A stretch of DNA of 64,000 nt, taken from a virus. Location of the stretch: the IMG/VR virus record IMGVR_UViG_3300007609_000008, positions 1-64,000 of that record; one strand, written 5' to 3'. A program made the position numbers and the translations under genes. Numbering within the stretch: the first letter of the stretch is position 1; each line of letters begins with the position of its first letter. The notes under the pieces are model-generated. The model ran no database searches. It was given only the letters and a program-made list of their open reading frames with translations, and was not told where the DNA came from. Below are positions 1 to 64,000 of this stretch, piece by piece.

Positions 1-174
1 GGTAACAACGATTATAAATCATTCAAGTCAGGCTTACATCCGAACGCTTCTGATGAACACGCTAAGAAGTTATACAATGCCACTCGTAGTGGCATGAGTC
101 TGAAAGAAGGACAAACTAGATTATCATTTGGAGCATTCTTAAATGAACAGAGAAGCAGTATACGAACAGCTTAA
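1..174 (+). CDS. C-terminal end of a phage protein (5' truncated)
   Basis: Frame 1 is open from the window edge to a TAA at 172-174 and gives 57 residues. The lysozyme start at 143 lies inside its last 32 bases, the tight overlap typical of this genome. The tail holds a SFGAFLNEQ stretch that loosely resembles the SFKxFLxE peptide seen at the start of two downstream proteins. The product is not recognisable from this fragment; a late or structural protein is likely from its position. Confidence 0.6.
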   Translation, partial: GNNDYKSFKSGLHPNASDEHAKKLYNATRSGMSLKEGQTRLSFGAFLNEQRSSIRTA

Positions 175-604
175 AAGAGACGAGGGTGTCAAATATGAAA
201 TTTACAACGACCACCTCGGTTTACCCACCTTTGGAGTCGGTCATCTTATCCTCGAAAGTGACGAGGAATTCGGAAAACCAGTTGGAACACCAGTTGACGA
301 AGAAAGAGTCAGAGAATGTTTCGACAGAGACCTTGACATTGCCATCGGAGAGTGTGGAGTTCTATACGGAGAAGGGACATTTGGAAGTTTACCAGATGAA
401 GTCCAGCAGATCCTGGTTAATATGATGTTTAACATGGGACGTCCTCGTCTCAGTGGTTTTAAGAAATTCAACGCTGCAATTGAAGCAGGTGATTGGAACG
501 AAGCTGCGAAGGAAGGCAGAGACAGTCGTTGGTACGATCAAGTAACCAATCGTGCTGAAAGATTAATGGTTAGATTAGAAAACTTAGCAAGTTTAGATAG
601 ATAA
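143..604 (+). CDS. T4-type lysozyme (GH24 muramidase)
   Basis: This 153-residue protein is close to T4 gene e lysozyme (164 residues) in length and layout. The GH24 triad is visible: Glu14 in KRDEG, Asp23 in YNDHLG and Thr29 just before FGVGH. The C-terminal SRWYDQVTNRAERL matches the conserved SRWYxQxxNRAxR block of the family. The enzyme cleaves the MurNAc-GlcNAc bond of peptidoglycan. There is no signal peptide, so as an endolysin it would need a holin. GGAG at 130-133 sets the ATG. A spanin-like pair follows at 2.4-3.1 kb, so this is part of a lysis region. Confidence 0.92.
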   Translation: MNREAVYEQLKRDEGVKYEIYNDHLGLPTFGVGHLILESDEEFGKPVGTPVDEERVRECFDRDLDIAIGECGVLYGEGTFGSLPDEVQQILVNMMFNMGRPRLSGFKKFNAAIEAGDWNEAAKEGRDSRWYDQVTNRAERLMVRLENLASLDR

Positions 605-620
605 TAATTGGAGAATAATA

Positions 621-1091
621 ATGGCAAAATTTAATAGACTACTAGACGCAGACTTTCAACCCCCAAGAACTTGGACTCTTGATTTGTCTTTAGCGTTTGA
701 CTCAGACGTTTTGAATGAAACTGAAGCCGCTGCACTCAAAGCAGTAGGTGCTAAGATAAACAAGAACATGAAGATTACTGTACCCAAAGGATTCAAGACT
801 GACTTAGCGTCTGTTCCTCGTGGCATCTGGTGGTTCATTGCTCCTTTTGATGTAGCTCGTGCAGGTGTTGTACATGATTACCTATACTGGTGTATCAGAG
901 GCTATCGTGCAGAATTCGGCGCAGAACAAGACGAAGTTCTTGTAAAAGAAGCTAAAAAAGCAGCAGATAAGGTATTCAAAGAAGCTATGACTTTAAGTGA
1001 GCACGTTTCTGGTCTTAAGCAATGGTGTGCATGGAAAGCTGTTGACCTGTTTGGTTACGCATCTATTGTACCGAGAGACGAACTTTACTAG
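621..1091 (+). CDS. DUF1353-family phage protein
   Basis: A 156-residue protein with the hallmarks I associate with DUF1353: the TDLASVPRGIWWFIAP block near residues 60-75 followed by VVHDYLYW. The family is common in tailed phages near lysis and tail genes but has no established activity; conserved Asp and His residues suggest a metal-dependent or hydrolytic role. GGAGA at 610-614 supports the ATG. The stop TAG overlaps the GTG start of the next gene by one base. The family call comes from memory of the motif. Confidence 0.7.
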   Translation: MAKFNRLLDADFQPPRTWTLDLSLAFDSDVLNETEAAALKAVGAKINKNMKITVPKGFKTDLASVPRGIWWFIAPFDVARAGVVHDYLYWCIRGYRAEFGAEQDEVLVKEAKKAADKVFKEAMTLSEHVSGLKQWCAWKAVDLFGYASIVPRDELY

Positions 1092-1432
1092 TGTATTTAC
1101 TATTAATCAGGGCAGCAATCAGCGGTGTGTTTGGTTCTGCCTTTGGTAAATGGTTTCTCTCTACACGCATGGGAATCTGGTTTCAGAAGAAGCTAGATGC
1201 TTTCATGGAATATCTTTCAGTTAAGTATGATATAAATATAGCAAAGAAAGAAGCTAAGTGGAAATCAGATTATCCACTTCTTGCAGAACGCATAGCTCAA
1301 TTAGAATCATGGTCACACCCTCCTGTTGAGAAGGGTGGTGCTACAGAACTACTACAGGCGATTAAAGATTTGCAAGCAGAAGTTGATGCACTCAAACCTG
1401 CTAAAACAAAAAGGACTCCTAGGAAAAAATAA
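1091..1432 (+). CDS. small membrane-anchored coiled-coil protein
   Basis: A GTG start at 1091 overlaps the upstream TAG. The first 20 or so residues (YLLLIRAAISGVFGSAFG) are hydrophobic and could form one membrane segment. The middle is charged and helical and the C-terminus is a basic tail ending KTKRTPRKK. Its place between the lysozyme and the spanin-like pair allows a holin or lysis accessory role, but a single hydrophobic stretch is not enough to say so. The final TAA overlaps the next ATG (TAATG). Confidence 0.6.
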   Translation: MYLLLIRAAISGVFGSAFGKWFLSTRMGIWFQKKLDAFMEYLSVKYDINIAKKEAKWKSDYPLLAERIAQLESWSHPPVEKGGATELLQAIKDLQAEVDALKPAKTKRTPRKK

Positions 1433-2109
1433 TGAAATATTATATATATTCACCTATAGGAAGAACAGGAAGTAAAAGAATTTTTGTTCCACTCACTACA
1501 GCTATAAAAGATGAAGTTGAAGATTCTGCACACTTTGCTATTCCTTTCGACAGCAATGTATGCACTCTTATGCGTGGCGGTCAACCAAACGAAGAACATG
1601 ATTCTGATGCTCTAGACAATTGGGAAAATTCAGTTGCCGTGCATAGCCATAGTCATAATTGTTTGCCTTCATCTTCTTCAGATTGGACATTTGTTCTCTC
1701 TTCTAGAAAAAGAAAAGTAGATGCAGCACTTAGTAAACTTGTTGCTCAAGAAAGTAACGTATACCACCCTGCTTCTGTTGCTAAACAAAAAGAAGGATTT
1801 GCTCCTTTTGAGGCTTCTCAAGAAGATGTTAATACTTTAATAGAAGCGCACATTGCAGGAGAAAATGCATTCATAGAAAAGGTAACAGCATTAGGTGGTA
1901 CTCCTGTTGTTATTTACATGGAAGACTCTTTTGCAACGGTACAAGAAAAATTAGGCAGAGATTTTAAAGACGATGCAGATGTGCATGATACACACACTAT
2001 CAGTAATTTAAAAGCAGTCGATTACGTTACTAACTATGCAGAAATTCAAGCAGCATATGATGCTAACTTGACAGACTATCAAGCAAGATTTTTTTCGGAT
2101 ACAGAATAA
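1432..2109 (+). CDS. sulfotransferase-like P-loop protein
   Basis: 225 residues. The N-terminus YYIYSPIGRTGSKRI resembles the 5'-phosphosulfate loop of sulfotransferases (P-x-RTGS). Further on, VAVHSHSH and a FVLSSRKRKVDAALS segment resemble the 3'-phosphate site (R...S). The protein at 12407-13024 has the same order: ATPGRTGSNLI, then VVVHDHG, then SLRKDVFQQTCS, so the two look like paralogues. A PAPS-dependent sulfotransferase fold is inferred; no acceptor can be named. It is odd to find it amid lysis and structural genes. Confidence 0.5.
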   Translation: MKYYIYSPIGRTGSKRIFVPLTTAIKDEVEDSAHFAIPFDSNVCTLMRGGQPNEEHDSDALDNWENSVAVHSHSHNCLPSSSSDWTFVLSSRKRKVDAALSKLVAQESNVYHPASVAKQKEGFAPFEASQEDVNTLIEAHIAGENAFIEKVTALGGTPVVIYMEDSFATVQEKLGRDFKDDADVHDTHTISNLKAVDYVTNYAEIQAAYDANLTDYQARFFSDTE

Positions 2110-2390
2110 TGAAATCATTCAAAGAATTTTTAGAAGAAGCAAGGGGCGAAGATTCAAAAGGACACTATAGATCCACTGAGTCTGGTGCTGGAATGACACG
2201 CAAGGGTGCTAAAGCAGCCGGCGTTAAAACCGCAGTCACAACTCCTCCTAGTAAATTAAAGAAAGGCGGCAAGGCTGCAGCCAGACGAAAATCATTTTGT
2301 GCTAGAATGGGAGGAATGAAAGGTCCCATGAAAGACGAGAAGGGTCGTCCAACTCGTAAAGCAATGTCACTACGTAGGTGGAACTGCTAA
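2109..2390 (+). CDS. basic head protein with capsid-targeting-like N-terminus (DUF6321-like)
   Basis: 93 residues, strongly basic. It starts MKSFKEFLEEARGED, very like the T4 capsid-targeting sequence MKTYQEFIAE of internal head proteins, which the prohead protease removes after an LxE/IxE site. The remainder (TPPSKLKKGGKAAARRKSFC and a final RRWNC) matches what I recall of DUF6321, found in many marine T4-like phages. An internal, DNA-associated head protein is the best reading. The ATG overlaps the upstream TAA. Confidence 0.65.
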   Translation: MKSFKEFLEEARGEDSKGHYRSTESGAGMTRKGAKAAGVKTAVTTPPSKLKKGGKAAARRKSFCARMGGMKGPMKDEKGRPTRKAMSLRRWNC

Positions 2391-2773
2391 TGGCTAAAAT
2401 ACTTATAGTAATGTTGCTCACTTTTGGCGGAATAGGCTATTGGTATTACAACGACACTCAAGCTACAATAGCCACTCTAAGAAGCAATAATGCCAAGTTA
2501 GCAATTGCCGCAGAAACCAGTAAAGAAACTATTGGCAAATTGCAAGCAGATGCAGCACAATTTGAAAAGTCTAATCAAGAATTGAGAACGCAGCTAAATG
2601 AAGCTGAAGAATATTCTGACGAATTAGCTGGCAAGCTAAGAAGACACAATCTAACGGTTTTAACTTTACAAAAACCAGGACTCATTGAAGGAAGAGTAAA
2701 CAATGCAACAGCGAAACTATTTGATGAAATGGAAGTTCTTACGGGCAAGCCTGTTCCTGCTACTGCTGAGTAG
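2390..2773 (+). CDS. inner-membrane spanin-like protein (Rz-type)
   Basis: 127 residues from the ATG at 2390, which overlaps the upstream TAA. One N-terminal membrane segment (ILIVMLLTFGGIGYWYY) is followed by a long charged helical region up to about residue 90, the layout of an i-spanin. The lipoprotein gene starting at 2703 overlaps its last 71 bases in another frame, the classic Rz/Rz1 arrangement. Spanin pairs fuse inner and outer membranes at the end of lysis of Gram-negative hosts. Sequence alone does not prove function. Confidence 0.65.
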   Translation: MAKILIVMLLTFGGIGYWYYNDTQATIATLRSNNAKLAIAAETSKETIGKLQADAAQFEKSNQELRTQLNEAEEYSDELAGKLRRHNLTVLTLQKPGLIEGRVNNATAKLFDEMEVLTGKPVPATAE

Positions 2774-3107
2774 TTTTACTGCATGCAGTATGTTCAAGCC
2801 GGAAGAAGTAGTAGTCACTCAGGTAGAGTATGTAGATAGAACTATACCTATACAAGCAAGGCCTAAGCCAGTCAATCTATATGACATTGAGTTTTATGCT
2901 GTCACTGATGAAAATATAGAAGAGTTTTTAGAAAGATTCGAAAAAGACAACGGGGATGTTGTCTTCTTTGCTATCAGTGTTCCTGACTATGAGAACATTG
3001 CACTGAACATGGGCGAATTGCGAAGATTCATACAATCGCAAACTGCAATCATTGTGTATTACGAAGAAAATGCAAATCCAAAGAAAGATGAAGAAGACAC
3101 TGAATGA
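2703..3107 (+). CDS. outer-membrane lipoprotein, spanin-like (Rz1-type)
   Basis: 134 residues. The N-terminus has basic residues, a hydrophobic stretch LFLLLLSS and a lipobox-like FTAC with the acceptor Cys at residue 28. It begins inside the 3' end of the i-spanin-like gene in a different frame. GGAAGAG a few bases upstream of 2703 supports this start; the in-frame ATG at 2724 is an alternative. A Pro-containing linker (RPKPVNLYD) leads to a globular domain larger than a typical Rz1, so a different periplasmic lipoprotein role is possible. Confidence 0.6.
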   Translation: MQQRNYLMKWKFLRASLFLLLLSSFTACSMFKPEEVVVTQVEYVDRTIPIQARPKPVNLYDIEFYAVTDENIEEFLERFEKDNGDVVFFAISVPDYENIALNMGELRRFIQSQTAIIVYYEENANPKKDEEDTE

Positions 3108-5038
3108 AATCATTTAAGACTTATATGCTAGATGAAGACCTTCGCAAGTGGTTTGGCAAAGGCAAAGAAGGCGATTGGGTTAGGGTAGGCACAGACGGAG
3201 AGATTAAAGGTCAGTGTGCTAGAGAACCTGGTGAGGGCAAGCCTAAGTGTATGCCAAGAAGCCGAGCGCATGGCATGGACAAAGACGATAGAGCAAAATC
3301 TGCTAAAAGAAAGCGCAGAAAAGATCCTGTTGCAGATAGAAAAGGTAAAGGTGGTAAACCGATCATGGTCAACACAGAAGAAAAGACTCTTGAAGAGAAA
3401 AAACGTGGTCTGTGGGATAATATCAGAGCTAAGAGAGCCAGGGGCGAAAAGCCAGCGAAAAAAGGCAGTAAAGATTATCCCGACGAATTAGAAAAAATTC
3501 GTGAGGAAGAACTACACAAAAAAAATGTACCTACAAAAGCTGATCTTTATAAAGCATATAGCCAAGGAATGAAGATGACTTCTGGTACTGCTGCACATAA
3601 AGCTCACTTAGAAAAAATTAAAAAAATGAGAAAAGATTTGGGTATGAATGAAGAAAATCTTCATGAGAAAAATGTACCTACAAAGCCAGCTCTGTGGTCT
3701 AAGTACAAAGCACAAGCAAAGGCAAAGTTTGATGTGTATCCTTCTGCATACGCTAACGGTTGGGCTGCTAAGATGTATAAGAAAGCAGGCGGCGGTTGGA
3801 AATCAGTGTCAGAATCTTTAGAGTCGAGCATTGCAGAGGCTTGTTGGTCTGGTTATAAGAAAAAAGGCATGAAGAAGAAAGGCAATAAAGTTGTGCCTAA
3901 CTGTGTACCAGAAGGCAAAGAGCATTCTTGGAAGTCAGAAGGTCACTACACAAAAGACGGAAAAGAGTGGAAAGGCGATCAACACGCTCACAACGGTCAA
4001 GTGATGACAGGCAAGAAGCACACGGCTGATAGTCAAGACCTGTATCACTATAAAGAATTGTCACCTGAAGTCAGAAAGAAAGTAGCAAAGACTATCGAAG
4101 AAAAGTTGAGTGCAGACAAAGATAGTATTGGCACATATGTCAAAGACTTTAAGAAGTCTGATGCACCCCAGTTTAAAGGCAAAAGTTCTAGCAAACGTAG
4201 ATCAATGGCTATTGCTGCTTATCTCAAGTCAAAGAGAAGAGACGGCGAACGATCATTAGGTGAGTCCATCAAGTATAACTCAGACATGGGTGCTATGGAT
4301 TGGGGAACACCTGCCGGCACTGATTACATGAAAGACAATACTCCTGGTCAGAAGAATCCTAAAGAAGCTCCTGTCAAGCCGCTAGAACAGTCAACGCTAA
4401 GACGATTGAATGTCCAAGACAAATATGTCAAAGAGTCTGGTCCTGCACACGAAACGAAAGCAGAATACAAAAAAGACAACGCAGAAGATGCTCCTGAACT
4501 CGGCGACTACGCTCTGACAAAGCAAGACATTGCTGAATTAGAACACGAAGCAGACAACATCACATACGAAAAGGCACTTGAGTACGGTGCGTTTGACGAT
4601 GAAGATAACGAAGAACCAGAAGTAAATATCACTGAAGTTCTGTCTGTTCAAGGCAGACTCAAGCGAAAGTTTGCTGCAAGAAAGAACAAACAAAAACTCA
4701 AAGTTGCTCGTGGCATTGCACTTAGGCGTGGTTCATCTCCAGATCGCTTGAAGAAGCGAGCAACTCGTGGTGCTCGTGGTGCAGTCTATAAGCGTCTATT
4801 GAAGGGCAGAGACAAGTCAAAGCTACCACCAGCAGAGAAAGGACGATTAGAAAAACTGATTGGCATGTATGCTCCTCTTGTATCAAGATTAGCTACAAGA
4901 ATGCTTCCTGGAATGCGTAAGATGGAAATCAGCCGCATGAAGAATAGAAAAGGCGGCGCACAGAAAGCTAAGAAGTATAAAGCAGCCAAGCCAGTAGCAA
5001 AGACACAAAAGGCAAAAAAGTATAAAATTAAAAGATAG
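3104..5038 (+). CDS. large lysine-rich head-associated protein with capsid-targeting-like N-terminus
   Basis: 644 residues, very rich in Lys and Arg. It begins MKSFKTYMLDED, again like a T4 capsid-targeting peptide. The module LHxKNVPTKPxLWxKYK occurs twice (about residues 140 and 186), the second followed by YPSAYANGWAAKMYKK, which resembles DUF5872. A further block (DAPQFKGKSSSKRRSMAIAA) is one I have seen in other marine phage proteins. The C-terminal 130 residues are almost entirely basic and could bind DNA. The ATG overlaps the upstream TGA. Likely a late protein packaged with DNA; not proven. Confidence 0.55.
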   Translation: MKSFKTYMLDEDLRKWFGKGKEGDWVRVGTDGEIKGQCAREPGEGKPKCMPRSRAHGMDKDDRAKSAKRKRRKDPVADRKGKGGKPIMVNTEEKTLEEKKRGLWDNIRAKRARGEKPAKKGSKDYPDELEKIREEELHKKNVPTKADLYKAYSQGMKMTSGTAAHKAHLEKIKKMRKDLGMNEENLHEKNVPTKPALWSKYKAQAKAKFDVYPSAYANGWAAKMYKKAGGGWKSVSESLESSIAEACWSGYKKKGMKKKGNKVVPNCVPEGKEHSWKSEGHYTKDGKEWKGDQHAHNGQVMTGKKHTADSQDLYHYKELSPEVRKKVAKTIEEKLSADKDSIGTYVKDFKKSDAPQFKGKSSSKRRSMAIAAYLKSKRRDGERSLGESIKYNSDMGAMDWGTPAGTDYMKDNTPGQKNPKEAPVKPLEQSTLRRLNVQDKYVKESGPAHETKAEYKKDNAEDAPELGDYALTKQDIAELEHEADNITYEKALEYGAFDDEDNEEPEVNITEVLSVQGRLKRKFAARKNKQKLKVARGIALRRGSSPDRLKKRATRGARGAVYKRLLKGRDKSKLPPAEKGRLEKLIGMYAPLVSRLATRMLPGMRKMEISRMKNRKGGAQKAKKYKAAKPVAKTQKAKKYKIKR

Positions 5039-5054
5039 TCAAAGTTTGTTTTGT

Positions 5055-5062
5055 TATAAATA
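5055..5062 (+). promoter_or_regulatory. T4-late-type promoter TATAAATA
   Basis: An exact TATAAATA octamer lies between two genes, only five bases before the ATG at 5068. In T4, late transcription uses this -10 element with gp55/gp33/gp45. The closeness to the ATG would give an almost leaderless transcript, so the mapped start may differ. Confidence 0.55.
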
Positions 5063-5067
5063 CTTGT

Positions 5068-6195
5068 ATGCAAAGACAAAACAAACAGCGATTAGAACAG
5101 TTGGTGCGGCAGGGTCTTATCCCTAGCCGCAAACTTCCCATCCTCATGCAAGCCATGGGCAGCCTACACATGGGCAAGCAACTCACTCCCAATGAACGAG
5201 ACACACTGTCAAAATATATGTTTAACATGACAGATATCATGTTGAAGGATGATACTGTGTTTAATCGTGCCAAATTACACACGCAAAAAACAAAATATCA
5301 AACGGAGGAAGCTACCGTGGACTTGGATGAAAAAATGGTTGATGGCGTTGAGGTAGTTGACGGACCAGAAGCTGAAGAGAAAATGAAAAACAAAAAACTT
5401 AAAAAGAAAGACCAGATAGATGATATGAAAGAAAATATGGATCCTGAAGAAGAAGAACGAGTGCGCAGAAAGGACGAAAATAAAGCAAGACGCCTTTCTG
5501 TAAAAAGTCGTCAAAAATTCAGGATGCTTCCAAAAGAATTACGAAAGCAAAAAGAAAAAGCAGGATTAGATGAAGAGATTACTAAGATGAATGAAGACTA
5601 CAAAGCTATGTTCGAAGCTGTTCTTGAAGAATATGGCGTAGAAAACATCCGTGACATTCCTGCTGATCAAAAGAAAGAATTCTTTGCGGTTGTAGATGCA
5701 GCACTAGAAGAAGCTAAGATGGCTAAGAAAGACCATGACGGTGACGGCAAAGTTGAAAGCGGCACTGACGAGTACATGGGTTCTAGAGACAAGGCAATCA
5801 AAAAAGCAATCAAGCTCAAAGGCTTTGGTAAAGATTCAGGCAAAAGCAACATGAGCAATCCTGCTGCTAGAGCTTCTTTGATGAAGAAAGAAGAAGTAGA
5901 ACAGATTGATGAATACGGCAACCCTGCTGCTACACCTGACAGACTTGCTATGATCAGAAAAGCGGCTGACAGAGTACAGAGCGGACAAGCTGCTAAAGAC
6001 GCTGAGAAACGTGCAAAAGCTGACATGAAGCAGAAAGGTGCTCAGAAAGGCATGGCTCCTACTAAGAAAGATGTACAAGAGCAAATCGCAGCTATCAGAA
6101 AAACAATTAAAGAAGGCTCAGCCAAAGAAAAGATTGAAGCCTATAAAGAACTTAACACAATTATAGAACAATTTAAAACAACGGGAGAACTATAA
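5068..6195 (+). CDS. charged virion-associated protein with one EF-hand-like loop
   Basis: 375 residues, highly charged with alternating Lys-rich and Glu-rich stretches. A single DHDGDGKVESGTDE loop starts at Asp222 and fits the DxDxDG calcium-binding pattern, followed by a basic GSRDKAIKKAIKLKG helix. No enzyme domain is visible. It follows the basic head protein and has a late-type promoter just upstream, so a structural or head-packaged protein is plausible. I see no ribosome-binding site before the ATG. Confidence 0.55.
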   Translation: MQRQNKQRLEQLVRQGLIPSRKLPILMQAMGSLHMGKQLTPNERDTLSKYMFNMTDIMLKDDTVFNRAKLHTQKTKYQTEEATVDLDEKMVDGVEVVDGPEAEEKMKNKKLKKKDQIDDMKENMDPEEEERVRRKDENKARRLSVKSRQKFRMLPKELRKQKEKAGLDEEITKMNEDYKAMFEAVLEEYGVENIRDIPADQKKEFFAVVDAALEEAKMAKKDHDGDGKVESGTDEYMGSRDKAIKKAIKLKGFGKDSGKSNMSNPAARASLMKKEEVEQIDEYGNPAATPDRLAMIRKAADRVQSGQAAKDAEKRAKADMKQKGAQKGMAPTKKDVQEQIAAIRKTIKEGSAKEKIEAYKELNTIIEQFKTTGEL

Positions 6196-7007
6196 TGTCC
6201 GGATGGGGCCTAACAGATGCTTTAGCATCACAACCAAAATATATTGCTAAGAAAGTAGTATTTGATGCCACAGATACAGACATTGTATCTACTGAGAATA
6301 ACACTATTGTTGTCCGTGGTTTCGGATTCAAGACTGGTGATGCTCTTGTTTACACAAGTGCTGGCACTGCCATTGGCGGTCTCACTTCTGGTACTACTTA
6401 CTACGCCATTCGTGTTGACAGCTTCACATACAAATTAGCAGCTTCACTTGTAAATGCTAATGCAGGTACTGCTATTTCACTGACTGCTGTTGGTGACGAT
6501 GCCGCAGATACTTTGCAACTAGTAGATCCTACTTTGTTTGGTGTTGATCAAAACGAAATTCAAGCAAACAAAGACACTGGTGCAGCTACTCACGGTTGGG
6601 TAAAAACTGCTACAGTAGGATCAAGAAAGAAGTCGGAAACTCTTGTTGCTATGTCAAGCAAAGGTGGTATTACTACTGATGCAGAAGACGTAGAATACGA
6701 AGACTTCCTCATCAGCATTACTACACAGCCTGCTGACGATGAATCAGCAACTGGTGAAGCAGTAACATTTGGTGTTGTAGCTGCTATCACAGGTACTGGC
6801 GGCACACTGACTTATCAGTGGCAGCTAGACAGCGGTTCAGGTTTCGGTGATATCACTGACGGCGGTGTTTACAGTGATGCAACAACTGCTACTCTTGCAA
6901 TCAGTGACAACACTGGTCTAGACGGAAACGAATATCGTTGTGTAGTTAGTGCAACTGGCGCTGATGATGTGAATTCAGCCGCAGCTACACTCACTGAAGC
7001 AGCCTAA
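6195..7007 (+). CDS. virion decoration protein with C-terminal Ig-like domain
   Basis: 270 residues. The first ~55 residues (GWGLTDALASQPKYIAKK) look like a virion attachment region. The C-terminal ~95 residues form an Ig-like beta sandwich with LTYQWQLDSG, a strand TATLAISD and the closing GNEYRCVVSA. Such domains decorate phage capsids and tails and may bind cell-surface glycans. Gly/Thr/Ala content is high. The start overlaps the stop of the previous gene (TAATG). A late structural gene. Confidence 0.72.
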   Translation: MSGWGLTDALASQPKYIAKKVVFDATDTDIVSTENNTIVVRGFGFKTGDALVYTSAGTAIGGLTSGTTYYAIRVDSFTYKLAASLVNANAGTAISLTAVGDDAADTLQLVDPTLFGVDQNEIQANKDTGAATHGWVKTATVGSRKKSETLVAMSSKGGITTDAEDVEYEDFLISITTQPADDESATGEAVTFGVVAAITGTGGTLTYQWQLDSGSGFGDITDGGVYSDATTATLAISDNTGLDGNEYRCVVSATGADDVNSAAATLTEAA

Positions 7008-7013
7008 TAAATA
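7005..7013 (+). promoter_or_regulatory. possible late promoter (TAATAAATA)
   Basis: TAATAAATA overlaps the stop of the Ig-like gene, 25 bases before the next ATG. It differs from the T4 late consensus TATAAATA at one position, so this is only a candidate. Confidence 0.3.
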
Positions 7014-7037
7014 CTTTTTATTTAAGGAGTATTTAAT

Positions 7038-7478
7038 ATGGCAGATGCGAAACTTTCAGAACTCACGGCGGCCACTTCGGCCGCTGCAACTGATGTATTT
7101 TATGCAGTTCAGGGTAGCAGCAGCACTCAAATGTCTGTTGCTACCTTGTTTGCCGATGTGGCCACGCCTGTAAGTTTTAGTGATAAAATTGCTATTACTG
7201 ACAGCAATACAATGACAAGTGTGGGTGAAATTATTACCACTACTAATATCACACTTATCAATAATCCAGATTCAGCAGGAAACTTTACAATAGGCGATGG
7301 AGTAGACGGTCAAATAAAAATCATAATCATGACTTCAAACTCTGGTGGCCACACATGTACCTTACAAGGTTCATCTCTTGCCCAAGATATAACACTTGAC
7401 GCAGGTGGCAAGACTGCAACCCTTCTATATACTAATAGCAAATGGTATTTCATCGGAGGTACCGCTACAGTATCATAG
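7038..7478 (+). CDS. virion surface or fibre-like protein
   Basis: 146 residues starting ADAKLSELTAATSAAATDVF, a form common at the N-terminus of phage tail-fibre and receptor-binding proteins. The rest is rich in Thr, Ser and Gly with short beta strands (TNITLINNPDSAGNFTIGDG), consistent with a small trimeric fibre or decoration protein. AAGGAG at 7024-7029 sets the start. A structural role is inferred from composition and from the neighbouring Ig-domain gene. Confidence 0.55.
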   Translation: MADAKLSELTAATSAAATDVFYAVQGSSSTQMSVATLFADVATPVSFSDKIAITDSNTMTSVGEIITTTNITLINNPDSAGNFTIGDGVDGQIKIIIMTSNSGGHTCTLQGSSLAQDITLDAGGKTATLLYTNSKWYFIGGTATVS

Positions 7479-7487
7479 GAAAATATA

Positions 7488-7865
7488 ATGCTACAATTGA
7501 ACAATGATAATTTTTTGTTGTATGCTATAAAAAATTATTACAATCCCGGATCAATGGGAATGTCAGAGTTAGAAGATGATTTAAAAAGATTTAAATACAT
7601 CAAAAGACTTCTAAATCGTCATAGAACATCAGGTGAAATTAATGAAAGATTAGTTTTGAATCACTTGGTAGTTTTATATAATGTTTTTGGTGAAGCTACG
7701 ACCGATATGTTATTTTATAAAATAGAAAAAGAATATTGGTCAGATCTAAAAACATATTTAGTGTATTTACACAGAATGCCATTAGAGACAGTAGTTTCTC
7801 CTGGTATAAAAGAAACAGATATACCATTGAACTCTGAACTCATTAAGGTATTACGGAATCTATAA
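7488..7865 (+). CDS. conserved T4-like phage protein of unknown function
   Basis: 125 residues, mostly helical, with a recognisable core LVLNHLVVLYNVFGEATTDM. Similar proteins occur beside the next gene in other marine T4-like phages, as far as I recall. No catalytic motif is visible. The stop TAA overlaps the ATG of the next gene, so the two are translationally coupled, probably as part of the late structural operon. Confidence 0.5.
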   Translation: MLQLNNDNFLLYAIKNYYNPGSMGMSELEDDLKRFKYIKRLLNRHRTSGEINERLVLNHLVVLYNVFGEATTDMLFYKIEKEYWSDLKTYLVYLHRMPLETVVSPGIKETDIPLNSELIKVLRNL

Positions 7866-8401
7866 TGGCTAGAATGGCAGACGCATACGTAACGTATAGA
7901 ATTCTTAGACTTCTTGCGACTCCTATTGAAAAGAGTGATGCTTACAAACTCGGCATCATCAATAGTGACGGCAAGAAAATTAAGAATCCTAAAACGCCCA
8001 CTGAGAAAGATGCTTATTCTTTGCTCCAGAGATTCGTATTCAAGGTTCAACGAGCACTGATGAAGTCTCCTGACAGAAATGCAAAGAGACTATTGACAGT
8101 AGCAGCAGCTCTTAGTATACTAAGAGAACATGATGAAAAAGATATAGCCTCTTACACCGACAGCGACATTGAAGCGATGTTGGACATGTACGAGACTGAT
8201 GAGAAAGTGATTCAAGAATCCACACTACTAGAACATAACACTATTTCATTCAAAGCCTTTCGAGAAGAAGTCGCAGCAAATGCTGCAGGCGGCGGTGGAA
8301 TAGACGGTATTGGTATAGGACCTAAAGGCGAGCCAGGCAGAGATCCTGTCATGATGCCAATGGTACGCAGAAAGAAGAAGAAGAAAGATGGCAACAGTTA
8401 A
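7865..8401 (+). CDS. phage protein with internal SFKAFREE peptide and collagen-like tail
   Basis: 178 residues. The N-terminal half is helical (YVTYRILRLLATPIEKSDA). Around residue 127 a SFKAFREEVAANAAGGGG segment resembles the capsid-targeting peptide at the start of nearby proteins, but here it is internal. A Gly-rich linker, a short GPKGEPG collagen-like piece and a run of Lys/Arg close the protein. The start overlaps the preceding stop and the end overlaps the next start by 14 bases. Function unknown; structural context. Confidence 0.5.
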   Translation: MARMADAYVTYRILRLLATPIEKSDAYKLGIINSDGKKIKNPKTPTEKDAYSLLQRFVFKVQRALMKSPDRNAKRLLTVAAALSILREHDEKDIASYTDSDIEAMLDMYETDEKVIQESTLLEHNTISFKAFREEVAANAAGGGGIDGIGIGPKGEPGRDPVMMPMVRRKKKKKDGNS

Positions 8402-8864
8402 ATCACTAGAAACAGAGATAGCTCTTGTCAAAAGCGATGTAAGTCAGATAGGACAGTTATTCACTAAACTTGAAACTGCCCTAGACAAGATTACAGATGT
8501 ATCCAATAACATTGGACAAATTCTTGCCGTTCACGAACAGCGTTTGAATAGTGGCGAAGAACACATAGACGAGCTTAAAAAAGATATGGACGATGCTGAA
8601 AGTAAGTTTGACAATGAAGTAAAAGAACTACACTCTAGATTAACTACTAATACAAGAGAGATAGAGCAGAAAATGTCAAACGAAGTAGATAAAGTATTAG
8701 ACGCCATCAAAGACCTCAAGTCACATATGGTAGACAAGCACGATAAACTAGAGACTAGACTTGCGGCGCTTGAACGTTGGCGTTGGATTCTCTTGGGTGC
8801 ATTTATAGCGGGCGCAGTACTCGTTGGTAATGGAGTAACTTTTAAGAGTCTTTTTTCAATGTAA
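8388..8864 (+). CDS. coiled-coil protein with C-terminal membrane anchor
   Basis: 158 residues. Residues 1-130 are a continuous charged heptad-rich helix with almost no Pro or Gly. Residues about 132-150 (WRWILLGAFIAGAVLVGNG) form one membrane segment. This tail-anchored coiled coil resembles small phage membrane proteins (XhlA or holin-accessory types), but no specific family can be assigned. It is the last gene before an intergenic promoter, so it closes the late block. Confidence 0.55.
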   Translation: MATVKSLETEIALVKSDVSQIGQLFTKLETALDKITDVSNNIGQILAVHEQRLNSGEEHIDELKKDMDDAESKFDNEVKELHSRLTTNTREIEQKMSNEVDKVLDAIKDLKSHMVDKHDKLETRLAALERWRWILLGAFIAGAVLVGNGVTFKSLFSM

Positions 8865-8867
8865 TGG

Positions 8868-8896
8868 TTGACATTACATCTTTACTGTAATATAAT
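8868..8896 (+). promoter_or_regulatory. sigma70-type promoter ahead of primase
   Basis: TTGACA at 8868-8873 and TATAAT at 8891-8896 with a 17-base spacer, a consensus sigma70 promoter. It separates the structural block from the replication block and would drive primase and the genes behind it. Confidence 0.8.
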
Positions 8897-8925
8897 AAGC
8901 CTATACTAAATGTGTGGGCTTTTTT
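8897..8925 (+). terminator. terminator-like hairpin between promoter and primase start
   Basis: AAGCC (8897-8901) pairs with GGCTT (8917-8921) across a 15-base loop, followed by a run of T up to 8925. It lies at the start of the transcript expected from the 8868 promoter, so it could act as an attenuator. The stem is only five base pairs. Confidence 0.35.
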
Positions 8926-9951
8926 ATGTCTCTTTATATTGACCTTAAATACATCAACATGATATCTAATCGTTTGCCTATGTTCGCAAGGAAAGACGAT
9001 TACTTGTTTAATTGTCGGTGCATAATTTGTGGCGACTCTGCTGAAAAAAAGAATAAAGCACGAGGTTATTTCTACAAAAAAGAAAACAACATGTTTTACC
9101 GTTGTCACAACTGTGAGTATGGTACTACTGTAGGAAAGTTTATTGAACATCTTGATCCTATTTTGTATAAAGAATACGTGCTTGAAAAATTTGTCAAAAA
9201 AAATGAACAGCCTGAACCTAAAAAAGAAACAGATCTTAGAGACATATTCGACTACACTCCCAAGTTTCATAAACCGTTGAGTATCATTGATGGTCTAATG
9301 GACAGATTGGACACTCTGCCTGATGATCATGAAGCAGTAAAATATGTAAAGCAAAGAATGATACCCGAAGACCAATACAATCGACTTTATTATGTTGATG
9401 ACATTCGTGACCTGTCTCAGTTAAATACGAAATACACAAAAGCACTAAATATAAAGCAGCCGAGAATTGCGATCCCTTTCATCCGTGAAGACGGACAGCT
9501 TTCTGGTTTGACATTACGAGGCATTCGTGGCGAAAATCTTAGATACATTGTGCTCAAGATCAAAGAAGAAGATCCTACAATCTTCGGGCTAGACGTTATA
9601 GATAGAAGTAAAGAAGTGTATATTGTAGAGGGTCCTATTGACAGTCTGTTTCTTGAAAATTCTATCGCAGCAGCAGGATCTTCATTTCAAAAAATAGATA
9701 AAATTGGTCTAACTCATTTTACTGTGATATTTGACAATCAGCCTCGCAACAAAGAAATATGCAGTCTGATACACAAACAGATTAAGGCAGGAAACAAAGT
9801 TTGTCTATGGCCATCTGATATTGAAGAGAAAGATATTAACGAAATGATCATGTCCGGCTTGACAAAAGACGACATTCAGTATATTATAGATAATAATACA
9901 TATGAAGGGCTTGAAGCCGAACTTGAATTTACAGCATGGAGAAAATGTTAA
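8926..9951 (+). CDS. DNA primase, T4 gp61-like
   Basis: 341 residues from the ATG at 8926, the same length class as T4 gp61. An N-terminal zinc site is formed by Cys32, Cys35, Cys60 and Cys63. A TOPRIM core follows, with VEGPIDS at residues 234-240 and a second acidic pair near VIFDN. The enzyme makes short RNA primers for lagging-strand synthesis with a replicative helicase. A GTG at 8914 is an alternative start but overlaps the hairpin. I see no clear ribosome-binding site. It heads the replication and nucleotide operon. Confidence 0.85.
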   Translation: MSLYIDLKYINMISNRLPMFARKDDYLFNCRCIICGDSAEKKNKARGYFYKKENNMFYRCHNCEYGTTVGKFIEHLDPILYKEYVLEKFVKKNEQPEPKKETDLRDIFDYTPKFHKPLSIIDGLMDRLDTLPDDHEAVKYVKQRMIPEDQYNRLYYVDDIRDLSQLNTKYTKALNIKQPRIAIPFIREDGQLSGLTLRGIRGENLRYIVLKIKEEDPTIFGLDVIDRSKEVYIVEGPIDSLFLENSIAAAGSSFQKIDKIGLTHFTVIFDNQPRNKEICSLIHKQIKAGNKVCLWPSDIEEKDINEMIMSGLTKDDIQYIIDNNTYEGLEAELEFTAWRKC

Positions 9952-10604
9952 TGAGTGCATCACTAGTAGGTATGACACAACCCTCAGCATCAACAGGGTG
10001 CCATACTGCAAACGAACTAATTGCGTATGCAGCGAGAGTAAGTAACCCGGGTAACCAAAACAACCCCAAAACTGCATCAAAACTGCTCGGATACCTCATA
10101 AAACATGAACATTGGAGCCCATTTGAGATGGTTTCTGTCACAATGGAGATTACGACTACTCGTGACATCTCTAGGCAGATTATTAGACACCGTAGCTTTA
10201 GTTTTCAGGAATTCTCACAAAGATATGCAGAGTCAACGAACTTCGAAACGAGGGAATGTCGTCTTCAAGACGAAAAGAATCGTCAGAACAGCATTGAAAC
10301 AGAAGACCGTGAACTGGCAGAGAGTTGGAACATGGCCCAAAAAACAGTCATCAATGCAGCGAACGATGCCTACCAGTGGGCGCTAGAAAACGGAATAGCA
10401 AAAGAACAAGCAAGAGCAGTACTACCAGAAGGTAATACTGAAACAACACTTTATATGTCAGGCACTCTTAGGTCGTGGGTACATTACTGCAAACTAAGAA
10501 TGGCAAACGGCACACAAAAAGAACATATAGAAATAGCCGATCAATGTTGGGAAGTTATCAAGCATCATTTCCCTGACGTTGCAAAGGCAGTAGAGGAACT
10601 ATAG
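9951..10604 (+). CDS. thyX: flavin-dependent thymidylate synthase
   Basis: 217 residues from the ATG at 9951, chosen because GGAGAAA at 9938-9944 is well placed and the ATG overlaps the primase stop (TAATG). In-frame ATGs at 9936 and 9945 are alternatives. The ThyX signature RHRxxSxxxxSxR is complete at residues 79-91, and the later RAVLPEGNTETTLYMSG block is also typical. ThyX converts dUMP to dTMP using FAD, NADPH and methylene-tetrahydrofolate. It works with the ribonucleotide reductase and dCMP deaminase genes downstream. Confidence 0.95.
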   Translation: MSASLVGMTQPSASTGCHTANELIAYAARVSNPGNQNNPKTASKLLGYLIKHEHWSPFEMVSVTMEITTTRDISRQIIRHRSFSFQEFSQRYAESTNFETRECRLQDEKNRQNSIETEDRELAESWNMAQKTVINAANDAYQWALENGIAKEQARAVLPEGNTETTLYMSGTLRSWVHYCKLRMANGTQKEHIEIADQCWEVIKHHFPDVAKAVEEL

Positions 10605-12407
10605 ATGGCGAAGAAAGAATACATGGGAATACAGATTGACTACGGACGAGACGCACTGTTTGACAAGCTAGGTCTTGCTCGTTTGAGAGAAAGTTACATG
10701 CGAGAGGACGAAGAATCTCCTCAAGAAAGATTCGCACATGTGAGCAGCAAATTCGCAAGCAATCCAGAACACGCACAGAGATTGTATGATTACAGTAGCA
10801 AGCATTGGCTTTCCTATTCTACTCCTATTCTCTCTTTTGGTCGTTCAAAGAAAGGCATGCCTATCTCATGCTTTCTAAACTATATCAATGACACGGCGGA
10901 GGGTCTCGTTGAAAACCTTTCTGAAACAAATTGGCTTAGTATGCTTGGCGGTGGTGTTGGGATTGGTTTTGGCATCCGTTCCTCTGATGATAAGTCTGTT
11001 GGTGTTATGCCTCATCTCAAGACTTACGATGCATCGTGCCTCGCATATCGCCAAGGCAGGACTAGACGTGGCTCTTATGCTACTTATCTGGACATATCTC
11101 ACCCAGATGTGATGATGTATCTTGAGATGCGAAAGCCGACAGGTGATCCGAATGTTCGTTGTTTGAATCTGCATCACGGCATCAACATCTCTGACCGTTT
11201 CATGGAGCTGATTGAACGCAGCATGACAGATCCAGATTCTGATGACGGCTGGAATCTCATTGATCCGCACTCAGGTGAGATTCGTGAAACTGTATCTGCT
11301 AGAAAACTGTGGCAGAAAGTGCTTGAGCTTCGTATGGAAACAGGCGAGCCTTACATTCACTTTGTTGACACTAGCAACAGAATGATGCCACAATTTCAGA
11401 AGGACTTAGGTCTAAAGATTCATCAGTCTAATCTGTGTTCAGAAATCATTCTGCCTACAAACAAAGATCGAACAGCAGTGTGCTGTTTGTCATCAGTGAA
11501 TCTTGAGCACTACGATTCGTGGAGCAAGAACCCACTGTTCCTGAAAGACATGGCAGAGATGCTTGATAATGTCCTTCAGTTCTTTATTGACAATGCGCCT
11601 GACGAAGTAGCACGAGCTAAGTTCTCTGCAACTCGTGAGAGAAGTATTGGTATTGGTGCATTAGGTTTTCACGCCTACTTGCAAAAGAGCAACCTGCCAT
11701 GGGAAAGCGCAATGGCTAAGGGTGCTAACTTACGAATGTTTAAACACATCAGGAGTAAACTTGATGAAGCGAATATTGAACTCGGTGAGGCTAGAGGTGA
11801 AGCACCTGACGCAAAGGGTACAGGAAGACGGTTTAGTCATGTCATGGCTATTGCTCCTAATGCGTCCTCTTCTATTATCATGGGTAACACTAGCCCATCT
11901 ATTGAGCCGTTTAGGGCGAATGCTTACAGGCAAGATACTCTTTCTGGAGCGTTTCTCAATAAAAATAAGTATCTTGTGGACGTTATTAAAGATAAGATTG
12001 AAACTGGAAAGACGAAACAGGCAGAAGACGAAATCTGGTCATCAATAATTTCCAATGACGGCTCGGTGCAGCATCTCACATTCCTAGACGAGTGGGAGAA
12101 AGATGTATTCAAGACCTCAATGGAGATTGATCAGCGTTGGGTTATTGAACACGCTGCTGACAGACAAGAGTTTATTGATCAGGCACAGTCACTCAATACA
12201 TTCTTCCGTCCTGACTCTAACATCAAGTATCTGCATGCTATTCACTACATGGCATGGAAGCAAGGCTTGAAGACACTTTACTATTGCCGTTCAGAGAAAC
12301 TAGGCAAAGCGGACAAAGTATCTAATCGCATTGAACGTCAAATCATCAAAGAGATTGATATGACAGCACTAGTGAACAATGACGAATGTTTGTCATGTGA
12401 GGGATAA
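10605..12407 (+). CDS. nrdA: ribonucleoside-diphosphate reductase alpha subunit (class I)
   Basis: 600 residues, shorter than E. coli NrdA (about 760), and it appears to lack the N-terminal ATP-cone, so allosteric activity control is probably absent. Active-site residues are visible: Cys89 in MPISCFLN, Cys278 and Glu280 in NLCSEI, the radical-transfer pair Tyr559-Tyr560 in TLYYCRS, and the C-terminal ECLSC redox pair (Cys595, Cys598). It reduces ribonucleotides to deoxyribonucleotides with NrdB. Two unrelated genes separate it from nrdB. Confidence 0.95.
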   Translation: MAKKEYMGIQIDYGRDALFDKLGLARLRESYMREDEESPQERFAHVSSKFASNPEHAQRLYDYSSKHWLSYSTPILSFGRSKKGMPISCFLNYINDTAEGLVENLSETNWLSMLGGGVGIGFGIRSSDDKSVGVMPHLKTYDASCLAYRQGRTRRGSYATYLDISHPDVMMYLEMRKPTGDPNVRCLNLHHGINISDRFMELIERSMTDPDSDDGWNLIDPHSGEIRETVSARKLWQKVLELRMETGEPYIHFVDTSNRMMPQFQKDLGLKIHQSNLCSEIILPTNKDRTAVCCLSSVNLEHYDSWSKNPLFLKDMAEMLDNVLQFFIDNAPDEVARAKFSATRERSIGIGALGFHAYLQKSNLPWESAMAKGANLRMFKHIRSKLDEANIELGEARGEAPDAKGTGRRFSHVMAIAPNASSSIIMGNTSPSIEPFRANAYRQDTLSGAFLNKNKYLVDVIKDKIETGKTKQAEDEIWSSIISNDGSVQHLTFLDEWEKDVFKTSMEIDQRWVIEHAADRQEFIDQAQSLNTFFRPDSNIKYLHAIHYMAWKQGLKTLYYCRSEKLGKADKVSNRIERQIIKEIDMTALVNNDECLSCEG

Positions 12408-13024
12408 TGAACTGGGTAATAGCAACTCCTGGTAGAACTGGATCAAATCTCATAGCCCATCATTTAGTTGATATGGGCTATGAGAAGTGTGAAAGAAATA
12501 CCAAAGAAGATAATTCTAGTATAATAGAGAAGAGCAAGAATCATCCAGTTGTTGTTCATGATCATGGAATGATTTCTCTTAAACCAGATGGAGATTCTTC
12601 TCTGTGTGTGAGTCTACGAAAAGATGTATTTCAGCAGACTTGTAGTGGTTTGATCTCAGTCAAGACAAACGAATTTAATGCTAGACAATATAACACCAGA
12701 CCGCTGTCATTTCACGTGGATCTAGATCAATTTGATTCTATGATAACCCTTCTAATGACTACTGGAATTTTTCAAGCGAGTCAAGTAGGACAAGACAAAT
12801 GGAAAAATAGTTTTATTGTGTTTTATGAAGACTTAATTGAAATGGGTATAATTGAATTTGCTAAAAAATATAATATGCCATACAAAGACTCTTCAGTGTG
12901 GAAAGATAAAAAAAGTCCTAGACGTCCAGAAAATACTATAACGAACTATGAAGAACTTTTAGAATATTATAATGATAAATACACTGCCAAAGTGAGAAAA
13001 TATCTATTGGACGTCACTAAATGA
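12407..13024 (+). CDS. sulfotransferase-like P-loop protein
   Basis: 205 residues. MNWVIATPGRTGSNLIAHHL gives a P-loop like the 5'-PSB motif of PAPS-dependent sulfotransferases. VVVHDHG and SLRKDVFQQTCSGL follow, the latter resembling the 3'-phosphate (R...S) site. It aligns in order with the protein at 1432-2109. The ATG overlaps the nrdA stop, so it is co-translated with the reductase, although a sulfotransferase has no obvious place in dNTP synthesis. Acceptor unknown; a kinase-like P-loop protein is a less likely alternative. Confidence 0.5.
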   Translation: MNWVIATPGRTGSNLIAHHLVDMGYEKCERNTKEDNSSIIEKSKNHPVVVHDHGMISLKPDGDSSLCVSLRKDVFQQTCSGLISVKTNEFNARQYNTRPLSFHVDLDQFDSMITLLMTTGIFQASQVGQDKWKNSFIVFYEDLIEMGIIEFAKKYNMPYKDSSVWKDKKSPRRPENTITNYEELLEYYNDKYTAKVRKYLLDVTK

Positions 13025-13692
13025 TAGAGAGAATAGTTGAGAGAGTAACAAGTAGATATCCTATTGAAAAATTGCTGCCGTTTTGCGAAGAAGCAAAAAA
13101 TGATGAAAGACCAGCAGCAATAAACATGAGGATTGATAACTGGGAAAATTGTCCCAACTCTTTATTATATTGCATCTATAAAGAAAAAAGATATGATGAC
13201 AGAGCTGGTTATTATATCTATCGTGAGAATGGTAAAATAGTCGCAGGACATGGTTACTATCCTTTTGATGAAGATCCCAACATGTATGTCCAATCCAGAG
13301 TATACAGCATTCCTTCTCATGCCAAAAGATTAGGCAGAGACAGAATGACCACATCAAATCAATTAGGTTCACTTATAGCAGATAAAGCGTTGACAGAAGG
13401 CTATATTGGTGGTATAATAAGTCTTGAAGAATATAATTCAACACTTGCAGACAAAATTGTTAGAATTACTCAACCAAGTAGATATCCTAATTATTATTAT
13501 GATACACAATTAATACATGGTAGGGTATGTAAGCCACGACATTATAAAGATTATGGCCTTAGAACTCAGCCTATGCAGAAATATGGTACCTGCATTATAA
13601 AGGGTACAAGACAGATAGTATTATATCATTTGTTTGATGAATCATATAAAACACAACTTTTCGATAAACTAGATAAGATAAGAGCAGAATAA
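13021..13692 (+). CDS. unknown protein, possibly GNAT-like
   Basis: 223 residues. The middle (YYIYRENGKIVAGHGYYPF, then a basic stretch, GSLIADKALTEGYIGGIIS and YNSTLADKIVRI) has the strand-helix order of GCN5-type acetyltransferases, but the acetyl-CoA loop is not clear enough to be sure. It overlaps the preceding gene by four bases and abuts nrdB, so it rides in the nucleotide-metabolism operon. Treat the fold as a suggestion only. Confidence 0.5.
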   Translation: MIERIVERVTSRYPIEKLLPFCEEAKNDERPAAINMRIDNWENCPNSLLYCIYKEKRYDDRAGYYIYRENGKIVAGHGYYPFDEDPNMYVQSRVYSIPSHAKRLGRDRMTTSNQLGSLIADKALTEGYIGGIISLEEYNSTLADKIVRITQPSRYPNYYYDTQLIHGRVCKPRHYKDYGLRTQPMQKYGTCIIKGTRQIVLYHLFDESYKTQLFDKLDKIRAE

Positions 13693-14670
13693 ATGGCGAC
13701 AAAACTAAAACTGACGGACGAAAGAAGTTATTTCAAACCTTTCAACTACGCATGGGCATATGATGCGTGGCTCAAGCACGAACAGAGTCATTGGCTGCAT
13801 ACAGAAGTGCCGATGAATGAAGACGTAAAGGATTGGAAATCAAAGCTCAATGATTCTGAAAAGGCTTTTCTAACTAACATCTTTCGTTTCTTCACACAGG
13901 GAGATATCGATGTGGCGGGTGGTTATATTAATAACTACCTTCCTAACTTCCCTCAACCAGAAGTTCGCATGATGCTTGCTGGCTTTGCTGCACGAGAAGC
14001 ATTACACGTTGCTGCGTATTCACATCTCATTGAAACACTCGGTATGCCTGAGTCTACTTACAATGAGTTCCTAGAATACGAAGCGATGAAAGACAAGCAT
14101 GACTATCTGCAAGAACTTTCAATGGAGACGCAAGATCAAAAGACGATAGCAACAAACATTGCAGCCTTCTCAGCATTCACTGAAGGCATGCAATTGTTCT
14201 CGTCTTTCATCATGCTACTTAACTTCCCACGCCATGGCAAGATGAAAGGCATGGGTCAGATTGTTACTTGGTCAATTGTTGATGAAACAATGCATGCCGA
14301 GTCTATGATCAAACTGTTCCGTGAGTATGTAAACGAAAACATTGAACTGTGGAACGACAGTCTCAAAGGCAAGATTTACACGATTGCAGAGAAGATGGTA
14401 GAGCTTGAAGACAAGTTTATCGATCTAGCTTTTGCAATGGGTGCAATGGAAGGCCTGACATCAGAAGAAGTGAAGAAGTACATTCGCTACATCTGTGACC
14501 GTAGACTGATCAGCCTAGGACTGAAGGGCATCTTCAAAGTGAAGAAGAATCCTCTGCCGTGGGTTGAAGAAATGATCAATGCACCTACACACACGAATTT
14601 TTTCGAGAACCGTGCTACTGATTACGCTAGAGGCGCTCTCACAGGCGATTGGGGTGACGTTTGGGCGTAA
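13693..14670 (+). CDS. nrdB: ribonucleoside-diphosphate reductase beta subunit (class I)
   Basis: 325 residues. The diiron ligands can be placed: Asp71, Glu102 and His105 (in EALH), Glu164, Glu198 and His201 (in DETMH). Tyr109 sits seven residues after Glu102, the spacing of the radical Tyr122 in E. coli NrdB, and the Asp71-Glu102 gap also matches. It should form a tyrosyl-radical diiron cofactor and pass the radical to NrdA. It ends GDWGDVWA. The next gene starts ten bases before its stop. Confidence 0.95.
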   Translation: MATKLKLTDERSYFKPFNYAWAYDAWLKHEQSHWLHTEVPMNEDVKDWKSKLNDSEKAFLTNIFRFFTQGDIDVAGGYINNYLPNFPQPEVRMMLAGFAAREALHVAAYSHLIETLGMPESTYNEFLEYEAMKDKHDYLQELSMETQDQKTIATNIAAFSAFTEGMQLFSSFIMLLNFPRHGKMKGMGQIVTWSIVDETMHAESMIKLFREYVNENIELWNDSLKGKIYTIAEKMVELEDKFIDLAFAMGAMEGLTSEEVKKYIRYICDRRLISLGLKGIFKVKKNPLPWVEEMINAPTHTNFFENRATDYARGALTGDWGDVWA

Positions 14671-15098
14671 AATGGTTACAGTACTACGCTAGAATTGCTG
14701 ATGAAACAGCAAAGCTATCCACAGCACTGAAACTGCAAGTAGGATGTGTCATTGTAAAAGACAATCGTATTCTGTCTGTCGGTTACAATGGCACGCCTTC
14801 GGGCTGGGACAATGCGTGTGAAGATGTTATCAAGTGGCCTAACGGTGATGTAAAGTTTCTCACCACTAAGCCAGAGACACTCCACGCAGAAGCCAACGCT
14901 TTGATGAAACTGTGTAAGTCTACTGAATCAAGCGATGGAGCTTCTGTGTTTGTCACGCACTTTCCCTGTATCGAGTGTGCTAAACTTATCTATCAGGCAG
15001 GCATCAAAGAGGTGTACTATATAAATGAGTACAACGCTTCAAAGGGAAGCGGCGACAAGTTTTTAGAACAAGCAGGAATCGAAGTATGTCAAATTTAG
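14661..15098 (+). CDS. dCMP deaminase
   Basis: 145 residues with the zinc site of the cytidine/deoxycytidylate deaminase superfamily: His75 and Glu77 in HAEAN, and Cys103 and Cys106 in PCIEC. It converts dCMP to dUMP, the substrate for ThyX. The frame is closed by a TGA at 14655, and the TTG at 14661 is the only sensible start, inside the last codons of nrdB. The phage therefore has a complete route from ribonucleotides to dTMP. Confidence 0.9.
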   Translation: MGVKWLQYYARIADETAKLSTALKLQVGCVIVKDNRILSVGYNGTPSGWDNACEDVIKWPNGDVKFLTTKPETLHAEANALMKLCKSTESSDGASVFVTHFPCIECAKLIYQAGIKEVYYINEYNASKGSGDKFLEQAGIEVCQI

Positions 15099-15748
15099 AT
15101 AATGGATGGGAAGGATTAACAACAGAAAGACTTGTTGAGCTTGCTGGAGGAAACAGAGAAGAATCACTGAAATCATTGGAATCCAGAATAGAAAAATTAT
15201 ACGAGCTATCTTATACTTCTACGCTATTTAAAACAGACATCGTAGCTGATTTTGGAAGTGGATTTGGCTTTGGTGCGAAAAGTCTAGCAAAATCTGCCAA
15301 AAAAGTATATTGTTTTGATGTTAGTAAATCTTTTCTTGACAAGTGTACAGAAAATACCGCAGAAATTGATAATATTTCCTGTTTGCATATAAAAAGAAAT
15401 GATATTTCTGAAATGTATGATAAAGGTATCAATAAGATAGTATCAAATTCAGTTTTTTGTCATTTCAATATATCAGAAATTGCATATTACTTAAAAGAAT
15501 TTTATGAATTGTTACCAACAGCAGGTCAAGTTATATTTTCTTTTCGAGACGCTGATATTTTGAATATTAATGATAATTTATTTAAAGAACATCAAAAATT
15601 AACAATGAACAATAGAGAATTTATAAGCAGAAGCATTTCATATGTGTCCAGATCTACTTTGGTTGATGTTTGTGAGCAAATTGGTTATAAAACATATATA
15701 GATGAAGGCGATCAAGAATATAAAACAGTAGTATTAGTAAAGGTATAA
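15086..15748 (+). CDS. class I SAM-dependent methyltransferase
   Basis: 220 residues. The SAM-binding loop VADFGSGFGFGAKSLA lies near residues 54-69, followed by an acidic strand end (VYCFDVS) and a motif IVSNSVFCHFN in the place of the catalytic loop. This is a Rossmann-fold methyltransferase; the substrate cannot be named. It overlaps the deaminase gene by 13 bases. Another methyltransferase-like protein sits at the head of the radical SAM cluster (44096). Confidence 0.7.
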   Translation: MSNLDNGWEGLTTERLVELAGGNREESLKSLESRIEKLYELSYTSTLFKTDIVADFGSGFGFGAKSLAKSAKKVYCFDVSKSFLDKCTENTAEIDNISCLHIKRNDISEMYDKGINKIVSNSVFCHFNISEIAYYLKEFYELLPTAGQVIFSFRDADILNINDNLFKEHQKLTMNNREFISRSISYVSRSTLVDVCEQIGYKTYIDEGDQEYKTVVLVKV

Positions 15749-15750
15749 AA

Positions 15751-15936
15751 ATGACAAGTATCATAATCAAAAAAACTATAGAATGCGAGGCTTGCGAAGC
15801 TGAATATAAAGTGAAGCACGATATGTCAGATAGACACTATGTAGTTACCTTTTGTTCTTTTTGTGGTACAGAGTTGGAAATCGAAGCATCATTAGATGAC
15901 TTCATAGACGAAGATGAAATAGAGGAAGACTGGTAA
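15751..15936 (+). CDS. small zinc-ribbon protein
   Basis: 61 residues with two CxxC knuckles (CEACEAEY and CSFCGTE) about 20 residues apart, the layout of a zinc ribbon, followed by an acidic tail ending EIEEDW. Such proteins often bind nucleic acid or RNA polymerase. It is coupled to the next gene through an ATG that overlaps its TAA. Confidence 0.6.
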   Translation: MTSIIIKKTIECEACEAEYKVKHDMSDRHYVVTFCSFCGTELEIEASLDDFIDEDEIEEDW

Positions 15937-16133
15937 TGACAAAATGGCATGGGGGCAAGGGGTCAGGACGCCGTAAGGGTGCTGACGATAAAAAGTTCGC
16001 CGACAATTGGGATGCAATTTTTGGTAAGAAGAACGACACCGATCTAAAATTCACGACTGCCGAAGACTTTATAAATAGTGTTTCTGATGATGAGGAAACA
16101 CTTGATGGTAGCGAGAAAGAAAAAGAAACCTAA
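15936..16133 (+). CDS. small conserved phage protein
   Basis: 65 residues starting MTKWHGGKGSGRRKGADDKK, an opening I recall from small proteins of marine T4-like phages, then an acidic C-terminus. No domain is recognised. It overlaps both neighbours. A TATAAATA octamer lies inside it at 16070-16077 and might serve the next gene. Confidence 0.5.
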   Translation: MTKWHGGKGSGRRKGADDKKFADNWDAIFGKKNDTDLKFTTAEDFINSVSDDEETLDGSEKEKET

Positions 16134-16452
16134 AGAAAAACAGGTTCACCGAGTTTATTGCACATACTTTCCTGACGGCACATATTACATAGGCTACTCA
16201 GGCAAGACGCAAAAACTGTATGAAAAATACTATGGTAGTTCTAGGTATGTCCTTGAATACGAAGGACAGCTTGAGAAAGAAACTATTGCAGAGTTCGACA
16301 AAAAGTCGTGGGCTAAAATGCAAGAGTTTCTCCTACAGTGGCAACAACGACACGATCCCAAGTGTTTAAATTCCATGCTCAATATTCGTCTCAACAAGGA
16401 ACCGTTGGCTGATTTTGAGCCCATAGAGTGGACACCAAAATGTTCTTTATAG
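16105..16452 (+). CDS. GIY-YIG-like nuclease domain protein
   Basis: 115 residues from the ATG at 16105, chosen for AGGA at 16093-16096. HRVYCTYFPDGTYYIGYSG (residues 15-33) fits the GIY-YIG pattern with Tyr18 and Tyr28-Ile29-Gly30. The fold is found in homing endonucleases and repair nucleases. The protein is short and has no added DNA-binding domain, so it may be a resident phage nuclease and not a mobile element. The catalytic Arg and Glu are not firmly placed. Confidence 0.5.
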   Translation: MVARKKKKPKEKQVHRVYCTYFPDGTYYIGYSGKTQKLYEKYYGSSRYVLEYEGQLEKETIAEFDKKSWAKMQEFLLQWQQRHDPKCLNSMLNIRLNKEPLADFEPIEWTPKCSL

Positions 16453-17393
16453 CACTTCTTGCATTCTCAGCACTTGCTGTATCAGCAGTTGCTGGTTATT
16501 TTTCAATCGTGGGATTGACAGCAATATTCCCCGCAGTTTTTGCTCCCATTGTGGCTATGGGAGTTGTCTTAGAGGTAGCTAAACTCGTCACAGCTTCTTG
16601 GCTTTATCGATACTGGAACAAAACAGCACTCGCAATGAAGTCATACTTTACGATTGCTGTCATTATTTTGTCCATTATCACATCGATGGGCATCTTTGGC
16701 TTTCTCAGTAAAGCACACCTTGAACACAGTGTGTCTACCGGCGACAATAGTTTACAGATTGCTAGACTCGACAGGCGCATTGAAACAGAGCAGAGGCGTA
16801 TAGCAGACGCAGAGACAGTACTAGCACAACTTGACACTACAGTGCAAACTCTGATAGACTATGATAGAATCAGAGGAGATGATGGTGCTATTGCGACAAG
16901 AGAACGGCAGTCAGATGAAAGAGATCAACTCAACTCCTCCATTGACAGTGCCATAGCCTCCATTGATGATTTATCCGAAGAGAAACTAGTACTAGAAACA
17001 GAACAGCTTCTCATTGAGGTAGAAGTAGGACCTCTATTATATGTCGCCGAAATGATATATGGCGATACAGACAAAGAAACACTTGACAAGACTGTCAGAT
17101 TTGTTATAATATTATTAATACTTGTGTTTGACCCGTTAGCTATCTTGCTTGTTGTTGCGGCAAACATGAGTTTAAAAGAAAGACGAGGTGAGACTATCAC
17201 TTTTATATCTGAAAAAGATGTAGAACCAGATGGCGAAGACTTCGGTATAGCAACTGAAGACTTTTGTGAAGAACAAGAAGTTTCTCAAGACGACTCTGTA
17301 GAAATCACCGAAGACGATATGCAACATGTACAGCGGCTCGATAGAAGAGTTCGCAAAAAACTTGAATGGCTAATTGATAAGAAAGGAAAGTAA
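16440..17393 (+). CDS. multi-pass membrane protein with central coiled coil
   Basis: 317 residues from the ATG at 16440 (a GTG at 16428 is possible). Three hydrophobic segments lie in the first ~95 residues. A long charged helix with RLDRRIETEQRRIADAE follows, then a fourth hydrophobic segment (VRFVIILLILVFDPLAILLV) and an acidic cytoplasmic tail. It resembles a conserved membrane protein of T4-like marine phages with no known role. It overlaps the preceding gene by 13 bases. Confidence 0.6.
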   Translation: MFFIALLAFSALAVSAVAGYFSIVGLTAIFPAVFAPIVAMGVVLEVAKLVTASWLYRYWNKTALAMKSYFTIAVIILSIITSMGIFGFLSKAHLEHSVSTGDNSLQIARLDRRIETEQRRIADAETVLAQLDTTVQTLIDYDRIRGDDGAIATRERQSDERDQLNSSIDSAIASIDDLSEEKLVLETEQLLIEVEVGPLLYVAEMIYGDTDKETLDKTVRFVIILLILVFDPLAILLVVAANMSLKERRGETITFISEKDVEPDGEDFGIATEDFCEEQEVSQDDSVEITEDDMQHVQRLDRRVRKKLEWLIDKKGK

Positions 17394-17395
17394 TT

Positions 17396-17683
17396 ATGAA
17401 TTTTCACCCTGAAAGAAATAACGAAGCATGGCAAGGCAAAGTGGTAGACTATCTAACACGCTATGAGTGCCACGTACAATTTGAAAAGACGGACGGAACT
17501 GTTCGTGACATGCAATGTACACTACAAGAATCTATTGTTCCAGAAACTAAAGGTACAAGTAAAAGCAAGCCGGCTGGCGTTCTCACTGTGTTTGACACAG
17601 AAAAGCAAGGTTGGCGCACTGTCAAGTTTGATAAAGTGATTGACTTTAAAGTACAAAATGAGTATGTCCGCTCCTCGAATTAA
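17396..17683 (+). CDS. SH3-like beta-barrel protein (WYL_2/DUF2693-like)
   Basis: 95 residues. The pattern VQFEKTDGTVRDMQCTL, then VLTVFDTEKQGWRTVKFDKV, matches small phage proteins of the DUF2693 (WYL_2) group as I remember it, which fold as Sm/SH3-like barrels and may bind nucleic acid or ligands. It starts three bases after the membrane protein gene. Role in the phage is unknown. Confidence 0.6.
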   Translation: MNFHPERNNEAWQGKVVDYLTRYECHVQFEKTDGTVRDMQCTLQESIVPETKGTSKSKPAGVLTVFDTEKQGWRTVKFDKVIDFKVQNEYVRSSN

Positions 17684-17697
17684 TAGAGAACTATTAG

Positions 17698-18819
17698 ATG
17701 TGGGAGTACGATAGTGTAAGGCAGGTGAACATAGAAATATCTAGTCTGTGCAATTCCATTTGTGCTTGGTGTCCTAGATATGAAAATATGTCACCTGTTC
17801 TTAACAAAGAACTCACTCCTCAATATGTGACTCTTGAACAATTCAAAGAATGGTTTCCCAGAGACTTTGCTAAAAACATTTTGCAATGGACTTACTCTGG
17901 TGATTATGGCGATGCTGGCACTAATCCTGATCTAATTGAAATTTTTCGATACACATTCGAATGTAATCCAAATGCAAGTGTTCAAGTAAATACCAATGGC
18001 GGTATGAAATCTCCCTCGTTTTGGAAAGAATTAGGAGAAGTTTTCTCTGGCTTCCCAGAAAGAAAGGTTATTTTTTCAATAGACGGCTTAGAAGATACCA
18101 ATCACATTTACAGAAGAAATGTTAAATGGGAAAAGGTAATTGCTAATGCCAAAGCCTATTTGAGTACAGGCGCAGTTGCTACATGGGATGCTTTGGTGTT
18201 TAAGTATAATGAACATCAACTGGAAGACATGAAAAATCTTTCAGACTCTATGGGATTCTCTGACATAACATTTAAAACTCCGCAGGGGTTTGAGCGTGGT
18301 CCAATGAAAGTCAGAGACAAGAATCAAATAGTTTTATATGAGATACATCCTACAGACGAGTCACAGATAAAAAATAATTATCCAGTACTCAATGGAAAAT
18401 TAGCATCAGATTTTGACTATGAAAATATAAAGAATCAAGTAGAGAGTAAATATTTTTTTGCTAAAGGAGAAACTAAATGTTTCTCCATGAGAAATGGTCA
18501 AGACTCTACTGAAATTCGTGTGACCTCATGGGGAGATGTTTATCCTTGCTGTCACTTTGGACATCTTTCTTTGTATCAGAGAGAAAACCAACAGATACAA
18601 CGAGCACAGATGTTAGACATATTTAAGGATAAAAAAATATCACTAAAGAAACATAGCCTCCGTGAGATACTAGAATCTGATCCTTTTTCCGATGTTTATG
18701 GCAAATGGGAGAAGAAATCATGCGTCACTTGCTGGTTGAATTGTGGAATATCCGAAAATAAACCCTCTACCATGCAAAAAATCTTCAATAATCCCGAAAA
18801 TCCGTATGGAAGTGCTTGA
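17698..18819 (+). CDS. radical SAM enzyme with C-terminal SPASM-like domain
   Basis: 373 residues. CNSICAWC near the N-terminus provides the CxxxCxxC cluster ligands Cys18, Cys22 and Cys25. VIFSIDGLED and the preceding QVNTNGG fit the radical SAM barrel. The C-terminal third holds CFSMRNGQD, YPCCHFG and CVTCWLNCG, enough cysteines for one or two auxiliary Fe-S clusters (SPASM type, common in peptide modification). This order is the reverse of the eight enzymes at 44.7-58.3 kb, which carry their extra cysteines in front. Substrate unknown. Confidence 0.85.
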   Translation: MWEYDSVRQVNIEISSLCNSICAWCPRYENMSPVLNKELTPQYVTLEQFKEWFPRDFAKNILQWTYSGDYGDAGTNPDLIEIFRYTFECNPNASVQVNTNGGMKSPSFWKELGEVFSGFPERKVIFSIDGLEDTNHIYRRNVKWEKVIANAKAYLSTGAVATWDALVFKYNEHQLEDMKNLSDSMGFSDITFKTPQGFERGPMKVRDKNQIVLYEIHPTDESQIKNNYPVLNGKLASDFDYENIKNQVESKYFFAKGETKCFSMRNGQDSTEIRVTSWGDVYPCCHFGHLSLYQRENQQIQRAQMLDIFKDKKISLKKHSLREILESDPFSDVYGKWEKKSCVTCWLNCGISENKPSTMQKIFNNPENPYGSA

Positions 18820-18844
18820 CACAGTGACTCCTTGGTGTTATAAT
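18816..18844 (+). promoter_or_regulatory. sigma70-type promoter
   Basis: TTGACA at 18816-18821 and TATAAT at 18839-18844 with a 17-base spacer, just before the gene at 18876. AAGGAG follows in the leader. Confidence 0.85.
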
Positions 18845-18875
18845 TACTATTGTAATGTAAATAAGGAGTCCTTTA

Positions 18876-19973
18876 ATGGCAAAACGACAACGCAGTACTT
18901 ATGTTCTCCCAGAACCTAAATGGCGAGAATACAAGGAGTACACATCCGAAGAGGACCGCTCTAAGGCATTCAGTGATTGTGAATACTTCACTCACTACGA
19001 AGTTGCTGACAAGAGCGGTGTACCTCACATCAAGAAGTGGATGAAGGCAAACTATGATGCAGCAGATGTAGCTGACATTCTAAAGTTGCCTGACTCCACA
19101 TTCTATTCTATCGCTAAGTATGGTTACATCTGGTCTAAGCTAGGTTACATGCCTCAGACGCACATTGATTACCTGTTCAAGATCAAAGATGATATGGTTC
19201 AGAAAGGTAAGGCGTATGTGACTGAGAAAGAAGAAGCGCCTAAGGTAGTAGCTATCCGAAAGAACCTCGATAACTTTCTCGATGGTGTAGAAGATGCACA
19301 GGCTACAATCGTACAAGGTGGTACAGTCAAGGTAGAATCTTTTGTTGAGAGTTACAAACTCAATGCAGCAGAGATATCTACGGCTTACACTAAACTCGAT
19401 GAGTTGTCACTAGAGTGGCGTGAGCTTTTAGCACTTCGCAACATGGATAACTTAGGTGAATGGGACAAGCAATTGATTGAGGGTTACAAGCACCTCAAGC
19501 AGTCGCTACTCAAGAAACTGATTGAGTTCTACAAAGACCTACAGACAGGCTTGCTCGAAACTAAACAGTCAAAGAAGATTGTTCGTATTCGCCGCAAGAA
19601 GCCTACTGACAAGAACAAGCTAGTCCGTCGCCTTAAGTATCTCAAGGAATATCCTGAGCTTAAGTTGAAGTCGCTTGACCCTGTAGACATTATAGGCGCA
19701 AGTGAAGTGTGGGTGTATGACACTGCTCGCAAAAAGATAGGCGTGTATGCTTCAGAGTATGAAGGTACGCTCAGTGTCAAAGGTACTACTATTGATAATT
19801 ATTCTGATGCAAAGTCCTATGAAAAGACAATGCGTAAGCCTAATGATCAAGTGCCTGCATTCATGGCAGCACGTAAGAACGGACTGCACAAATTTGTTGA
19901 TACTATTCGTGGCAAGAAACTCGCAGTGAAGAAGCGACTACAGCCTACAATGGTTATCGTGAGGATCATTTAA
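18876..19973 (+). CDS. conserved T4-like phage protein of unknown function
   Basis: 365 residues, hydrophilic and largely helical. It has its own strong promoter, which suggests early or middle expression with the replication genes. A basic segment near residues 230-260 (KKIVRIRRKKPTDKNKLVRR) could contact nucleic acid, and the region after it (ASEVWVYDTARKKIGVYAS) looks like a beta domain. It ends two bases before RNase H. I do not recognise the family by function. Confidence 0.6.
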   Translation: MAKRQRSTYVLPEPKWREYKEYTSEEDRSKAFSDCEYFTHYEVADKSGVPHIKKWMKANYDAADVADILKLPDSTFYSIAKYGYIWSKLGYMPQTHIDYLFKIKDDMVQKGKAYVTEKEEAPKVVAIRKNLDNFLDGVEDAQATIVQGGTVKVESFVESYKLNAAEISTAYTKLDELSLEWRELLALRNMDNLGEWDKQLIEGYKHLKQSLLKKLIEFYKDLQTGLLETKQSKKIVRIRRKKPTDKNKLVRRLKYLKEYPELKLKSLDPVDIIGASEVWVYDTARKKIGVYASEYEGTLSVKGTTIDNYSDAKSYEKTMRKPNDQVPAFMAARKNGLHKFVDTIRGKKLAVKKRLQPTMVIVRII

Positions 19974-19974
19974 T

Positions 19975-20871
19975 ATGATGGTAATAGATTATAATCAAGT
20001 AGCGATCGCAGCTTTTATGGGCGAAATGGGTGGTCGTGGTAATAAAGATATAGAAGTAAACGTGCCTCTTTTACGACACATGATACTAAACACAATTCGT
20101 TCTTACAAGAATAAATTTTCTGATGAGTTCGGTGATGAAGTAGTTATTGCATGCGATAATCGTAGGTATTGGCGCAGAGATATATTTCCATATTATAAAG
20201 CAGGTCGCAAGAAGTCAAGAGAGGACAGTGATTATGATTGGTCTGCAATTTTCGAAGCGTTACACTGTATTCGCAATGAGCTAGACGAGTTCTTTCCTTA
20301 TCCTGTGATTGATGTCGATGGGGCAGAAGCTGATGATGTGATAGGTGCTCTCGCTGAATACTCACAGACAGCAGGAGAAGGTGGTGGCTTGTTTGATGAA
20401 GGCTCACAGATTCCCTTTCTCGTACTGTCAGGCGACCATGACTTTAATCAGTTGCAAAAGTGGAGCAATGTAAAGCAGTATTCTCCTTCACAAAAGAAGT
20501 GGATCAAGATCAAAGAACCTGCTTCTTCTGTTTTGATGGAGCATATAATTACTGGTGATAAGGGTGACGGTGTGCCTAACATGCTGTCTCCTGATAACTG
20601 TTTTGTTGAAGGCATTCGACAGAAGTCTATTCGTAAAAATCTTCTTGCAGAGTGGAAAGTTACTCCGCCAGAAAAGTGGATCACTTCTGATATGTCGCAT
20701 GGATATAATCGCAATCAAATGCTCGTTGACTTATCAAAGACTCCACAAGACATCAAAAATGAGATTATAAGTAGTTATGAAAAACAGCAAGGCGGTGACC
20801 GTAGTCAACTGCTAAATTATTTTATAAAGCACAAGATGAAAGGAATGATTGAAGTGATAGGAGACTTTTAA
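19975..20871 (+). CDS. rnh: RNase H / 5'-nuclease, T4 rnh-like
   Basis: 298 residues, close to T4 RNase H (305). The FEN-1-type acidic residues are present: Asp5 in MMVIDYN, the CDNRRYWRRD arch region, DGAEADDVIG and SGDHDF. ITGDKGDGVPN fits the helix-hairpin DNA-binding element. The enzyme removes RNA primers and 5' flaps during lagging-strand maturation, matching the primase upstream. It follows the preceding gene after one base. Confidence 0.88.
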   Translation: MMVIDYNQVAIAAFMGEMGGRGNKDIEVNVPLLRHMILNTIRSYKNKFSDEFGDEVVIACDNRRYWRRDIFPYYKAGRKKSREDSDYDWSAIFEALHCIRNELDEFFPYPVIDVDGAEADDVIGALAEYSQTAGEGGGLFDEGSQIPFLVLSGDHDFNQLQKWSNVKQYSPSQKKWIKIKEPASSVLMEHIITGDKGDGVPNMLSPDNCFVEGIRQKSIRKNLLAEWKVTPPEKWITSDMSHGYNRNQMLVDLSKTPQDIKNEIISSYEKQQGGDRSQLLNYFIKHKMKGMIEVIGDF

Positions 20872-20872
20872 T

Positions 20873-21109
20873 ATGATTGTTACGAAAAAAGAATATCACC
20901 AAATGACTAGCACATTGACGTATGATGTTCCAGAAGACGCCATCATAGAAATCTTTGGCAGTATGGAATCTTTTACAGAGAATTGTAACGAAGAGTCTGA
21001 TCTGTTCTGGGGCTTCATGTGTGACTTTGATTACGACCGTGAAGATGATCTGTGGACAGATCGCAAAGGTGGCTATGATGTTGAATGGGAGTTAGAAGAT
21101 GCAGAGTAA
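20873..21109 (+). CDS. small acidic protein of unknown function
   Basis: 78 residues, acidic, rich in Asp, Glu and Trp (DLFWGFMCDFDYDREDDLW). No motif is recognised. It starts directly after the RNase H stop, with AGGAGA in the end of that gene, and overlaps the next gene by 11 bases, so it is real by context. An acidic DNA mimic is one possible reading, without evidence. Confidence 0.5.
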   Translation: MIVTKKEYHQMTSTLTYDVPEDAIIEIFGSMESFTENCNEESDLFWGFMCDFDYDREDDLWTDRKGGYDVEWELEDAE

Positions 21110-21650
21110 TTTTAGACAAGTAAACGAAGGCTTCAAATGGGTATTCGAAGCTGCAAAGCCAGATGAACAGGTGCAACGCTTAAAAACATGGGCATCTAAG
21201 AATCAAACAGTTGTGCCTTTGATTAGGCTAGGCGTAGGCGCAGAAAAAGCTGACTGGAGACTTCCAGAAGGTATGCCAGAGACAGCTAAAATTCTAGACG
21301 ATATTCCTGAAGGCATGGGAGAAACTACACTCATGCTCGAATGGAGAAGAGTTAAGCAGTTTATTGATCCCAAAAGCAACATGAATAATCTACCTGATTG
21401 GAAACGTGAGCAGCAGTGGATTAATATCTTAGAAGCTATTCAAGTAGAAGAAGCAAAGATCCTTACTGCGGTAAAAGATGGAGAACTATTGAAACTCTAT
21501 CCTAAACTAGAGAAGTGTCTGCCTATTCTTGGTATAGAGGAGTATAATAAACCGCCTCGAAAAAGTACCAAAAAGAAAACGGCTAAGACTACTACTAAAA
21601 AGCCTCGTGCCAAGAAAGAAAAGTCGACCGCAGACGAAGTGGTTGTCTGA
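21099..21650 (+). CDS. DUF6433-like phage protein with basic tail
   Basis: 183 residues. The body (VFEAAKPDEQVQRLKTWASK followed by WRLPEGMPE) resembles what I recall as DUF6433, a family frequent near replication genes of T4-like marine phages. The last ~35 residues are a Lys/Thr/Arg-rich histone-like tail (RKSTKKKTAKTTTKKPRAKK). A DNA-associated role is plausible. It is the last gene of the plus-strand replication block; convergent minus-strand genes follow. Confidence 0.5.
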   Translation: MQSNFRQVNEGFKWVFEAAKPDEQVQRLKTWASKNQTVVPLIRLGVGAEKADWRLPEGMPETAKILDDIPEGMGETTLMLEWRRVKQFIDPKSNMNNLPDWKREQQWINILEAIQVEEAKILTAVKDGELLKLYPKLEKCLPILGIEEYNKPPRKSTKKKTAKTTTKKPRAKKEKSTADEVVV

Positions 21651-21693
21651 TAAGAAATACAGAGAATTTATTTTGAGGTCTAACTCTTAGAAT

Positions 21694-22212
21694 TTATTGT
21701 AGATCATCTGGTTTGTAGGGATCGTAAAACATACCAAGTTGATATCCATCAGGCACAGGTTCATGTTCTGGTATTTTAGTTGGGCCATCGGGCGAGCATA
21801 TCCATTTATACTTGCCCCTGGCTCTTCTTTTCTCTGACATTTTTTGTCTAGTAGAGTCTCGATGCTTGTGACCATACATGGGATTATTTTCTCCCCTGCG
21901 AGTACCAGCCATTGTCTTCGATACTTTGTCACGGAACTCTTGTGATCTACCATTAATTCTTGCGGGATGCTTGTCGCCCATTTTAGCTTCTGCTATGCGC
22001 TTTCTTCCCTCTTCAGTGTGTTTGCGAGTTCTGGCTCGTGCAGTGTCGTGTGTGATCTCAATCTTCATCTTAGCAGCAGCTTTTCGTATCTGCTCAACGT
22101 TAGATCCCCGTAGAATCATTTCACGAGGCTTCGGCACAGTGTCAACCTTCGTGTTATCTACAATGAAGTATTCGTCTCGGTGCTTGAATATAAAAAAGAT
22201 TGTAGCTGCCAT
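21694..22212 (-). CDS. NUMOD3-type DNA-binding protein (homing-endonuclease-like)
   Basis: 172 residues on the minus strand. The centre has two to three NUMOD3-like repeats: EEGRKRIAEAKMGDKHPA, RDKVSKTMAGTRRGENNPMYG and HRDSTRQKMSEKRRA. NUMOD3 modules usually sit next to GIY-YIG or HNH nuclease domains in homing endonucleases. No nuclease domain is seen here; the N-terminus is a different small domain. It may be a remnant or a domesticated DNA-binding protein. It shares one base (ATG/TAA) with the upstream minus-strand gene. Confidence 0.6.
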   Translation of the reverse strand: MAATIFFIFKHRDEYFIVDNTKVDTVPKPREMILRGSNVEQIRKAAAKMKIEITHDTARARTRKHTEEGRKRIAEAKMGDKHPARINGRSQEFRDKVSKTMAGTRRGENNPMYGHKHRDSTRQKMSEKRRARGKYKWICSPDGPTKIPEHEPVPDGYQLGMFYDPYKPDDLQ

Positions 22213-23036
22213 TATATAATGCTCGTACCTCTGATGGGTTTTCCTTGCAGACGATAACTAGCCATCACATCAATTGTAGTTGGTTTAGGATTAGAAGCGG
22301 GAGCATTTAATCCTCTTGGTTGTATTCTGACTTCTAACTTTGCAGTAAGATTTGATAACTTATTAAATTCGGTCTTTGATCCAAATATGGTAGCAATTTG
22401 TGTGAGTTCTTTTTTTGTAAGAGACCCAGTACTGTCAACAATCCATATTTCTTTGCCTATCATCATAGCCAATACATTTTTTCTTATACCTGGTCTGATG
22501 TTCTTTTTAAATTTTGACTTGTAATGAGAAATAATTTTATTGCCCAGTGTATTACTGGAGATGTTAGCAACATTATAATTCTCTGTGTTGTTCGCAAAGT
22601 TTTCTGTCAATGGTCTTCTTGCAAATTTGTCAGGAACGATACTCAACATGCCACTTGATATTTCTTTTGTCTTTGCATGAAAATATTTTTTAAAATCTTT
22701 GAGAAGCCTTTTACCATTTGCAACTGCTTCTGGTGTATTATTCATCAAGGTTATCAATTCTTGTTTTGCTTCTGATTTCTTATCTGGTGTATAGAATTTA
22801 CTACCATCAAAACGCCAGTCACGCATACTGCCCATCTGTGCGGTATGTGAATTTTTGTATTCGATATGGACATCAACTTTATTCTTATCGTCCAAATTAA
22901 TGGTAAAGCCAAAGTCAGGAAAGCCAGCATCAGCGCCCATAGGCTCGGCAAAAGATGGATGATTTTTGCCCAGTCTCTTTTTCAGTGCCTTGAATGCGGC
23001 TATTTCATCGTCAAATGCTTTGGTATTAGCGCCCAT
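22212..23036 (-). CDS. PD-(D/E)XK nuclease-like protein
   Basis: 274 residues on the minus strand. The N-terminal part carries the restriction-endonuclease core: Pro40-Asp41 in FPDFGF, then VDVHIEYKNS with Glu59-x-Lys61. This is the PD-(D/E)XK pattern of metal-dependent nucleases. The C-terminal half is not recognised. AGGAG precedes the start and a late-type TATAAATA lies at 23062-23069. Together with the NUMOD3 gene it forms a two-gene island in reverse orientation. Confidence 0.55.
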   Translation of the reverse strand: MGANTKAFDDEIAAFKALKKRLGKNHPSFAEPMGADAGFPDFGFTINLDDKNKVDVHIEYKNSHTAQMGSMRDWRFDGSKFYTPDKKSEAKQELITLMNNTPEAVANGKRLLKDFKKYFHAKTKEISSGMLSIVPDKFARRPLTENFANNTENYNVANISSNTLGNKIISHYKSKFKKNIRPGIRKNVLAMMIGKEIWIVDSTGSLTKKELTQIATIFGSKTEFNKLSNLTAKLEVRIQPRGLNAPASNPKPTTIDVMASYRLQGKPIRGTSII

Positions 23037-23061
23037 TTTACTCTCCTAAACTGTCTTTTAC

Positions 23062-23069
23062 TATTTATA
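23062..23069 (-). promoter_or_regulatory. T4-late-type promoter TATAAATA (minus strand)
   Basis: TATTTATA on the plus strand reads TATAAATA on the minus strand, 26 bases upstream of the nuclease-like gene start at 23036. It sits back to back with the sigma70 promoter at 23074, so late leftward and early rightward transcription diverge here. Confidence 0.6.
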
Positions 23070-23073
23070 ATAC

Positions 23074-23102
23074 TTGACATTATACGCCAAACCTGTCATA
23101 AT
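23074..23102 (+). promoter_or_regulatory. sigma70-type early promoter with conserved leader
   Basis: TTGACA at 23074-23079, 17-base spacer, CATAAT at 23097-23102 preceded by TGT. The leader TACAAACTGATAAAGGAG belongs to the early-gene leader series seen at 31.5-35 kb. Confidence 0.8.
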
Positions 23103-23132
23103 AGTACTACAAACTGATAAAGGAGTCAAGAA

Positions 23133-23279
23133 ATGACCAAAGATATTCTAATCGAAATGCTATTCTCAACCGAACAGGCACTGGAGAACTACTACACCAC
23201 TGGAAGCAGCTATGACATAGAAGCTGCGGAACAGCAGTGTGCTGACCTTGAAAGACAGCTCGCAACGCTAAGTGATTGA
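23133..23279 (+). CDS. small early protein of unknown function
   Basis: 48 residues from the ATG at 23133, with AGGAG at 23121-23125 and a dedicated promoter. It is acidic and helical (QALENYYTTGSSYDIEAAEQ). No family is recognised, but the promoter and ribosome site make it a credible gene. Confidence 0.6.
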   Translation: MTKDILIEMLFSTEQALENYYTTGSSYDIEAAEQQCADLERQLATLSD

Positions 23280-23332
23280 TTTTGTTGAAGAAATTAATTT
23301 ACAAACCTCAATTAAATCAAAGACTTACGAAT

Positions 23333-23361
23333 TTGACTTTCTTTGCTGCCTGTAGTATAAT
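23333..23361 (+). promoter_or_regulatory. sigma70-type early promoter
   Basis: TTGACT at 23333-23338, 17-base spacer, TATAAT at 23356-23361. The leader TACAAAATGAGAAAAGGAAC matches the early-gene leader family and shows that the ATG at 23364 lies in the leader, so translation should start at 23391. Confidence 0.75.
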
Positions 23362-23390
23362 GTATGTACAAAATGAGAAAAGGAACTGAA

Positions 23391-23924
23391 ATGATATTAA
23401 TTAGTACAATAGGTGGCACAGAAAAGCAGCGTGACTTGGGTGACAGAGCAATCAGGCACTTCATCAAAGCACTCATGCCTCGTAAGCGTAAACTCACAAT
23501 CGACCTGCAAATCAAGAATCTAATCAAAGATGACATTGCGGGTCTGTGTGAGCATATAGGCGGCAACGAGGTTGTGATTGAGTCACACCACAGGGGCTCT
23601 CTGTATGACTACATTAGCTTTCTAGCACATGAATCTGTACACATGAAACAATATGTTACTGGTCAGTTGAAGACAACAGACAAGGCATTGTTGTGGAATG
23701 GTGAGGACATGACAGATGTCCCTTACAAGAAACAGCCTTGGGAAGTTGAGGCATGGAATAGTCAACATAACCTAGCAAAAGATTTTATTAAAAACGAATT
23801 GGGCATGACACTCAAACTAGCAAAAGAAACGAGTCCTAGAACATTGAAAGAAATGAACTGGAATCAAGAGGCTCTCTTTCTAGATAAGGTGATCGCAGCT
23901 CAAGCAAAAAGGAAAAAGAAATGA
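23391..23924 (+). CDS. HExxH metallopeptidase-like protein
   Basis: 177 residues from the ATG at 23391, supported by AGGAAC just upstream and the position of the promoter. His80-Glu81-x-x-His84 (FLAHESVHMKQY) is a zincin motif, and QPWEVEAW about 40 residues later could provide the third ligand, as in SprT-like or related small metallopeptidases. The target is unknown. A role against host proteins early in infection is a guess. It overlaps the next gene by four bases. Confidence 0.55.
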   Translation: MILISTIGGTEKQRDLGDRAIRHFIKALMPRKRKLTIDLQIKNLIKDDIAGLCEHIGGNEVVIESHHRGSLYDYISFLAHESVHMKQYVTGQLKTTDKALLWNGEDMTDVPYKKQPWEVEAWNSQHNLAKDFIKNELGMTLKLAKETSPRTLKEMNWNQEALFLDKVIAAQAKRKKK

Positions 23925-24526
23925 TGAGAAAAGAAAATATAATACTCACAGACATTGACGGTTGCGTCCTTGATTGGGAGTTTGCGTTTCATAGTTGGAT
24001 GGAGATGCAAGGTCATGAGCTAGACACGAAAGATGTTTACTCGATGGCGATTGCATATCAAATGGCTCCTGACAAAGTAAAACGAATGATTAAGACATTC
24101 AACGAGTCAGCAGCAATCGGCTTCTTGCCTCCGCTTCGTGACGCTCAGTACTATATAAAGAAGCTACACGAGAAGAAGCAGTATCGCTTCGTTGCTATCA
24201 CTAGCCTCAGTCTTGATCCTTACGCAAAACTCTTGCGTGAGCGCAATCTCAAGAAGATATTTGGACCAAACACATTCAAAGAAGTTATCTGTTTGGAGTG
24301 TGGTGCAGACAAAGACGATGCGCTTGGTCATGCAGCAGTGAAGTACCCTGGTGCAGTGTGGATCGAAGACAAAGCAGAGAACGCTGATGTTGGTGCTTCT
24401 TTGGGTCTTGATACATATCTAATGGAACATGCTCACAACATGGACTACAAAGGCAAAGCTCGTAAAGTGAAGAACTGGCAAGAACTTTACGGTCTAATAC
24501 TAAGAGGCAAGCCAGTCTGGCCTTAA
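23921..24526 (+). CDS. HAD-superfamily phosphatase (5'-nucleotidase-like)
   Basis: 201 residues. DIDGCVLDW near residue 11 is HAD motif I (DxDx). Motif II (FVAITS) and the late acidic motif (AVWIEDKAENADVG) are in place. The cap region is helical. Size and motifs suit a deoxyribonucleotidase or related small phosphatase. With MazG next door it could trim nucleotide pools, but the substrate is not fixed by sequence. Confidence 0.7.
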   Translation: MMRKENIILTDIDGCVLDWEFAFHSWMEMQGHELDTKDVYSMAIAYQMAPDKVKRMIKTFNESAAIGFLPPLRDAQYYIKKLHEKKQYRFVAITSLSLDPYAKLLRERNLKKIFGPNTFKEVICLECGADKDDALGHAAVKYPGAVWIEDKAENADVGASLGLDTYLMEHAHNMDYKGKARKVKNWQELYGLILRGKPVWP

Positions 24527-24535
24527 GGATAAACT

Positions 24536-24640
24536 ATGTTAATTAACATCTCAATTGAAATTGATACTCAACGAGACGCAGAAGAATTGCGTACTATCAT
24601 GGAATTGATTCAACAAATACAGGATAAAGAAAATGCTTAG
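24536..24640 (+). CDS. 34-residue peptide of unknown function
   Basis: A short ORF (MLINISIEIDTQRDAEELRT...) starts ten bases after the phosphatase stop, with AAGGAT upstream, and overlaps the mazG-like start by eight bases. Strand then amphipathic helix. Too short for family assignment. Confidence 0.4.
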   Translation: MLINISIEIDTQRDAEELRTIMELIQQIQDKENA

Positions 24641-24992
24641 TGATACAATCGAAACAACCTATGCAGTCACGCTAGTAGAACAAATCAAGCGTTGGCACTA
24701 TGACCGCAACCTCATCGAAGGTGCAACTGACAAGGATCAGGTGTGTAAACTGATTCAAGAAGTCGGCGAACTGTCTGACAATGTGTGCAAGCAGAAGGAC
24801 ATTCGTGATGACATTGGTGACATCATTGTGGTACTTATAAATATCGCAGAACGCAACAACGTCAGTTTGACTGAATGTTTAGATAAAGCGTATGACGATA
24901 TCAAAGACCGCAAGGGTATGATGGTAGACGGCATCTTTGTCAAAGAAGAAGATGATGTCATCAAACTCACTGCCGAATGCGCAGAAGAATGA
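24633..24992 (+). CDS. MazG-like NTP pyrophosphohydrolase
   Basis: 119 residues. The all-alpha pyrophosphatase signature is visible as QEVGELSDN, followed by DIRDDIGDIIVVLINIAER, giving the ExxE and ExxD-type metal ligands. Phage MazG-like proteins hydrolyse (d)NTPs and may adjust alarmone or nucleotide pools. It is a single-domain form. It overlaps the gene in front by 8 bases and the next by 4. Confidence 0.8.
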   Translation: MLSDTIETTYAVTLVEQIKRWHYDRNLIEGATDKDQVCKLIQEVGELSDNVCKQKDIRDDIGDIIVVLINIAERNNVSLTECLDKAYDDIKDRKGMMVDGIFVKEEDDVIKLTAECAEE

Positions 24993-25138
24993 TTCTGTGC
25001 CACTGTAACAATGTCCGAACAGCCGATACGCACAAATATCACCTAATAGGAACTGAGTGTGGAAACTGCATACAACGAAAAAGCACCGATGACTTTAAAA
25101 ATGATAAGACCAGACGTTCCTGTCTGGAAAATAAATAA
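24989..25138 (+). CDS. Bfd-like [2Fe-2S] mini-protein
   Basis: 49 residues. MILCHCNNV resembles the start of bacterioferritin-associated ferredoxin (CxCN) and GTECGNCIQR resembles its second pair (CGxC). Ligands would be Cys4, Cys6, Cys24 and Cys27. The spacing between pairs is shorter than in host Bfd, so it may be a trimmed domain. Its ATG overlaps the mazG-like stop; its 3' end overlaps the next gene by 50 bases, which leaves some doubt. It fits with the IscU/IscA genes 4 kb downstream. Confidence 0.5.
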   Translation: MILCHCNNVRTADTHKYHLIGTECGNCIQRKSTDDFKNDKTRRSCLENK

Positions 25139-25664
25139 TTTTTATCTTCCTGAAGTTTCTTTTGAGAATGAAAATGCAATTGACCAAGGAAACAATCAAG
25201 ACAGATACATGTCTTCAATAAAAGATTCTGATAAAGATAGTTTTAAAAAGGCTTGGCTTGAAAATATTTCAGTTATAGTACAGCACATTCAAGACCAAGC
25301 AAAAACTCAGTTAGTTTACGATATGTGGTTGAACTTTTTAAAAGATTTGAAAGTCGATAGTTTACCAGATATTTTTATTGATCGTCCAGGCTTCAATATG
25401 GGCAAACACATTGATAACAGATTTATTATAGGCACTGTCATAGTAAATTTAAAAGATAATCCAAAAAGCAGCGGCACACATTTTTGGAACAGTATCGATG
25501 AACCTATTCCCTGGTACTCTGGGCCAGTAAAAAAGCATACGGGCATTCTGATGCTAAACAATGTCAATACATTACATTCTATTAACATTAATAAAAATGA
25601 AGAAGATGTAAGACACATAGCTTACGAAAATATTTGTGTTTCTGATCTTTTTAAAGGGTATTAA
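25089..25664 (+). CDS. 2OG-Fe(II) oxygenase-like protein
   Basis: 191 residues from the ATG at 25089 (GTG at 25059 is possible). The facial triad of non-haem iron oxygenases can be placed at His107 and Asp109 (GKHIDNR) and His163 (TLHSI), with Arg in VRHIAYENI as a candidate 2-oxoglutarate anchor. The protein at 54445-55053 has the same layout (GEHLDNR ... LLHSIGP), so the two look like paralogues. Substrate unknown. Confidence 0.6.
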   Translation: MTLKMIRPDVPVWKINNFYLPEVSFENENAIDQGNNQDRYMSSIKDSDKDSFKKAWLENISVIVQHIQDQAKTQLVYDMWLNFLKDLKVDSLPDIFIDRPGFNMGKHIDNRFIIGTVIVNLKDNPKSSGTHFWNSIDEPIPWYSGPVKKHTGILMLNNVNTLHSININKNEEDVRHIAYENICVSDLFKGY

Positions 25665-25667
25665 AAA

Positions 25668-25850
25668 ATGACTATGGAACTCTACTACGCTGCAACGCTA
25701 TTCCTAATGATAGGTTGTGGCTACATGTCTTTTACTATTGGTCGCAGAGAAGGTGTCATGCGCTTTCTGGCTTACCTGGAAGACTTTACTGATAAGAACG
25801 GCATGGTAAAGGTACGGTTGACTGACACCACATTCGAGGTCATTAAATGA
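25668..25850 (+). CDS. small membrane protein
   Basis: 60 residues. One hydrophobic segment (YYAATLFLMIGCGYMSFTIG) at the N-terminus is followed by a hydrophilic tail (VKVRLTDTTFEVIK). Found between an oxygenase-like gene and an SGNH gene with four-base overlap to the latter. Function unknown. Confidence 0.55.
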   Translation: MTMELYYAATLFLMIGCGYMSFTIGRREGVMRFLAYLEDFTDKNGMVKVRLTDTTFEVIK

Positions 25851-26584
25851 GCTCCATATGGACATTTGGTGACTCAGCGGTTGAAAGAAATATTCGTCTG
25901 CGGCCAGATATGCCAAACCATGAAACATGGACTGAAATTCTAGCTAAAAAACTTGGCATGAAATTACAGGATTATTCATGGGGTGGCAGTAGTCTTGATT
26001 TTACTTATTATCAATACAGAAATAATCTGTCTCGCTTCAATAAAGGCGATATAATTATTATTGGGTTGACTGACTTGTGTAGAGGTTGGTTTTACGAAAA
26101 GACTCCCAATCTTTCATCGCAACATAGAATAAATTCCAGTGAATATGTATCAGATGATCACAAAAAAGCCATCGACATTTATTTCAACGATTTTTTCAGA
26201 GAGGATGTAGAAACACACATACTACATAACTTTCTCGATACTTTGGTGTATCATCAAGAAAAATATGGTGTAAAAATTATCACATTCTCTACTGAAAAAT
26301 ACACATATGACCGAGTAAATATACCCAAGGAACTTACAGGTGCAAATGGTGTACTGTGGCAAGATGCATCGATGGGTGAAGTCATAGAAGGTAGAGAAGC
26401 ATACGATAAAATATTCTACAACATCCAATATGGCAAGAAAACTGATACTAGATTAAATCATGTTTCAGAACCTAATCATGCCATATGGGCAGATAAAATG
26501 TACGAGTCTATTCACACTGGTGAGCCAATGGACTTTACCACTGGCTTTCTTAAAAACATAATGAGCGTAAAGGAATTAGAATGA
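25847..26584 (+). CDS. SGNH/GDSL-type hydrolase-like protein
   Basis: 245 residues. WTFGDSA at the N-terminus gives the nucleophile Ser block, WGGSSLDF the Gly/Asn block and SEPNHAIW near the C-terminus the catalytic His. SGNH proteins act as esterases or acyltransferases on glycans and lipids. The protein at 29599-30333 shares LAKKLGM, the GSSL block and a terminal TTGF, so they are clear paralogues. No signal peptide, so it acts in the cytoplasm. Confidence 0.7.
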   Translation: MSSIWTFGDSAVERNIRLRPDMPNHETWTEILAKKLGMKLQDYSWGGSSLDFTYYQYRNNLSRFNKGDIIIIGLTDLCRGWFYEKTPNLSSQHRINSSEYVSDDHKKAIDIYFNDFFREDVETHILHNFLDTLVYHQEKYGVKIITFSTEKYTYDRVNIPKELTGANGVLWQDASMGEVIEGREAYDKIFYNIQYGKKTDTRLNHVSEPNHAIWADKMYESIHTGEPMDFTTGFLKNIMSVKELE

Positions 26585-26841
26585 GCACAATGATGAGACC
26601 TACCCGTGATGTGGTAGTATTTGGTTTTGAGAAAAAAGAAAATGTAAGTGAAGGTGGTATTGTACTTCAAGAATCAACTAAACTAGAATCAGCAATTGGT
26701 ACAGTCATGGGCGTAGGTCCAGACGTGAAAGATGTTTTTCTTTCTGATAGAATTGTAGCTGATTGGTCAAAAGCGCAAGACATTGGCAACAATTTAATGG
26801 CAATTGAAGAAGAACACATTCAAATTGTCCTGGGTGAGTAA
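26581..26841 (+). CDS. GroES-like co-chaperonin
   Basis: 86 residues. MRPTRDVVVFGFEKKENVSEGGIVLQES has the GroES opening strand and mobile loop, and GTVMGVGP and DRIVADW match later strands. T4 (gp31) and relatives encode their own GroES substitute to fold the capsid protein with host GroEL. It lies in an operon of tailoring enzymes, so another client is possible. Overlaps neighbours by four and one bases. Confidence 0.75.
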   Translation: MSTMMRPTRDVVVFGFEKKENVSEGGIVLQESTKLESAIGTVMGVGPDVKDVFLSDRIVADWSKAQDIGNNLMAIEEEHIQIVLGE

Positions 26842-27431
26842 TGAATAATTACATAAGAGAAAACATTCTCTTTCCTCTTACTGAAAAAGATATTAAAGTT
26901 TTTAGTGAATGTGTCGAGCATCCAAAAAATGCTCGTTTAGTGCATCATGCGATAAAGGATAAAAAAATCCTCCGAACTGATTTCACGAAGAACATGATAC
27001 GCCTAGCCAAGCTGCTTGATTTAGAAGTAGCAAGTATTACAGCATTTACGGGCAGGGCAGGTGAAAATTCAGCTCCTCACATTGACGGCGAACCTGGTAA
27101 GTCTTACTCATGGCGCCTGGCTTATTATGCATCGGGAGACAACAGCTATCTGAATTGGTGGCGTGTAGGCCCTGCGTTGGAGCATGTTACACTGGATCTG
27201 AACAATCAAAGAGCCAAAGAAACAGACACTCCTACTGGTTATTCTATTATAGACACACATAAAAAAGTCTACACGCAAGAGATCAACATGGAGTCAGCCT
27301 TTGTGCGTACTGACATTCCACACTCAGTTGACATGCGAGAATCAAAAGAGGATCGTCTCACAATATCAGCTACCTTTTTTCCTCACATCTCATGGGAAGA
27401 AATTAACAAGAGACTGGACAAACTATGCTAG
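26841..27431 (+). CDS. 2OG-Fe(II) oxygenase-like protein
   Basis: 196 residues. APHIDG supplies His80 and Asp82, IPHSVD supplies His161, and EDRLTIS is a candidate 2-oxoglutarate Arg site. This HxD...H pattern fits a non-haem iron dioxygenase. Sequence around the motifs differs from the 25089/54445 pair and from 30345, so this is a separate branch. It overlaps the next gene by seven bases. Confidence 0.6.
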   Translation: MNNYIRENILFPLTEKDIKVFSECVEHPKNARLVHHAIKDKKILRTDFTKNMIRLAKLLDLEVASITAFTGRAGENSAPHIDGEPGKSYSWRLAYYASGDNSYLNWWRVGPALEHVTLDLNNQRAKETDTPTGYSIIDTHKKVYTQEINMESAFVRTDIPHSVDMRESKEDRLTISATFFPHISWEEINKRLDKLC

Positions 27432-27976
27432 TAGCAATCACAGGACATGCAAAAGGTATCGGTGCAGCTATAACAGAAGCCCTCACTGAAAAGGGCCATA
27501 CCGTTATGGGCTTTGATCTAGAAACTGATGATGATATACGAGATCCCGACTCAATTGTAGAACAAGCAAAAATTGCAGATGTTTTTATTAACAATGCGTA
27601 TGTCCCTGGCGCACAAATTCTCATGCTACAAAAAATATTTGAAGAATGGAAAGACGATTCAACAAAAACGATTATTAACATGGGAAGCAAAGCCAAGTAT
27701 TTTCCTGTAGGACATAATCAAGCTACACCTGCCATGACTCAGTACACATTATACAAAAGAATGATAACTGAAGAGTTTCAGCGTATGCAATTTTATTCAA
27801 AGAAACAATGCAGACTCATAGGTATAAATCCTGGCTTTGTTGACACTGAAATGACAAAAGATTTGCAAATTTTAAAATTGACACCAGAAGCAGTGGCTGA
27901 TGCAATTGTATGGGCATTAGAGATGCCACAAGACGTAGAAATTGGCGAACTCAGCATATGGACACGAGAGCAATAA
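27425..27976 (+). CDS. short-chain dehydrogenase/reductase
   Basis: 183 residues, shorter than the usual 250. The cofactor loop TGHAKGIG is at residues 6-13, the NNAY motif follows INNAYVPG, and YTLYK (Tyr-x3-Lys) gives the catalytic pair, with a conserved NPGFVDTEM after it. An NAD(P)H-dependent sugar or small-molecule reductase is likely. A second, more divergent SDR-like gene lies in the radical SAM cluster (50025). Confidence 0.75.
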   Translation: MLVAITGHAKGIGAAITEALTEKGHTVMGFDLETDDDIRDPDSIVEQAKIADVFINNAYVPGAQILMLQKIFEEWKDDSTKTIINMGSKAKYFPVGHNQATPAMTQYTLYKRMITEEFQRMQFYSKKQCRLIGINPGFVDTEMTKDLQILKLTPEAVADAIVWALEMPQDVEIGELSIWTREQ

Positions 27977-27982
27977 CGAAGC

Positions 27983-28687
27983 ATGAAAAAATATGCAACC
28001 ATAAAAGAAGCAAAAGACAAAGAACTTAAGTTTTTACCAAAAAAATTTAAATGGTTAGGCACGGACTCTGTAGAAACTTTTATGAAGCAGAGTAAAGAGC
28101 ATCAGAACCATTGGAATAATCAGCCGCCTATTGAGTATGACATTAACCACTATGGTTTTAGATCTGCCAAATTTCCCGAGATCAAAACAAGAGAGTCCAT
28201 TACCTTCATTGGCTGTTCGAACACAGTGGGAATTGGAATGGATAAAGAAAGGTGTTGGACTCATCTACTCTCTCAGAAACTAGGTCTTGAAGAAATAAAC
28301 CTAGGAGTAGGAGGCAGTTCAACAGACACAGCGTTTCGTGTGTACAATGAATGGCAACCAATACACAGAAGCAAAATCACTTGCTTTCTTTTGCCACCTT
28401 CAGCCAGATTGGAACTTTGTGAAGAGAATGAATGGCGAAATATTGGACACTGGTCAGAAGGAATAATTGAACCAGACTTACTGTCTAATCTTTTAGATCC
28501 CACTCTCAATGAGGTGAGAACGGACAGAAATGTAGCAGCAGTAAAACATATTGCACAAGAGACATTGTCCAGAATAATCGTGTTACCTTATCATGCTAGA
28601 TTAAAAAATGATTTTGCGAGAGATAACATGCATGCTGGTGCAGAATGGCATAAAGCAATTGCTGAAGCCTTTGAGAAAAAAATATAA
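27983..28687 (+). CDS. SGNH-type hydrolase-like protein, divergent
   Basis: 234 residues. FIGCSNTVGIG carries the Ser block, GVGGSSTD the Gly block, and RDNMHAGAEWH a C-terminal DxxH pair. An N-terminal ~70-residue extension precedes the core. It differs from the paralogous pair at 25847 and 29599. An esterase or acyltransferase role on a glycan or lipid is the family expectation. A late-type promoter overlaps its stop codon. Confidence 0.6.
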   Translation: MKKYATIKEAKDKELKFLPKKFKWLGTDSVETFMKQSKEHQNHWNNQPPIEYDINHYGFRSAKFPEIKTRESITFIGCSNTVGIGMDKERCWTHLLSQKLGLEEINLGVGGSSTDTAFRVYNEWQPIHRSKITCFLLPPSARLELCEENEWRNIGHWSEGIIEPDLLSNLLDPTLNEVRTDRNVAAVKHIAQETLSRIIVLPYHARLKNDFARDNMHAGAEWHKAIAEAFEKKI

Positions 28688-28690
28688 ATA
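28683..28690 (+). promoter_or_regulatory. T4-late-type promoter TATAAATA
   Basis: Exact TATAAATA overlapping the stop of the SGNH gene, 29 bases before the ATG at 28720. It would place the Fe-S assembly genes under late control. Confidence 0.55.
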
Positions 28691-28719
28691 ATGTTATTAA
28701 TTACCCATACAGAGGCATT

Positions 28720-28896
28720 ATGAAAAAGACCTACAGCAGTCTAACACAGCTCAAAGTAGAAATAGAAAGAGAAGGCAAGTGCGAAGTCCTAGAATTCAAT
28801 GGCATGCACTTGATAGTCCAATGCGACAACAAAAAAATAAGATACGGCCTTAACAGAGGCGAAGTCATCGAAACAATCCTATTGGAGAAGAACTAA
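28720..28896 (+). CDS. small protein preceding iscU
   Basis: 58 residues (starts MKKTYSSLTQLKVEIEREGK), predicted alpha-beta, with one Cys pair far apart. No family is recognised. Its TAA overlaps the iscU ATG, so the two are translated together. The GAGG at 28712-28715 is close to the ATG. Confidence 0.55.
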   Translation: MKKTYSSLTQLKVEIEREGKCEVLEFNGMHLIVQCDNKKIRYGLNRGEVIETILLEKN

Positions 28897-29270
28897 TGGC
28901 CTATTCAGATAAGGTAGTTGATCATTACGAGAACCCAAGAAACGTAGGTAAATTTGATCCAGCAGAAGCAAACATCGGCACAGGCATGGTAGGAGCACCC
29001 GCTTGTGGTGATGTCATGCGACTCCAGATCGAGGTAGAGGAAGGTGTGATCACTGACGCTAAATTCAAAACCTACGGCTGTGGATCAGCAATCGCATCCT
29101 CATCCTTGCTCACGGAATGGGTCAAAGGTAGAACACTAGAACAGGCAAAAGAAATCAAGAACACAGACCTAGCAGAAGAACTAGAACTACCTCCTGTCAA
29201 AGTCCATTGTTCAGTACTAGCGGAAGACGCAATCAAAGCAGCCATCAAGGACTATCAGGACAAGCAATGA
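28896..29270 (+). CDS. iscU: Fe-S cluster scaffold protein IscU
   Basis: 124 residues, the full length of IscU. The three ligand cysteines are Cys37 (PACGD), Cys62 (YGCGSA) and Cys105 (VHCSV), with Asp39 and His104 also in place. LPPVK at 98-102 is the HscA-binding motif, so it should still be handled by the host chaperone. IscU assembles [2Fe-2S] and [4Fe-4S] clusters using sulfur from host IscS. An A-type carrier gene overlaps its 3' end. Nine radical SAM enzymes in this window would need such clusters. Confidence 0.93.
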   Translation: MAYSDKVVDHYENPRNVGKFDPAEANIGTGMVGAPACGDVMRLQIEVEEGVITDAKFKTYGCGSAIASSSLLTEWVKGRTLEQAKEIKNTDLAEELELPPVKVHCSVLAEDAIKAAIKDYQDKQ

Positions 29271-29593
29271 CAGTCGCAGCATTCACACCACAAGCATTGA
29301 TCCTGACAGAAAAAGCAAAAGAAAAAGCAAATTCTCTCAAGGAAGACAATAAACTATTAAGAGTCTACGTACACGGCGGAGGCTGTTCAGGCTTCCAATA
29401 CGGATTCTCTATAGAAGAAAAGCAAGAAGACGACACCGTTATAGACAACGCAGTATTAGTAGACAGCCTATCCTATTCCTATGTAGTAGGCTCAACGCTA
29501 GACTATAAAGAAGACATCATGGGAAGCCAATTCACAGTCACAAACCCAAACGCAGTAGGCACCTGTGGTTGTGGCGTATCGTTTACGGTATAA
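29267..29593 (+). CDS. A-type Fe-S carrier protein (IscA/ErpA-like)
   Basis: 108 residues from the ATG at 29267, which overlaps the iscU stop by four bases. Cys40 (GGCSGFQYGF) and Cys100/Cys102 (GTCGCG) are the carrier ligands. A-type carriers deliver clusters from IscU to apo-enzymes, and ErpA-like forms favour [4Fe-4S] targets. The IscU-IscA overlap suggests a dedicated supply unit. IscA and ErpA cannot be separated by eye. Confidence 0.9.
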   Translation: MTVAAFTPQALILTEKAKEKANSLKEDNKLLRVYVHGGGCSGFQYGFSIEEKQEDDTVIDNAVLVDSLSYSYVVGSTLDYKEDIMGSQFTVTNPNAVGTCGCGVSFTV

Positions 29594-29598
29594 TAACC

Positions 29599-30333
29599 AT
29601 GAAAAATACTCTCTGGACATTCGGTGATTCTTTCATCAACACTTACAGTCGTATGCCAATAGGCGAGAACTGGACTCAAATGCTTGCCAAAAAACTTGGC
29701 ATGGAACTCAAAGACTTCGGGCTTTCTGGATCAAGTCTAGAATATTCTACTTTCCAATACACAGAACACTATGATGAAATAAAAGAAGGAGACATTGTAA
29801 TAGTCGCACTGACAGCCTTTGGTGCAAGAAAATGGCTAAATATTAATGACATAAGAATACAAACCCCCCATAGATTAGAATCCGCCGAAGACCTAACAGA
29901 ACAAGACAAACAACACTACAGCAGAGTCTTCGCCGAACACGATATCAGAACAACGGCCAGTCTCTTCACACTGTTCATGCACTCACTATCCGATCTAAAG
30001 AAACAAAAAGGAGTCAAAGTCGTTGCCCTACCCTGTTTCGAACACGGCACTCTGTATCTAGATGGACTAAGCCTTACTAATATTCCTAAAGTAAAAGGAA
30101 ATCTACGACACCATATTTCTGACCATGAAGTCAAAGGATCATCTGAACAAAAACAATGCTTACAGTTTGATGACCCTAGAGTTAATCACATGGAAAAATG
30201 TAATCACATAATCCTAGCAGAAAAGGTGTATGAATCACTTATAAACGATACAGACATAGACCTAACAACAGGCTTTCACGCAGAAGTCCTCAATGCAAAT
30301 GACTTCGTTTTGTACAATCGCCCGCAGAGATAA
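29599..30333 (+). CDS. SGNH/GDSL-type hydrolase-like protein
   Basis: 244 residues from the ATG at 29599. LWTFGDSF is the Ser block and SGSSLEYS the Gly block; a C-terminal HMEKCNH may give the His. Near-identical stretches with the 25847 protein (LAKKLGM, GDIVIVALTAF versus GDIIIIGLTDL) show paralogy. The Fe-S genes lie between the two copies. Codon choice here favours C-ending codons, unlike the earlier copy. Confidence 0.68.
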   Translation: MKNTLWTFGDSFINTYSRMPIGENWTQMLAKKLGMELKDFGLSGSSLEYSTFQYTEHYDEIKEGDIVIVALTAFGARKWLNINDIRIQTPHRLESAEDLTEQDKQHYSRVFAEHDIRTTASLFTLFMHSLSDLKKQKGVKVVALPCFEHGTLYLDGLSLTNIPKVKGNLRHHISDHEVKGSSEQKQCLQFDDPRVNHMEKCNHIILAEKVYESLINDTDIDLTTGFHAEVLNANDFVLYNRPQR

Positions 30334-30344
30334 GCAGACAAAAA

Positions 30345-30803
30345 ATGATCTATTTCCCAATCAATTTCAAACTCACAGCAAGCCAAATAAACCCCCTCCT
30401 GGCACATGATAAACTCACAGATTATTATAAACATCACGGCAAGTCAGGCTACCATAACCTAGACTTCGGAAAGGTACCAAAGGAACTAACAAAAGAAATT
30501 ACAAAATTCTTTCCTAATCCAGATAAGATTACTCTAGTCGCTATAGATAAGAACAAAACAGTACCAGTCCATACAGACGGAAACTATGGAAGAAAAACAG
30601 TCATTATCTTTCCATTAACAGATAACTACGCTCCCTGTATAGCAGATAACACAGAAATACCCTATATGCATTGTTATGCGTTTAATACACAGATACCACA
30701 CACAGTCATAAACAATGACACTAGAAGGATAAGCCTCCAATTATGGTACGATATTGATATAGAACAACTGTACAGAGAAATGACACAGATAGAGCATAGA
30801 TAG
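30345..30803 (+). CDS. 2OG-Fe(II) oxygenase-like protein
   Basis: 152 residues. VHTDGNYGRKTVIIFPL provides His76 and Asp78, QIPHTV provides His119, and NDTRRISLQLWY the candidate Arg for 2-oxoglutarate. The short beta-helix core resembles small proteins grouped with prolyl-hydroxylase-like oxygenases. It is the last gene before the long noncoding region. Confidence 0.6.
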   Translation: MIYFPINFKLTASQINPLLAHDKLTDYYKHHGKSGYHNLDFGKVPKELTKEITKFFPNPDKITLVAIDKNKTVPVHTDGNYGRKTVIIFPLTDNYAPCIADNTEIPYMHCYAFNTQIPHTVINNDTRRISLQLWYDIDIEQLYREMTQIEHR

Positions 30804-30813
30804 TACCCTAAGA

Positions 30814-30857
30814 GAGACAACGTTTCGCTATATAGAGCAAAAGCGAGACAACGTTTC
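30814..30857. repeat. 13-base direct repeat GAGACAACGTTTC
   Basis: Two exact copies at 30814-30826 and 30845-30857, 31 bases apart start to start, about three helical turns. Spacing suits two protein-binding sites on one DNA face. Confidence 0.7.
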
Positions 30858-30905
30858 ATCATTCTATACATGAAGTATGGTTCCACGATACCACCAGAAA
30901 ATCCA

Positions 30906-31145
30906 CAGATGCAAATCCACACGGGTACCGCCACTGGAACTCAGATGCGAGCGGAAATGCGGGTCGAGATGCAGATTCCGTAGCTATTCGAGATGCAGAT
31001 TTATATTCTAGCACAGGTGCAGCCGAATGTCAACCCCAGATGCGAAAAAAGTACGAGCCCAGGTGCAGACTCTGGTCCACGTAGGTGCAGATTAGGGTAG
31101 GACACAGGTGCAGATGAAGGCCCAGACGCAGACCCAGACGTACAC
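30906..31145. repeat. degenerate short-repeat array, consensus about RGRYGCAGA
   Basis: About twelve imperfect copies, such as CAGATGCAAAT (30906), CAGATGCGA (30942), GAGATGCAGATT (30966 and 30990), CAGGTGCAG (31014), CAGATGCGA (31037), CAGGTGCAGA (31060), TAGGTGCAGATT (31082), CAGGTGCAGAT (31105), CAGACGCAGA (31122) and CAGACGTACA (31134). Spacing is irregular, roughly 12-30 bases, and frames are broken, so it is not coding. Confidence 0.65.
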
Positions 31146-31148
31146 AGA

Positions 31149-31240
31149 GACACAGGCCCTGCCCAGATGAGCCATATAGAGCCTAATTCCTCTAGCGTAT
31201 AGGGTATCCATCAGAAGGCCAGCCGGGCAGGGCCTGTGTC
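31149..31240. repeat. perfect 16-base inverted repeat with 60-base spacer
   Basis: GACACAGGCCCTGCCC at 31149-31164 and its exact reverse complement GGGCAGGGCCTGTGTC at 31225-31240. The arms could form a long GC-rich stem in RNA or a cruciform in DNA. Confidence 0.85.
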
Positions 31241-31246
31241 CCGGTA

Positions 31247-31282
31247 AATTCCATTGATGGCCGAAAAAATTCCATTGATGGC
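31247..31282. repeat. 15-base direct repeat AATTCCATTGATGGC
   Basis: Exact copies at 31247-31261 and 31268-31282, 21 bases apart (two helical turns). Three TTCCGGG copies follow at about 31292, 31316 and 31331. Confidence 0.75.
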
Positions 31283-31441
31283 TTGATGGAGTTCCGGGCA
31301 GGGGCAGGGCAGGAATTCCGGGAGCTGGAGTTCCGGGAAAATCTCTGCGGCCCTGGCCACTGGAGCCCTAGATCCGCTGAGGCCTGACCATGGCCAAAAC
31401 CTCAATGATATCAACTACTTAGAAAACCCTAATGAAATCAA

Positions 31442-31465
31442 GCACTTGGCGCCAGTGCCTTTTTT
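31442..31465 (+). terminator. probable rho-independent terminator
   Basis: GCACT (31442-31446) pairs with AGTGC (31454-31458) and is followed by CT6. An outer AACCCT/AGGGTT pairing (31435-31440 and 31467-31472) encloses it. It stops readthrough before the early-gene cluster. Confidence 0.5.
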
Positions 31466-31545
31466 CAGGGTTGAGGGATCAGTATAGCATACGGAATTCC
31501 ATTTGTCAACCCCTAATTTTGATTTTATTTGATACAAATTAATGG

Positions 31546-31574
31546 TTGACATTTACGGATACCTGTGTCATAAT
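31546..31574 (+). promoter_or_regulatory. sigma70-type early promoter cassette
   Basis: TTGACA at 31546-31551, 17-base spacer, TGTCATAAT with CATAAT at 31569-31574, then the leader TACAAACTGAAAAAAGGAAC before the ATG at 31604. Confidence 0.85.
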
Positions 31575-31603
31575 AGCTCTACAAACTGAAAAAAGGAACT
31601 GAA

Positions 31604-31855
31604 ATGAACCAAGCCTTTAGGAATGAAATGATGACCCTAGGTACTGTACTGGAAGAGGTACACCGTAATATGCAGGCCTGTGCGGAATCCGATTCCCTTC
31701 GTATCGATGACCTTAATTCCCAGTGGGAGCTCCTACAGGAGTACGAATATGACGGTCCAGAGTCGCTCCAGCACCACGTCTATTATAGTGGTATGGATAC
31801 GGAGCCACGAGAGGAGCTCCTGGAGATAGTCCTGAAACATACTGTAACAAAATAA
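31604..31855 (+). CDS. small early protein of unknown function
   Basis: 83 residues, acidic and helical (MMTLGTVLEEVHRNMQACAE). It is the first gene of the early cluster and has its own promoter and GGAAC ribosome site. No family is recognised. Small, separately promoted early genes in phages often encode host-takeover or anti-defence proteins, which is only an analogy here. Confidence 0.6.
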   Translation: MNQAFRNEMMTLGTVLEEVHRNMQACAESDSLRIDDLNSQWELLQEYEYDGPESLQHHVYYSGMDTEPREELLEIVLKHTVTK

Positions 31856-31858
31856 TGG

Positions 31859-31887
31859 TTGACATTTAGGGAAAAGCCTGTCATAAT
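31859..31887 (+). promoter_or_regulatory. sigma70-type early promoter cassette
   Basis: TTGACA at 31859-31864, 17-base spacer, TGTCATAAT with CATAAT at 31882-31887, leader TACAAACTAAAAAGAGGAAAG. It begins right after the previous stop codon. Confidence 0.85.
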
Positions 31888-31918
31888 AGCCATACAAACT
31901 AAAAAGAGGAAAGAAAAT

Positions 31919-32266
31919 ATGTCAATTTACCAAGTCAACGCAGTAACCTCCATCAACGGATCATACCTATCTGCCCGTGAGCAGGCCCTGGGCATGGATC
32001 GCCATACCCTAAGCTCAGATGGTCGTCTGGAGACCATCACTAAGGAATTCCGTACAGTGGAAAAGTTTACGGAAACCACACTCGGTACGGTTCTAGTCGG
32101 ACAGTCCTTCCTTAAGTATGACCTGCTCGCTAGGAATGTGGCCAAGTATGAGAAGCTGCCCCTATCGTCAAAGGTCAAGGTAGGATTCAATGGTAAACAG
32201 AAGGAAATCCACTTCGACGGCAAGCGATTTGTCCAGATTGGTACTGATTACCATGGGGAAGTGTAA
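31919..32266 (+). CDS. small early protein of unknown function
   Basis: 115 residues from the ATG at 31919, which is preceded by AGAGGAAAG; an upstream in-frame start at 31859 falls in the promoter and is excluded. It is basic with beta-rich segments (SKVKVGFNGKQKEIHFDGK). No family is recognised. It uses its own early promoter. Confidence 0.6.
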   Translation: MSIYQVNAVTSINGSYLSAREQALGMDRHTLSSDGRLETITKEFRTVEKFTETTLGTVLVGQSFLKYDLLARNVAKYEKLPLSSKVKVGFNGKQKEIHFDGKRFVQIGTDYHGEV

Positions 32267-32283
32267 AAAAGTTAAAAAAAGGG

Positions 32284-32312
32284 TTGACAAATAGGAAAAA
32301 GCCTGTCATAAT
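32284..32312 (+). promoter_or_regulatory. sigma70-type early promoter cassette
   Basis: TTGACA at 32284-32289, 17-base spacer, TGTCATAAT with CATAAT at 32307-32312, leader TACAAACTGAAAAAAACGAG. Confidence 0.85.
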
Positions 32313-32347
32313 AGCTCTACAAACTGAAAAAAACGAGGAAAATCATC

Positions 32348-32713
32348 ATGGCATATGTATCACAAGCGGACAAAAAAGCACTGGCTCCTGAAATCAAGCG
32401 AGTCCTCAATAAGTACGGCATGAAAGGTACCCTAGCAGTCCGCAACCACATGACCCTAGTCTGTAATATCAAGTCTGGCAAGCTGGATTTCACTGAAGGC
32501 ACTCACGGTGACGGCTACACTCAGGTAAATCCTTATTGGATCGACCGTACTTACACTGGTGAGAAGGAAGCCTTCCTCACTGAGCTCCTAGGAGCGATGA
32601 AAGGTCCAGACTTCTATGATCGCTCGGATGTTATGACCGATTATTTCGATATTTCCCATTATACTGATATTAATATCGGCGACTGGAACAAGCCTTACAC
32701 CAAAGTTTCATAG
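32348..32713 (+). CDS. conserved small early phage protein
   Basis: 121 residues. The opening (SQADKKALAPEIKRVLNKYG, then GTLAVRNHMTLVCNIKSG) is one I have seen repeated across marine phages and some plasmids, where it is annotated as hypothetical. The C-terminus (DYFDISHYTDINIGDWNKPY) is also conserved in that group. GAGGAAAA sets the start. A strong terminator follows at 32786. Confidence 0.6.
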   Translation: MAYVSQADKKALAPEIKRVLNKYGMKGTLAVRNHMTLVCNIKSGKLDFTEGTHGDGYTQVNPYWIDRTYTGEKEAFLTELLGAMKGPDFYDRSDVMTDYFDISHYTDINIGDWNKPYTKVS

Positions 32714-32721
32714 TTTCCTCT

Positions 32722-32778
32722 GGGGGGAGTGGTTACCCCCCAAACTCTCGGGCAGGGTTACTCCTTTTCTCCCTGCCC
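32722..32778. other. two GC-rich hairpins downstream of an early gene
   Basis: G6 (32722-32727) pairs with C6 (32736-32741), and GGGCAGGG (32750-32757) pairs with CCCTGCCC (32771-32778). Together with the terminator after them they form a three-hairpin 3' end that could stabilise the transcript. Confidence 0.5.
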
Positions 32779-32785
32779 ACTTTAT

Positions 32786-32810
32786 AGCCCCCGTTTTGGG
32801 GGCTTTTTTT
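32786..32810 (+). terminator. strong rho-independent terminator
   Basis: AGCCCCC (32786-32792), loop GTTTT, GGGGGCT (32798-32804), then a run of T to 32810. Textbook form. Confidence 0.9.
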
Positions 32811-32913
32811 GTCTATAAACCCTTGATTTTGAACTAAAAAACATCTTTTTTTAACTTTTTTTAAAAGGTTTTGTAAATCAAGGGGTTAGCACCAGTAAAA
32901 AAGTAGAAAAAGG

Positions 32914-32941
32914 TTGACAAAACCGAAAAACCATGTATAAT
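32914..32941 (+). promoter_or_regulatory. sigma70-type early promoter cassette
   Basis: TTGACA at 32914-32919, 16-base spacer, TATAAT at 32936-32941, leader ATAAACTGAAAAAAACGAGG. Confidence 0.85.
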
Positions 32942-32975
32942 GTAACCATAAACTGAAAAAAACGAGGAAATAACC

Positions 32976-33266
32976 ATGATCGTATATAAAATCCCAAGTG
33001 AAACCACAGCCATCCGCTATAAAAAGGTAGTAAATGCCAGGGGCAAATATGCATTCGGTGGATTAAAGCGGGCAGGGTCGAAGGAATCCTATAACATAGA
33101 TCAGGCCATCGCCATTCTGAATAGGTACTCTGGTAAGGCAATCCCACGAGAGAAGCTCCTTCAGGCCTTCTCCAAGAAGTTTAATGCCACCGAGGCATCC
33201 AAGAATATCAAGGCAGCCTATATGACCTTGTGGTTCACCAAGAACAAATTAATTAAGGAAATATAA
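32976..33266 (+). CDS. small basic early protein of unknown function
   Basis: 96 residues, strongly basic (about one in five is Lys or Arg). The C-terminal half is helical (REKLLQAFSKKFNATEASKN). No family is recognised. Single-gene transcription unit with its own promoter and GAGGAAATA ribosome site. It could bind nucleic acid, judging only by charge. Confidence 0.58.
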   Translation: MIVYKIPSETTAIRYKKVVNARGKYAFGGLKRAGSKESYNIDQAIAILNRYSGKAIPREKLLQAFSKKFNATEASKNIKAAYMTLWFTKNKLIKEI

Positions 33267-33274
33267 AAAAAAGG

Positions 33275-33302
33275 TTGACAAATCGGATTTTTAGTGTATA
33301 AT
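33275..33302 (+). promoter_or_regulatory. sigma70-type early promoter cassette
   Basis: TTGACA at 33275-33280, 16-base spacer, TATAAT at 33297-33302, leader ACAAATCAGAGAAAAAGGAA, identical to the leader of the 33535 promoter. Confidence 0.85.
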
Positions 33303-33334
33303 GTAACCACAAATCAGAGAAAAAGGAAATAATC

Positions 33335-33526
33335 ATGACCAAGACTAACCACAGAGAAATGGCAGATAAGCTAATCCAAGAATTCCTAAAGAATGGCGGT
33401 ACTATCACCAAGGTACCAGCTAAGCCAGTACGGGTACGCCATATTGCCGGGCTCAAGTGGGCAAGTATCGCTCACACAGGCCGTAAGCAAATCACCGTGG
33501 CCAGAATGTTATCTCAGGGAGTGTAA
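33335..33526 (+). CDS. small basic early protein of unknown function
   Basis: 63 residues, basic. It starts MTKTNHREMADKLIQEFLKN and has a central KPVRVRHIAGLKWASIA segment. Its promoter and leader nearly duplicate those of the following gene. Not recognised. Confidence 0.55.
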   Translation: MTKTNHREMADKLIQEFLKNGGTITKVPAKPVRVRHIAGLKWASIAHTGRKQITVARMLSQGV

Positions 33527-33534
33527 AAAAAGGG

Positions 33535-33562
33535 TTGACAAATCCAAAAAACCCTGTATAAT
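33535..33562 (+). promoter_or_regulatory. sigma70-type early promoter cassette
   Basis: TTGACA at 33535-33540, 16-base spacer, TATAAT at 33557-33562, leader ACAAATCAGAGAAAAAGGAA. Confidence 0.85.
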
Positions 33563-33594
33563 GTAACCACAAATCAGAGAAAAAGGAAATAACC

Positions 33595-34296
33595 ATGAAA
33601 TACCTATCTATCGGTTCAAACGCTAAGACAATCAAGTCGGACAAGGGCGGCGAGTACCTAACCGCTATCATGTACATGGCTCCAGCAGATACAGTGGACG
33701 GTATCAACGTCTGCCCTACGGCTGAATTAGCTGGTTGTAAGTCTGCCTGCCTATACAAGGCTGGCATGGGCTCATTTTCGAACGTCCAGAAAGCCCGTAT
33801 GGCCAAGACTATCGCATTCCGTGACAATCCAGTGGCTTTCGTGGACCAGCTGGCAGATGATATCCAAAAAGGTATCAAAAAAGCCACCAAGAAGGGTGTC
33901 CAGCTAGTCGTCCGTCTCAATGGCACCTCAGATATCGCTTGGGAGAACCAGAAAGGCTCAAATGGCCTAAACCTCATGGACACCTTCCCTGATACCCAAT
34001 TCTATGACTACACCAAACTCCCTGGCCGTAAAGTGCCAGCCAACTACCACCTCACTGTATCTTACTCAGAGGCCAACCTAGCCTACGCTTCTAAGGCTAA
34101 CCGTACCACTCACAACCTAGCAGTGGTATTCCGCAAGGATCTCCCAGAAGTCTTCCTAGGACGTAAGGTTATCAATGGCGACAAGGACGACCTTCGCTTC
34201 CTAGATCTGGCCAACGTGGTCGTCGGTCTAATCGCTAAGGGCCCAGCCAAGAAGGATACCTCTGGCTTCGTAATCGACGGTCACGCAAGTATCTGA
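33595..34296 (+). CDS. GP88-like early protein
   Basis: 233 residues. VCPTAELAGCKSACLYKAG gives Cys40, Cys48 and Cys52 in the spacing I associate with the phage gene product 88 family, followed by QKARMAKTIAF and RLNGTSDIAWE blocks also typical of it. The cysteine cluster suggests a metal or Fe-S site. The function of the family is not established. It is the largest of the early single-gene units and has a higher GC content than the genome average. Confidence 0.65.
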   Translation: MKYLSIGSNAKTIKSDKGGEYLTAIMYMAPADTVDGINVCPTAELAGCKSACLYKAGMGSFSNVQKARMAKTIAFRDNPVAFVDQLADDIQKGIKKATKKGVQLVVRLNGTSDIAWENQKGSNGLNLMDTFPDTQFYDYTKLPGRKVPANYHLTVSYSEANLAYASKANRTTHNLAVVFRKDLPEVFLGRKVINGDKDDLRFLDLANVVVGLIAKGPAKKDTSGFVIDGHASI

Positions 34297-34327
34297 TTCC
34301 ATTAAGGTAAATAATTACAAAAAAGGG

Positions 34328-34356
34328 TTGACAAATACCAAAACCCTGTGTATAAT
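34328..34356 (+). promoter_or_regulatory. sigma70-type early promoter cassette
   Basis: TTGACA at 34328-34333, 17-base spacer, TATAAT at 34351-34356, leader TACAAACTGAAAAAAAGAGG. Confidence 0.85.
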
Positions 34357-34388
34357 GTACTTACAAACTGAAAAAAAGAGGAAAAACC

Positions 34389-34604
34389 ATGCAACCAATA
34401 ACTAAGCAATTCGTCAAAATGTATAACGAGGCAGATATCATGGCCTCACGCTCTAATCAGATGATCGCTTGGATGATCGAAACCCTAGAGCAACAATCGG
34501 CTGAAGGCAACCTAGATCGTAACGGTCAGGTACACCTAGCCCTAGGTAAAGAGTTTAAGGAAGAGCTTGAGGCTTATCTAGCCAAGCCCATCGGAGGAGA
34601 ATAA
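34389..34604 (+). CDS. small early protein of unknown function
   Basis: 71 residues, helical and acidic (QMIAWMIETLEQQSAEGNLD). It ends KPIGGE, and the GGAGGAGA of its last codons forms the ribosome site of the next tiny gene. No family is recognised. Confidence 0.55.
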   Translation: MQPITKQFVKMYNEADIMASRSNQMIAWMIETLEQQSAEGNLDRNGQVHLALGKEFKEELEAYLAKPIGGE

Positions 34605-34605
34605 G

Positions 34606-34695
34606 ATGATGGCAATCCTTAAGGAACTCCTAATCTGTACCGCAGTCGGCCTAGCTCTAGCTCTCCTATTAGGCTGGCAGCTCCTCCTAGCTTAG
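34606..34695 (+). CDS. 29-residue single-pass membrane peptide
   Basis: ATG at 34606 with a strong GGAGGAGA at 34593-34600. The peptide is MMAILKELL followed by a hydrophobic helix (ICTAVGLALALLLGWQLLLA). It starts one base after the preceding stop. Small membrane peptides of this kind can act as holin-like, anti-defence or membrane-protein regulators; nothing here chooses between them. Confidence 0.55.
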   Translation: MMAILKELLICTAVGLALALLLGWQLLLA

Positions 34696-34702
34696 ACCAG
34701 AG

Positions 34703-34753
34703 AGCGTCCCTAAATCCCAGAATCCGAGGTAGGGTTTTGGTACCAGGGACGCT
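34703..34753 (+). other. long inverted repeat, possible structured RNA or terminator
   Basis: AGCGTCCCT (34703-34711) and AGGGACGCT (34745-34753) form a perfect 9-bp stem enclosing 33 bases, within which ATCCC/GGGTT-type pairing is possible. The 3' side reads TCTATAT, only a weak T-tract. Confidence 0.5.
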
Positions 34754-34910
34754 TCTATATAACGGTATATACCCACCAGCCATGTTTCAAGGTCACAGGG
34801 TTCCTTCACAGAGATTCCCTATATAAAAAAATTGCAGAAAATTTTTCGCAGCCAAAAAAGTCGGCACAGAACTCGGCAACCAACGGCGGGCAAAAAAGAG
34901 CAAATAATGG

Positions 34911-34939
34911 TTGACAGCCCAGTACAACCCTGTTATAAT
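34911..34939 (+). promoter_or_regulatory. sigma70-type promoter
   Basis: TTGACA at 34911-34916, 17-base spacer, TATAAT at 34934-34939. It differs from the other cassettes in lacking the TACAAACTGA leader. Confidence 0.75.
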
Positions 34940-34960
34940 TGGACATGTCCCCTTTAAGAA

Positions 34961-34987
34961 TAGATCTATTGGAGTGTATTAGATCTA
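34961..34987. promoter_or_regulatory. twin palindromes, operator candidate
   Basis: TAGATCTA at 34961-34968 and again at 34980-34987, 19 bases apart. They lie downstream of the 34911 promoter and just upstream of the 34997 promoter, a good place for a repressor or activator. Confidence 0.45.
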
Positions 34988-34996
34988 TAATAACGC

Positions 34997-35025
34997 TTGA
35001 CAATACCCCAAGAATTTTGTATAAT
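34997..35025 (+). promoter_or_regulatory. sigma70-type early promoter
   Basis: TTGACA at 34997-35002, 17-base spacer, TATAAT at 35020-35025, leader TACACAATGAGAAATGGAGA. This rules out a start codon at 34997. Confidence 0.85.
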
Positions 35026-35056
35026 GTCTATACACAATGAGAAATGGAGAACAGCA

Positions 35057-36580
35057 ATGTCAGCAATGGCTACAGAGAATTATGAGAATCCTGAGAATCC
35101 CGATATTACGACTGTTAAGACATGGAAAAGAGGCATGAGTTCCGTTAAACTGAAAGCAGAGAAAAAGGCAACTACAACACTCACTGAGGCTATTGATGCA
35201 CTTAAGCCTATGCCTAAATTCACTAAGGTTAATATGTCTATTGCTGAGTTTGTTAATGATCTGTTACCCGATACAGACTGCAACCCTATTGGACAGCGTC
35301 CCCCTATTTCTTCAGATACAGACAATGAGAAGTCGAGAGGCATTGTTGATTCTATCATGAAGAACTATGATATTGGCTTAATTACGCTTGTCGATGTAAA
35401 AGACGTAGATAAGACACCTTACAAGTGGGAGTCTGTAGACGGTGGTCATCGCAAGCGTAGTATTAGAGACTTCCTGAATAATCTTGTTAAATGGAATGGT
35501 AGATACTATTCTCAATTGTCTAAAGCAGAACAGAATCACTTTAAGTCTTATCCCTTGTCATTTACTCTTTATGAGAATATGCCTGCATACATCATAGGCG
35601 ATATCTTCCGCACTACTAATAAGACTACTGATGTAAATGATCAAGAGACTTTGAACTCTTACGGCGATCACCCTGTTGCGAATGCGATTAGGGAAACAGT
35701 CCGAATGGTTGCAAGCAGCAACGGCAAGGCTACCGTGATCCATGATCTCTTTGAGGTTTCTGTTGGGGGCCGTTTCAGATGGATCAGCGGCGATAATCTG
35801 CGGCTACGCCAAGAGGAGTTTGTGGCTCGTATCTACTACTCTTTCTATGAGAAGGGCAATAATGCTACGCTAGGGTCAAGAACATCTAAGCAGATAGCGC
35901 ATCTGTATAATGATCCCTCTGTTAATATAAAGCAGTTGAAGAAGAAAGTTGATAAGTGTTTGGACTTCTTGTTTGAGATGGCTAAAGTACGAAAGCAGAC
36001 AGTGGGTGACGGACTGGGTAACAGCGAGAAGAATGCGTTGCTGAATCTGTACTTGTATCTGTCGGACAGCTATAACAGCGACCTAGAATGTAATGACTAT
36101 GTGAGCTGGTACAAAGCGTTTTCAGTTGTCTATAACGACCTGTCTAGAGATCCAAAAGGCATTTGGTCAGAAGTGCCTGATCTAGATTTTGAGTCTAAAG
36201 ATTCTACAATCTCTCAGTTGTTCAAAGACTATTGTCGCAACCATGATAACAAAGACAAGCTAACACAGTCTGTTATCTGGATGACGCAACACGAGAAGTG
36301 GTCACTTGTTAATGAATACACCTTGTTTAAAGATCGTAATCGTTCTTTTCCTAAGTGGATGAAAGAAGTCAAGCTCCAAGAACAAGGTTATGTCTGTGCG
36401 ATTGACGGACTACCGTTAGACTGGAAAGACGCAGAAGCTGGACACATTATTGCTCATGTTAAGGGTGGTCCTACAGTGTACGACAATCTCGCTATGATTC
36501 GCAAGTCTCATAATCGTGACATGGGTACAATGGACGTCAATGAGTATCTTGAACACTACAACAAGACAAAGGCAGCGTAA
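35057..36580 (+). CDS. DUF262-HNH nuclease-like protein
   Basis: 507 residues from the ATG at 35057, set by TGGAGA and by the promoter upstream. The N-terminal ~180 residues resemble DUF262 (ParB/GmrS-like), with VDGGHRKRSIRDFL in place of the family's DGQQR block. The C-terminus carries an HNH motif (CAIDGLPL, AGHIIAHVKGG, YDNLAMIRKSHN). This domain pair is known from GmrSD-type modification-dependent restriction and related defence proteins. In a phage it could degrade host DNA or exclude rivals. Early expression is likely. Confidence 0.7.
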   Translation: MSAMATENYENPENPDITTVKTWKRGMSSVKLKAEKKATTTLTEAIDALKPMPKFTKVNMSIAEFVNDLLPDTDCNPIGQRPPISSDTDNEKSRGIVDSIMKNYDIGLITLVDVKDVDKTPYKWESVDGGHRKRSIRDFLNNLVKWNGRYYSQLSKAEQNHFKSYPLSFTLYENMPAYIIGDIFRTTNKTTDVNDQETLNSYGDHPVANAIRETVRMVASSNGKATVIHDLFEVSVGGRFRWISGDNLRLRQEEFVARIYYSFYEKGNNATLGSRTSKQIAHLYNDPSVNIKQLKKKVDKCLDFLFEMAKVRKQTVGDGLGNSEKNALLNLYLYLSDSYNSDLECNDYVSWYKAFSVVYNDLSRDPKGIWSEVPDLDFESKDSTISQLFKDYCRNHDNKDKLTQSVIWMTQHEKWSLVNEYTLFKDRNRSFPKWMKEVKLQEQGYVCAIDGLPLDWKDAEAGHIIAHVKGGPTVYDNLAMIRKSHNRDMGTMDVNEYLEHYNKTKAA

Positions 36581-36741
36581 TGGAAAGAGAAACACTAGAG
36601 TTAGTGATCGGGTCGTTTGCCTTGCTGTCATTCTGTTATATGGGATTTGCTCTCACACTGTATTACAAAGCAAGTAAGCCTACAAAGCGAAGAGTGTACG
36701 ATAAGCACAGTGTTAAGTATCGTGACGGGGACAATACCTAA
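36580..36741 (+). CDS. small membrane protein
   Basis: 53 residues with one membrane segment (GSFALLSFCYMGFALTLYY) and a basic C-terminal tail (KPTKRRVYDKHSVKYRDGD). The ATG overlaps the previous TAA and its stop overlaps the next ATG. Function unknown. Confidence 0.55.
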   Translation: MERETLELVIGSFALLSFCYMGFALTLYYKASKPTKRRVYDKHSVKYRDGDNT

Positions 36742-37061
36742 TGAATGAATATAACCCAGACAATTGGGTCGTTCTGAAAATTGTTAATGAAGGCGAGACA
36801 CTCTATAAAGTGCTTGCTGGATGGAGCGGTGGCTATCTAGACGGCGATTCTTGGCGATTGAACTCAGGTATCACCGAAGTCAAAGGCGACAGTGATGGCA
36901 GCCTATTCTTCTACGGTCATTCAGGCAGTTGCTATACATGTCACCCAGAAAGATATCGCTTGACAATGGCTATTGCTGGAGTGTATAATCAGCTTAAAGA
37001 AAAGTTTGGTGATGCAATTGAAATGATGCCAGAAGACACTGATTGGAGGGAGATTGTGTGA
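36741..37061 (+). CDS. small conserved phage protein
   Basis: 106 residues. It has an N-terminal beta domain (NWVVLKIVNEGETLYKVLAGW) rich in Trp and Gly and a CYTCHPERYR segment with a CxxCH-like pattern, but no haem-binding context. I recall similar phage proteins with unknown function. Overlaps both neighbours by one base. Confidence 0.55.
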   Translation: MNEYNPDNWVVLKIVNEGETLYKVLAGWSGGYLDGDSWRLNSGITEVKGDSDGSLFFYGHSGSCYTCHPERYRLTMAIAGVYNQLKEKFGDAIEMMPEDTDWREIV

Positions 37062-37357
37062 TGAGTGATAAAGAAGAGTTGTTTGAGGCACTCAGAGAGA
37101 TCAGAGAATCACAACGGCAAGCAAAGGCAGAATATGAAACCAAGAACGATGCTTGGTGGAACGGTCTAACAGAAGAAGAGCGTGAAGATGCGTTCTATGC
37201 TGTGTGCAAACGTATACACAAAGCAGAGTTTGTAGATCAGGCTTCTTATCGTGGAACATTGTATGATGTGTTTGGTTTTGATGAGAGTATGTATGGTCGT
37301 GGTATAGACTGTGGGTATGGAGATATCCATAACTCTATCTTTTTACTTGAGGAGTAA
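37061..37357 (+). CDS. small acidic protein of unknown function
   Basis: 98 residues from the ATG at 37061, preceded by GGAGGGAGA; the longer reading from 37043 lacks this support. Charged helical N-terminus (EALREIRESQRQAKAEYETK), then a region rich in Tyr and Gly. Not recognised. Confidence 0.55.
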   Translation: MSDKEELFEALREIRESQRQAKAEYETKNDAWWNGLTEEEREDAFYAVCKRIHKAEFVDQASYRGTLYDVFGFDESMYGRGIDCGYGDIHNSIFLLEE

Positions 37358-37363
37358 TTTATT

Positions 37364-37600
37364 ATGAATTGGCATTATGCAGCAAAGAAGTTCAGTTCCG
37401 AAATTGAAGAATGGTACGGTCTTGTTGAAGTCTTTGATGAAGACATGCACACAGAGAATGAAGTCACTGTCAATGGAGCTTCTCCAGAAGAGTTAGCTAT
37501 GTGGCTACGACAAGCAGCAGATGATGTTGAAAAGTATGGTGTTGTAAATGATACTGATGATGGAAAGAAAATGTGTGACAAGCCATTATTGGAGAAGTAA
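37364..37600 (+). CDS. small protein of unknown function
   Basis: 78 residues. An alpha-beta fold is suggested by WYGLVEVFDEDM, TVNGASPEELAMWLRQAADD. A GAGGAG site lies at its upstream border. The arrangement of a short beta sheet and a helix after PEEL resembles many small phage accessory proteins without known role. Confidence 0.5.
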   Translation: MNWHYAAKKFSSEIEEWYGLVEVFDEDMHTENEVTVNGASPEELAMWLRQAADDVEKYGVVNDTDDGKKMCDKPLLEK

Positions 37601-37601
37601 T

Positions 37602-37832
37602 ATGACCATGCCAACAGAAAGAACACAAGCAGTATTACGAGTGGAACGATTTCTGCTGGATCTGCGTAACCCCAAGAAATATCCCCGTATTCCCAAAGCA
37701 GTGCGTGAAGAAGCCAGTCGATTGTTGAAACACTATCCGTCACAGTACGATATGATGTACATCGATGAAAGTTTTGAGCCGTTGGAGGCAATAGATTATG
37801 AACGAGACCTTGTTGGAAGAGGTGGGCAATGA
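37602..37832 (+). CDS. BPSL0761-like protein
   Basis: 76 residues from the ATG at 37602 with GGAGAAG just upstream. MPTERTQAVLRVERFLLDL, then RIPKAVREEASRLLKHYPS and YDMMYI match the small BPSL0761 family that I recall from bacteria and phages. Function is not known. Confidence 0.65.
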   Translation: MTMPTERTQAVLRVERFLLDLRNPKKYPRIPKAVREEASRLLKHYPSQYDMMYIDESFEPLEAIDYERDLVGRGGQ

Positions 37833-37863
37833 AGAAACGATTGGTTAGACACTCTTGAAACTG

Positions 37864-38103
37864 ATGATGATTAATTCAAAGACTATAAGTATCACTAAGT
37901 GGTTAGCTACGATTCTAGTGATTACGGCGACTGCCTTTAACAGTTTGGGCTACTACCCAATAGGACCTATCATTAATGCGTTTGCTGGTCTGCTATGGTG
38001 TGCAGTATCAATAGCGTGGAACGACAAGGCATTAATGGTAACGAATTTTACGATAACTTTTGTTTGTATTGCCGGGTTGGCATTTAATTTTGGAGCATTG
38101 TGA
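37864..38103 (+). CDS. small membrane protein, three predicted segments
   Basis: 79 residues. Hydrophobic stretches WLATILVITATAFNSLG, IINAFAGLLWCAVSIAW and FTITFVCIAGLAFNFG suggest three membrane helices. Starts at 37855 (TTG), 37864 and 37867 are all possible. A holin role is conceivable by size and topology, but the gene sits in the early region. Shares one base with the next start. Confidence 0.5.
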   Translation: MMINSKTISITKWLATILVITATAFNSLGYYPIGPIINAFAGLLWCAVSIAWNDKALMVTNFTITFVCIAGLAFNFGAL

Positions 38104-38306
38104 TGGAATCAGTAGTAGAGGCACTTCGTGAAAAGACAGTTGGCTTTCAGCCGCATACGTATTATCTGAACGGTGCTGGTAAGTGTGTAGCGTATAAGAA
38201 GAACGGCGAAGACAGTGTTAAGGTCTTTATCAAGCCTTTGTCGTTTAGTAAGAGTTATCGTAAGTTTGAGAAATTACCCGTTGATGAACAAGGAATAGTA
38301 CTATGA
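38103..38306 (+). CDS. small conserved phage protein
   Basis: 67 residues from the ATG at 38103. The body (KTVGFQPHTYYLNGAGKCVA, FIKPLSFSKSYRKF) is basic and beta-rich. Similar small proteins occur in marine phages as far as I recall; no activity is known. Overlaps the following start by four bases. Confidence 0.5.
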   Translation: MESVVEALREKTVGFQPHTYYLNGAGKCVAYKKNGEDSVKVFIKPLSFSKSYRKFEKLPVDEQGIVL

Positions 38307-38437
38307 GCGATGAAGATTTCAGTAAAGTAGAATTACGCCACGATGAAGGCAAGGCAGTCATGGGCGTTGTAGCTCTTTGTGTGACTATCGTAGGAACGTT
38401 TTGTTTCTTTGCACTTAAAGCTGTAGGAGTGCTATAA
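38303..38437 (+). CDS. 44-residue membrane protein
   Basis: ATG at 38303 with AGGAA upstream. A hydrophilic N-terminus (SDEDFSKVELRHDEGK) is followed by one membrane helix (VVALCVTIVGTFCFFALKAV). Last gene of the rightward early block. Confidence 0.5.
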   Translation: MSDEDFSKVELRHDEGKAVMGVVALCVTIVGTFCFFALKAVGVL

Positions 38438-38445
38438 TACTGTTA

Positions 38446-38464
38446 GGATGGCCAATGGCCATCC
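38446..38464. terminator. hairpin between convergent gene blocks
   Basis: GGATGGCC, loop AAT, GGCCATCC: a perfect 8-bp stem between convergent genes at 38437 and 38474. No T-tract, so it is a weak or bidirectional terminator. Confidence 0.5.
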
Positions 38465-38473
38465 ATTTACAGC

Positions 38474-38977
38474 TTATTCAGAATCGTTGAGCGGGTTGTC
38501 TAAGATTCGCTCAATCTTTTCCTCTATCTCGTCACGCATTTCACGTAACTCTTCGTCTAACTCTCTTAGACGGTCATTCAAAGATGTTTCCATAGCGTAC
38601 ACATCGTTACGCAAATCTCTCTGAGTCTCGTTTGTAGACTCATCAATAGTACGGACAAAAGTATCAACCTCATCTGCGTCTTCACGCACACGGTCTAAGT
38701 CTTCACGCATACTTTCGAGTAGAGTCGTTACAGTTTCAAACTGCTGACCAACATCTTCTTGTAGTGAAGCTACTGTTTCTGCTTGTACGGCTAACTGCTG
38801 ATTGATACCAGACATGTCAGGTGCGACATATTCTGTCACTGCTTGTTCTGCATCAAGCAACCGCTGATACAATTCAAAGCCGCCCCATAAGCCGCCAATG
38901 ATTGTACCGAGTAATGGAATGAGCACAAGTGCTTTACCACCTGATACTTTCATTTCTCCTATTTCTACCTCAGCCAT
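38474..38977 (-). CDS. membrane-anchored coiled-coil protein
   Basis: 167 residues on the minus strand. One N-terminal membrane segment (ALVLIPLLGTIIGGLWGGF) and then about 120 residues of acidic heptad helix ending in DEIEEKIERILDN. AGGAG precedes the ATG. It is the last gene of a four-gene leftward late operon that also encodes two secreted proteins. Role unknown. Confidence 0.55.
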   Translation of the reverse strand: MAEVEIGEMKVSGGKALVLIPLLGTIIGGLWGGFELYQRLLDAEQAVTEYVAPDMSGINQQLAVQAETVASLQEDVGQQFETVTTLLESMREDLDRVREDADEVDTFVRTIDESTNETQRDLRNDVYAMETSLNDRLRELDEELREMRDEIEEKIERILDNPLNDSE

Positions 38978-38990
38978 TTATTTTCTCCTT

Positions 38991-40124
38991 TTATGGTCTT
39001 GCTATGAAATTAGGTACTTCTGGGTCGTACGGATCTGGTAAAACATCTAATTCAGCATTTCTAGCATCATACCAAGACTCTGGTTGGAATGTTACTGAAC
39101 TTGTTTTCGTCCAACCATTGCTTCCGCTTGAATATGTAACAGTATCACCTGTAACTGAAGTGATTAGAACATCTTGTAAAAAATTATATTCAGCTACTAT
39201 ATCTGACTTACAGTTAGATGCAGCAGCTATAATCTCAGGCCCGTATGCAGCTATAATAGGTGCTTTATAATCCATTTCACTGGCGACTTCTAGCTCACCG
39301 TCTTCATTAAAATCTGCGTCTCTAGCTGATAAAGCGTCTATTGTGTCAGACAACGAGCCCGACCCATTAGGTACGCCATGATTAAATGTAATTGATTTAA
39401 GTTTTGTTGTTATGTCTAAACTCTGTGCAAACTCTGCCCATTTTCCTATCTTGTTCAACACTGTCAGCGCATAACCACTGTTAGTAATTATTTCTTGATT
39501 ATCATTATTTAATTTATACTCCCCAACTATGTAATCCGCATCTGCTTCTGGCTGTACATCTTCTTCTACTAATGATCCTACTGAAATATTGCAATCGTAT
39601 CTAGATGCTAATGTTCCGGTAACTAGTTGTGTAAACTGAGTATTGAGTTGTCCTATGATTGAGTTTGCATCAGTCCTAAGTTCATCGATTTCGTCTTGTT
39701 TAGTTTGTCTATGACTTTCAGCAGTATTGGCCTGAGATGTCGCATTACTGTAATCTGTAGCGTAATCTGGATCTAATGGATCTAAATTATCTCTATGTGT
39801 TAGCCATTCATCTCTTATATTTGCATGCGTGTCTCTTGCATCACACTGCGCTATTAATTTTGCATCTATATTGTTCTTATGTCCAACCGCAGTAGTGTAT
39901 AGCGGTTTTGCCGTATATTTAATTCTTGCTATTTCATCTGCCATAGAATACATAGAGGCTTCAGAGATATCGTTGTTTGCGACAATTGTACTTTCTAGGT
40001 ATACGTCTTCTAAGTTAGTTAAAAGACCCATGTTGTTTTTTAAATCTAACATCCAGTCAAGAATTTGATGTTCAAGCCTTTCTTCTACGTCATTTACATC
40101 AGCGGTAATCGGACAGTCAGCCAT
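38991..40124 (-). CDS. late protein of unknown function, possibly structural
   Basis: 377 residues on the minus strand. The first ~190 residues are helical and charged with repeated AN/TAES/TKQDE turns; the second half is beta-rich (VGEYKLNNDNQEIITNSGYA). No enzyme motif is seen. AGGAG and a TATAAATA late promoter (40150-40157) precede it. A tail or fibre component is plausible from expression class and size. Confidence 0.5.
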   Translation of the reverse strand: MADCPITADVNDVEERLEHQILDWMLDLKNNMGLLTNLEDVYLESTIVANNDISEASMYSMADEIARIKYTAKPLYTTAVGHKNNIDAKLIAQCDARDTHANIRDEWLTHRDNLDPLDPDYATDYSNATSQANTAESHRQTKQDEIDELRTDANSIIGQLNTQFTQLVTGTLASRYDCNISVGSLVEEDVQPEADADYIVGEYKLNNDNQEIITNSGYALTVLNKIGKWAEFAQSLDITTKLKSITFNHGVPNGSGSLSDTIDALSARDADFNEDGELEVASEMDYKAPIIAAYGPEIIAAASNCKSDIVAEYNFLQDVLITSVTGDTVTYSSGSNGWTKTSSVTFQPESWYDARNAELDVLPDPYDPEVPNFIARP

Positions 40125-40148
40125 TATAATCTCCTAATCAATAATGTA

Positions 40149-42416
40149 CTATTTATATTGTAAACTAATCAGTTCTTCGTGCTTGTTATCTGTGCCCATC
40201 ATTCTGAGCATAGAGTTTCTGTCATTCTGTACACTGCCTCCTGGCATACCTCTGTCAGTGTAGAAGCTAACATCTTGTAACTGTCCGCTGTACTGAGAGA
40301 AGGCGCTGTTTCTGCCCATAAGAAAGACTGTCATGCTCTGATCTGTGAAACCGCCTGAGTCTTGTAACGTGTCTGCGAACTCATCAAGATTCTCTTCTAA
40401 CTGTTCATCACTCATGTTGTCTGCTTGCGACTCAGCCTTAGCTGTTGTCTGTTGTTCTTGTTGACTTGGAGGCGCAACATCAAAGCGTGAGAAGTTAGGC
40501 TGCACGTTGTTAAGAACAGCCGATATACTTTGTCCTGTACTGAACGATTGATTCTGTTGACTTGCAAATCCACCACCTTGTTGTGTCGCAGATGATTCCA
40601 TCTGAAAATCAGCAGTTTGTTGTTCTTCTTGTGACTGTTCAGCGACTACAACTACTGCCGGATTAACCACGGCTGAGAATGTAGCGTTCTCGAAGAAAGA
40701 ATCTTGAGAATCGAATGAAAACTCGTCCTTCATGTGTAATTCTGACTGATTATTACTCATATCATCCGTACTATTGAGTAAATTGTTAGATGAATTACTC
40801 ATGTTATCCTGAGGAGATGATTCATATGATTTACTTTGTGTATTATATGAAACAAATGCAGAGGTTTCTTGTGATAGTGTATTATTCATCGGTGTAGTGT
40901 TAGTTGTCAATGCATTACTGATAGAACTGGAAAAATTTTGTTCACTTAGATTTGTTGCATTGAAAGCAGAAACGCTATCAGATGATGTATAACTTTGAGT
41001 TGACTGGTAGCTTGCAGTTTGTATAGCATTGTCTTGAGCTGAAGCCGCAGTATCGAGAGCTAGACCAATCGCATCTACCCTTACCGGATTGACTCTCTCC
41101 TGTGTCAAGTTTTCGGGAGGCGATACACTTTCTTGCGGTTGAGGAATTTCTTCTGCTACAATCACTTCTTCTACAGGAGAGATTTCTTCTCGTGGTTCGA
41201 TTCTTTCTTCTGCTGGAACACTTTCTTCTATCGGCTCTTCAATTTCCTGAACCGGTTCTCTTCTAGCAGGCCGTGTGTTCACAGGTTCGACATAAACTTC
41301 TTCTTGAAAGGGTTCCTGTTCAAAAACCTGTGGTTCTTCGACATATGCAGGTGGAGTCTCTTGATACATAGGCTCTGGTTCTGCAAACATCTCTGGTGCA
41401 TTGTTGTCCTGATTAAATATATCTGGTGCATTGGTGTTAGGTGGAGGAGGCGGAGGAGGAAACATATTCGGGTCTTCGACTACCGGCTCATAGAAGTCTG
41501 ATATATCATCACCGAATATAAAGTCTGTACCCGATGCATTCTGTACTAATATAGCGTTATCGTAACCAGGACAAGCAGGATCATAAAGTTCATCGTATGT
41601 ACACTGTTGATCTAGATATGCCTGTTCGTATCCTTGACAGCCGTAATCATAAAGAGGATCACTAGAGCATTGTTGGTCGTAGTACGCTTCTTCGTAACCA
41701 GGACAGCTAGAATCATTCAGTGCGTTGCTACAATCAGGCCCGTTAGCTTGATATCCGCCATCCTGCCCGTACCAAGCCCTTCCCCCATTAAATGTTTCAC
41801 TAATAAAGTCCAGTTGAAACTCGTCAATACTACCCTGTGCATACTGTAACTGATTAAGTTCACCAGCAGCTAAGTTGCCCGTGTTTCCTATAAAAACATT
41901 GTGATAAGTAATGTCTACTTCGTCATACAAAAAATCAAACGAGCCATCTGGCCACATGTTTACTTGGAATGTATTTGTGTTCGTAGTTGCATATTCAGTA
42001 ATATTCTTCCAAAGAAATGACGATACTTCTTCGTTTGTTTTATAGAAGTAACCCGAGTCAGCAATACTAGTATCGTGTCTCAGATCAGTCCACAATGGAG
42101 CAATCATAAATGAATAATATCCAGACCCAGCATTTGATCCAGCCAAGTCTATACCATTGCAACACATGGAGTTGTTAGTGTTGGGATTACCGAACTGAGA
42201 CACAGGATCGTACAGCATAATGACCCCATTAGAACTCATCCATGCATCAGTAAAAACTCCGCCATAATAAGGAAAATTATGCTCAAGTGGAACGTGAAAG
42301 GTGCCGTCGTCAACACCGTTCATAACTTGAGTCATACCAGCAGAGGACAGCCAATCGGACTGTCCATACACAGTACTACTGAATAATGCTAATAGTGCAA
42401 AGACTAGATTTTTCAT
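40149..42416 (-). CDS. large secreted protein with NIDO-like domain and cysteine repeats
   Basis: 755 residues on the minus strand. A signal peptide (MKNLVFALLALFSSTVYGQ) is followed by ~190 residues resembling a nidogen-like extracellular beta domain (NFPYYGGVFTDAWMSSNG). Three ~18-residue repeats of the form CPGYxxAYxDQQCxxDxLYD come next (about 41,540-41,720), then a Pro-rich stretch and a ~400-residue Gln/Ser/Asn-rich disordered part. A signal peptide on a phage protein suggests action in the host envelope or release. It overlaps the upstream gene by four bases. Confidence 0.6.
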   Translation of the reverse strand: MKNLVFALLALFSSTVYGQSDWLSSAGMTQVMNGVDDGTFHVPLEHNFPYYGGVFTDAWMSSNGVIMLYDPVSQFGNPNTNNSMCCNGIDLAGSNAGSGYYSFMIAPLWTDLRHDTSIADSGYFYKTNEEVSSFLWKNITEYATTNTNTFQVNMWPDGSFDFLYDEVDITYHNVFIGNTGNLAAGELNQLQYAQGSIDEFQLDFISETFNGGRAWYGQDGGYQANGPDCSNALNDSSCPGYEEAYYDQQCSSDPLYDYGCQGYEQAYLDQQCTYDELYDPACPGYDNAILVQNASGTDFIFGDDISDFYEPVVEDPNMFPPPPPPPNTNAPDIFNQDNNAPEMFAEPEPMYQETPPAYVEEPQVFEQEPFQEEVYVEPVNTRPARREPVQEIEEPIEESVPAEERIEPREEISPVEEVIVAEEIPQPQESVSPPENLTQERVNPVRVDAIGLALDTAASAQDNAIQTASYQSTQSYTSSDSVSAFNATNLSEQNFSSSISNALTTNTTPMNNTLSQETSAFVSYNTQSKSYESSPQDNMSNSSNNLLNSTDDMSNNQSELHMKDEFSFDSQDSFFENATFSAVVNPAVVVVAEQSQEEQQTADFQMESSATQQGGGFASQQNQSFSTGQSISAVLNNVQPNFSRFDVAPPSQQEQQTTAKAESQADNMSDEQLEENLDEFADTLQDSGGFTDQSMTVFLMGRNSAFSQYSGQLQDVSFYTDRGMPGGSVQNDRNSMLRMMGTDNKHEELISLQYK
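40150..40157 (-). promoter_or_regulatory. T4-late-type promoter TATAAATA (minus strand)
   Basis: TATTTATA on the plus strand, 26 bases upstream of the minus-strand gene starting at 40124, in the gap after the 40149 stop. Confidence 0.6.
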
Positions 42417-43660
42417 TGAGGCATATTAGGAGATGTAGTGACTCTACCTTTCTTTACATCTCTTTCTTTTATACCAGGTATGTCAGCAAGATTCTCTTCC
42501 CACTCAGCTCCTGCTTCGTCACCGATCTTGCCTTGGAACGGACATGGAGTACCTGCCATCTTCATCGCAGTCCATACACGCTCGTCTTGACACATCAATG
42601 ATACAGCAGCGACACGCATACCCATATCGTACAGAGTCTTGCTCAGTTTGATTCGCTCACAGTTAGTGTCAGTAATAGATTTACCACCTGAGATACCGAA
42701 TATCTGAGTTTGAACTGCACCACTTACACCTGTTGTACACAAGTCTTGTGAAAACGAGCTACCAATACTAGGAGCGATTGCAGAAGGAGGAGGAGACTCA
42801 ATCTTTTGATTGATAGTCTGATTCTGTTTGCTCTCACTGACACTTCTGTTTTCGTTTACATTGTTATTAGTATTTGTATTTGTAGACTCACTCACACTCT
42901 CAGATATATTGGTGTTTGTGTTTTCACTTACACTATTGTTGTTATTAGTGTTAGTGTTCACTGAAGTGCTGCTACTTTCCATTGTACTAATATTGGTGTT
43001 TGTGTTGTCACTAGTAGACGTATTCACATTAGTATTATTATTTGTAGCATTAATAGTAGTGTCGTTCACATTAGTATTATTATTAGTATTATTAGTAGTA
43101 CTAATGCTTTCACTGTAATTATTATTTGTATTATTACTAGTTGTATTATTAGTATTTAAATTGGTATTGGTGTTATTACTAGTCGTTGTGTTTACATTGT
43201 TGTTGTTATTTGTAGAAGTACTAGTGCTAACATTATTATTGTTGTTAGTGTTCGTATTGTTTGTCCCACCGGACAGAACATTATTGTTAGTGTTCACATT
43301 AGTGCTTGTACTAGTACTAACATTTGTGTTATTATTAGTATTAGTATTATTAGTACCACCAGACAATATATTATTGTTAGTGTTGGTGTTTGTACTAGTA
43401 TTCACATTAGTGTTGTTATTCGTATTCGTACTAACATTTGTGTTATTATTATTGTTAGTATTTGTAGAAGTGCTTGTGTTTGTGTTCACATTATTGTTAT
43501 TGTTGGTTGCAGTCGAAGTCACAGTAGACGCCGAGTTTGTGGTCCCGTTCGTTTCTACATAGGTAGACGAATCGAAAAGACCGTCAGCATCGTTTTCGAC
43601 TTGTGCATTTGCAATATAGGGAATCATCAGAAGCATAATAAAGGATCCAATTCTTTTCAT
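42413..43660 (-). CDS. secreted Asn/Thr-repeat protein
   Basis: 415 residues on the minus strand from the ATG at 43660, which follows AAAGGA and opens with a signal peptide (MKRIGSFIMLLMIPYIANAQ). Residues from about 30 to 280 are almost only Asn, Thr, Ser and Val (NTNTNNNTNVSTSTSTN). The last ~120 residues are a normal folded domain with five Cys (including FSQDLCTTG, LMCQDER and GTPCPFQG). A long flexible adhesin or fibre is a fair guess. It is co-transcribed with the other secreted gene. Confidence 0.6.
   Translation of the reverse strand: MKRIGSFIMLLMIPYIANAQVENDADGLFDSSTYVETNGTTNSASTVTSTATNNNNNVNTNTSTSTNTNNNNNTNVSTNTNNNTNVNTSTNTNTNNNILSGGTNNTNTNNNTNVSTSTSTNVNTNNNVLSGGTNNTNTNNNNNVSTSTSTNNNNNVNTTTSNNTNTNLNTNNTTSNNTNNNYSESISTTNNTNNNTNVNDTTINATNNNTNVNTSTSDNTNTNISTMESSSTSVNTNTNNNNSVSENTNTNISESVSESTNTNTNNNVNENRSVSESKQNQTINQKIESPPPSAIAPSIGSSFSQDLCTTGVSGAVQTQIFGISGGKSITDTNCERIKLSKTLYDMGMRVAAVSLMCQDERVWTAMKMAGTPCPFQGKIGDEAGAEWEENLADIPGIKERDVKKGRVTTSPNMPQ
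42830..43530. repeat. low-complexity AAY/ACN coding repeat
   Basis: About 700 bases of near-repetitive trinucleotides (GTT/ATT/AGT on the plus strand) encoding the Asn/Thr tract. It includes a GGTACCACCAGACA-like segment seen twice (about 43,262 and 43,351), so units have probably expanded by slippage or recombination. Confidence 0.7.
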
Positions 43661-43692
43661 TGTCGGTCCTTTAAAGGGGGGATATGTCATGT

Positions 43693-43700
43693 TATTTATA
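43693..43700 (-). promoter_or_regulatory. T4-late-type promoter TATAAATA (minus strand)
   Basis: TATTTATA on the plus strand, 33 bases upstream of the minus-strand start at 43660. It lies back to back with the sigma70 promoter at 43732. Confidence 0.6.
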
Positions 43701-43731
43701 AGCTATTGATATTCCTCAATAAAATTATTGC

Positions 43732-43760
43732 TTGACATATCCGCAAAAATCTGTCATAAT
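43732..43760 (+). promoter_or_regulatory. sigma70-type promoter of the radical SAM block
   Basis: TTGACA at 43732-43737, 17-base spacer, TGTCATAAT with CATAAT at 43755-43760. It is the only strong promoter seen before the tightly overlapped genes running to 60.6 kb. Confidence 0.8.
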
Positions 43761-43790
43761 AGTAGTATATTTACAGTGAGGACTAGTATA

Positions 43791-44099
43791 ATGTATATGA
43801 ATCTTGGCAACTCTTTAAACTATACCACTTCTGGTCGTAAGCGGGCCAAGCTGCCAACCAAGAAGGCTGTCAAGCGTAAGTTCGAACCTTATGTGCCTTC
43901 TAAGACATATATAAGAGAGACACCTGATTATCCTAGTGTCACTACATCGCCTGCTGCTGACTCATGCAGCAAGCCTACGAGAACAGAATACACAGGCACG
44001 CTTGTTAAGGGCATCGCTACTATGCATAAGTCTAATGCAGTGCCTATCATCAACGACCAAGAAGCAAAAGATATTTCAAACATGAGGCGTGGTTCGTGA
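43791..44099 (+). CDS. small basic conserved phage protein
   Basis: 102 residues starting MYMNLGNSLNYTTSGRKRAK, a sequence I recall from T4-like marine phages, with a basic first half. No function is known. Its TGA overlaps the GTG of the next gene (GTGA), tying it to the radical SAM cluster, though it is probably an older core-phage gene. Confidence 0.6.
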   Translation: MYMNLGNSLNYTTSGRKRAKLPTKKAVKRKFEPYVPSKTYIRETPDYPSVTTSPAADSCSKPTRTEYTGTLVKGIATMHKSNAVPIINDQEAKDISNMRRGS

Positions 44100-44704
44100 A
44101 AATAGACTTTGATCTAGTATCTAGATGGATGTATGAGATACGAGAAAATTCTAGAATGTTAGATTGCTTCTGGCCGAGTCAGTTGCAAAGCAAGAAGTGG
44201 ATAATTGACACCCTAGTCAAAGAAGCATATTGGCGTGGTAGCATGGGTGACATTGTTATCTTTGGCGGCTGGTATGGCGTTCTTGCACAGATGCTACATC
44301 AAGAATTTGGCGGTAAATATATCAGTGTCGATAATGACCCTTCTTGCAAGGAAGTCTTTGATAGAATCAATACTAGCAACAAAATAGTGTTTAAAGATGG
44401 CTGTATGTCCGAATACGACTACAGTGATTCAATATTTTTAGACATGGTGATAAACACTAGTAGCGAACATGTATCTCAAGAAGTGTATTCTCAATGGTGG
44501 AACAACATTCCTAAAGGTACTAAATATGTAGTACAGGGCAATAATTTTTTTGAGACAGATGAACATGTGAGATGTACTGACACTCTTGAAGAATTTATCA
44601 CTATTAATTATCTAGAAAGCGCAAAGATTAAAGAATCTTTGAATTGCGGCATGAGACCAGATGGTTCTCCTTTCTATCGTTTTATGGCAATAGGCGTTAA
44701 ATAA
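44096..44704 (+). CDS. methyltransferase-like protein
   Basis: 202 residues from a GTG overlapping the previous stop. IVIFGGWYGVLAQML resembles the SAM loop and KYISVDNDPSC the acidic second strand of class I methyltransferases; INTSSEHVSQE could be the catalytic region. The glycine loop is not canonical, so a non-methylating Rossmann protein is possible. It heads the radical SAM cluster and shares one base with the first enzyme. Confidence 0.55.
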   Translation: MKIDFDLVSRWMYEIRENSRMLDCFWPSQLQSKKWIIDTLVKEAYWRGSMGDIVIFGGWYGVLAQMLHQEFGGKYISVDNDPSCKEVFDRINTSNKIVFKDGCMSEYDYSDSIFLDMVINTSSEHVSQEVYSQWWNNIPKGTKYVVQGNNFFETDEHVRCTDTLEEFITINYLESAKIKESLNCGMRPDGSPFYRFMAIGVK

Positions 44705-46161
44705 TGAAACTTAAGCACGGTGGTGAATCTAACTCTAATAACATAAGAGTTCTTGAAGACAAGCGAGACTATATTAATAATATTAGTCCTTCTTTTTGTT
44801 CTGCTAAGTGGTTGCAGACTACACTTTATTTACAGAATGGATACAATCATTCTTGTCACCACCCTTCACCTCACAAAATTCCTTTAGAAGAAGTACAGGC
44901 TAATCCTGCTGCCTTGCACAACAGTGCATTTAAAAAAGAACAGAGAGCTAAAATGCTCAAAGGCGAGAGACCAGCCGAGTGTGATTACTGTTGGAATATT
45001 GAAGATTTGGGAAAAGGTTACTTCTCAGATAGACACTACAAAACTTCTGATTATTGGGCATGGCATAGAGTAGATGAACCCGCTGAATCTGATCCGTATG
45101 ATGATATCTTTCCTTCTTACTTAGAGATTTCATTTTCTAACGCTTGTAACTTCGCATGTGCATATTGTACACCCGAAGCAAGCTCTAAATGGATGAAAGA
45201 CATAAAATCACATGGTGCATATCCTGTTGAGTTTGGTAGCCATTCTCTAGATAGTCTTAGAGATTTACAAAAAATTCCTTATAAAACTGATGAACATAAT
45301 CCTTATGTAGAAGCATTTAACAAGTGGTTTCCAGATGCTCTTCCTCATCTCAAGGTTTTCCGCATAACTGGCGGCGAACCTACAATGAGCAAAGACTTTT
45401 GGAAATCATTAGATTATATTTTACAAAATCCGAGAGATGATTTAGAAATTTCCATTAATACAAATCTTGGTGTACCAAAAGAACTAATTGACAGGTTGAT
45501 TGAGTATGCTAAAAGACTTGATACCGCATGTAAAGAGTGTGTTATATTTACAAGTTGCGAGGCATACGGTGAACAAGCAGAATATGTCAGAGACGGTTTA
45601 GACTATGATTATTGGTATGGCAATGTAAAAAGAATTCTAGAAGAGACTGAATGCAAAGTAGTTACTATGACTACTATAAATGCGTTGAGTCTTCCTTCTT
45701 TTACTCGCTGGTTAAAAGACATGATGGATCTCAGAATCGAATATAATCAGTTAGGTTTTATGAACAGAACTCCTATTAGTTTTAACTACTTGAGATTTCC
45801 TCCCCATCTGCAAGTATCAATACTTCCTGATTATATACGAGACAAATATGCTTCCGATATTGAAGAATATGTTTTGTCATGGGGAGAACTCGTTACTCCT
45901 TTGCCGAATGCAAAGTTTTACTTGGAAGAGATTGATCAGGTAAAAAGATTTTGTGACTACATGAGACAGGATACGACATCTGGTCCAAAATACAGAGAAA
46001 ACTTTATGCAGTTTATACAACATTATGATCTTCGCAGAGACAAAGATTTTATTTCTACTTTCCCTGAATATGAAGATTTTTATGAAGAATGGGCAATCGA
46101 GTATGCCCCTAAACTTAAAGCAGATTATATGGATTTGATAGAAGTTATTGAAGTAAAATGA
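44704..46161 (+). CDS. radical SAM enzyme A, N-terminal twitch-like domain
   Basis: 485 residues. The first ~110 residues carry FCSAKW, SCHHPSPHKIPL, LHN and ECDYCWNIED, a cysteine/histidine domain I read as the N-terminal twitch of the phage rSAM family. The radical SAM ligands are Cys148, Cys152 and Cys155 (CNFACAYC), and ITGGEP gives the SAM-binding GGE motif. The tail has the shared DLRRDKDFISTFPE motif. Enzymes A, B and C form one close subgroup. Four-base overlap with B. Confidence 0.85.
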   Translation: MKLKHGGESNSNNIRVLEDKRDYINNISPSFCSAKWLQTTLYLQNGYNHSCHHPSPHKIPLEEVQANPAALHNSAFKKEQRAKMLKGERPAECDYCWNIEDLGKGYFSDRHYKTSDYWAWHRVDEPAESDPYDDIFPSYLEISFSNACNFACAYCTPEASSKWMKDIKSHGAYPVEFGSHSLDSLRDLQKIPYKTDEHNPYVEAFNKWFPDALPHLKVFRITGGEPTMSKDFWKSLDYILQNPRDDLEISINTNLGVPKELIDRLIEYAKRLDTACKECVIFTSCEAYGEQAEYVRDGLDYDYWYGNVKRILEETECKVVTMTTINALSLPSFTRWLKDMMDLRIEYNQLGFMNRTPISFNYLRFPPHLQVSILPDYIRDKYASDIEEYVLSWGELVTPLPNAKFYLEEIDQVKRFCDYMRQDTTSGPKYRENFMQFIQHYDLRRDKDFISTFPEYEDFYEEWAIEYAPKLKADYMDLIEVIEVK

Positions 46162-47588
46162 GCAAAGATTTAATAGACTATCGTAAGAGAGTTCTTGACT
46201 CAAAGTCTCCTTCTTTCTGTGGCGCAAAGTGGTACAATGCTACAACTTGGTTAGGCAGCGGCACTACTGCTTCTTGCCATCACCCAACTGCACATAAAAT
46301 TCCTCTCGTTGAATTGCGAGACGATTACACTGCCATACACAACACAAAACACAAGAAAGCCACTCGCAAGATGATGCAAGAGGGTGAACGTCCTCTTGAG
46401 TGTGAATATTGTTGGCGCATGGAAGACATGGGCAAAGATGCTGTCTCAGACCGTGTTTTTAAATCTCAGATATACAGTGAAGAAGATTTGCAGTCGGCAT
46501 ACGACAAGTCTTGGGAAGATAGTGTAGACTTAAAAACTTTTGAGATTGCATTTGACAGAACTTGTAACCTTGCCTGTTCGTATTGTAACCCTTCGTTCTC
46601 TACTACATGGGCTAGAGACATTAAGAAGTATGGTCCTTATCAAAACTTGTTGTCAGATGGAGCAGGTGCATTTGAGCAAGACGGTTCTTGGACTGAGCCA
46701 TACGGTAGAGACGAAGAGAATCCATACATCGAAGCATTCTGGAAGTGGTGGGACAATGGTCTGTCTGAAAGTCTAGAAGAGCTACGAGTTACTGGTGGTG
46801 AACCTCTTATGTCAGGCAATACTTGGAAACTGTTCGATTGGTTTGAAGAGCAAGATAGCGATATGCGCTTTTCAATTAATAGTAATCTAATTGCCAAAGA
46901 CGAGATTATTGATAAACTAATTGAAAAATCTCATCGTGTTAAAAACTTTGAGCTTTACACTAGCGCAGAGTGTTTTGGTGTACATCAAGAATATTTGAGA
47001 GATGGCTTTGATTGGGAAGTCTGGCACAACAACATGCTAAGATTTGCGAAAGAAGGCAACTACAATAGTCTTAACATTATGATGACTATTACCGGATTGT
47101 CTTTGTTCAGCACTGCCGAGTTTTTAGACGAAGTTTACGAAATGAAGAAACACAGCAAATCAGGACATCATCCTGTTGTAAGTGTGAACATACTTCGCTT
47201 TCCTAGTTTTCAGAACATTCTTACATTACCAAAAGAGATTCGTGAGCATTGTAGACAAGAACTTGCTTTGTGGTTTGAAGAAAATAGAAACAAACCACAG
47301 TGGCTAGAATTCGAACTTGCAAGCATTGAAAGATTGATTGAATATCTTGCAACAGACGAAACACCACACCGTAAAGCGAGTAATCGTGATACTTTATGGC
47401 AGGACATGAAAGCCTTCTACACACAGTATGATCAGAGACGCAACAAAGATATTAATGTGTTTCCAGAAATATTTACTAAATGGTATGACACTATAAATAG
47501 TGGTTACAAGAAAGCTGAACTACACTCAGGTGACAACACTATATTTTTAGACGATGACAGATTAATAGAATTAACGGATATATTATGA
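46158..47588 (+). CDS. radical SAM enzyme B, N-terminal twitch-like domain
   Basis: 476 residues. FCGAKW, SCHHPTAHKIPL and ECEYCWRMED parallel enzyme A almost word for word. Cluster ligands are Cys136, Cys140 and Cys143 (CNLACSYC), with VTGGEP after them. The tail reads DQRRNKDINVFPE. It likely arose by duplication with A and C. A TATAAATA octamer near its 3' end (47492) could be chance. The next gene overlaps by four bases. Confidence 0.85.
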   Translation: MSKDLIDYRKRVLDSKSPSFCGAKWYNATTWLGSGTTASCHHPTAHKIPLVELRDDYTAIHNTKHKKATRKMMQEGERPLECEYCWRMEDMGKDAVSDRVFKSQIYSEEDLQSAYDKSWEDSVDLKTFEIAFDRTCNLACSYCNPSFSTTWARDIKKYGPYQNLLSDGAGAFEQDGSWTEPYGRDEENPYIEAFWKWWDNGLSESLEELRVTGGEPLMSGNTWKLFDWFEEQDSDMRFSINSNLIAKDEIIDKLIEKSHRVKNFELYTSAECFGVHQEYLRDGFDWEVWHNNMLRFAKEGNYNSLNIMMTITGLSLFSTAEFLDEVYEMKKHSKSGHHPVVSVNILRFPSFQNILTLPKEIREHCRQELALWFEENRNKPQWLEFELASIERLIEYLATDETPHRKASNRDTLWQDMKAFYTQYDQRRNKDINVFPEIFTKWYDTINSGYKKAELHSGDNTIFLDDDRLIELTDIL

Positions 47589-48628
47589 GCAAACATGTAA
47601 TATTAACACTACAAAATCCTCTAGATGAGAGCGACACGTTAGACATAAAATTTAATGTCATGGATACAGATATTGGCAATGATTGGTTTGATTTCGCTTC
47701 TTCTGCTCTTAAAAACAATCCTAGATTAGAAAAAAACTTTTGCTGGTTAGGTTGGCCAGATCCCAATCGTACTGTTGATTACTTAGCAAATCGTTTAGAA
47801 GAGTGTGTTGACGGTATAAATGATTTTGCAGATAACAATGTCGAACTCTGGGAAGGGTATCGTATTGATAAAAACTGGGACGATATTACTAGCGAAGATG
47901 CTTTGAACCAGTTACATCATCATTTTGAGATTCTTATGGGACAAGTGTGGGATGTCGCTAAGTACATGATACGTTCAGATGATGCTACTTCTTACAATAT
48001 CAGACAGCTTAATAATCTAGTACACGAACTTGCAGCAAGAAAAGTAGCAACTACTAACAAAGGTATGACTATTGGAAGTTATTTGAATCCGGTTAGAGAA
48101 CTATTCAAAGAAGATTACTACGACAATTTCTCTCTGAATAGAGATTTTGGAGATGTGTTTCTGCATTACGCTCAGACTGGTAAAACTCCAATAGAAGCAT
48201 TTGAAGACAACGATGATTATGTTTTCAATAACAATATTAATGCTTTGAGATATATGTCCGGCGAATTTAATATTTGGTGGTGTAATTCAATTTCAGAAAG
48301 CGAAAATGCAAAAAGAAAAGAAGAACTGAAAAAATGGCTACAAGATAGAGATGTAATATTTCAAGAACATGATGATTTTTGTTACTATGTTGATCCAGAT
48401 GAAAACAAGCAAGGCATAGGTTGGTTAGTTGTTGCTAAATTGGAAAATCAGTTTGATAGCAATTCTAAACTTGCTGAAGAAATTGCAAAAAGATTAAACA
48501 TATATAGTATGTCGTGTTTTGAAAATGAAGAGTTAGTAAGTTCCTATGTTTGGGATTATAAATGGACTGATTCTGATTATATTGAAAACGAAATTAACTT
48601 TTTAAGTCCACTTTTCCCGAGAGCATAA
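47585..48628 (+). CDS. radical SAM cluster partner protein 1
   Basis: 347 residues, no enzyme motif recognised. Landmarks are LNQLHHHFEILMGQVW, LNNLVHELA, FGDVFLHYAQTGKTPIEAF and GIGWLVVAKLE. The protein at 58323-59165 has the same order (LQKLFDTHEYFEVLG, MNTLIHKME, YIGYGETGKNLHHCF, GKWAIGEIE), so they look like distant paralogues. One lies between enzymes B and C and one after enzyme H, which suggests a substrate, carrier or scaffold for the enzymes. Confidence 0.55.
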   Translation: MSKHVILTLQNPLDESDTLDIKFNVMDTDIGNDWFDFASSALKNNPRLEKNFCWLGWPDPNRTVDYLANRLEECVDGINDFADNNVELWEGYRIDKNWDDITSEDALNQLHHHFEILMGQVWDVAKYMIRSDDATSYNIRQLNNLVHELAARKVATTNKGMTIGSYLNPVRELFKEDYYDNFSLNRDFGDVFLHYAQTGKTPIEAFEDNDDYVFNNNINALRYMSGEFNIWWCNSISESENAKRKEELKKWLQDRDVIFQEHDDFCYYVDPDENKQGIGWLVVAKLENQFDSNSKLAEEIAKRLNIYSMSCFENEELVSSYVWDYKWTDSDYIENEINFLSPLFPRA

Positions 48629-50025
48629 TGACAGTACACAGTTACAATTTATTAGACTTAAAAGATGTCACTGAAGAATTGAATACAGTTGGTAAAGGCT
48701 TCTGTCTTGCCAAGTGGTATCATGTCAGTATGCATCTTCATACCGGACAGAATCATAGCTGCTATCATCCAGCTCCTCACAAGATTCCTCTAGACTTAGC
48801 GAAAGAAGACGCCAATGTTCTTCACAATAGTCCTTTCAAGAAAAAAGTACGCAAAGAAATGCTTGAAGGTGGAAGACCGGCAGAGTGTAGTTACTGCTGG
48901 AATGTTGAAGACCTGGGAGACGATCAAATATCAGATAGAATGCTTCGTTCATCTGAGCCTTGGGCATTGCCATTAATTCAAGAGACTAAAGATATTGATT
49001 GGCAAGCAGATGTTTATCCTCGCTATCTAGAACTAAACTTTAGTAATCGCTGTCAACTGAAATGTAGTTACTGTGCTCCTATGGCAAGCTCTAGTTGGTT
49101 AAAAGAAACTGAGAAGTGGGGCAACTGGCCCTTAGAAAATCGTATCAATGTTAGACAATACGATAATGACACCTTCAAAAACGAAGGCTCCATTTACGGC
49201 GAAGAAGACACAAACCCATACATCAAAATCTTTTGGGAGTGGTTCCCTGATGCATATCCACACTTACACACACTAAGATTTACTGGAGGTGAGCCTTTAC
49301 TTAGTCCTAACGTATTTAAGGTTCTCGACTATGTTGGCGCCAATCCTAAACCAGACTTAGAGTTTGCTGTAAACAGTAACATGATGATTCCAGAAAGAAA
49401 CATTATTCGTTTTATTCAGACAGCAAATGATTTGACTGTGAACAATAAAATTAAAGGATACTCGCTGTTTACTAGTGTTGATACTTGGGGCAAACAAGCA
49501 GAATGGATTCGTAACGGACTCGAAATAAAAAAATATGAAAGTAATCTTCACTACTACATGGAACATTCTGAATCAAAGTATTTCAGTTTTATGGTGACTT
49601 TCTGTTTGCTTGCTATTCCTAACTTTACTGAGTTTTTAGACAAGGTGTTAGAGTTTAGAGAAAAATATAATGTAGATGACAGTTATCAGCGTGTTAATTT
49701 TGATACCCCGTATACTATTGAACCGCCTCATCTGACTGCTCGTATTGCTGATGATTGGATGATCGAACGATTAGAATATACTTGTAATTACTTAGAAGAA
49801 AGAGTAGACGATAGTGATATCAAAATGTTCTCATCTGTTGAACATAAGAAACTGTTACGTGTTCTTGAATGGGTAAAACAAAACAGATATGAGGGCGAAG
49901 AGCTTGCTATGAATAGAAGAGATTTCGCTAAGTTTGTAGACGAGCATGACAGAAGAAGAGGCACAGATTTCCATGCTGCCTTTCCTGAACTAAGAAATTT
50001 TTACGATATGTGTAAGGAGTCATAA
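48628..50025 (+). CDS. radical SAM enzyme C, N-terminal twitch-like domain
   Basis: 465 residues. FCLAKW, SCYHPAPHKIPL and ECSYCWNVED mark the same N-terminal domain as A and B. Ligands are Cys142, Cys146 and Cys149 (CQLKCSYC), with FTGGEP following. The tail is DRRRGTDFHAAFPE. The first ligand is followed by Gln, where most others have Asn. Overlaps the partner gene before it and the SDR gene after it by one base each. Confidence 0.85.
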   Translation: MTVHSYNLLDLKDVTEELNTVGKGFCLAKWYHVSMHLHTGQNHSCYHPAPHKIPLDLAKEDANVLHNSPFKKKVRKEMLEGGRPAECSYCWNVEDLGDDQISDRMLRSSEPWALPLIQETKDIDWQADVYPRYLELNFSNRCQLKCSYCAPMASSSWLKETEKWGNWPLENRINVRQYDNDTFKNEGSIYGEEDTNPYIKIFWEWFPDAYPHLHTLRFTGGEPLLSPNVFKVLDYVGANPKPDLEFAVNSNMMIPERNIIRFIQTANDLTVNNKIKGYSLFTSVDTWGKQAEWIRNGLEIKKYESNLHYYMEHSESKYFSFMVTFCLLAIPNFTEFLDKVLEFREKYNVDDSYQRVNFDTPYTIEPPHLTARIADDWMIERLEYTCNYLEERVDDSDIKMFSSVEHKKLLRVLEWVKQNRYEGEELAMNRRDFAKFVDEHDRRRGTDFHAAFPELRNFYDMCKES

Positions 50026-50687
50026 TGAATATAGTTATTGTAGGACCTGGAAATGATCCAAAAAGATTTGGAACACACTTTGTCAATCTTTGTGAAAGTA
50101 AAGGACATTCTGTCACTAAGTTTTCATATAGACTAGAAAATGAATCATTTGAAGATGTAGTAGAAAGATATAAAACAGAAATTTCACATCTAGACAGGGT
50201 AGATCTTTTTTTATATAACTCTATTGGTGGATTTTATCCAGGTCAAGCCTTTCACTATCACACCGGTCATGAAGTAGAATACAAGAGATGGCAAGAAGGT
50301 ATTATGATAAATGGTGCAATGCCTCATGCATTATCTCTTAAGACTCTTGAAAAAATGGATGAGCAATCTTCAATAGTTTTCATGACATCTTCTGGCTCAT
50401 ATCTAGTCAATAGAGACAACTACTTAGAGCTTGCTGGCTACTTTGGAACAAAAGGTGCATTAAATCATCTATCAAGAGCACTCGCTGAATGTAATGATGC
50501 TGGTGCTAAAGTTTGTATCATGGCTCCTCATATTCCGTACGATGATGGTGATGATGAAATAACAGAAAGAATAATGAATATACTCACAGAAAAAATGTTA
50601 AATATTTTACCTGAAGACAACGGCAAAGTATTACAATGCTTCCCTCCAGAAGGTAGGCTACATTATTATCCGCATGGTAAACACTAA
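50025..50687 (+). CDS. SDR-like NAD(P)-binding protein
   Basis: 220 residues. The nucleotide loop is IVGPGNDPKRFG, divergent from the TGxxxGIG of the 27425 gene. Ser in TSSGSYL and YFGTK (Tyr-x3-Lys) give the SDR catalytic residues, with LSRALAE after. A sugar or keto reductase acting with the radical SAM enzymes is likely. Sits between enzymes C and D. Confidence 0.6.
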   Translation: MNIVIVGPGNDPKRFGTHFVNLCESKGHSVTKFSYRLENESFEDVVERYKTEISHLDRVDLFLYNSIGGFYPGQAFHYHTGHEVEYKRWQEGIMINGAMPHALSLKTLEKMDEQSSIVFMTSSGSYLVNRDNYLELAGYFGTKGALNHLSRALAECNDAGAKVCIMAPHIPYDDGDDEITERIMNILTEKMLNILPEDNGKVLQCFPPEGRLHYYPHGKH

Positions 50688-51949
50688 TGATAAGTAAAGA
50701 CAGCAAGTCGTTTTGTATTTTGCCCTTTGTGCATTCTCATCTAAACACAGAAGGAGATGTTTTCCCTTGTTGTATAAGCTGGGACGCTCAAAGGTCTACT
50801 CAAATAGGTTATTTGAAAGACAATACATTAGAAGAGCTTTTCAATAGTGATAAGATGAAACAGCTTCGTCTCGACCTTGCAGCAGGTAAGAGAAGACCTG
50901 ATTTTTGTGATGCATGTTACAAACGAGAAGACAACGGTTTTGTTAGTGCAAGGCACGGAAACAATTTAGATTATCTTGATGTTGAAGATGATATTGTTGC
51001 TAGTATGCACGAAGACGGATATCTAGAACCAATCATTAAAAGTTGGGACATAAGATTTAGCAATCTGTGCAATCTAAAATGTAGAACATGTGGTAGCGTA
51101 TATAGTACCACTTGGGCACAAGAAGATGCTAAATTTAATGGGTTTTCAGAGTATAAACAGATAAACTCAATACCAGAAGGGGATCCCGATCCTCTAGATA
51201 ATCAATACGATAATGTTGATAAAATTTACTTTGCAGGTGGCGAACCTCTTATCATGCCTGAGCATTTTCGTGTTCTACAGAAAATAATTGATAGTGGCAG
51301 AGCACATAAAGTAAAATTATTGTATAACACAAACATGACAAAATTAAATTATAATAAGCACGATCTTATTGAATACTGGAAAGAATTTAAAGTGGTCGTT
51401 CTTGGTGCCAGCATTGATGCAATGGGTGACAGAGCGGATTACATAAGAAATGGAGTTAAGTGGTCTAATATTGAGAAAAATTTAAAAACGCTTTCTGAAG
51501 CTATTAAAAAGTATCCTAATATTAACATTCACATGGCACCTACAGTAAGTATTCTTAATGTACATTCTCTTGCGGATACTCACAGGTATTTTGTAGAGAA
51601 TGAATACATACCTAGTACTTCTTCAATTGTGTTGAACATGCTTCTAGGCCCCACTTGGTTTGAAATACGCAACTTGCCAAATGTACTAAAAGAAGAAGTA
51701 AAAGAAAAATTAAGAGATCACATATCGTGGTTAATTGAAAAAGATACTCGTCAAGATGTTGTTGAAAGTTTTGAAAGCATTTTAACTTATATTGATAATG
51801 ATGCTTCGGAAACAGACGTAATGAAATTTGTGCAAGAGACGAGACGAGTAGATGCAAGAAGAGATCAAAATTTTCCTGATACTTTTCCTGAGTATGCTGA
51901 ATGGTGGGATTCTTTAGATAAATCTTTAATAAGCGTATCAAATATATGA
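50687..51949 (+). CDS. radical SAM enzyme D, N-terminal twitch-like domain
   Basis: 420 residues. The N-terminus FCILPFVHSHLNTEGDVFPCC belongs to the second type seen in D to H, close to the SPASM/twitch CxxPW...CC pattern, and DFCDACYKRED gives further Cys. Ligands are Cys128, Cys132 and Cys135 (CNLKCRTC), with FAGGEP. The tail DARRDQNFPDTFPE keeps the shared end motif. Four-base overlap with E. Confidence 0.86.
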   Translation: MISKDSKSFCILPFVHSHLNTEGDVFPCCISWDAQRSTQIGYLKDNTLEELFNSDKMKQLRLDLAAGKRRPDFCDACYKREDNGFVSARHGNNLDYLDVEDDIVASMHEDGYLEPIIKSWDIRFSNLCNLKCRTCGSVYSTTWAQEDAKFNGFSEYKQINSIPEGDPDPLDNQYDNVDKIYFAGGEPLIMPEHFRVLQKIIDSGRAHKVKLLYNTNMTKLNYNKHDLIEYWKEFKVVVLGASIDAMGDRADYIRNGVKWSNIEKNLKTLSEAIKKYPNINIHMAPTVSILNVHSLADTHRYFVENEYIPSTSSIVLNMLLGPTWFEIRNLPNVLKEEVKEKLRDHISWLIEKDTRQDVVESFESILTYIDNDASETDVMKFVQETRRVDARRDQNFPDTFPEYAEWWDSLDKSLISVSNI

Positions 51950-53244
51950 GTAATAAAATAGAAGAACCTTCAAAAACTTTTTGTGTCATGCCTTGGATAC
52001 ATTTACACGCTTGGCCAGAAGGAAAGGCTATGTTGTGCTGTAAAGCTCATGGCGGTGAAAACGGAGGAGACGTAGGCGACTTTTCTGTAAATACATATGA
52101 AGAAATAATGAACAGCGACAAGATGAAGCAAATTCGTCTTGATATGCTTGAAGGGAAGACGGTAGAGCAATGTATTGCCTGCACTAATGATGAAAAACTA
52201 GATAAGAAAAGTTTTAGACACGACATGAATAATTCTTATCGTGATTTGATTCCCTCGCTTTTGACAGATGACAAAACTTTATCTGACGGCACACTTACTG
52301 ATCCTAAGATGTATTATATGGATTTCAGATTTAGTAACTTGTGTAATTTAGGATGTCAAACATGTGGAAGTCCTCTAAGTAGTACAATTGCAAATAATCG
52401 CCCAAACAACGATAGCGAAAATGCATTCTTAAAGAAAAAAAATGTTTTGTCTGAAAGAGGCACAATTACTTCTTTTGTTTATGCTCGTCCAGATTTTTTT
52501 GAAGTCGATGTTTTGCCGCATATTGATACAGTAACTAATTTTTACTTTGCTGGTGGTGAACCCTTGATGCATCAAGAGCATCTTGATATTTTAAGATATA
52601 TGGATGACAATAAACTTTACGACAAGCATATAACTTACAGTACAAACTTATCTCTATTGAAATGGAAAGGAACAGATTTTCTTGATATATGGAAAAACTT
52701 TGACAACATTTTATTTTTTTGTAGTATTGACGGTGATAATGAAAGATTAGAATATATTAGAGAATTTTCAAAACATAAAGTAATATTTAATAATTTGAAA
52801 AAACTAATACAATTAAAAAAAGAAAATCCTCTTAAAAGATTTAAAATTTGCATTTGTTATACTCATAGCATTTATAATTGTTATTACACTAAAGAGTTTT
52901 TTGCTGCATTAATAAATGAAGGTGTGATAGAAGATTTAGATCATTTAGAATTTAATTATTCTTATGGCGAAAGAAATCATCCTGCGATTTTGCCAAATTT
53001 TGCAAAAAAAGAACTTATAGAGAAGAGACACGAAGATAGATCATCAGAAGAACTTCAAAAGGCTTTTTCTTTATTTCCTGATTTGAGACATTATTTTGAT
53101 AGCATCGATAATATCTTACATGAAACTATGCCTGCAAATGAGTTTGACAAATTGATCAGCCACGATCTTTTACCAAAAATAGATAAAATAAAAATTGCAC
53201 TTCCTTGGTTACACAGTGTAATTGATAGACACAGGGTATTATAA
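51946..53244 (+). CDS. radical SAM enzyme E, N-terminal twitch-like domain
   Basis: 432 residues. FCVMPWIHLHAWPEGKAMLCC and EQCIACTND make the N-terminal domain. Ligands are Cys133, Cys137 and Cys140 (CNLGCQTC), with FAGGEP. The tail shortens to FSLFPDLRHYF and the extra C-terminal ~50 residues have no counterpart in the others. A+T content is higher than in A to C. Overlaps D by four bases and F by one. Confidence 0.86.
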   Translation: MSNKIEEPSKTFCVMPWIHLHAWPEGKAMLCCKAHGGENGGDVGDFSVNTYEEIMNSDKMKQIRLDMLEGKTVEQCIACTNDEKLDKKSFRHDMNNSYRDLIPSLLTDDKTLSDGTLTDPKMYYMDFRFSNLCNLGCQTCGSPLSSTIANNRPNNDSENAFLKKKNVLSERGTITSFVYARPDFFEVDVLPHIDTVTNFYFAGGEPLMHQEHLDILRYMDDNKLYDKHITYSTNLSLLKWKGTDFLDIWKNFDNILFFCSIDGDNERLEYIREFSKHKVIFNNLKKLIQLKKENPLKRFKICICYTHSIYNCYYTKEFFAALINEGVIEDLDHLEFNYSYGERNHPAILPNFAKKELIEKRHEDRSSEELQKAFSLFPDLRHYFDSIDNILHETMPANEFDKLISHDLLPKIDKIKIALPWLHSVIDRHRVL

Positions 53245-54458
53245 TGACCAGATGCGTCAACACAGATAAATCATTAAGATATACAAACAGTGGAGATGTA
53301 GCTCTTTGCTGTAAGAGTGAGTTATGGTTAAATGACGAGAACGGCAATAAGTGTAATATATCAACACATGATTTTAATGCGCCGCTCAATGGAAAACTAG
53401 CAACTGAAATTCGTAATGACCTGAACAACGGGGTCCGTCATGCAAATTGCAAAAAGTGTTGGGACGAAGAAGATGCAGGAATAGCAAGCAAAAGAATTCT
53501 TGACAACTCCAGAGCAGTAGATTACTGGGGCAAAGATTTTTTGACTGATGGCAAAATTGAGCCAGCCATTGTTGAATTGAACTTAGGAACACTGTGCAAT
53601 CTTAAGTGTAGGATCTGTGGTCCATGGTCAAGCAGTAACTGGGTAAATGAGCACTATGCTGTAAACACTTCGCCCGAAAAGCAAACAAGAGAAAACAAAA
53701 AAAAGTATATGCAGCAGGTGAAGCAATGGCAAGGCAATTTTGAAGATGACAGTCCTACTTGGAAAAACATAGAAGACAGTTTGCCTCATTTGAAACAAAT
53801 TGATATATATGGTGGCGAGCCATTCATGGTAGAAAAGCAATGGGAAGTATTGCAAAAAAGCATAGACAGGGGGTATAGTAAAGACCAGACCCTACACTTT
53901 AACACAAATACTACCATATACTCTGAGAAGCATGTTAAAATTTTGAAACAATTCAAAACAGTTCTTATTAGTCTTTCGTTAGATGACATAGAAGATAGAT
54001 TTGAGTTTCAGCGTCATCCAGCTAAATGGGATCTGGTATCCGAAAATATACAAAAATTTTTACAGTTAAATGCAGATAATGAAAATATAACTGTTGTTGC
54101 TTGTGTAACTATCAATAACTTGAATGTATATTACTTACCTGAAATACTAGAATATTATGATAGTATTGGTTTAGGGTATTATACTAATATTTTACACGGG
54201 CCACCACATTATAATATTAAAAACATTCCGCAAAATTTAAAAGAAGTTATTACTAATAAATATAAAGAAGACATGAAGACTTCTAATGAATATAAGACGG
54301 AAAGACTGCGACAGGTAATGGAATTTATGAATTCATTTATTACTACAAATAATGAATGGACAAATTTTATAGAGTATACTAAAAAGAAAGACGAATACAG
54401 AAAAGAAAACTTCAATGAGGTTTTTCCTGAGTGGAGCGATGTAATTGAAAATAACTAA
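53244..54458 (+). CDS. radical SAM enzyme F, N-terminal twitch-like domain
   Basis: 404 residues. The N-terminus begins directly with RCVNTDKSLRYTNSGDVALCC, so it lacks the PW pair and the few residues before the first Cys; NCKKCWDEED follows. Ligands are Cys118, Cys122 and Cys125 (CNLKCRIC), with IYGGEP. The tail is KENFNEVFPEW. The oxygenase-like gene after it starts 14 bases before its stop. Confidence 0.85.
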   Translation: MTRCVNTDKSLRYTNSGDVALCCKSELWLNDENGNKCNISTHDFNAPLNGKLATEIRNDLNNGVRHANCKKCWDEEDAGIASKRILDNSRAVDYWGKDFLTDGKIEPAIVELNLGTLCNLKCRICGPWSSSNWVNEHYAVNTSPEKQTRENKKKYMQQVKQWQGNFEDDSPTWKNIEDSLPHLKQIDIYGGEPFMVEKQWEVLQKSIDRGYSKDQTLHFNTNTTIYSEKHVKILKQFKTVLISLSLDDIEDRFEFQRHPAKWDLVSENIQKFLQLNADNENITVVACVTINNLNVYYLPEILEYYDSIGLGYYTNILHGPPHYNIKNIPQNLKEVITNKYKEDMKTSNEYKTERLRQVMEFMNSFITTNNEWTNFIEYTKKKDEYRKENFNEVFPEWSDVIENN

Positions 54459-55053
54459 GCCGTTAGAGGGCGTAAGATATCAAAATACTACAGAAGAAAT
54501 GCCTATTTGGTTTTTTGAAGGAGTAGAACTTCCAGAAATTGATTTTGATTCTTTGAACTGGAAAAATTCACATGGCAGACAGTTATACGAGGACGATAGA
54601 TACAAAAAAAGAGAAGTTGCTGAATGGACTAGTAATAATAAAAATCCGGCAGCGATTGCAATTTTTAATGCAATAGAAAGTGTCGTGACAGAGATAGAAA
54701 AAAATTATCCAGCAGAAAACTTAGAATTGATTTGGCCAATTGATACATGGAAAAGATCCTCCTATGTAGATATCAAAAATGATCATGATGGATTTTGGAT
54801 GGGCGAGCATCTAGATAATAGAAATGTCAAGTGGACATGTATAATGAATTTAGAAGATAATGAAGATTCTACTAGATTTCACTTAGATTATTTTAACGAA
54901 GATGCGGTTGAAGGAAGAGAAAAAGAATTCTACGCACCTACGAAGAAAGGTAGCGGAGTTTTCTATTTCAATCATCATGCTTTATTACATAGCATAGGCC
55001 CGACTTCTGGTAAAGATAGATACATAGCATTTCAGATGAATTTGGTGAAATAA
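54445..55053 (+). CDS. 2OG-Fe(II) oxygenase-like protein
   Basis: 202 residues from a TTG at 54445 with GGAG placed upstream. His122 and Asp124 (GEHLDNR) and His182 (LLHSIGP) form the HxD...H site, and KDRYIAFQ holds a candidate 2-oxoglutarate Arg. It parallels the 25089 protein in motif order and length, a direct link between the two loci. Position between enzymes F and G implies a shared pathway. Substrate unknown. Confidence 0.6.
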   Translation: MKITKPLEGVRYQNTTEEMPIWFFEGVELPEIDFDSLNWKNSHGRQLYEDDRYKKREVAEWTSNNKNPAAIAIFNAIESVVTEIEKNYPAENLELIWPIDTWKRSSYVDIKNDHDGFWMGEHLDNRNVKWTCIMNLEDNEDSTRFHLDYFNEDAVEGREKEFYAPTKKGSGVFYFNHHALLHSIGPTSGKDRYIAFQMNLVK

Positions 55054-56279
55054 TGAGCAAGGATACAATCTGCACTCTTCCATGGAATGGCATTCACTTA
55101 AATGCTAATATAGGAGTTTGTTGCAACTCTCTTAGAGCACTCAATTCTAATAACGGAGAACTCAGTACGGCTGAAGACTTGTTGTCCCTAGAAGAAAACA
55201 ATGATTTAATTCAGCTAAAAAAAGATTTGCTCGCAGGCGTAAAAAATCCTATTTGTGATCGATGCTGGAATATGGAACCAAGTAGTTTCAGAAAAACATT
55301 TAACCAGTCTTATCCAGAAACTTATCAGAAAATATTAACAGAATCACCTGAAAGTCTTCCTCTAGAACATATTTTCATTTCAATAGGAAATACTTGCAAT
55401 CTAAATTGTAGAATGTGTGGTCCACATAGCAGCTCTATGATAACAAAAGAGTGGTCTGATCCTGAACGTCCTCATCCAGTTAGACCAAGCAATATAGGAA
55501 AATCTATTATTGCAACAGATTATGATAATACACGCTCTAGTCACTTGAGTAATCCTAATTTTATAGAATATGTAAAAAATAATTACAAAGAGCTAAAAAC
55601 AATTTATATCTATGGTGGAGAGCCATTTATTATAATTGAAGAACATCTAAATTTTTTACAACTTTTAGTTGATTTAGGCGTATCTAAAAATATAAAGTTA
55701 CAATATTCTACTAACGGAACTAACACAACGTTGAGAAGATTTATTGATCTTTGGAAAAATTTTAAAGAAATATCAATCTCTGTCAGTTGCGATGGTATGG
55801 AAGAAGTGTATGATTTTATTAGATGGCCTAGTACTTGGTCAAAGATGAAGAAGAGCTTAGATTATTATTATGATTTTAGTAACAAAAATGATAATATAGC
55901 ATTACATGTTGCTTGCACTCTGCAAATCGCAACTTTAGAGCAAATAAAAAAATTTGAAAATTTTCTAAAAACAACTTATCCAAAATTATCTGGAAGCTAT
56001 TATATACCGGTAGATTATCCTGAAGAGTTTTCTTTAAAATGTGTTCCACTGCCAGTGTTGAAGGAGTATAATAATGATCCAAACTTGTCAGAAAGAGTAC
56101 AATCTATAATAAAACAAACAATTGATTCGTATAATCATGAAGAAAGTTTTAAGTACTTTGACAATTTTTTAAAAACCGCAGAGTGGCAAGACAAATACAG
56201 AAATCAGAATGTATACGATTACTTGCCTCAGATAAAAAAATGGAAAAAGATTCATGAAGACGATCAAGTATCAAAATAA
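55053..56279 (+). CDS. radical SAM enzyme G, N-terminal twitch-like domain
   Basis: 408 residues. ICTLPWNGIHLNANIGVCC and PICDRCWNMEP form the N-terminal domain. Ligands are Cys115, Cys119 and Cys122 (CNLNCRMC), with IYGGEP, and PHSSSM after the cluster matches the SS pair found in most members. The tail ends NVYDYLPQIKKW, a faded form of the shared motif. The SGNH gene starts 26 bases before its stop. Confidence 0.85.
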   Translation: MSKDTICTLPWNGIHLNANIGVCCNSLRALNSNNGELSTAEDLLSLEENNDLIQLKKDLLAGVKNPICDRCWNMEPSSFRKTFNQSYPETYQKILTESPESLPLEHIFISIGNTCNLNCRMCGPHSSSMITKEWSDPERPHPVRPSNIGKSIIATDYDNTRSSHLSNPNFIEYVKNNYKELKTIYIYGGEPFIIIEEHLNFLQLLVDLGVSKNIKLQYSTNGTNTTLRRFIDLWKNFKEISISVSCDGMEEVYDFIRWPSTWSKMKKSLDYYYDFSNKNDNIALHVACTLQIATLEQIKKFENFLKTTYPKLSGSYYIPVDYPEEFSLKCVPLPVLKEYNNDPNLSERVQSIIKQTIDSYNHEESFKYFDNFLKTAEWQDKYRNQNVYDYLPQIKKWKKIHEDDQVSK

Positions 56280-57120
56280 TGTAATCAGTTTTGATAAAAT
56301 TATTGGATTTGGTTGTAGCTATACTGCAGGAACTGAATTAGTAGATCATAGTGTTCTTAATATTAGTGCAGAAAAAAGCGATGAGTTAAAAAGAAAAATG
56401 CCTATAGCAGACTACTATGGTGAAATTTCATCCAAGTTTGCAATTGGAGGGCTGTCTTCAGTTTTCGATCTACAAAAAAAATATGCATACATTGCACATC
56501 TTGCAAAAAAGTTTGAAGTGCCTTGGGAAAATTATGCATATGGCGGAAGTAGTTTAGAATATGTTTGCTGGCTTCTAACAAAAAAGATTTATAACAAAGA
56601 AATTAGAGACACCGATTTAATTGTAATAGGAGTAACTTGTCCCAATAGGGCGTTCTATGTGAAGAACAAAGAAGAAGTTATGCACTTACAACTGTCTAGA
56701 AATGTAAGATGGCCAAATGATGAATTTTTTGAAGATTATCTGATGACTTTTGGCAACGAAGATACTACAATATGGAAATATTTTCATCAATTGCAGTATC
56801 TTTCTTCTTTAAATGAAAAGCTAAATAATCGTATTGTACTGTTGCCTATGTCATTTCCTTGTCATGAATGGGTTAAAATATTATTTAATAGAAGGGATCA
56901 AGATAGAAAAAAGGAAGAACAATATTATATCGATGAATTAAAATCTATTAGGGGTATGATGACTGACGATTTAGAGCCTCTAATGTTAGGCGCATTTGAA
57001 AACCAGACGGTGGGTAGAACAATTGCACCGGAGGATTTACATGGTTATGGTCACTGTAATATGAAAATTCATGAGCAGTATGCAGAAAGATTGTATAAAA
57101 AACTTACAGGAGAATCATAA
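56254..57120 (+). CDS. SGNH-type hydrolase-like protein
   Basis: 288 residues. IGFGCSYTAGTE provides the Ser block, YGGSSLEYV the Gly block (the same GSSLEY as in the 29599 protein), and DLHGYGHCN near the end the catalytic Asp/His. Larger than the 25-30 kb copies, with an insert after the first block. Probably an esterase or acyltransferase for the cluster product. AGGAGA in its last codons serves the next small gene. Confidence 0.68.
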   Translation: MKTIKYQNNVISFDKIIGFGCSYTAGTELVDHSVLNISAEKSDELKRKMPIADYYGEISSKFAIGGLSSVFDLQKKYAYIAHLAKKFEVPWENYAYGGSSLEYVCWLLTKKIYNKEIRDTDLIVIGVTCPNRAFYVKNKEEVMHLQLSRNVRWPNDEFFEDYLMTFGNEDTTIWKYFHQLQYLSSLNEKLNNRIVLLPMSFPCHEWVKILFNRRDQDRKKEEQYYIDELKSIRGMMTDDLEPLMLGAFENQTVGRTIAPEDLHGYGHCNMKIHEQYAERLYKKLTGES

Positions 57121-57224
57121 TGATCAAAAAAATAAAAGATTGGTATAAAGACTGGAAAAAGAAAAAAGAAATTAAAAAGAAACTTAAAAAATTAAGAGAA
57201 GAAGACCCTTTTATATATGACTAA
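57120..57224 (+). CDS. 34-residue lysine-rich peptide, precursor candidate
   Basis: The ATG overlaps the preceding stop and has a strong AGGAGA at 57108-57113. The peptide opens MIKKIKDWYKDWKKKKEIKK and ends EEDPFIYD; 15 of 34 residues are Lys. It is amphipathic with aromatic residues in a regular pattern and a distinct acidic-aromatic end. It is the only peptide-sized gene inside the radical SAM cluster and overlaps enzyme H by eight bases. Radical SAM substrate, membrane-active peptide and RNA-binding peptide all remain possible. Confidence 0.6.
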   Translation: MIKKIKDWYKDWKKKKEIKKKLKKLREEDPFIYD

Positions 57225-58326
57225 ATTAGCTGATACTTTTTGCATTGTTCCTTGGATAGGCGCAGTAGTTGCTCCCGATAAGGAAAATTTAATTTGCTGT
57301 AGAGCTAATGATAAGCCCACTGAGTATACCTTAGATTCTGTAAATACTGAAACACATAAACATCTGAGAGATGCTTTGGGAAATGGAGTAAAGGATCCTA
57401 TTTGTAAGAGATGTTGGTCTGATGAAAAATCAGGAATAGAAAGTTATAGACAAAGTTATAATAAACACTACAAAGACCTCATTGCATCCGACTCATATTC
57501 TCCCGCTAAACTTAGATTTTTAGAACTGACTCCAAGTAATGTATGTAATCTTGCATGTAGAATGTGTTCTTCTAGATATTCCTCTAAAATTGTTGCAAGG
57601 GAAAAGTATCTTTCTGAACTTAATTTATTTCATGAAAGAGAAAAAGCTCACTTTACAGATTGGAGAAACTTAGATTTATCACACTTAGAAGAGCTGAAAC
57701 TAATGGGCGGTGAGCCTATGTATCTAAAAGAGCATCTTGAAATATTAGAGCACCTAGACACAATTGGTGTACTTGAAAATTTAAATTTGATGGTGATTAC
57801 AAATTGCACTCATTCGATAAATGAAAAATGGAAATATTTTTTAACAAAAGCCAGACGAGTTCATATTGCTATAAGCATTGACGCAGTTGGTAAATTAAAT
57901 GAATATATTAGACAATATTCAAATTGGAATGAAGTTGAAAAAAATCTGCATGAGATAAACGAATTTTCTTTGTCTTTAAAAGATGTTTGGCTCAGTGTAA
58001 ACTGTACAGTTGGAATTTATAATGTAAACAAAACAAAAGAATTTGAAGATTATATGAAAAAACGAAATATTCATTATTATTTTAATCCTTTAGTGTATCC
58101 TAATTATCAAAGTTTGCATTACTTATCTGAGGATCATAAAAATTATCTTTTGAATCATGAGAATGTATCAAAAAAATTACATCATGTTTTGCAAGAAAAA
58201 GAAACACATGTTGTTAGTGCAGAAAAATTCATGGAAGAGACAACCGCAGTCGATAAATTTTATAATAAATATCTAAAGGATTACAACGAGGAGATATATA
58301 ATTTATTATATATGAAAAGATTATGA
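57217..58326 (+). CDS. radical SAM enzyme H, N-terminal twitch-like domain
   Basis: 369 residues, the shortest of the set. FCIVPWIGAVVAPDKENLICC and PICKRCWSDEK form the N-terminal domain. Ligands are Cys110, Cys114 and Cys117 (CNLACRMC), with LMGGEP. The shared FPE end motif is lost. It follows the lysine-rich peptide and precedes the second partner protein, so these three may form a functional unit. Confidence 0.85.
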   Translation: MTKLADTFCIVPWIGAVVAPDKENLICCRANDKPTEYTLDSVNTETHKHLRDALGNGVKDPICKRCWSDEKSGIESYRQSYNKHYKDLIASDSYSPAKLRFLELTPSNVCNLACRMCSSRYSSKIVAREKYLSELNLFHEREKAHFTDWRNLDLSHLEELKLMGGEPMYLKEHLEILEHLDTIGVLENLNLMVITNCTHSINEKWKYFLTKARRVHIAISIDAVGKLNEYIRQYSNWNEVEKNLHEINEFSLSLKDVWLSVNCTVGIYNVNKTKEFEDYMKKRNIHYYFNPLVYPNYQSLHYLSEDHKNYLLNHENVSKKLHHVLQEKETHVVSAEKFMEETTAVDKFYNKYLKDYNEEIYNLLYMKRL

Positions 58327-59165
58327 GAATAACATTTCATAGAGATGACAAAGAAGTAGGGTACATTAATTTTTTGACGTATGATAATTTAGCGTTTAAA
58401 TACTTCAAAGAAAATATTCTGCAAACGACAATGAAAACAAAAACTACTGGTGTTAGTTTTGAAAAATCTAAGCTAGAAATAATAAACAATTATATTGAAT
58501 ATAAAGATGTTATAGAAAAAATAAATCAATATGATTACAGCGAGAAGATAGAAACTGATGTCTCCAAAGACATGAGTTTACAAAAGTTGTTTGACACTCA
58601 TGAATATTTTGAAGTTCTAGGTGAAGTTAGAAGAAAAGGACTTTTACCAGACACACAAGAAATGGACGATATGTTCAACTTAGCGTGTAGGATGAATACT
58701 TTGATTCATAAAATGGAAGGCTCTGCTACTTTAGAAGGCTCTCAATGGTTTCAAGCCCTTTTTGATAAGCCAACTATATACAGAACAGATTTAGATGATG
58801 CTCTATTAGCAGAAGCAGTCGAAGATTTTGAAGAACATAAAATTTATATAGGATACGGCGAAACAGGGAAAAATTTGCATCATTGTTTCCAATTCAATGA
58901 AACTGATTTAGTGCATAGAAAAATGGTACAACCTCAACGCTCAATTTTAACTGAAATATTTCTTGTGTTGAATGGAGAGATGCCTCTAAGATGGGAAAAA
59001 TTTGAGGAGTGGTGTATAGAAAATGATGTAGAATCGTATGGGTATGATTATAAAAATCCAAAATATTATGGCAAGTGGGCAATAGGTGAAATAGAATCAA
59101 AATCTTTTGAGACTCTGACAGCTTTTCCAGTTTATGATGAGGTTAGAATAACTTTTAATGATTAA
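58323..59165 (+). CDS. radical SAM cluster partner protein 2
   Basis: 280 residues. LQKLFDTHEYFEVLG, MNTLIHKMEG, YIGYGETGKNLHHCFQF and GKWAIGEIES follow the order seen in the protein at 47585-48628, which is longer. No catalytic site is obvious; His and Glu recur in the helical centre. Overlaps enzyme H by four bases and the carbamoyltransferase by eight. A shared substrate or carrier role with partner 1 is proposed. Confidence 0.55.
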   Translation: MRITFHRDDKEVGYINFLTYDNLAFKYFKENILQTTMKTKTTGVSFEKSKLEIINNYIEYKDVIEKINQYDYSEKIETDVSKDMSLQKLFDTHEYFEVLGEVRRKGLLPDTQEMDDMFNLACRMNTLIHKMEGSATLEGSQWFQALFDKPTIYRTDLDDALLAEAVEDFEEHKIYIGYGETGKNLHHCFQFNETDLVHRKMVQPQRSILTEIFLVLNGEMPLRWEKFEEWCIENDVESYGYDYKNPKYYGKWAIGEIESKSFETLTAFPVYDEVRITFND

Positions 59166-60582
59166 GTGGGGCATATCTGCCGGTACACATGATGCAGCTT
59201 TGACAGTAGTCAAGGACAATAAAATTCTTTTTTCTTCTCATGCAGAAAGATACAGTGGCATAAAAAATGACAAAGACTTGAATGCAGATTTGATTGCAGA
59301 GGCTTTATCATTTGGCACACCTGAAATTATCTTTTGGTATGAGAATCCCTATACAAAGGCAGCTAGAAAAATTTATGCTGGTCAGCCTAATGCTTGGATG
59401 AGTCCTAAGAAGTATCTAAATAAATACGGACTAGGTTGCATACCCATTGAGTATGGCAATCATCACGCTAGTCACATGGCAGCAGGTTACTACACATCTC
59501 CATTTGCGTCTGCTGCTACTCTTGTCATTGATGCAATAGGCGAGTTCAACACTGTGTCTATTTGGAAAGACAAGAAGAAAGTATGGACTGCTAACTATCC
59601 TTCATCACTAGGTCTTTTCTATTCTGCAATGACGGCACGAGTAGGACTAAAGCCTAACGAAGACGAATACATTCTCATGGGCATGGCAGCATACGGTAAT
59701 CCTGATCGATTCTATTCTGACATGAAAGAACTATGTCTTGATGGCACAAACTTTCATCGAGGCTGTTCTTGGTGGAAGCCTGAACTCACAGAAGACGATT
59801 ACTTTGATATAGCAGCAGCAACTCAAAAACTTTACGAGAAATACTTTGTGAGTCTTTTGCGACTCACTAAAGACATGACAGGATCAGATAATCTAGTCTT
59901 CATGGGCGGATGTGCATTGAACTGTCTCGCAAACAGAATCATACCTCAGCACTTTGAAAATCATTGGATCATGCCGAATCCTGGAGACGCAGGATCATCT
60001 CTAGGTGCTATTCTTTCGCATACTAAGCAGAAAGTGAAATTTGACAATGCATTTTTAGGTGAAGAGATAAAAGGCAAATATCCAGTTGACAAAGCACTCA
60101 AAGAACTGTTACAATGTGGTATAGTTGGAGTTGCAAGTGGTCGTGCAGAGTTTGGTCCAAGAGCATTGGGCAATCGTAGTTTATTAGCTGATCCTCGTGG
60201 TCAAGAGATGAAAGACAAAGTGAATGCAATCAAGAAGAGACAAGAGTTTAGACCTTTTGCTCCCGTGATATTGCAATCAGATGTGAATGAGTATTTCAAC
60301 GTCAATAAGAGTTTTTCTTCACCCTACATGCAGCAAATAGTTAGGTGTAAGTATCCTAAAGATTATCCTGCTATTGTTCACGAAGACGGCACAAGTAGAG
60401 TACAAACAGTGACAAAAGAGTCACATCCTGGACTATTTGAGTTACTTACTGAGTGGAAGAAAGAGACAGGATGCCCTATGTTACTCAATACGAGTCTAAA
60501 CATCAAAGGGAAACCTATTGTCAATAATTTACAAGATGCTAAAGATTTTCAGAATAAGTACAAGGTTAAAGTCGTAAGTTAA
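59158..60582 (+). CDS. carbamoyltransferase (NodU/CmcH family)
   Basis: 474 residues. WGISAGTHDAAL opens the N-terminal domain, and HHASH at 102-106 gives the metal and catalytic histidines of the TobZ/NodU fold. MGGCALNCLAN, FGPRALGNRSLLADPR and PMLLNTSLN are the standard later blocks. It moves a carbamoyl group from carbamoyl phosphate, via carbamoyl-AMP, to a hydroxyl, often on a sugar. It is shorter than most relatives at the C-terminus. It ends the radical SAM operon and points to a hydroxylated product. Confidence 0.88.
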   Translation: MIKWGISAGTHDAALTVVKDNKILFSSHAERYSGIKNDKDLNADLIAEALSFGTPEIIFWYENPYTKAARKIYAGQPNAWMSPKKYLNKYGLGCIPIEYGNHHASHMAAGYYTSPFASAATLVIDAIGEFNTVSIWKDKKKVWTANYPSSLGLFYSAMTARVGLKPNEDEYILMGMAAYGNPDRFYSDMKELCLDGTNFHRGCSWWKPELTEDDYFDIAAATQKLYEKYFVSLLRLTKDMTGSDNLVFMGGCALNCLANRIIPQHFENHWIMPNPGDAGSSLGAILSHTKQKVKFDNAFLGEEIKGKYPVDKALKELLQCGIVGVASGRAEFGPRALGNRSLLADPRGQEMKDKVNAIKKRQEFRPFAPVILQSDVNEYFNVNKSFSSPYMQQIVRCKYPKDYPAIVHEDGTSRVQTVTKESHPGLFELLTEWKKETGCPMLLNTSLNIKGKPIVNNLQDAKDFQNKYKVKVVS

Positions 60583-60594
60583 ATAAATAACAGT

Positions 60595-60903
60595 ATGGGA
60601 CAAATCGTACAGTTTAAACAGAAAGAAAATACAGAGCCAGAAGTTAAGATTATAGGGCATCGTATTTCTTTCTATACAGAAGAAGAGCTAGACATTACGC
60701 TGATGGCGTTGAATGTGTATGGCTTTGAAGAAGTCAGATTCACTCGTAAGAATCTGAAAGACCTCGACCCACTTTACATTAAAAGATGTCTGATTAAGAT
60801 GAGAGATTCTGATCTTATTTCGACACTAGGATATAGAGTGATAAATATGATTATAGAAAACATTGAAGAAGTAACGGAGAATGATTATGCCAATGAAATT
60901 TAA
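60595..60903 (+). CDS. small phage protein of unknown function
   Basis: 102 residues. An alpha-beta body (GHRISFYTEEELDITLMALN, then FTRKNLKDLDPLYIKRC) without known motif. Starts 12 bases after the carbamoyltransferase stop; an AAATAAATA stretch lies in the gap and might be a weak late promoter. Overlaps the next gene by 17 bases. Confidence 0.5.
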   Translation: MGQIVQFKQKENTEPEVKIIGHRISFYTEEELDITLMALNVYGFEEVRFTRKNLKDLDPLYIKRCLIKMRDSDLISTLGYRVINMIIENIEEVTENDYANEI

Positions 60904-61066
60904 ACCATCATCTTACACACGAGTAGGCGGCATCAAGAAAGGCAGCCACACGTATATGTCAGGCGCATCTAATGCTACGCTACAAGAAGCACTAGAATCT
61001 AGCCTATCAAAGCCAAAATTCAAAGACAAGATTCGCAAAGAACTTGTTCGCCGAGGCGTTGCATAG
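60887..61066 (+). CDS. small basic protein of unknown function
   Basis: 59 residues from the ATG at 60887, because CGGAGA at 60875-60880 is six bases ahead; the ATG at 60881 abuts it. Basic (MPMKFKPSSYTRVGGIKKGS; KFKDKIRKELVRRG). I recall similar openings in small marine phage proteins. Shares one base with the next start. Confidence 0.5.
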   Translation: MPMKFKPSSYTRVGGIKKGSHTYMSGASNATLQEALESSLSKPKFKDKIRKELVRRGVA

Positions 61067-61383
61067 TGCCTACATACAACTTTGAGAATACTGAGACAGG
61101 CGAGATCACTCAACAGATCATGAAAATTTCTGAGAGAGATGCATTCCTCGAAGAAAATCCTCATATGAAAAGCATCATGTTGTCTGCGCCTGGAACAGTG
61201 AAAGCCACTGGTGACAGAACAAAAGCTCCCAATGGCTTCAAAGAAGTCTTATCAAAAATCAGTGAATCGAATCCGACAAGTGCGTTGGCGTCAGACTATG
61301 GTCACAAAGATCACAAGTCAGTCACTACTCGGAATATAGTCCAAAAACACAGAGATAAAGCAGGAGGTAATATCACAGAGTAA
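61066..61383 (+). CDS. small conserved phage protein
   Basis: 105 residues from a GTG overlapping the previous TAG. MPTYNFENTETGEITQQIMK resembles the start of small FmdB-like zinc-ribbon proteins but has no cysteines, so it is a Cys-less variant common in T4-like marine phages as far as I recall. C-terminus basic. Role unknown. Confidence 0.55.
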   Translation: MPTYNFENTETGEITQQIMKISERDAFLEENPHMKSIMLSAPGTVKATGDRTKAPNGFKEVLSKISESNPTSALASDYGHKDHKSVTTRNIVQKHRDKAGGNITE

Positions 61384-61430
61384 GTTTTATATTATGGTTC
61401 TTTAACTTTAACCAACCATAGGAATTTTCT

Positions 61431-62180
61431 ATGCCAAAGAAGAATCTTCAGTTAGTACAAAACGAAAAAAATGAAAGACGCCCCTCAAACAGTCTCAAGA
61501 TTACTCTTGACGACATGATTACGATTTCAGCAAAGACCGAAAATCAAGGCCAGTTTATGTCCCAATACAGACATAACCCGGCCTTTTTATTGCATGGCTG
61601 TGCTGGAACGGGAAAAACTTTCATTGCCTTATATCGTGCGTTAGAAGAAGTGTTAGATAAACAAAACGGTTATGGTAAAGTAGTTGTTGTGCGATCCGCA
61701 GTACCTAGCAGAGACATTGGTCACTTACCTGGAAGCGAGGAGGAGAAAACAGAAGTTTACAGTGCGCCTTATCAATCTATGTGTCAGGAATTTTTTCCCA
61801 CAAAAGATAAGCCGTATCAACGATTAGTGGAGCAGAAACATTTAGAGTTTATGTGTACATCTTATGTAAGAGGCATTACATTAGACCACGCAATCGTTAT
61901 TGTTGATGAGTGTCAGAACTTGAATGACATGGAACTTAATAGTATAATGACACGAGTAGGCGTTAATACAAAGATTATTTTTTGCGGAGACTTCCGACAA
62001 ACAGATTTGTCTAAACGCTACGATATGTCAGGCATGCGTCAGTTTATGATTACAACCGAAGCTATGCCGTCATTCTGCTCAGTTGAGTTTGGCCCGGAAG
62101 ATATTGTCAGATCCGAGCTAGTCAAAGAGTATATCTTAGCCAGAATGCAGTATGAGGACGACTATGGCGTAAGTATCTGA
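61431..62180 (+). CDS. phoH: PhoH-like ATPase
   Basis: 249 residues. Walker A is GCAGTGKT at 56-63, and VDECQN with Asp159-Glu160 is Walker B, embedded in the PhoH signature (GSEEEK, TRVG, FCGDFRQTD). PhoH-like ATPases are frequent in marine phages, and many are linked to RNA metabolism and phosphate stress, although their role is still debated. A strong terminator follows. Confidence 0.9.
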   Translation: MPKKNLQLVQNEKNERRPSNSLKITLDDMITISAKTENQGQFMSQYRHNPAFLLHGCAGTGKTFIALYRALEEVLDKQNGYGKVVVVRSAVPSRDIGHLPGSEEEKTEVYSAPYQSMCQEFFPTKDKPYQRLVEQKHLEFMCTSYVRGITLDHAIVIVDECQNLNDMELNSIMTRVGVNTKIIFCGDFRQTDLSKRYDMSGMRQFMITTEAMPSFCSVEFGPEDIVRSELVKEYILARMQYEDDYGVSI

Positions 62181-62201
62181 TTTAATTGAAGTAATTAATT
62201 T

Positions 62202-62242
62202 AGAGTCCCTAAGGAAATCAAGTACTTAGGGACTCTTTTTTT
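62202..62242 (+). terminator. strong rho-independent terminator after phoH
   Basis: AGAGTCCCTA (62202-62211) pairs with TAGGGACTCT (62227-62236), a perfect 10-bp stem, followed by T to 62242. The loop motif GAAATCAAGTACTT also occurs, nearly the same, in the 31.4 kb terminator region. Confidence 0.92.
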
Positions 62243-62244
62243 GC

Positions 62245-62273
62245 TTGACATTTAGGCAAACACTTGCTATAAT
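62245..62273 (+). promoter_or_regulatory. sigma70-type early promoter cassette
   Basis: TTGACA at 62245-62250, 17-base spacer, TATAAT at 62268-62273, leader TACAAAATGAAAAAGGAG, the same design as the 31-35 kb cassettes. Confidence 0.85.
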
Positions 62274-62302
62274 AGCTATACAAAATGAAAAAGGAGATTG
62301 AC

Positions 62303-62518
62303 ATGTGGAATTTAGAAGGTATGCGAGTTACAGGCACTTACCTAGACGTAGTAGAAGTCTCTGGTAAAGTCACTCACAGCCGAGTAGCATACGGTGGTGG
62401 TGTTGAGCATCATGTTAAAATTGATGAGGGATTCACCGCAGTAAATGGTCGCTTGACACGACCCGCAGGTGATGTTATAATTATTCATCACAAACACATT
62501 ACGGGAGTGCGTGACTAA
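62303..62518 (+). CDS. small early protein of unknown function
   Basis: 71 residues from the ATG at 62303 with AAGGAG upstream; the ATG at 62285 lies in the leader. Beta-rich (RVTGTYLDVVEVSGKVTHSR, VIIIHHKHITGV), perhaps a small barrel. Similar short proteins occur widely in marine phages by my recollection. Overlaps the next ATG by one base. Confidence 0.6.
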   Translation: MWNLEGMRVTGTYLDVVEVSGKVTHSRVAYGGGVEHHVKIDEGFTAVNGRLTRPAGDVIIIHHKHITGVRD

Positions 62519-62661
62519 TGATTATTTTAAGCAATGGCCAGTCACAACAATTCTTTTCTTGTTATGCAGAAATTATAGATTTCATTGGCAACAGTGAGTT
62601 CAATTCAGTGATGAGTGGTGATCATCCACAGTACACATTGTCGTATGTGTCAATAACTTAA
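62518..62661 (+). CDS. small protein of unknown function
   Basis: 47 residues (MIILSNGQSQQFFSCYAEII...). ATG overlaps the preceding stop and its own stop overlaps the next ATG, so translational coupling supports it. No family is recognised. Confidence 0.45.
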   Translation: MIILSNGQSQQFFSCYAEIIDFIGNSEFNSVMSGDHPQYTLSYVSIT

Positions 62662-63509
62662 TGAAAATATTCATTCCAACAGTAAATAGACCTGACAACC
62701 AGATTACTTACAATAATCTTCCAGATTCTTTGAAGAAAAATGTAACCATGGTTGTTCAAGCATGGGAAAGAGATAAGTATAATTACGATTGTGATTATCT
62801 TGTTCTTCCAGACACTGAAGAATTTCATTTCAGTCACTACTACTGTATATCAAAAACTCGCAAATTTATTTACGAAGCGGGTAAAGATATAAAGTATGCT
62901 GTATTAGACGATGACTTGTTGTTTGGCAGAAGAAATGCAAAATACTGGACAGGCATTTCTAATATGGAAATGTCAAAAAGAAAGTCTACCGAGCAAGATG
63001 TTTTAGACATGTTTGCGATGTATGAAAAATGGTTAGATGAAGAAGAAGTCACTGTTTGTGGTTGTTCACATTCAGAAAATCCTCCTGGCAACAAAGCGTT
63101 TACTCGTAACAGTTCTTTAGGCAGTGCATTGTGGATCAATGGTAAAGACTTCAAAGATGAGTTGCCAGAACTTGATCTTACTTCTGTTAAAGTTATGGAA
63201 GATACCTACTTTTTACTTCAGTTATTGAGTAGAGGTTATGGAAATAAAGTCAGCCAAGAATTTGTATTCTTTAATCAAAGTGTGCATAAGAAGAGTATGC
63301 AGTCTACTATATGGGACGAGCAGACGTTTCAGAATACACTGAAAGATCATAAAATAGTAGAAGCAGCCTTTCCTGGCATATTTACTATATTATACGATGA
63401 AAATGGTGAAAGAGTTAAAGGCGGCTTCAGAGATTTTGGTAAAGTTCGTGTACAGTGGAGTAAGGCATACAATAAAAAGTATGATTCATTGGACCACTTG
63501 TTTGATTAA
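62661..63509 (+). CDS. GT-A-type glycosyltransferase-like protein (TAGT-like)
   Basis: 282 residues. MKIFIPTVNRPDNQ opens a GT-A fold, VLDDDLLF at about 81-88 is the DxD metal/sugar-nucleotide motif, and VMEDTYFLLQLLSRG fits the catalytic helix region. It resembles what I recall of the TET-associated glycosyltransferase family, which has been linked in silico to phage DNA base glycosylation. Transfer to DNA, protein or a small product cannot be decided here. It is followed directly by a tRNA gene. Confidence 0.65.
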   Translation: MKIFIPTVNRPDNQITYNNLPDSLKKNVTMVVQAWERDKYNYDCDYLVLPDTEEFHFSHYYCISKTRKFIYEAGKDIKYAVLDDDLLFGRRNAKYWTGISNMEMSKRKSTEQDVLDMFAMYEKWLDEEEVTVCGCSHSENPPGNKAFTRNSSLGSALWINGKDFKDELPELDLTSVKVMEDTYFLLQLLSRGYGNKVSQEFVFFNQSVHKKSMQSTIWDEQTFQNTLKDHKIVEAAFPGIFTILYDENGERVKGGFRDFGKVRVQWSKAYNKKYDSLDHLFD

Positions 63510-63510
63510 T

Positions 63511-63585
63511 GCGCTTGTGGTGAAAGGGATATCACAGGAGCCTTCTAAGCTCTTATTCCAGGTTCGAATCCTGGCAGGCGTACCA
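63511..63585 (+). tRNA. tRNA-Arg (anticodon UCU)
   Basis: A 75-base cloverleaf: acceptor GCGCTTG pairs with CAGGCGT, the D stem is GTGA/TCAC, the anticodon stem GGAGC/GCTCT encloses CTTCTAA, and the T arm is CCAGG-TTCGAAT-CCTGG. CCA is encoded. It reads AGA, which is the common Arg codon in this A-rich genome and often scarce in bacterial hosts. Confidence 0.95.
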
Positions 63586-63599
63586 AATTTAGGAATATT

Positions 63600-64000
63600 A
63601 TGAAAAATTTTATACACATTGAAGCTCCAACATTACCATCTCTGTCTCGTAAAAACATAGACGGCAAGAGAGTATATGTAAATGGAGATGGAGATAAATA
63701 TCCATCTGTCACTTCAGTTCTTTCTGTTCGTGGTAAGAAAGGTATATTTGAGTGGCGCCAACGAGTTGGTGCAGAAGAAGCAGATAGAGTTTCACGTAAA
63801 GCCTCTACTCGAGGCACAAGAATACATAAATTGTGTGAAACATACTTGCTTAACGAAGAACTACCTGAATTGTTGCCACTAGACTTAGATACTTGGAAAA
63901 AATTTCGACCTATTGTTGAGCGCATAGATAATATTCATTACGTTGAACCATTTCTGTATAGTAATCATTTAGGAATGGCAGGTCAGTGTGACTGTATTGC
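63600..64000 (+). CDS. PD-(D/E)XK exonuclease-like protein (3' truncated)
   Basis: The ATG at 63600 starts an ORF that runs off the window after 133 residues. YPSVTSVLSV, then WRQRVGAEEADRVSRKA, RGTRIHKLCETYLL and LGMAGQCDCI match the opening of RecB/Cas4-like phage exonucleases; the Glu of HKLCETYL and Asp of AGQCDCI would be core residues. The remaining ExK part lies outside. AGGAAT precedes the start. Confidence 0.7.
   Translation, partial: MKNFIHIEAPTLPSLSRKNIDGKRVYVNGDGDKYPSVTSVLSVRGKKGIFEWRQRVGAEEADRVSRKASTRGTRIHKLCETYLLNEELPELLPLDLDTWKKFRPIVERIDNIHYVEPFLYSNHLGMAGQCDCI

Follow-up and report, generated by a model that had tools for sequence, protein, structure and literature searches.

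Eight N-twitch radical SAM enzymes in one array of a T4-like phage: a conserved ancient core, exchangeable extras and a possible role in tailoring surface glycans

Why should a single phage carry eight different radical SAM (rSAM) enzymes in one run of genes? The question is raised by the virus record IMGVR_UViG_3300007609_000008, which is 125,421 bases long and the first 64 kb of which are referred to here as the window. By eye, the portal, sheath and major capsid protein suggest a T4-like myovirus, and the large terminase is ~48% identical to cyanophage gp17. Eight uninterrupted rSAM open reading frames (ORFs), denoted R1–R8, are located on the plus strand between positions 44704 and 58326. 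An earlier note on this DNA proposed that so many paralogues in one phage, together with a ninth enzyme at 17.7 kb, point towards a multi-step pathway and not a single modification.

The layout of the locus is compact, and all of the genes described here lie on the plus strand. Directly 5′ of R1 is MTa (44096–44704), a small protein that resembles a class I methyltransferase by eye (IVIFGGWYG...); no significant match to it was found in Pfam, PHROG or PDB, and its position is kept in related contigs. R1 (44704–46161) and R2 (46158–47588) are followed by U47 (47585–48628), a protein without an assigned family that has no significant match in Pfam or PHROG, and then by R3 (48628–50025). A short-chain dehydrogenase/reductase (SDR) gene (50025–50687; PF13561, 27.2 bits, at the cut-off), the place of which differs from relative to relative, precedes R4 (50687–51949), R5 (51946–53244) and R6 (53244–54458). 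The remainder of the array contains a fast-evolving 2-oxoglutarate/Fe(II) oxygenase-like protein (54445–55053; PF13640, 18 bits, below the cut-off), R7 (55053–56279), a protein with an SGNH/GDSL-like motif recognized by eye (GFGCSYTAGTE; 56254–57120; no Pfam, PHROG or PDB match) and R8 (57217–58326). Beyond these are U58 (58323–59165), an ORF without an assigned family or a significant Pfam or PHROG match, and a NodU/NolO-type carbamoyltransferase (59158–60582; PF16861, 183 bits; PF02543, 131 bits; phrog_1601, 348 bits). The co-directional arrangement with overlaps of 1–26 bases between neighbours, described in the earlier note, is borne out, and the sole real gap is 96 bases (57121–57216). 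The G + C content of the array is 0.347, lower than the 0.391 of the rest of the record.

Comparison with sequence profiles places all eight proteins among the N-twitch rSAM enzymes, as had been suggested. Each matches NF033640 (‘twitch domain-containing radical SAM protein’) over nearly its full length, with scores of 244–387 bits against a curated cut-off of 170 bits (R1–R8 in order: 340, 295, 297, 387, 278, 307, 245 and 248). The general Radical_SAM profile PF04055 is matched above its cut-off by R1, R2 and R4–R8, while R3 scores 29.1 bits against a cut-off of 29.5, or 30.4 once the pieces in the R3 frame are joined. The CxxxCxxC motifs begin at residues 148, 136, 142, 128, 133, 118, 115 and 110 of R1–R8, with a GGEP motif after each, exactly as first read; this combined C3C2C + GGEP motif is found in R1–R8 alone among the 158 ORFs of at least 100 amino acids in the 125-kb record. 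The cysteines noticed in front of the barrel are four conserved residues in every one of R1–R8 (one, one, then CxxC), which would bind a predicted auxiliary cluster. Across 161 relatives, the CxxxCxxC cysteines are kept in all and the four twitch cysteines in nearly all. Two types can be distinguished: type A (R1–R3) shares FCxAKW...SCHHP-like...CxYCW, and type B (R4–R8) has a SPASM-like N-terminus, with the twitch region of R4 also matching PF13186. The eight are too diverged (17–38% pairwise identity) for one scan alignment, and sub-alignments were used. The ninth enzyme (17698–18819) is indeed a SPASM rSAM protein (PF04055, 34 bits; C-terminal SPASM, PF13186, 22 bits); it lies outside the N-twitch family, scoring 46 bits against the 170-bit cut-off of NF033640 and having no GGEP motif. 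Elsewhere in the window, a gene for an A-type Fe-S carrier (29297–29575; PF01521, 52 bits) is in keeping with a demand for Fe-S supply, and recalls the environmental genome of PMC5332604.

To our knowledge, no reaction has been assigned to any N-twitch rSAM enzyme. Among twitch rSAM enzymes of solved structure, BtrN and SpeY take part in the biosynthesis of aminocyclitol antibiotics. Positions 5–98 of a profile of R4-type proteins align to residues 164–258 of BtrN, its C-terminal twitch (E 7e-4), which suggests that the N-twitch is this domain, transferred to a position ahead of the barrel. This homology would bear on cluster binding, not on the substrate. A sequence search of the PDB found no relative informative about substrate, with weak matches to SkfB, viperin, BtrN, MoaA and similar proteins. 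Predicted models of R4 and R1 (pLDDT 84) gave partial fold matches alone (TM 0.25–0.37), the best of which are weak and point to a mixture of proteins (sactipeptide maturases, viperin, DesII and BlsE; TM 0.33–0.37). The link to aminocyclitol pathways suggests one possible product, a diffusible small molecule or cofactor, aminoglycoside- or nucleoside-like, directed against the host or competitors. The set of SDR, oxygenase and carbamoyltransferase is also compatible with such a product, and a Paenibacillus homologue lies, by eye, among acyl-carrier and ketosynthase genes. We nevertheless consider this distinctly unlikely: no export or resistance gene was recognized in the phage array, and in the Bdellovibrionota the company of these genes consists of polysaccharide-type exporters and GT4 enzymes.

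How far the eight enzymes belong together can be judged from six related contigs. The order U47-R3-R4-R5-R6 is kept in all of them, R1 is present in each (in the sixth, L264, the gene labelled R1 groups with R3 in the tree) and R2 in four; the expected conservation of gene order is therefore seen for R1–R6, except that R2 is missing from two contigs. The carbamoyltransferase ends the array in 4/6. Against their relatives, the rSAM genes have pN/pS ratios of 0.06–0.55, with synonymous sites near saturation, values that indicate purifying selection on R1–R6 and show that the enzymes are maintained. Conservation is uneven along the array. R2 is 93% identical in contig L259 and 89% in L261; the corresponding values for the flanking core gene phoH are 95% and 76%. 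Between the window and L259, conservation is much lower for R1, R5, R6 and R7 than for R2 and R3 (65% and 51% for R1 and R5, against 93% for R2/R3), which points to piecewise replacement. R7 is found in two of the six close relatives and R8 in one (61% identity), the number of N-twitch copies varies from 1 to 19 per record in 41 phage records, and in syntenic relatives no SGNH/GDSL-like gene is found at the same place and U58 is not seen. The array thus combines an ancient, conserved core with optional members, and is not a series of eight fixed steps. What survives of the proposed multi-step pathway is that R1–R6 travel together, in a kept order and under purifying selection; a fixed eight-step set, and the consistent co-occurrence of all eight that was thought likely to support it, do not.

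The core extends well beyond these contigs. R2, the most conserved and most widespread member of the array, was used to scan public viral contigs and matched 587 places, of which 574 were confirmed; by contrast, a search of 50,697 annotated phage records with R1, R2 and R7 found distant relatives in two Vibrio phages only, K566 and K567. A near-identity DNA search for the array in the phage collection gave no match. Seventy R2 loci were inspected, the best matches of the 587, which come from other uncultured phages and are partly redundant. Among these best-matching loci, R1 is found no more than two genes upstream of R2 in 68/70, and a gene of R4 type within three genes downstream in 59/70.

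The ancestry of the enzymes reaches further still. A tree built from 125 sequences places bacterial as well as phage genes in each of the clades of R1, R2, R3, R4 and R6 (support 0.80, 1.0, 0.68, 0.83 and 0.997, respectively); chromosomal genes of Bdellovibrionota are among the members of all five, and the R6 clade includes a Bacteriovoracaceae gene. R5, R7 and R8, by contrast, have counterparts only in close relatives. It follows that the paralogues predate their present distribution, and this sequence comparison indicates that R1, R2, R3, R4 and R6 are ancient and distinct. Recent tandem duplication of the rSAM genes was ruled out by their 17–38% identity and by the clades common to bacteria. 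Since the paralogues are ancient and distinct, the view that the array performs more than a single modification is reasonable. Orthologues of R2 occur in about ten Bdellovibrionota genomes, at 44–54% identity. One of these genomes, a single contig of 2.66 Mb, has two copies of R2 (54% and 50%) next to genes of R1 and R4 type, which are therefore chromosomal genes and not binning artefacts; other ‘bacterial’ loci that have tail-like genes (L103–L106) probably represent phage contigs that were binned into MAGs. One Bacteriovoracaceae contig, L124, contains eight N-twitch genes, including R2, R3/R1, R4 and R6 types. These distributions bear on whether the array has any common pathway, or is a set of independently acquired cassettes, each with an unrelated substrate. 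The variable copy number, the differences among relatives in R7, R8, SDR, SGNH and U58, and the signs of piecewise replacement would all fit such cassettes. They fit poorly with the conserved order of R1–R6, the neighbouring R1 and R2 in nearly all of the best-matching loci and the joint presence of R1/R3, R2, R4 and R6 types in the Bacteriovoracaceae array, and we regard the absence of a common pathway as quite improbable.

The bacterial loci also provide clues to the substrate. In three of six bacterial R2 loci, an ABC-2 permease and ATPase adjoin, with a DegT aminotransferase, a carbamoyltransferase or a GT4 enzyme, and a nucleotidyltransferase is nearby in a fourth. In five of the ten R2-carrying genomes, the nearest carbamoyltransferase is 4.7, 9.2, 10.1, 10.9 or 12.8 kb from R2; with one or two carbamoyltransferases per genome, such proximity is expected by chance in a few per cent of cases per genome, a comparison that is weakened by the kinship of the genomes. 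An ABC-2 permease (1–4 per genome) lies within 5 kb of R2 in 3/10. Some of these loci are related by descent (G110 and G137 have the same gene order), and the counts of co-location are not independent. Carbamoyltransferase genes thus lie near bacterial R2 and at the end of the phage array, and are a partner common to both sets. The bacterial arrays L119 and L124 stand alone, with no glycan genes beside them. Overall, the set often lies among surface-sugar genes in predatory bacteria, and so it may well remodel a sugar coat of the cell surface.

In most of the related phages, genes for tail-fibre-like proteins and GT8 glycosyltransferases precede the array. Among the 70 best-matching R2 loci, a GT8-like gene lies within seven genes upstream of R2 in 46 (assigned to GT8 through a match to glycogenin structures, E 5e-7) and tail-gene clusters lie upstream in 43. 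A label of ‘MT’ for the gene before R1 in the tail-locus phages proved to be wrong; its single-linkage cluster, c1, mixes a DxD-bearing, glycosyltransferase-like family with MTa-type proteins, the glycosyltransferase-like reading found no HMM or PDB support, and counts based on c1 are not relied on. The tail genes raise the possibility that the enzymes are instead peptide or protein maturases, introducing cross-links, epimers or oxidized residues into a phage or host protein, such as a tail fibre or one of the N/T-rich repeat proteins encoded upstream. SPASM/twitch rSAM enzymes are mostly peptide modifiers (PMC11002830), the best Foldseek matches include CteB, SuiB and SkfB, and an N/T-rich repeat protein (42413–43690) adjoins the array both in the window and in L261. 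This N/T-rich sequence is, however, found in none of 24 further records that carry N-twitch genes, and the neighbouring gene at 40149 has a weak match in one other record only, so that the repeat protein was ruled out as a general substrate. Furthermore, with a largest gap of 96 bases the array has no room for a precursor peptide gene, and no common small gene is found beside the bacterial arrays. Peptide maturation therefore seems unlikely.

The best-supported class of substrate, judged from genomic company, is a surface glycan. We favour it because of the carbamoyltransferase, the company of GT8 and tail-fibre genes, and published host-recognition islands (PMC7029224), and prefer it to one linear pathway, to peptide maturation and to hypermodification of DNA. 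Our tentative proposal, which we hold at somewhat less than an even chance, is that these genes form a tailoring operon of modular design, the target of which is a surface glycan or glycoside. The core of R1, R2 and R4 (with R3, R5 and R6 in this lineage) would consist of ancient, non-redundant enzymes that make radical changes on saccharide units of one product, by abstraction of a hydrogen atom leading to dehydrogenation, epimerization, deoxygenation or cross-linking. The SDR, the 2-oxoglutarate oxygenase-like protein, the possible methyltransferase and the carbamoyltransferase would add ordinary decorations, and R7 and R8 would be exchangeable accessory steps. The likely purpose would be to alter the surface polysaccharide of the infected host (superinfection exclusion or serotype conversion) or, alternatively, a glycan on the virion. 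In favour of this proposal are eight intact enzymes, their conserved order and the twitch match to BtrN, an aminocyclitol dehydrogenase. Against it, the array itself contains no glycosyltransferase, the nearest being a TET-associated/HMC-type (TAGT-like) enzyme at 62661, recognized by Pfam and PHROG, with none at the same place in relatives; the glycan-cluster company is that of GT8 in related phages and of exporters, aminotransferase and GT4 in several Bdellovibrionota loci. Gene association is no demonstration of chemistry.

The same TAGT-like gene and the carbamoyltransferase could act on hydroxymethylpyrimidines, giving hypermodified, restriction-resistant DNA, and phage carbamoyltransferases are able to carbamoylate hydroxymethylcytosine (PMC8670742). 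A search for a hydroxymethylase of the thymidylate synthase (ThyA) family gave no match for the 125-kb record and for 10 of 18 others, these records being incomplete, and no TET/JBP was found in the 125-kb record, a possibly incomplete contig, in a search without a positive control. In addition, relatives of R1–R4 and R6 occur in bacterial chromosomes, where R2 is repeatedly beside polysaccharide genes, and modification of DNA bases appears very improbable.

Returning to surface glycans, a bolder proposal, which we regard as doubtful, is that a surface saccharide is built by an ancient rSAM assembly line of at least the R1/R3, R2, R4 and R6 types, which uncultured T4-like phages would have in common with predatory Bdellovibrionota. 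If true, this would be radical chemistry not described for any polysaccharide. The core of R1, R2 and R4 (with R3/R6), being present also in bacterial chromosomes, offers a concrete set of enzymes with which the chemistry could be sought and tested, and would explain what the large Fe-S investment buys these viruses.

Several known systems share features with the array. NF033640 (N_Twi_rSAM, NCBIfam) is a sequence family without an assigned function; here, eight diverged members share an operon with genes for an SDR, an oxygenase-like protein and a carbamoyltransferase. The twitch of the dehydrogenases BtrN and SpeY is homologous to that of the array enzymes, but in BtrN it follows the barrel and in the array it precedes it, and whole-protein fold similarity between SpeY and an array enzyme is low (TM 0.25). 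The carbamoyltransferase of the MetaGPA study reportedly belongs to PF02543/PF16861, as does that of the array. MetaGPA describes a phage carbamoyltransferase system for 5-hydroxymethylcytosine (PMC8670742), from which the array differs in that no thymidylate-synthase-family hydroxymethylase or TET was found. Similar in genomic setting are an environmental T4-like genome that carries 12 rSAM genes (PMC5332604) and the host-recognition cluster of pelagimyophages, with GT8-rich LPS genes and rSAM ‘gene cassettes’ (PMC7029224). In the parts of these two papers that were consulted, multiple rSAM genes of T4-like marine phages are likewise placed in hypervariable islands together with tail-fibre and glycosyltransferase genes, and a role in changing the host surface is considered possible; those parts contain no account of N-twitch subfamilies, of a conserved order or of a match to Bdellovibrionota chromosomes. 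Marine phages with multiple rSAM genes and the N-twitch family are, therefore, already known, whereas no description of the ordered core, or of its occurrence in predatory bacteria as well, was met with in the literature searched, and both appear to be new.

Judged by eye, a second cluster of genes within the window (25059-30803, + strand) encodes 2OG-oxygenase-like, SGNH-like and SDR proteins, kinds similar to those that accompany the radical SAM (rSAM) genes of the array. An A-type iron-sulfur carrier protein (29297-29575, + strand; PF01521, 52 bits) could act as a supplier to the Fe-S enzymes. Sulfotransferase-like proteins, also recognized by eye, are encoded at 12407-13024 and 1432-2109 (+ strand), with starts TPGRTGSN and SPIGRTGSK.

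The phage also carries a TET-associated or HMC-type glycosyltransferase (62661-63509, + strand; PF20691, 40 bits; phrog_842, 66 bits), although neither TET nor a ThyA-type hydroxymethylase was found in the 125-kb record. Past the window end, this phage has a further gene array, made up of four related glycosyltransferase-like paralogues in tandem (G000:102767-105651, − strand; L079/L080).

One reported open frame of 1020 aa (G038:C1:21335-24172; L082) holds two N-twitch rSAM matches and is perhaps a tandem fusion. In a Bdellovibrionota genome, an rSAM/SPASM enzyme is fused to a DegT-type sugar aminotransferase (L288:16039-17973, − strand), close to an orthologue of R2, the most conserved array member. 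Four contigs (L103, L104, L105 and L106), catalogued under MAGs of Pelagibacter, Verrucomicrobia, Rickettsiales and Betaproteobacteria, have the same order of tail-like and N-twitch genes, and are probably phage contigs binned with bacteria.

Adjoining the array are an N/T-rich repeat protein (42413-43690, − strand) and a large, secreted-looking protein (40149-42416, − strand). Both are conserved beside the array in the related contig L261 (83 and 74%), and curli-like genes have been reported in a comparable variable region of pelagimyophages.
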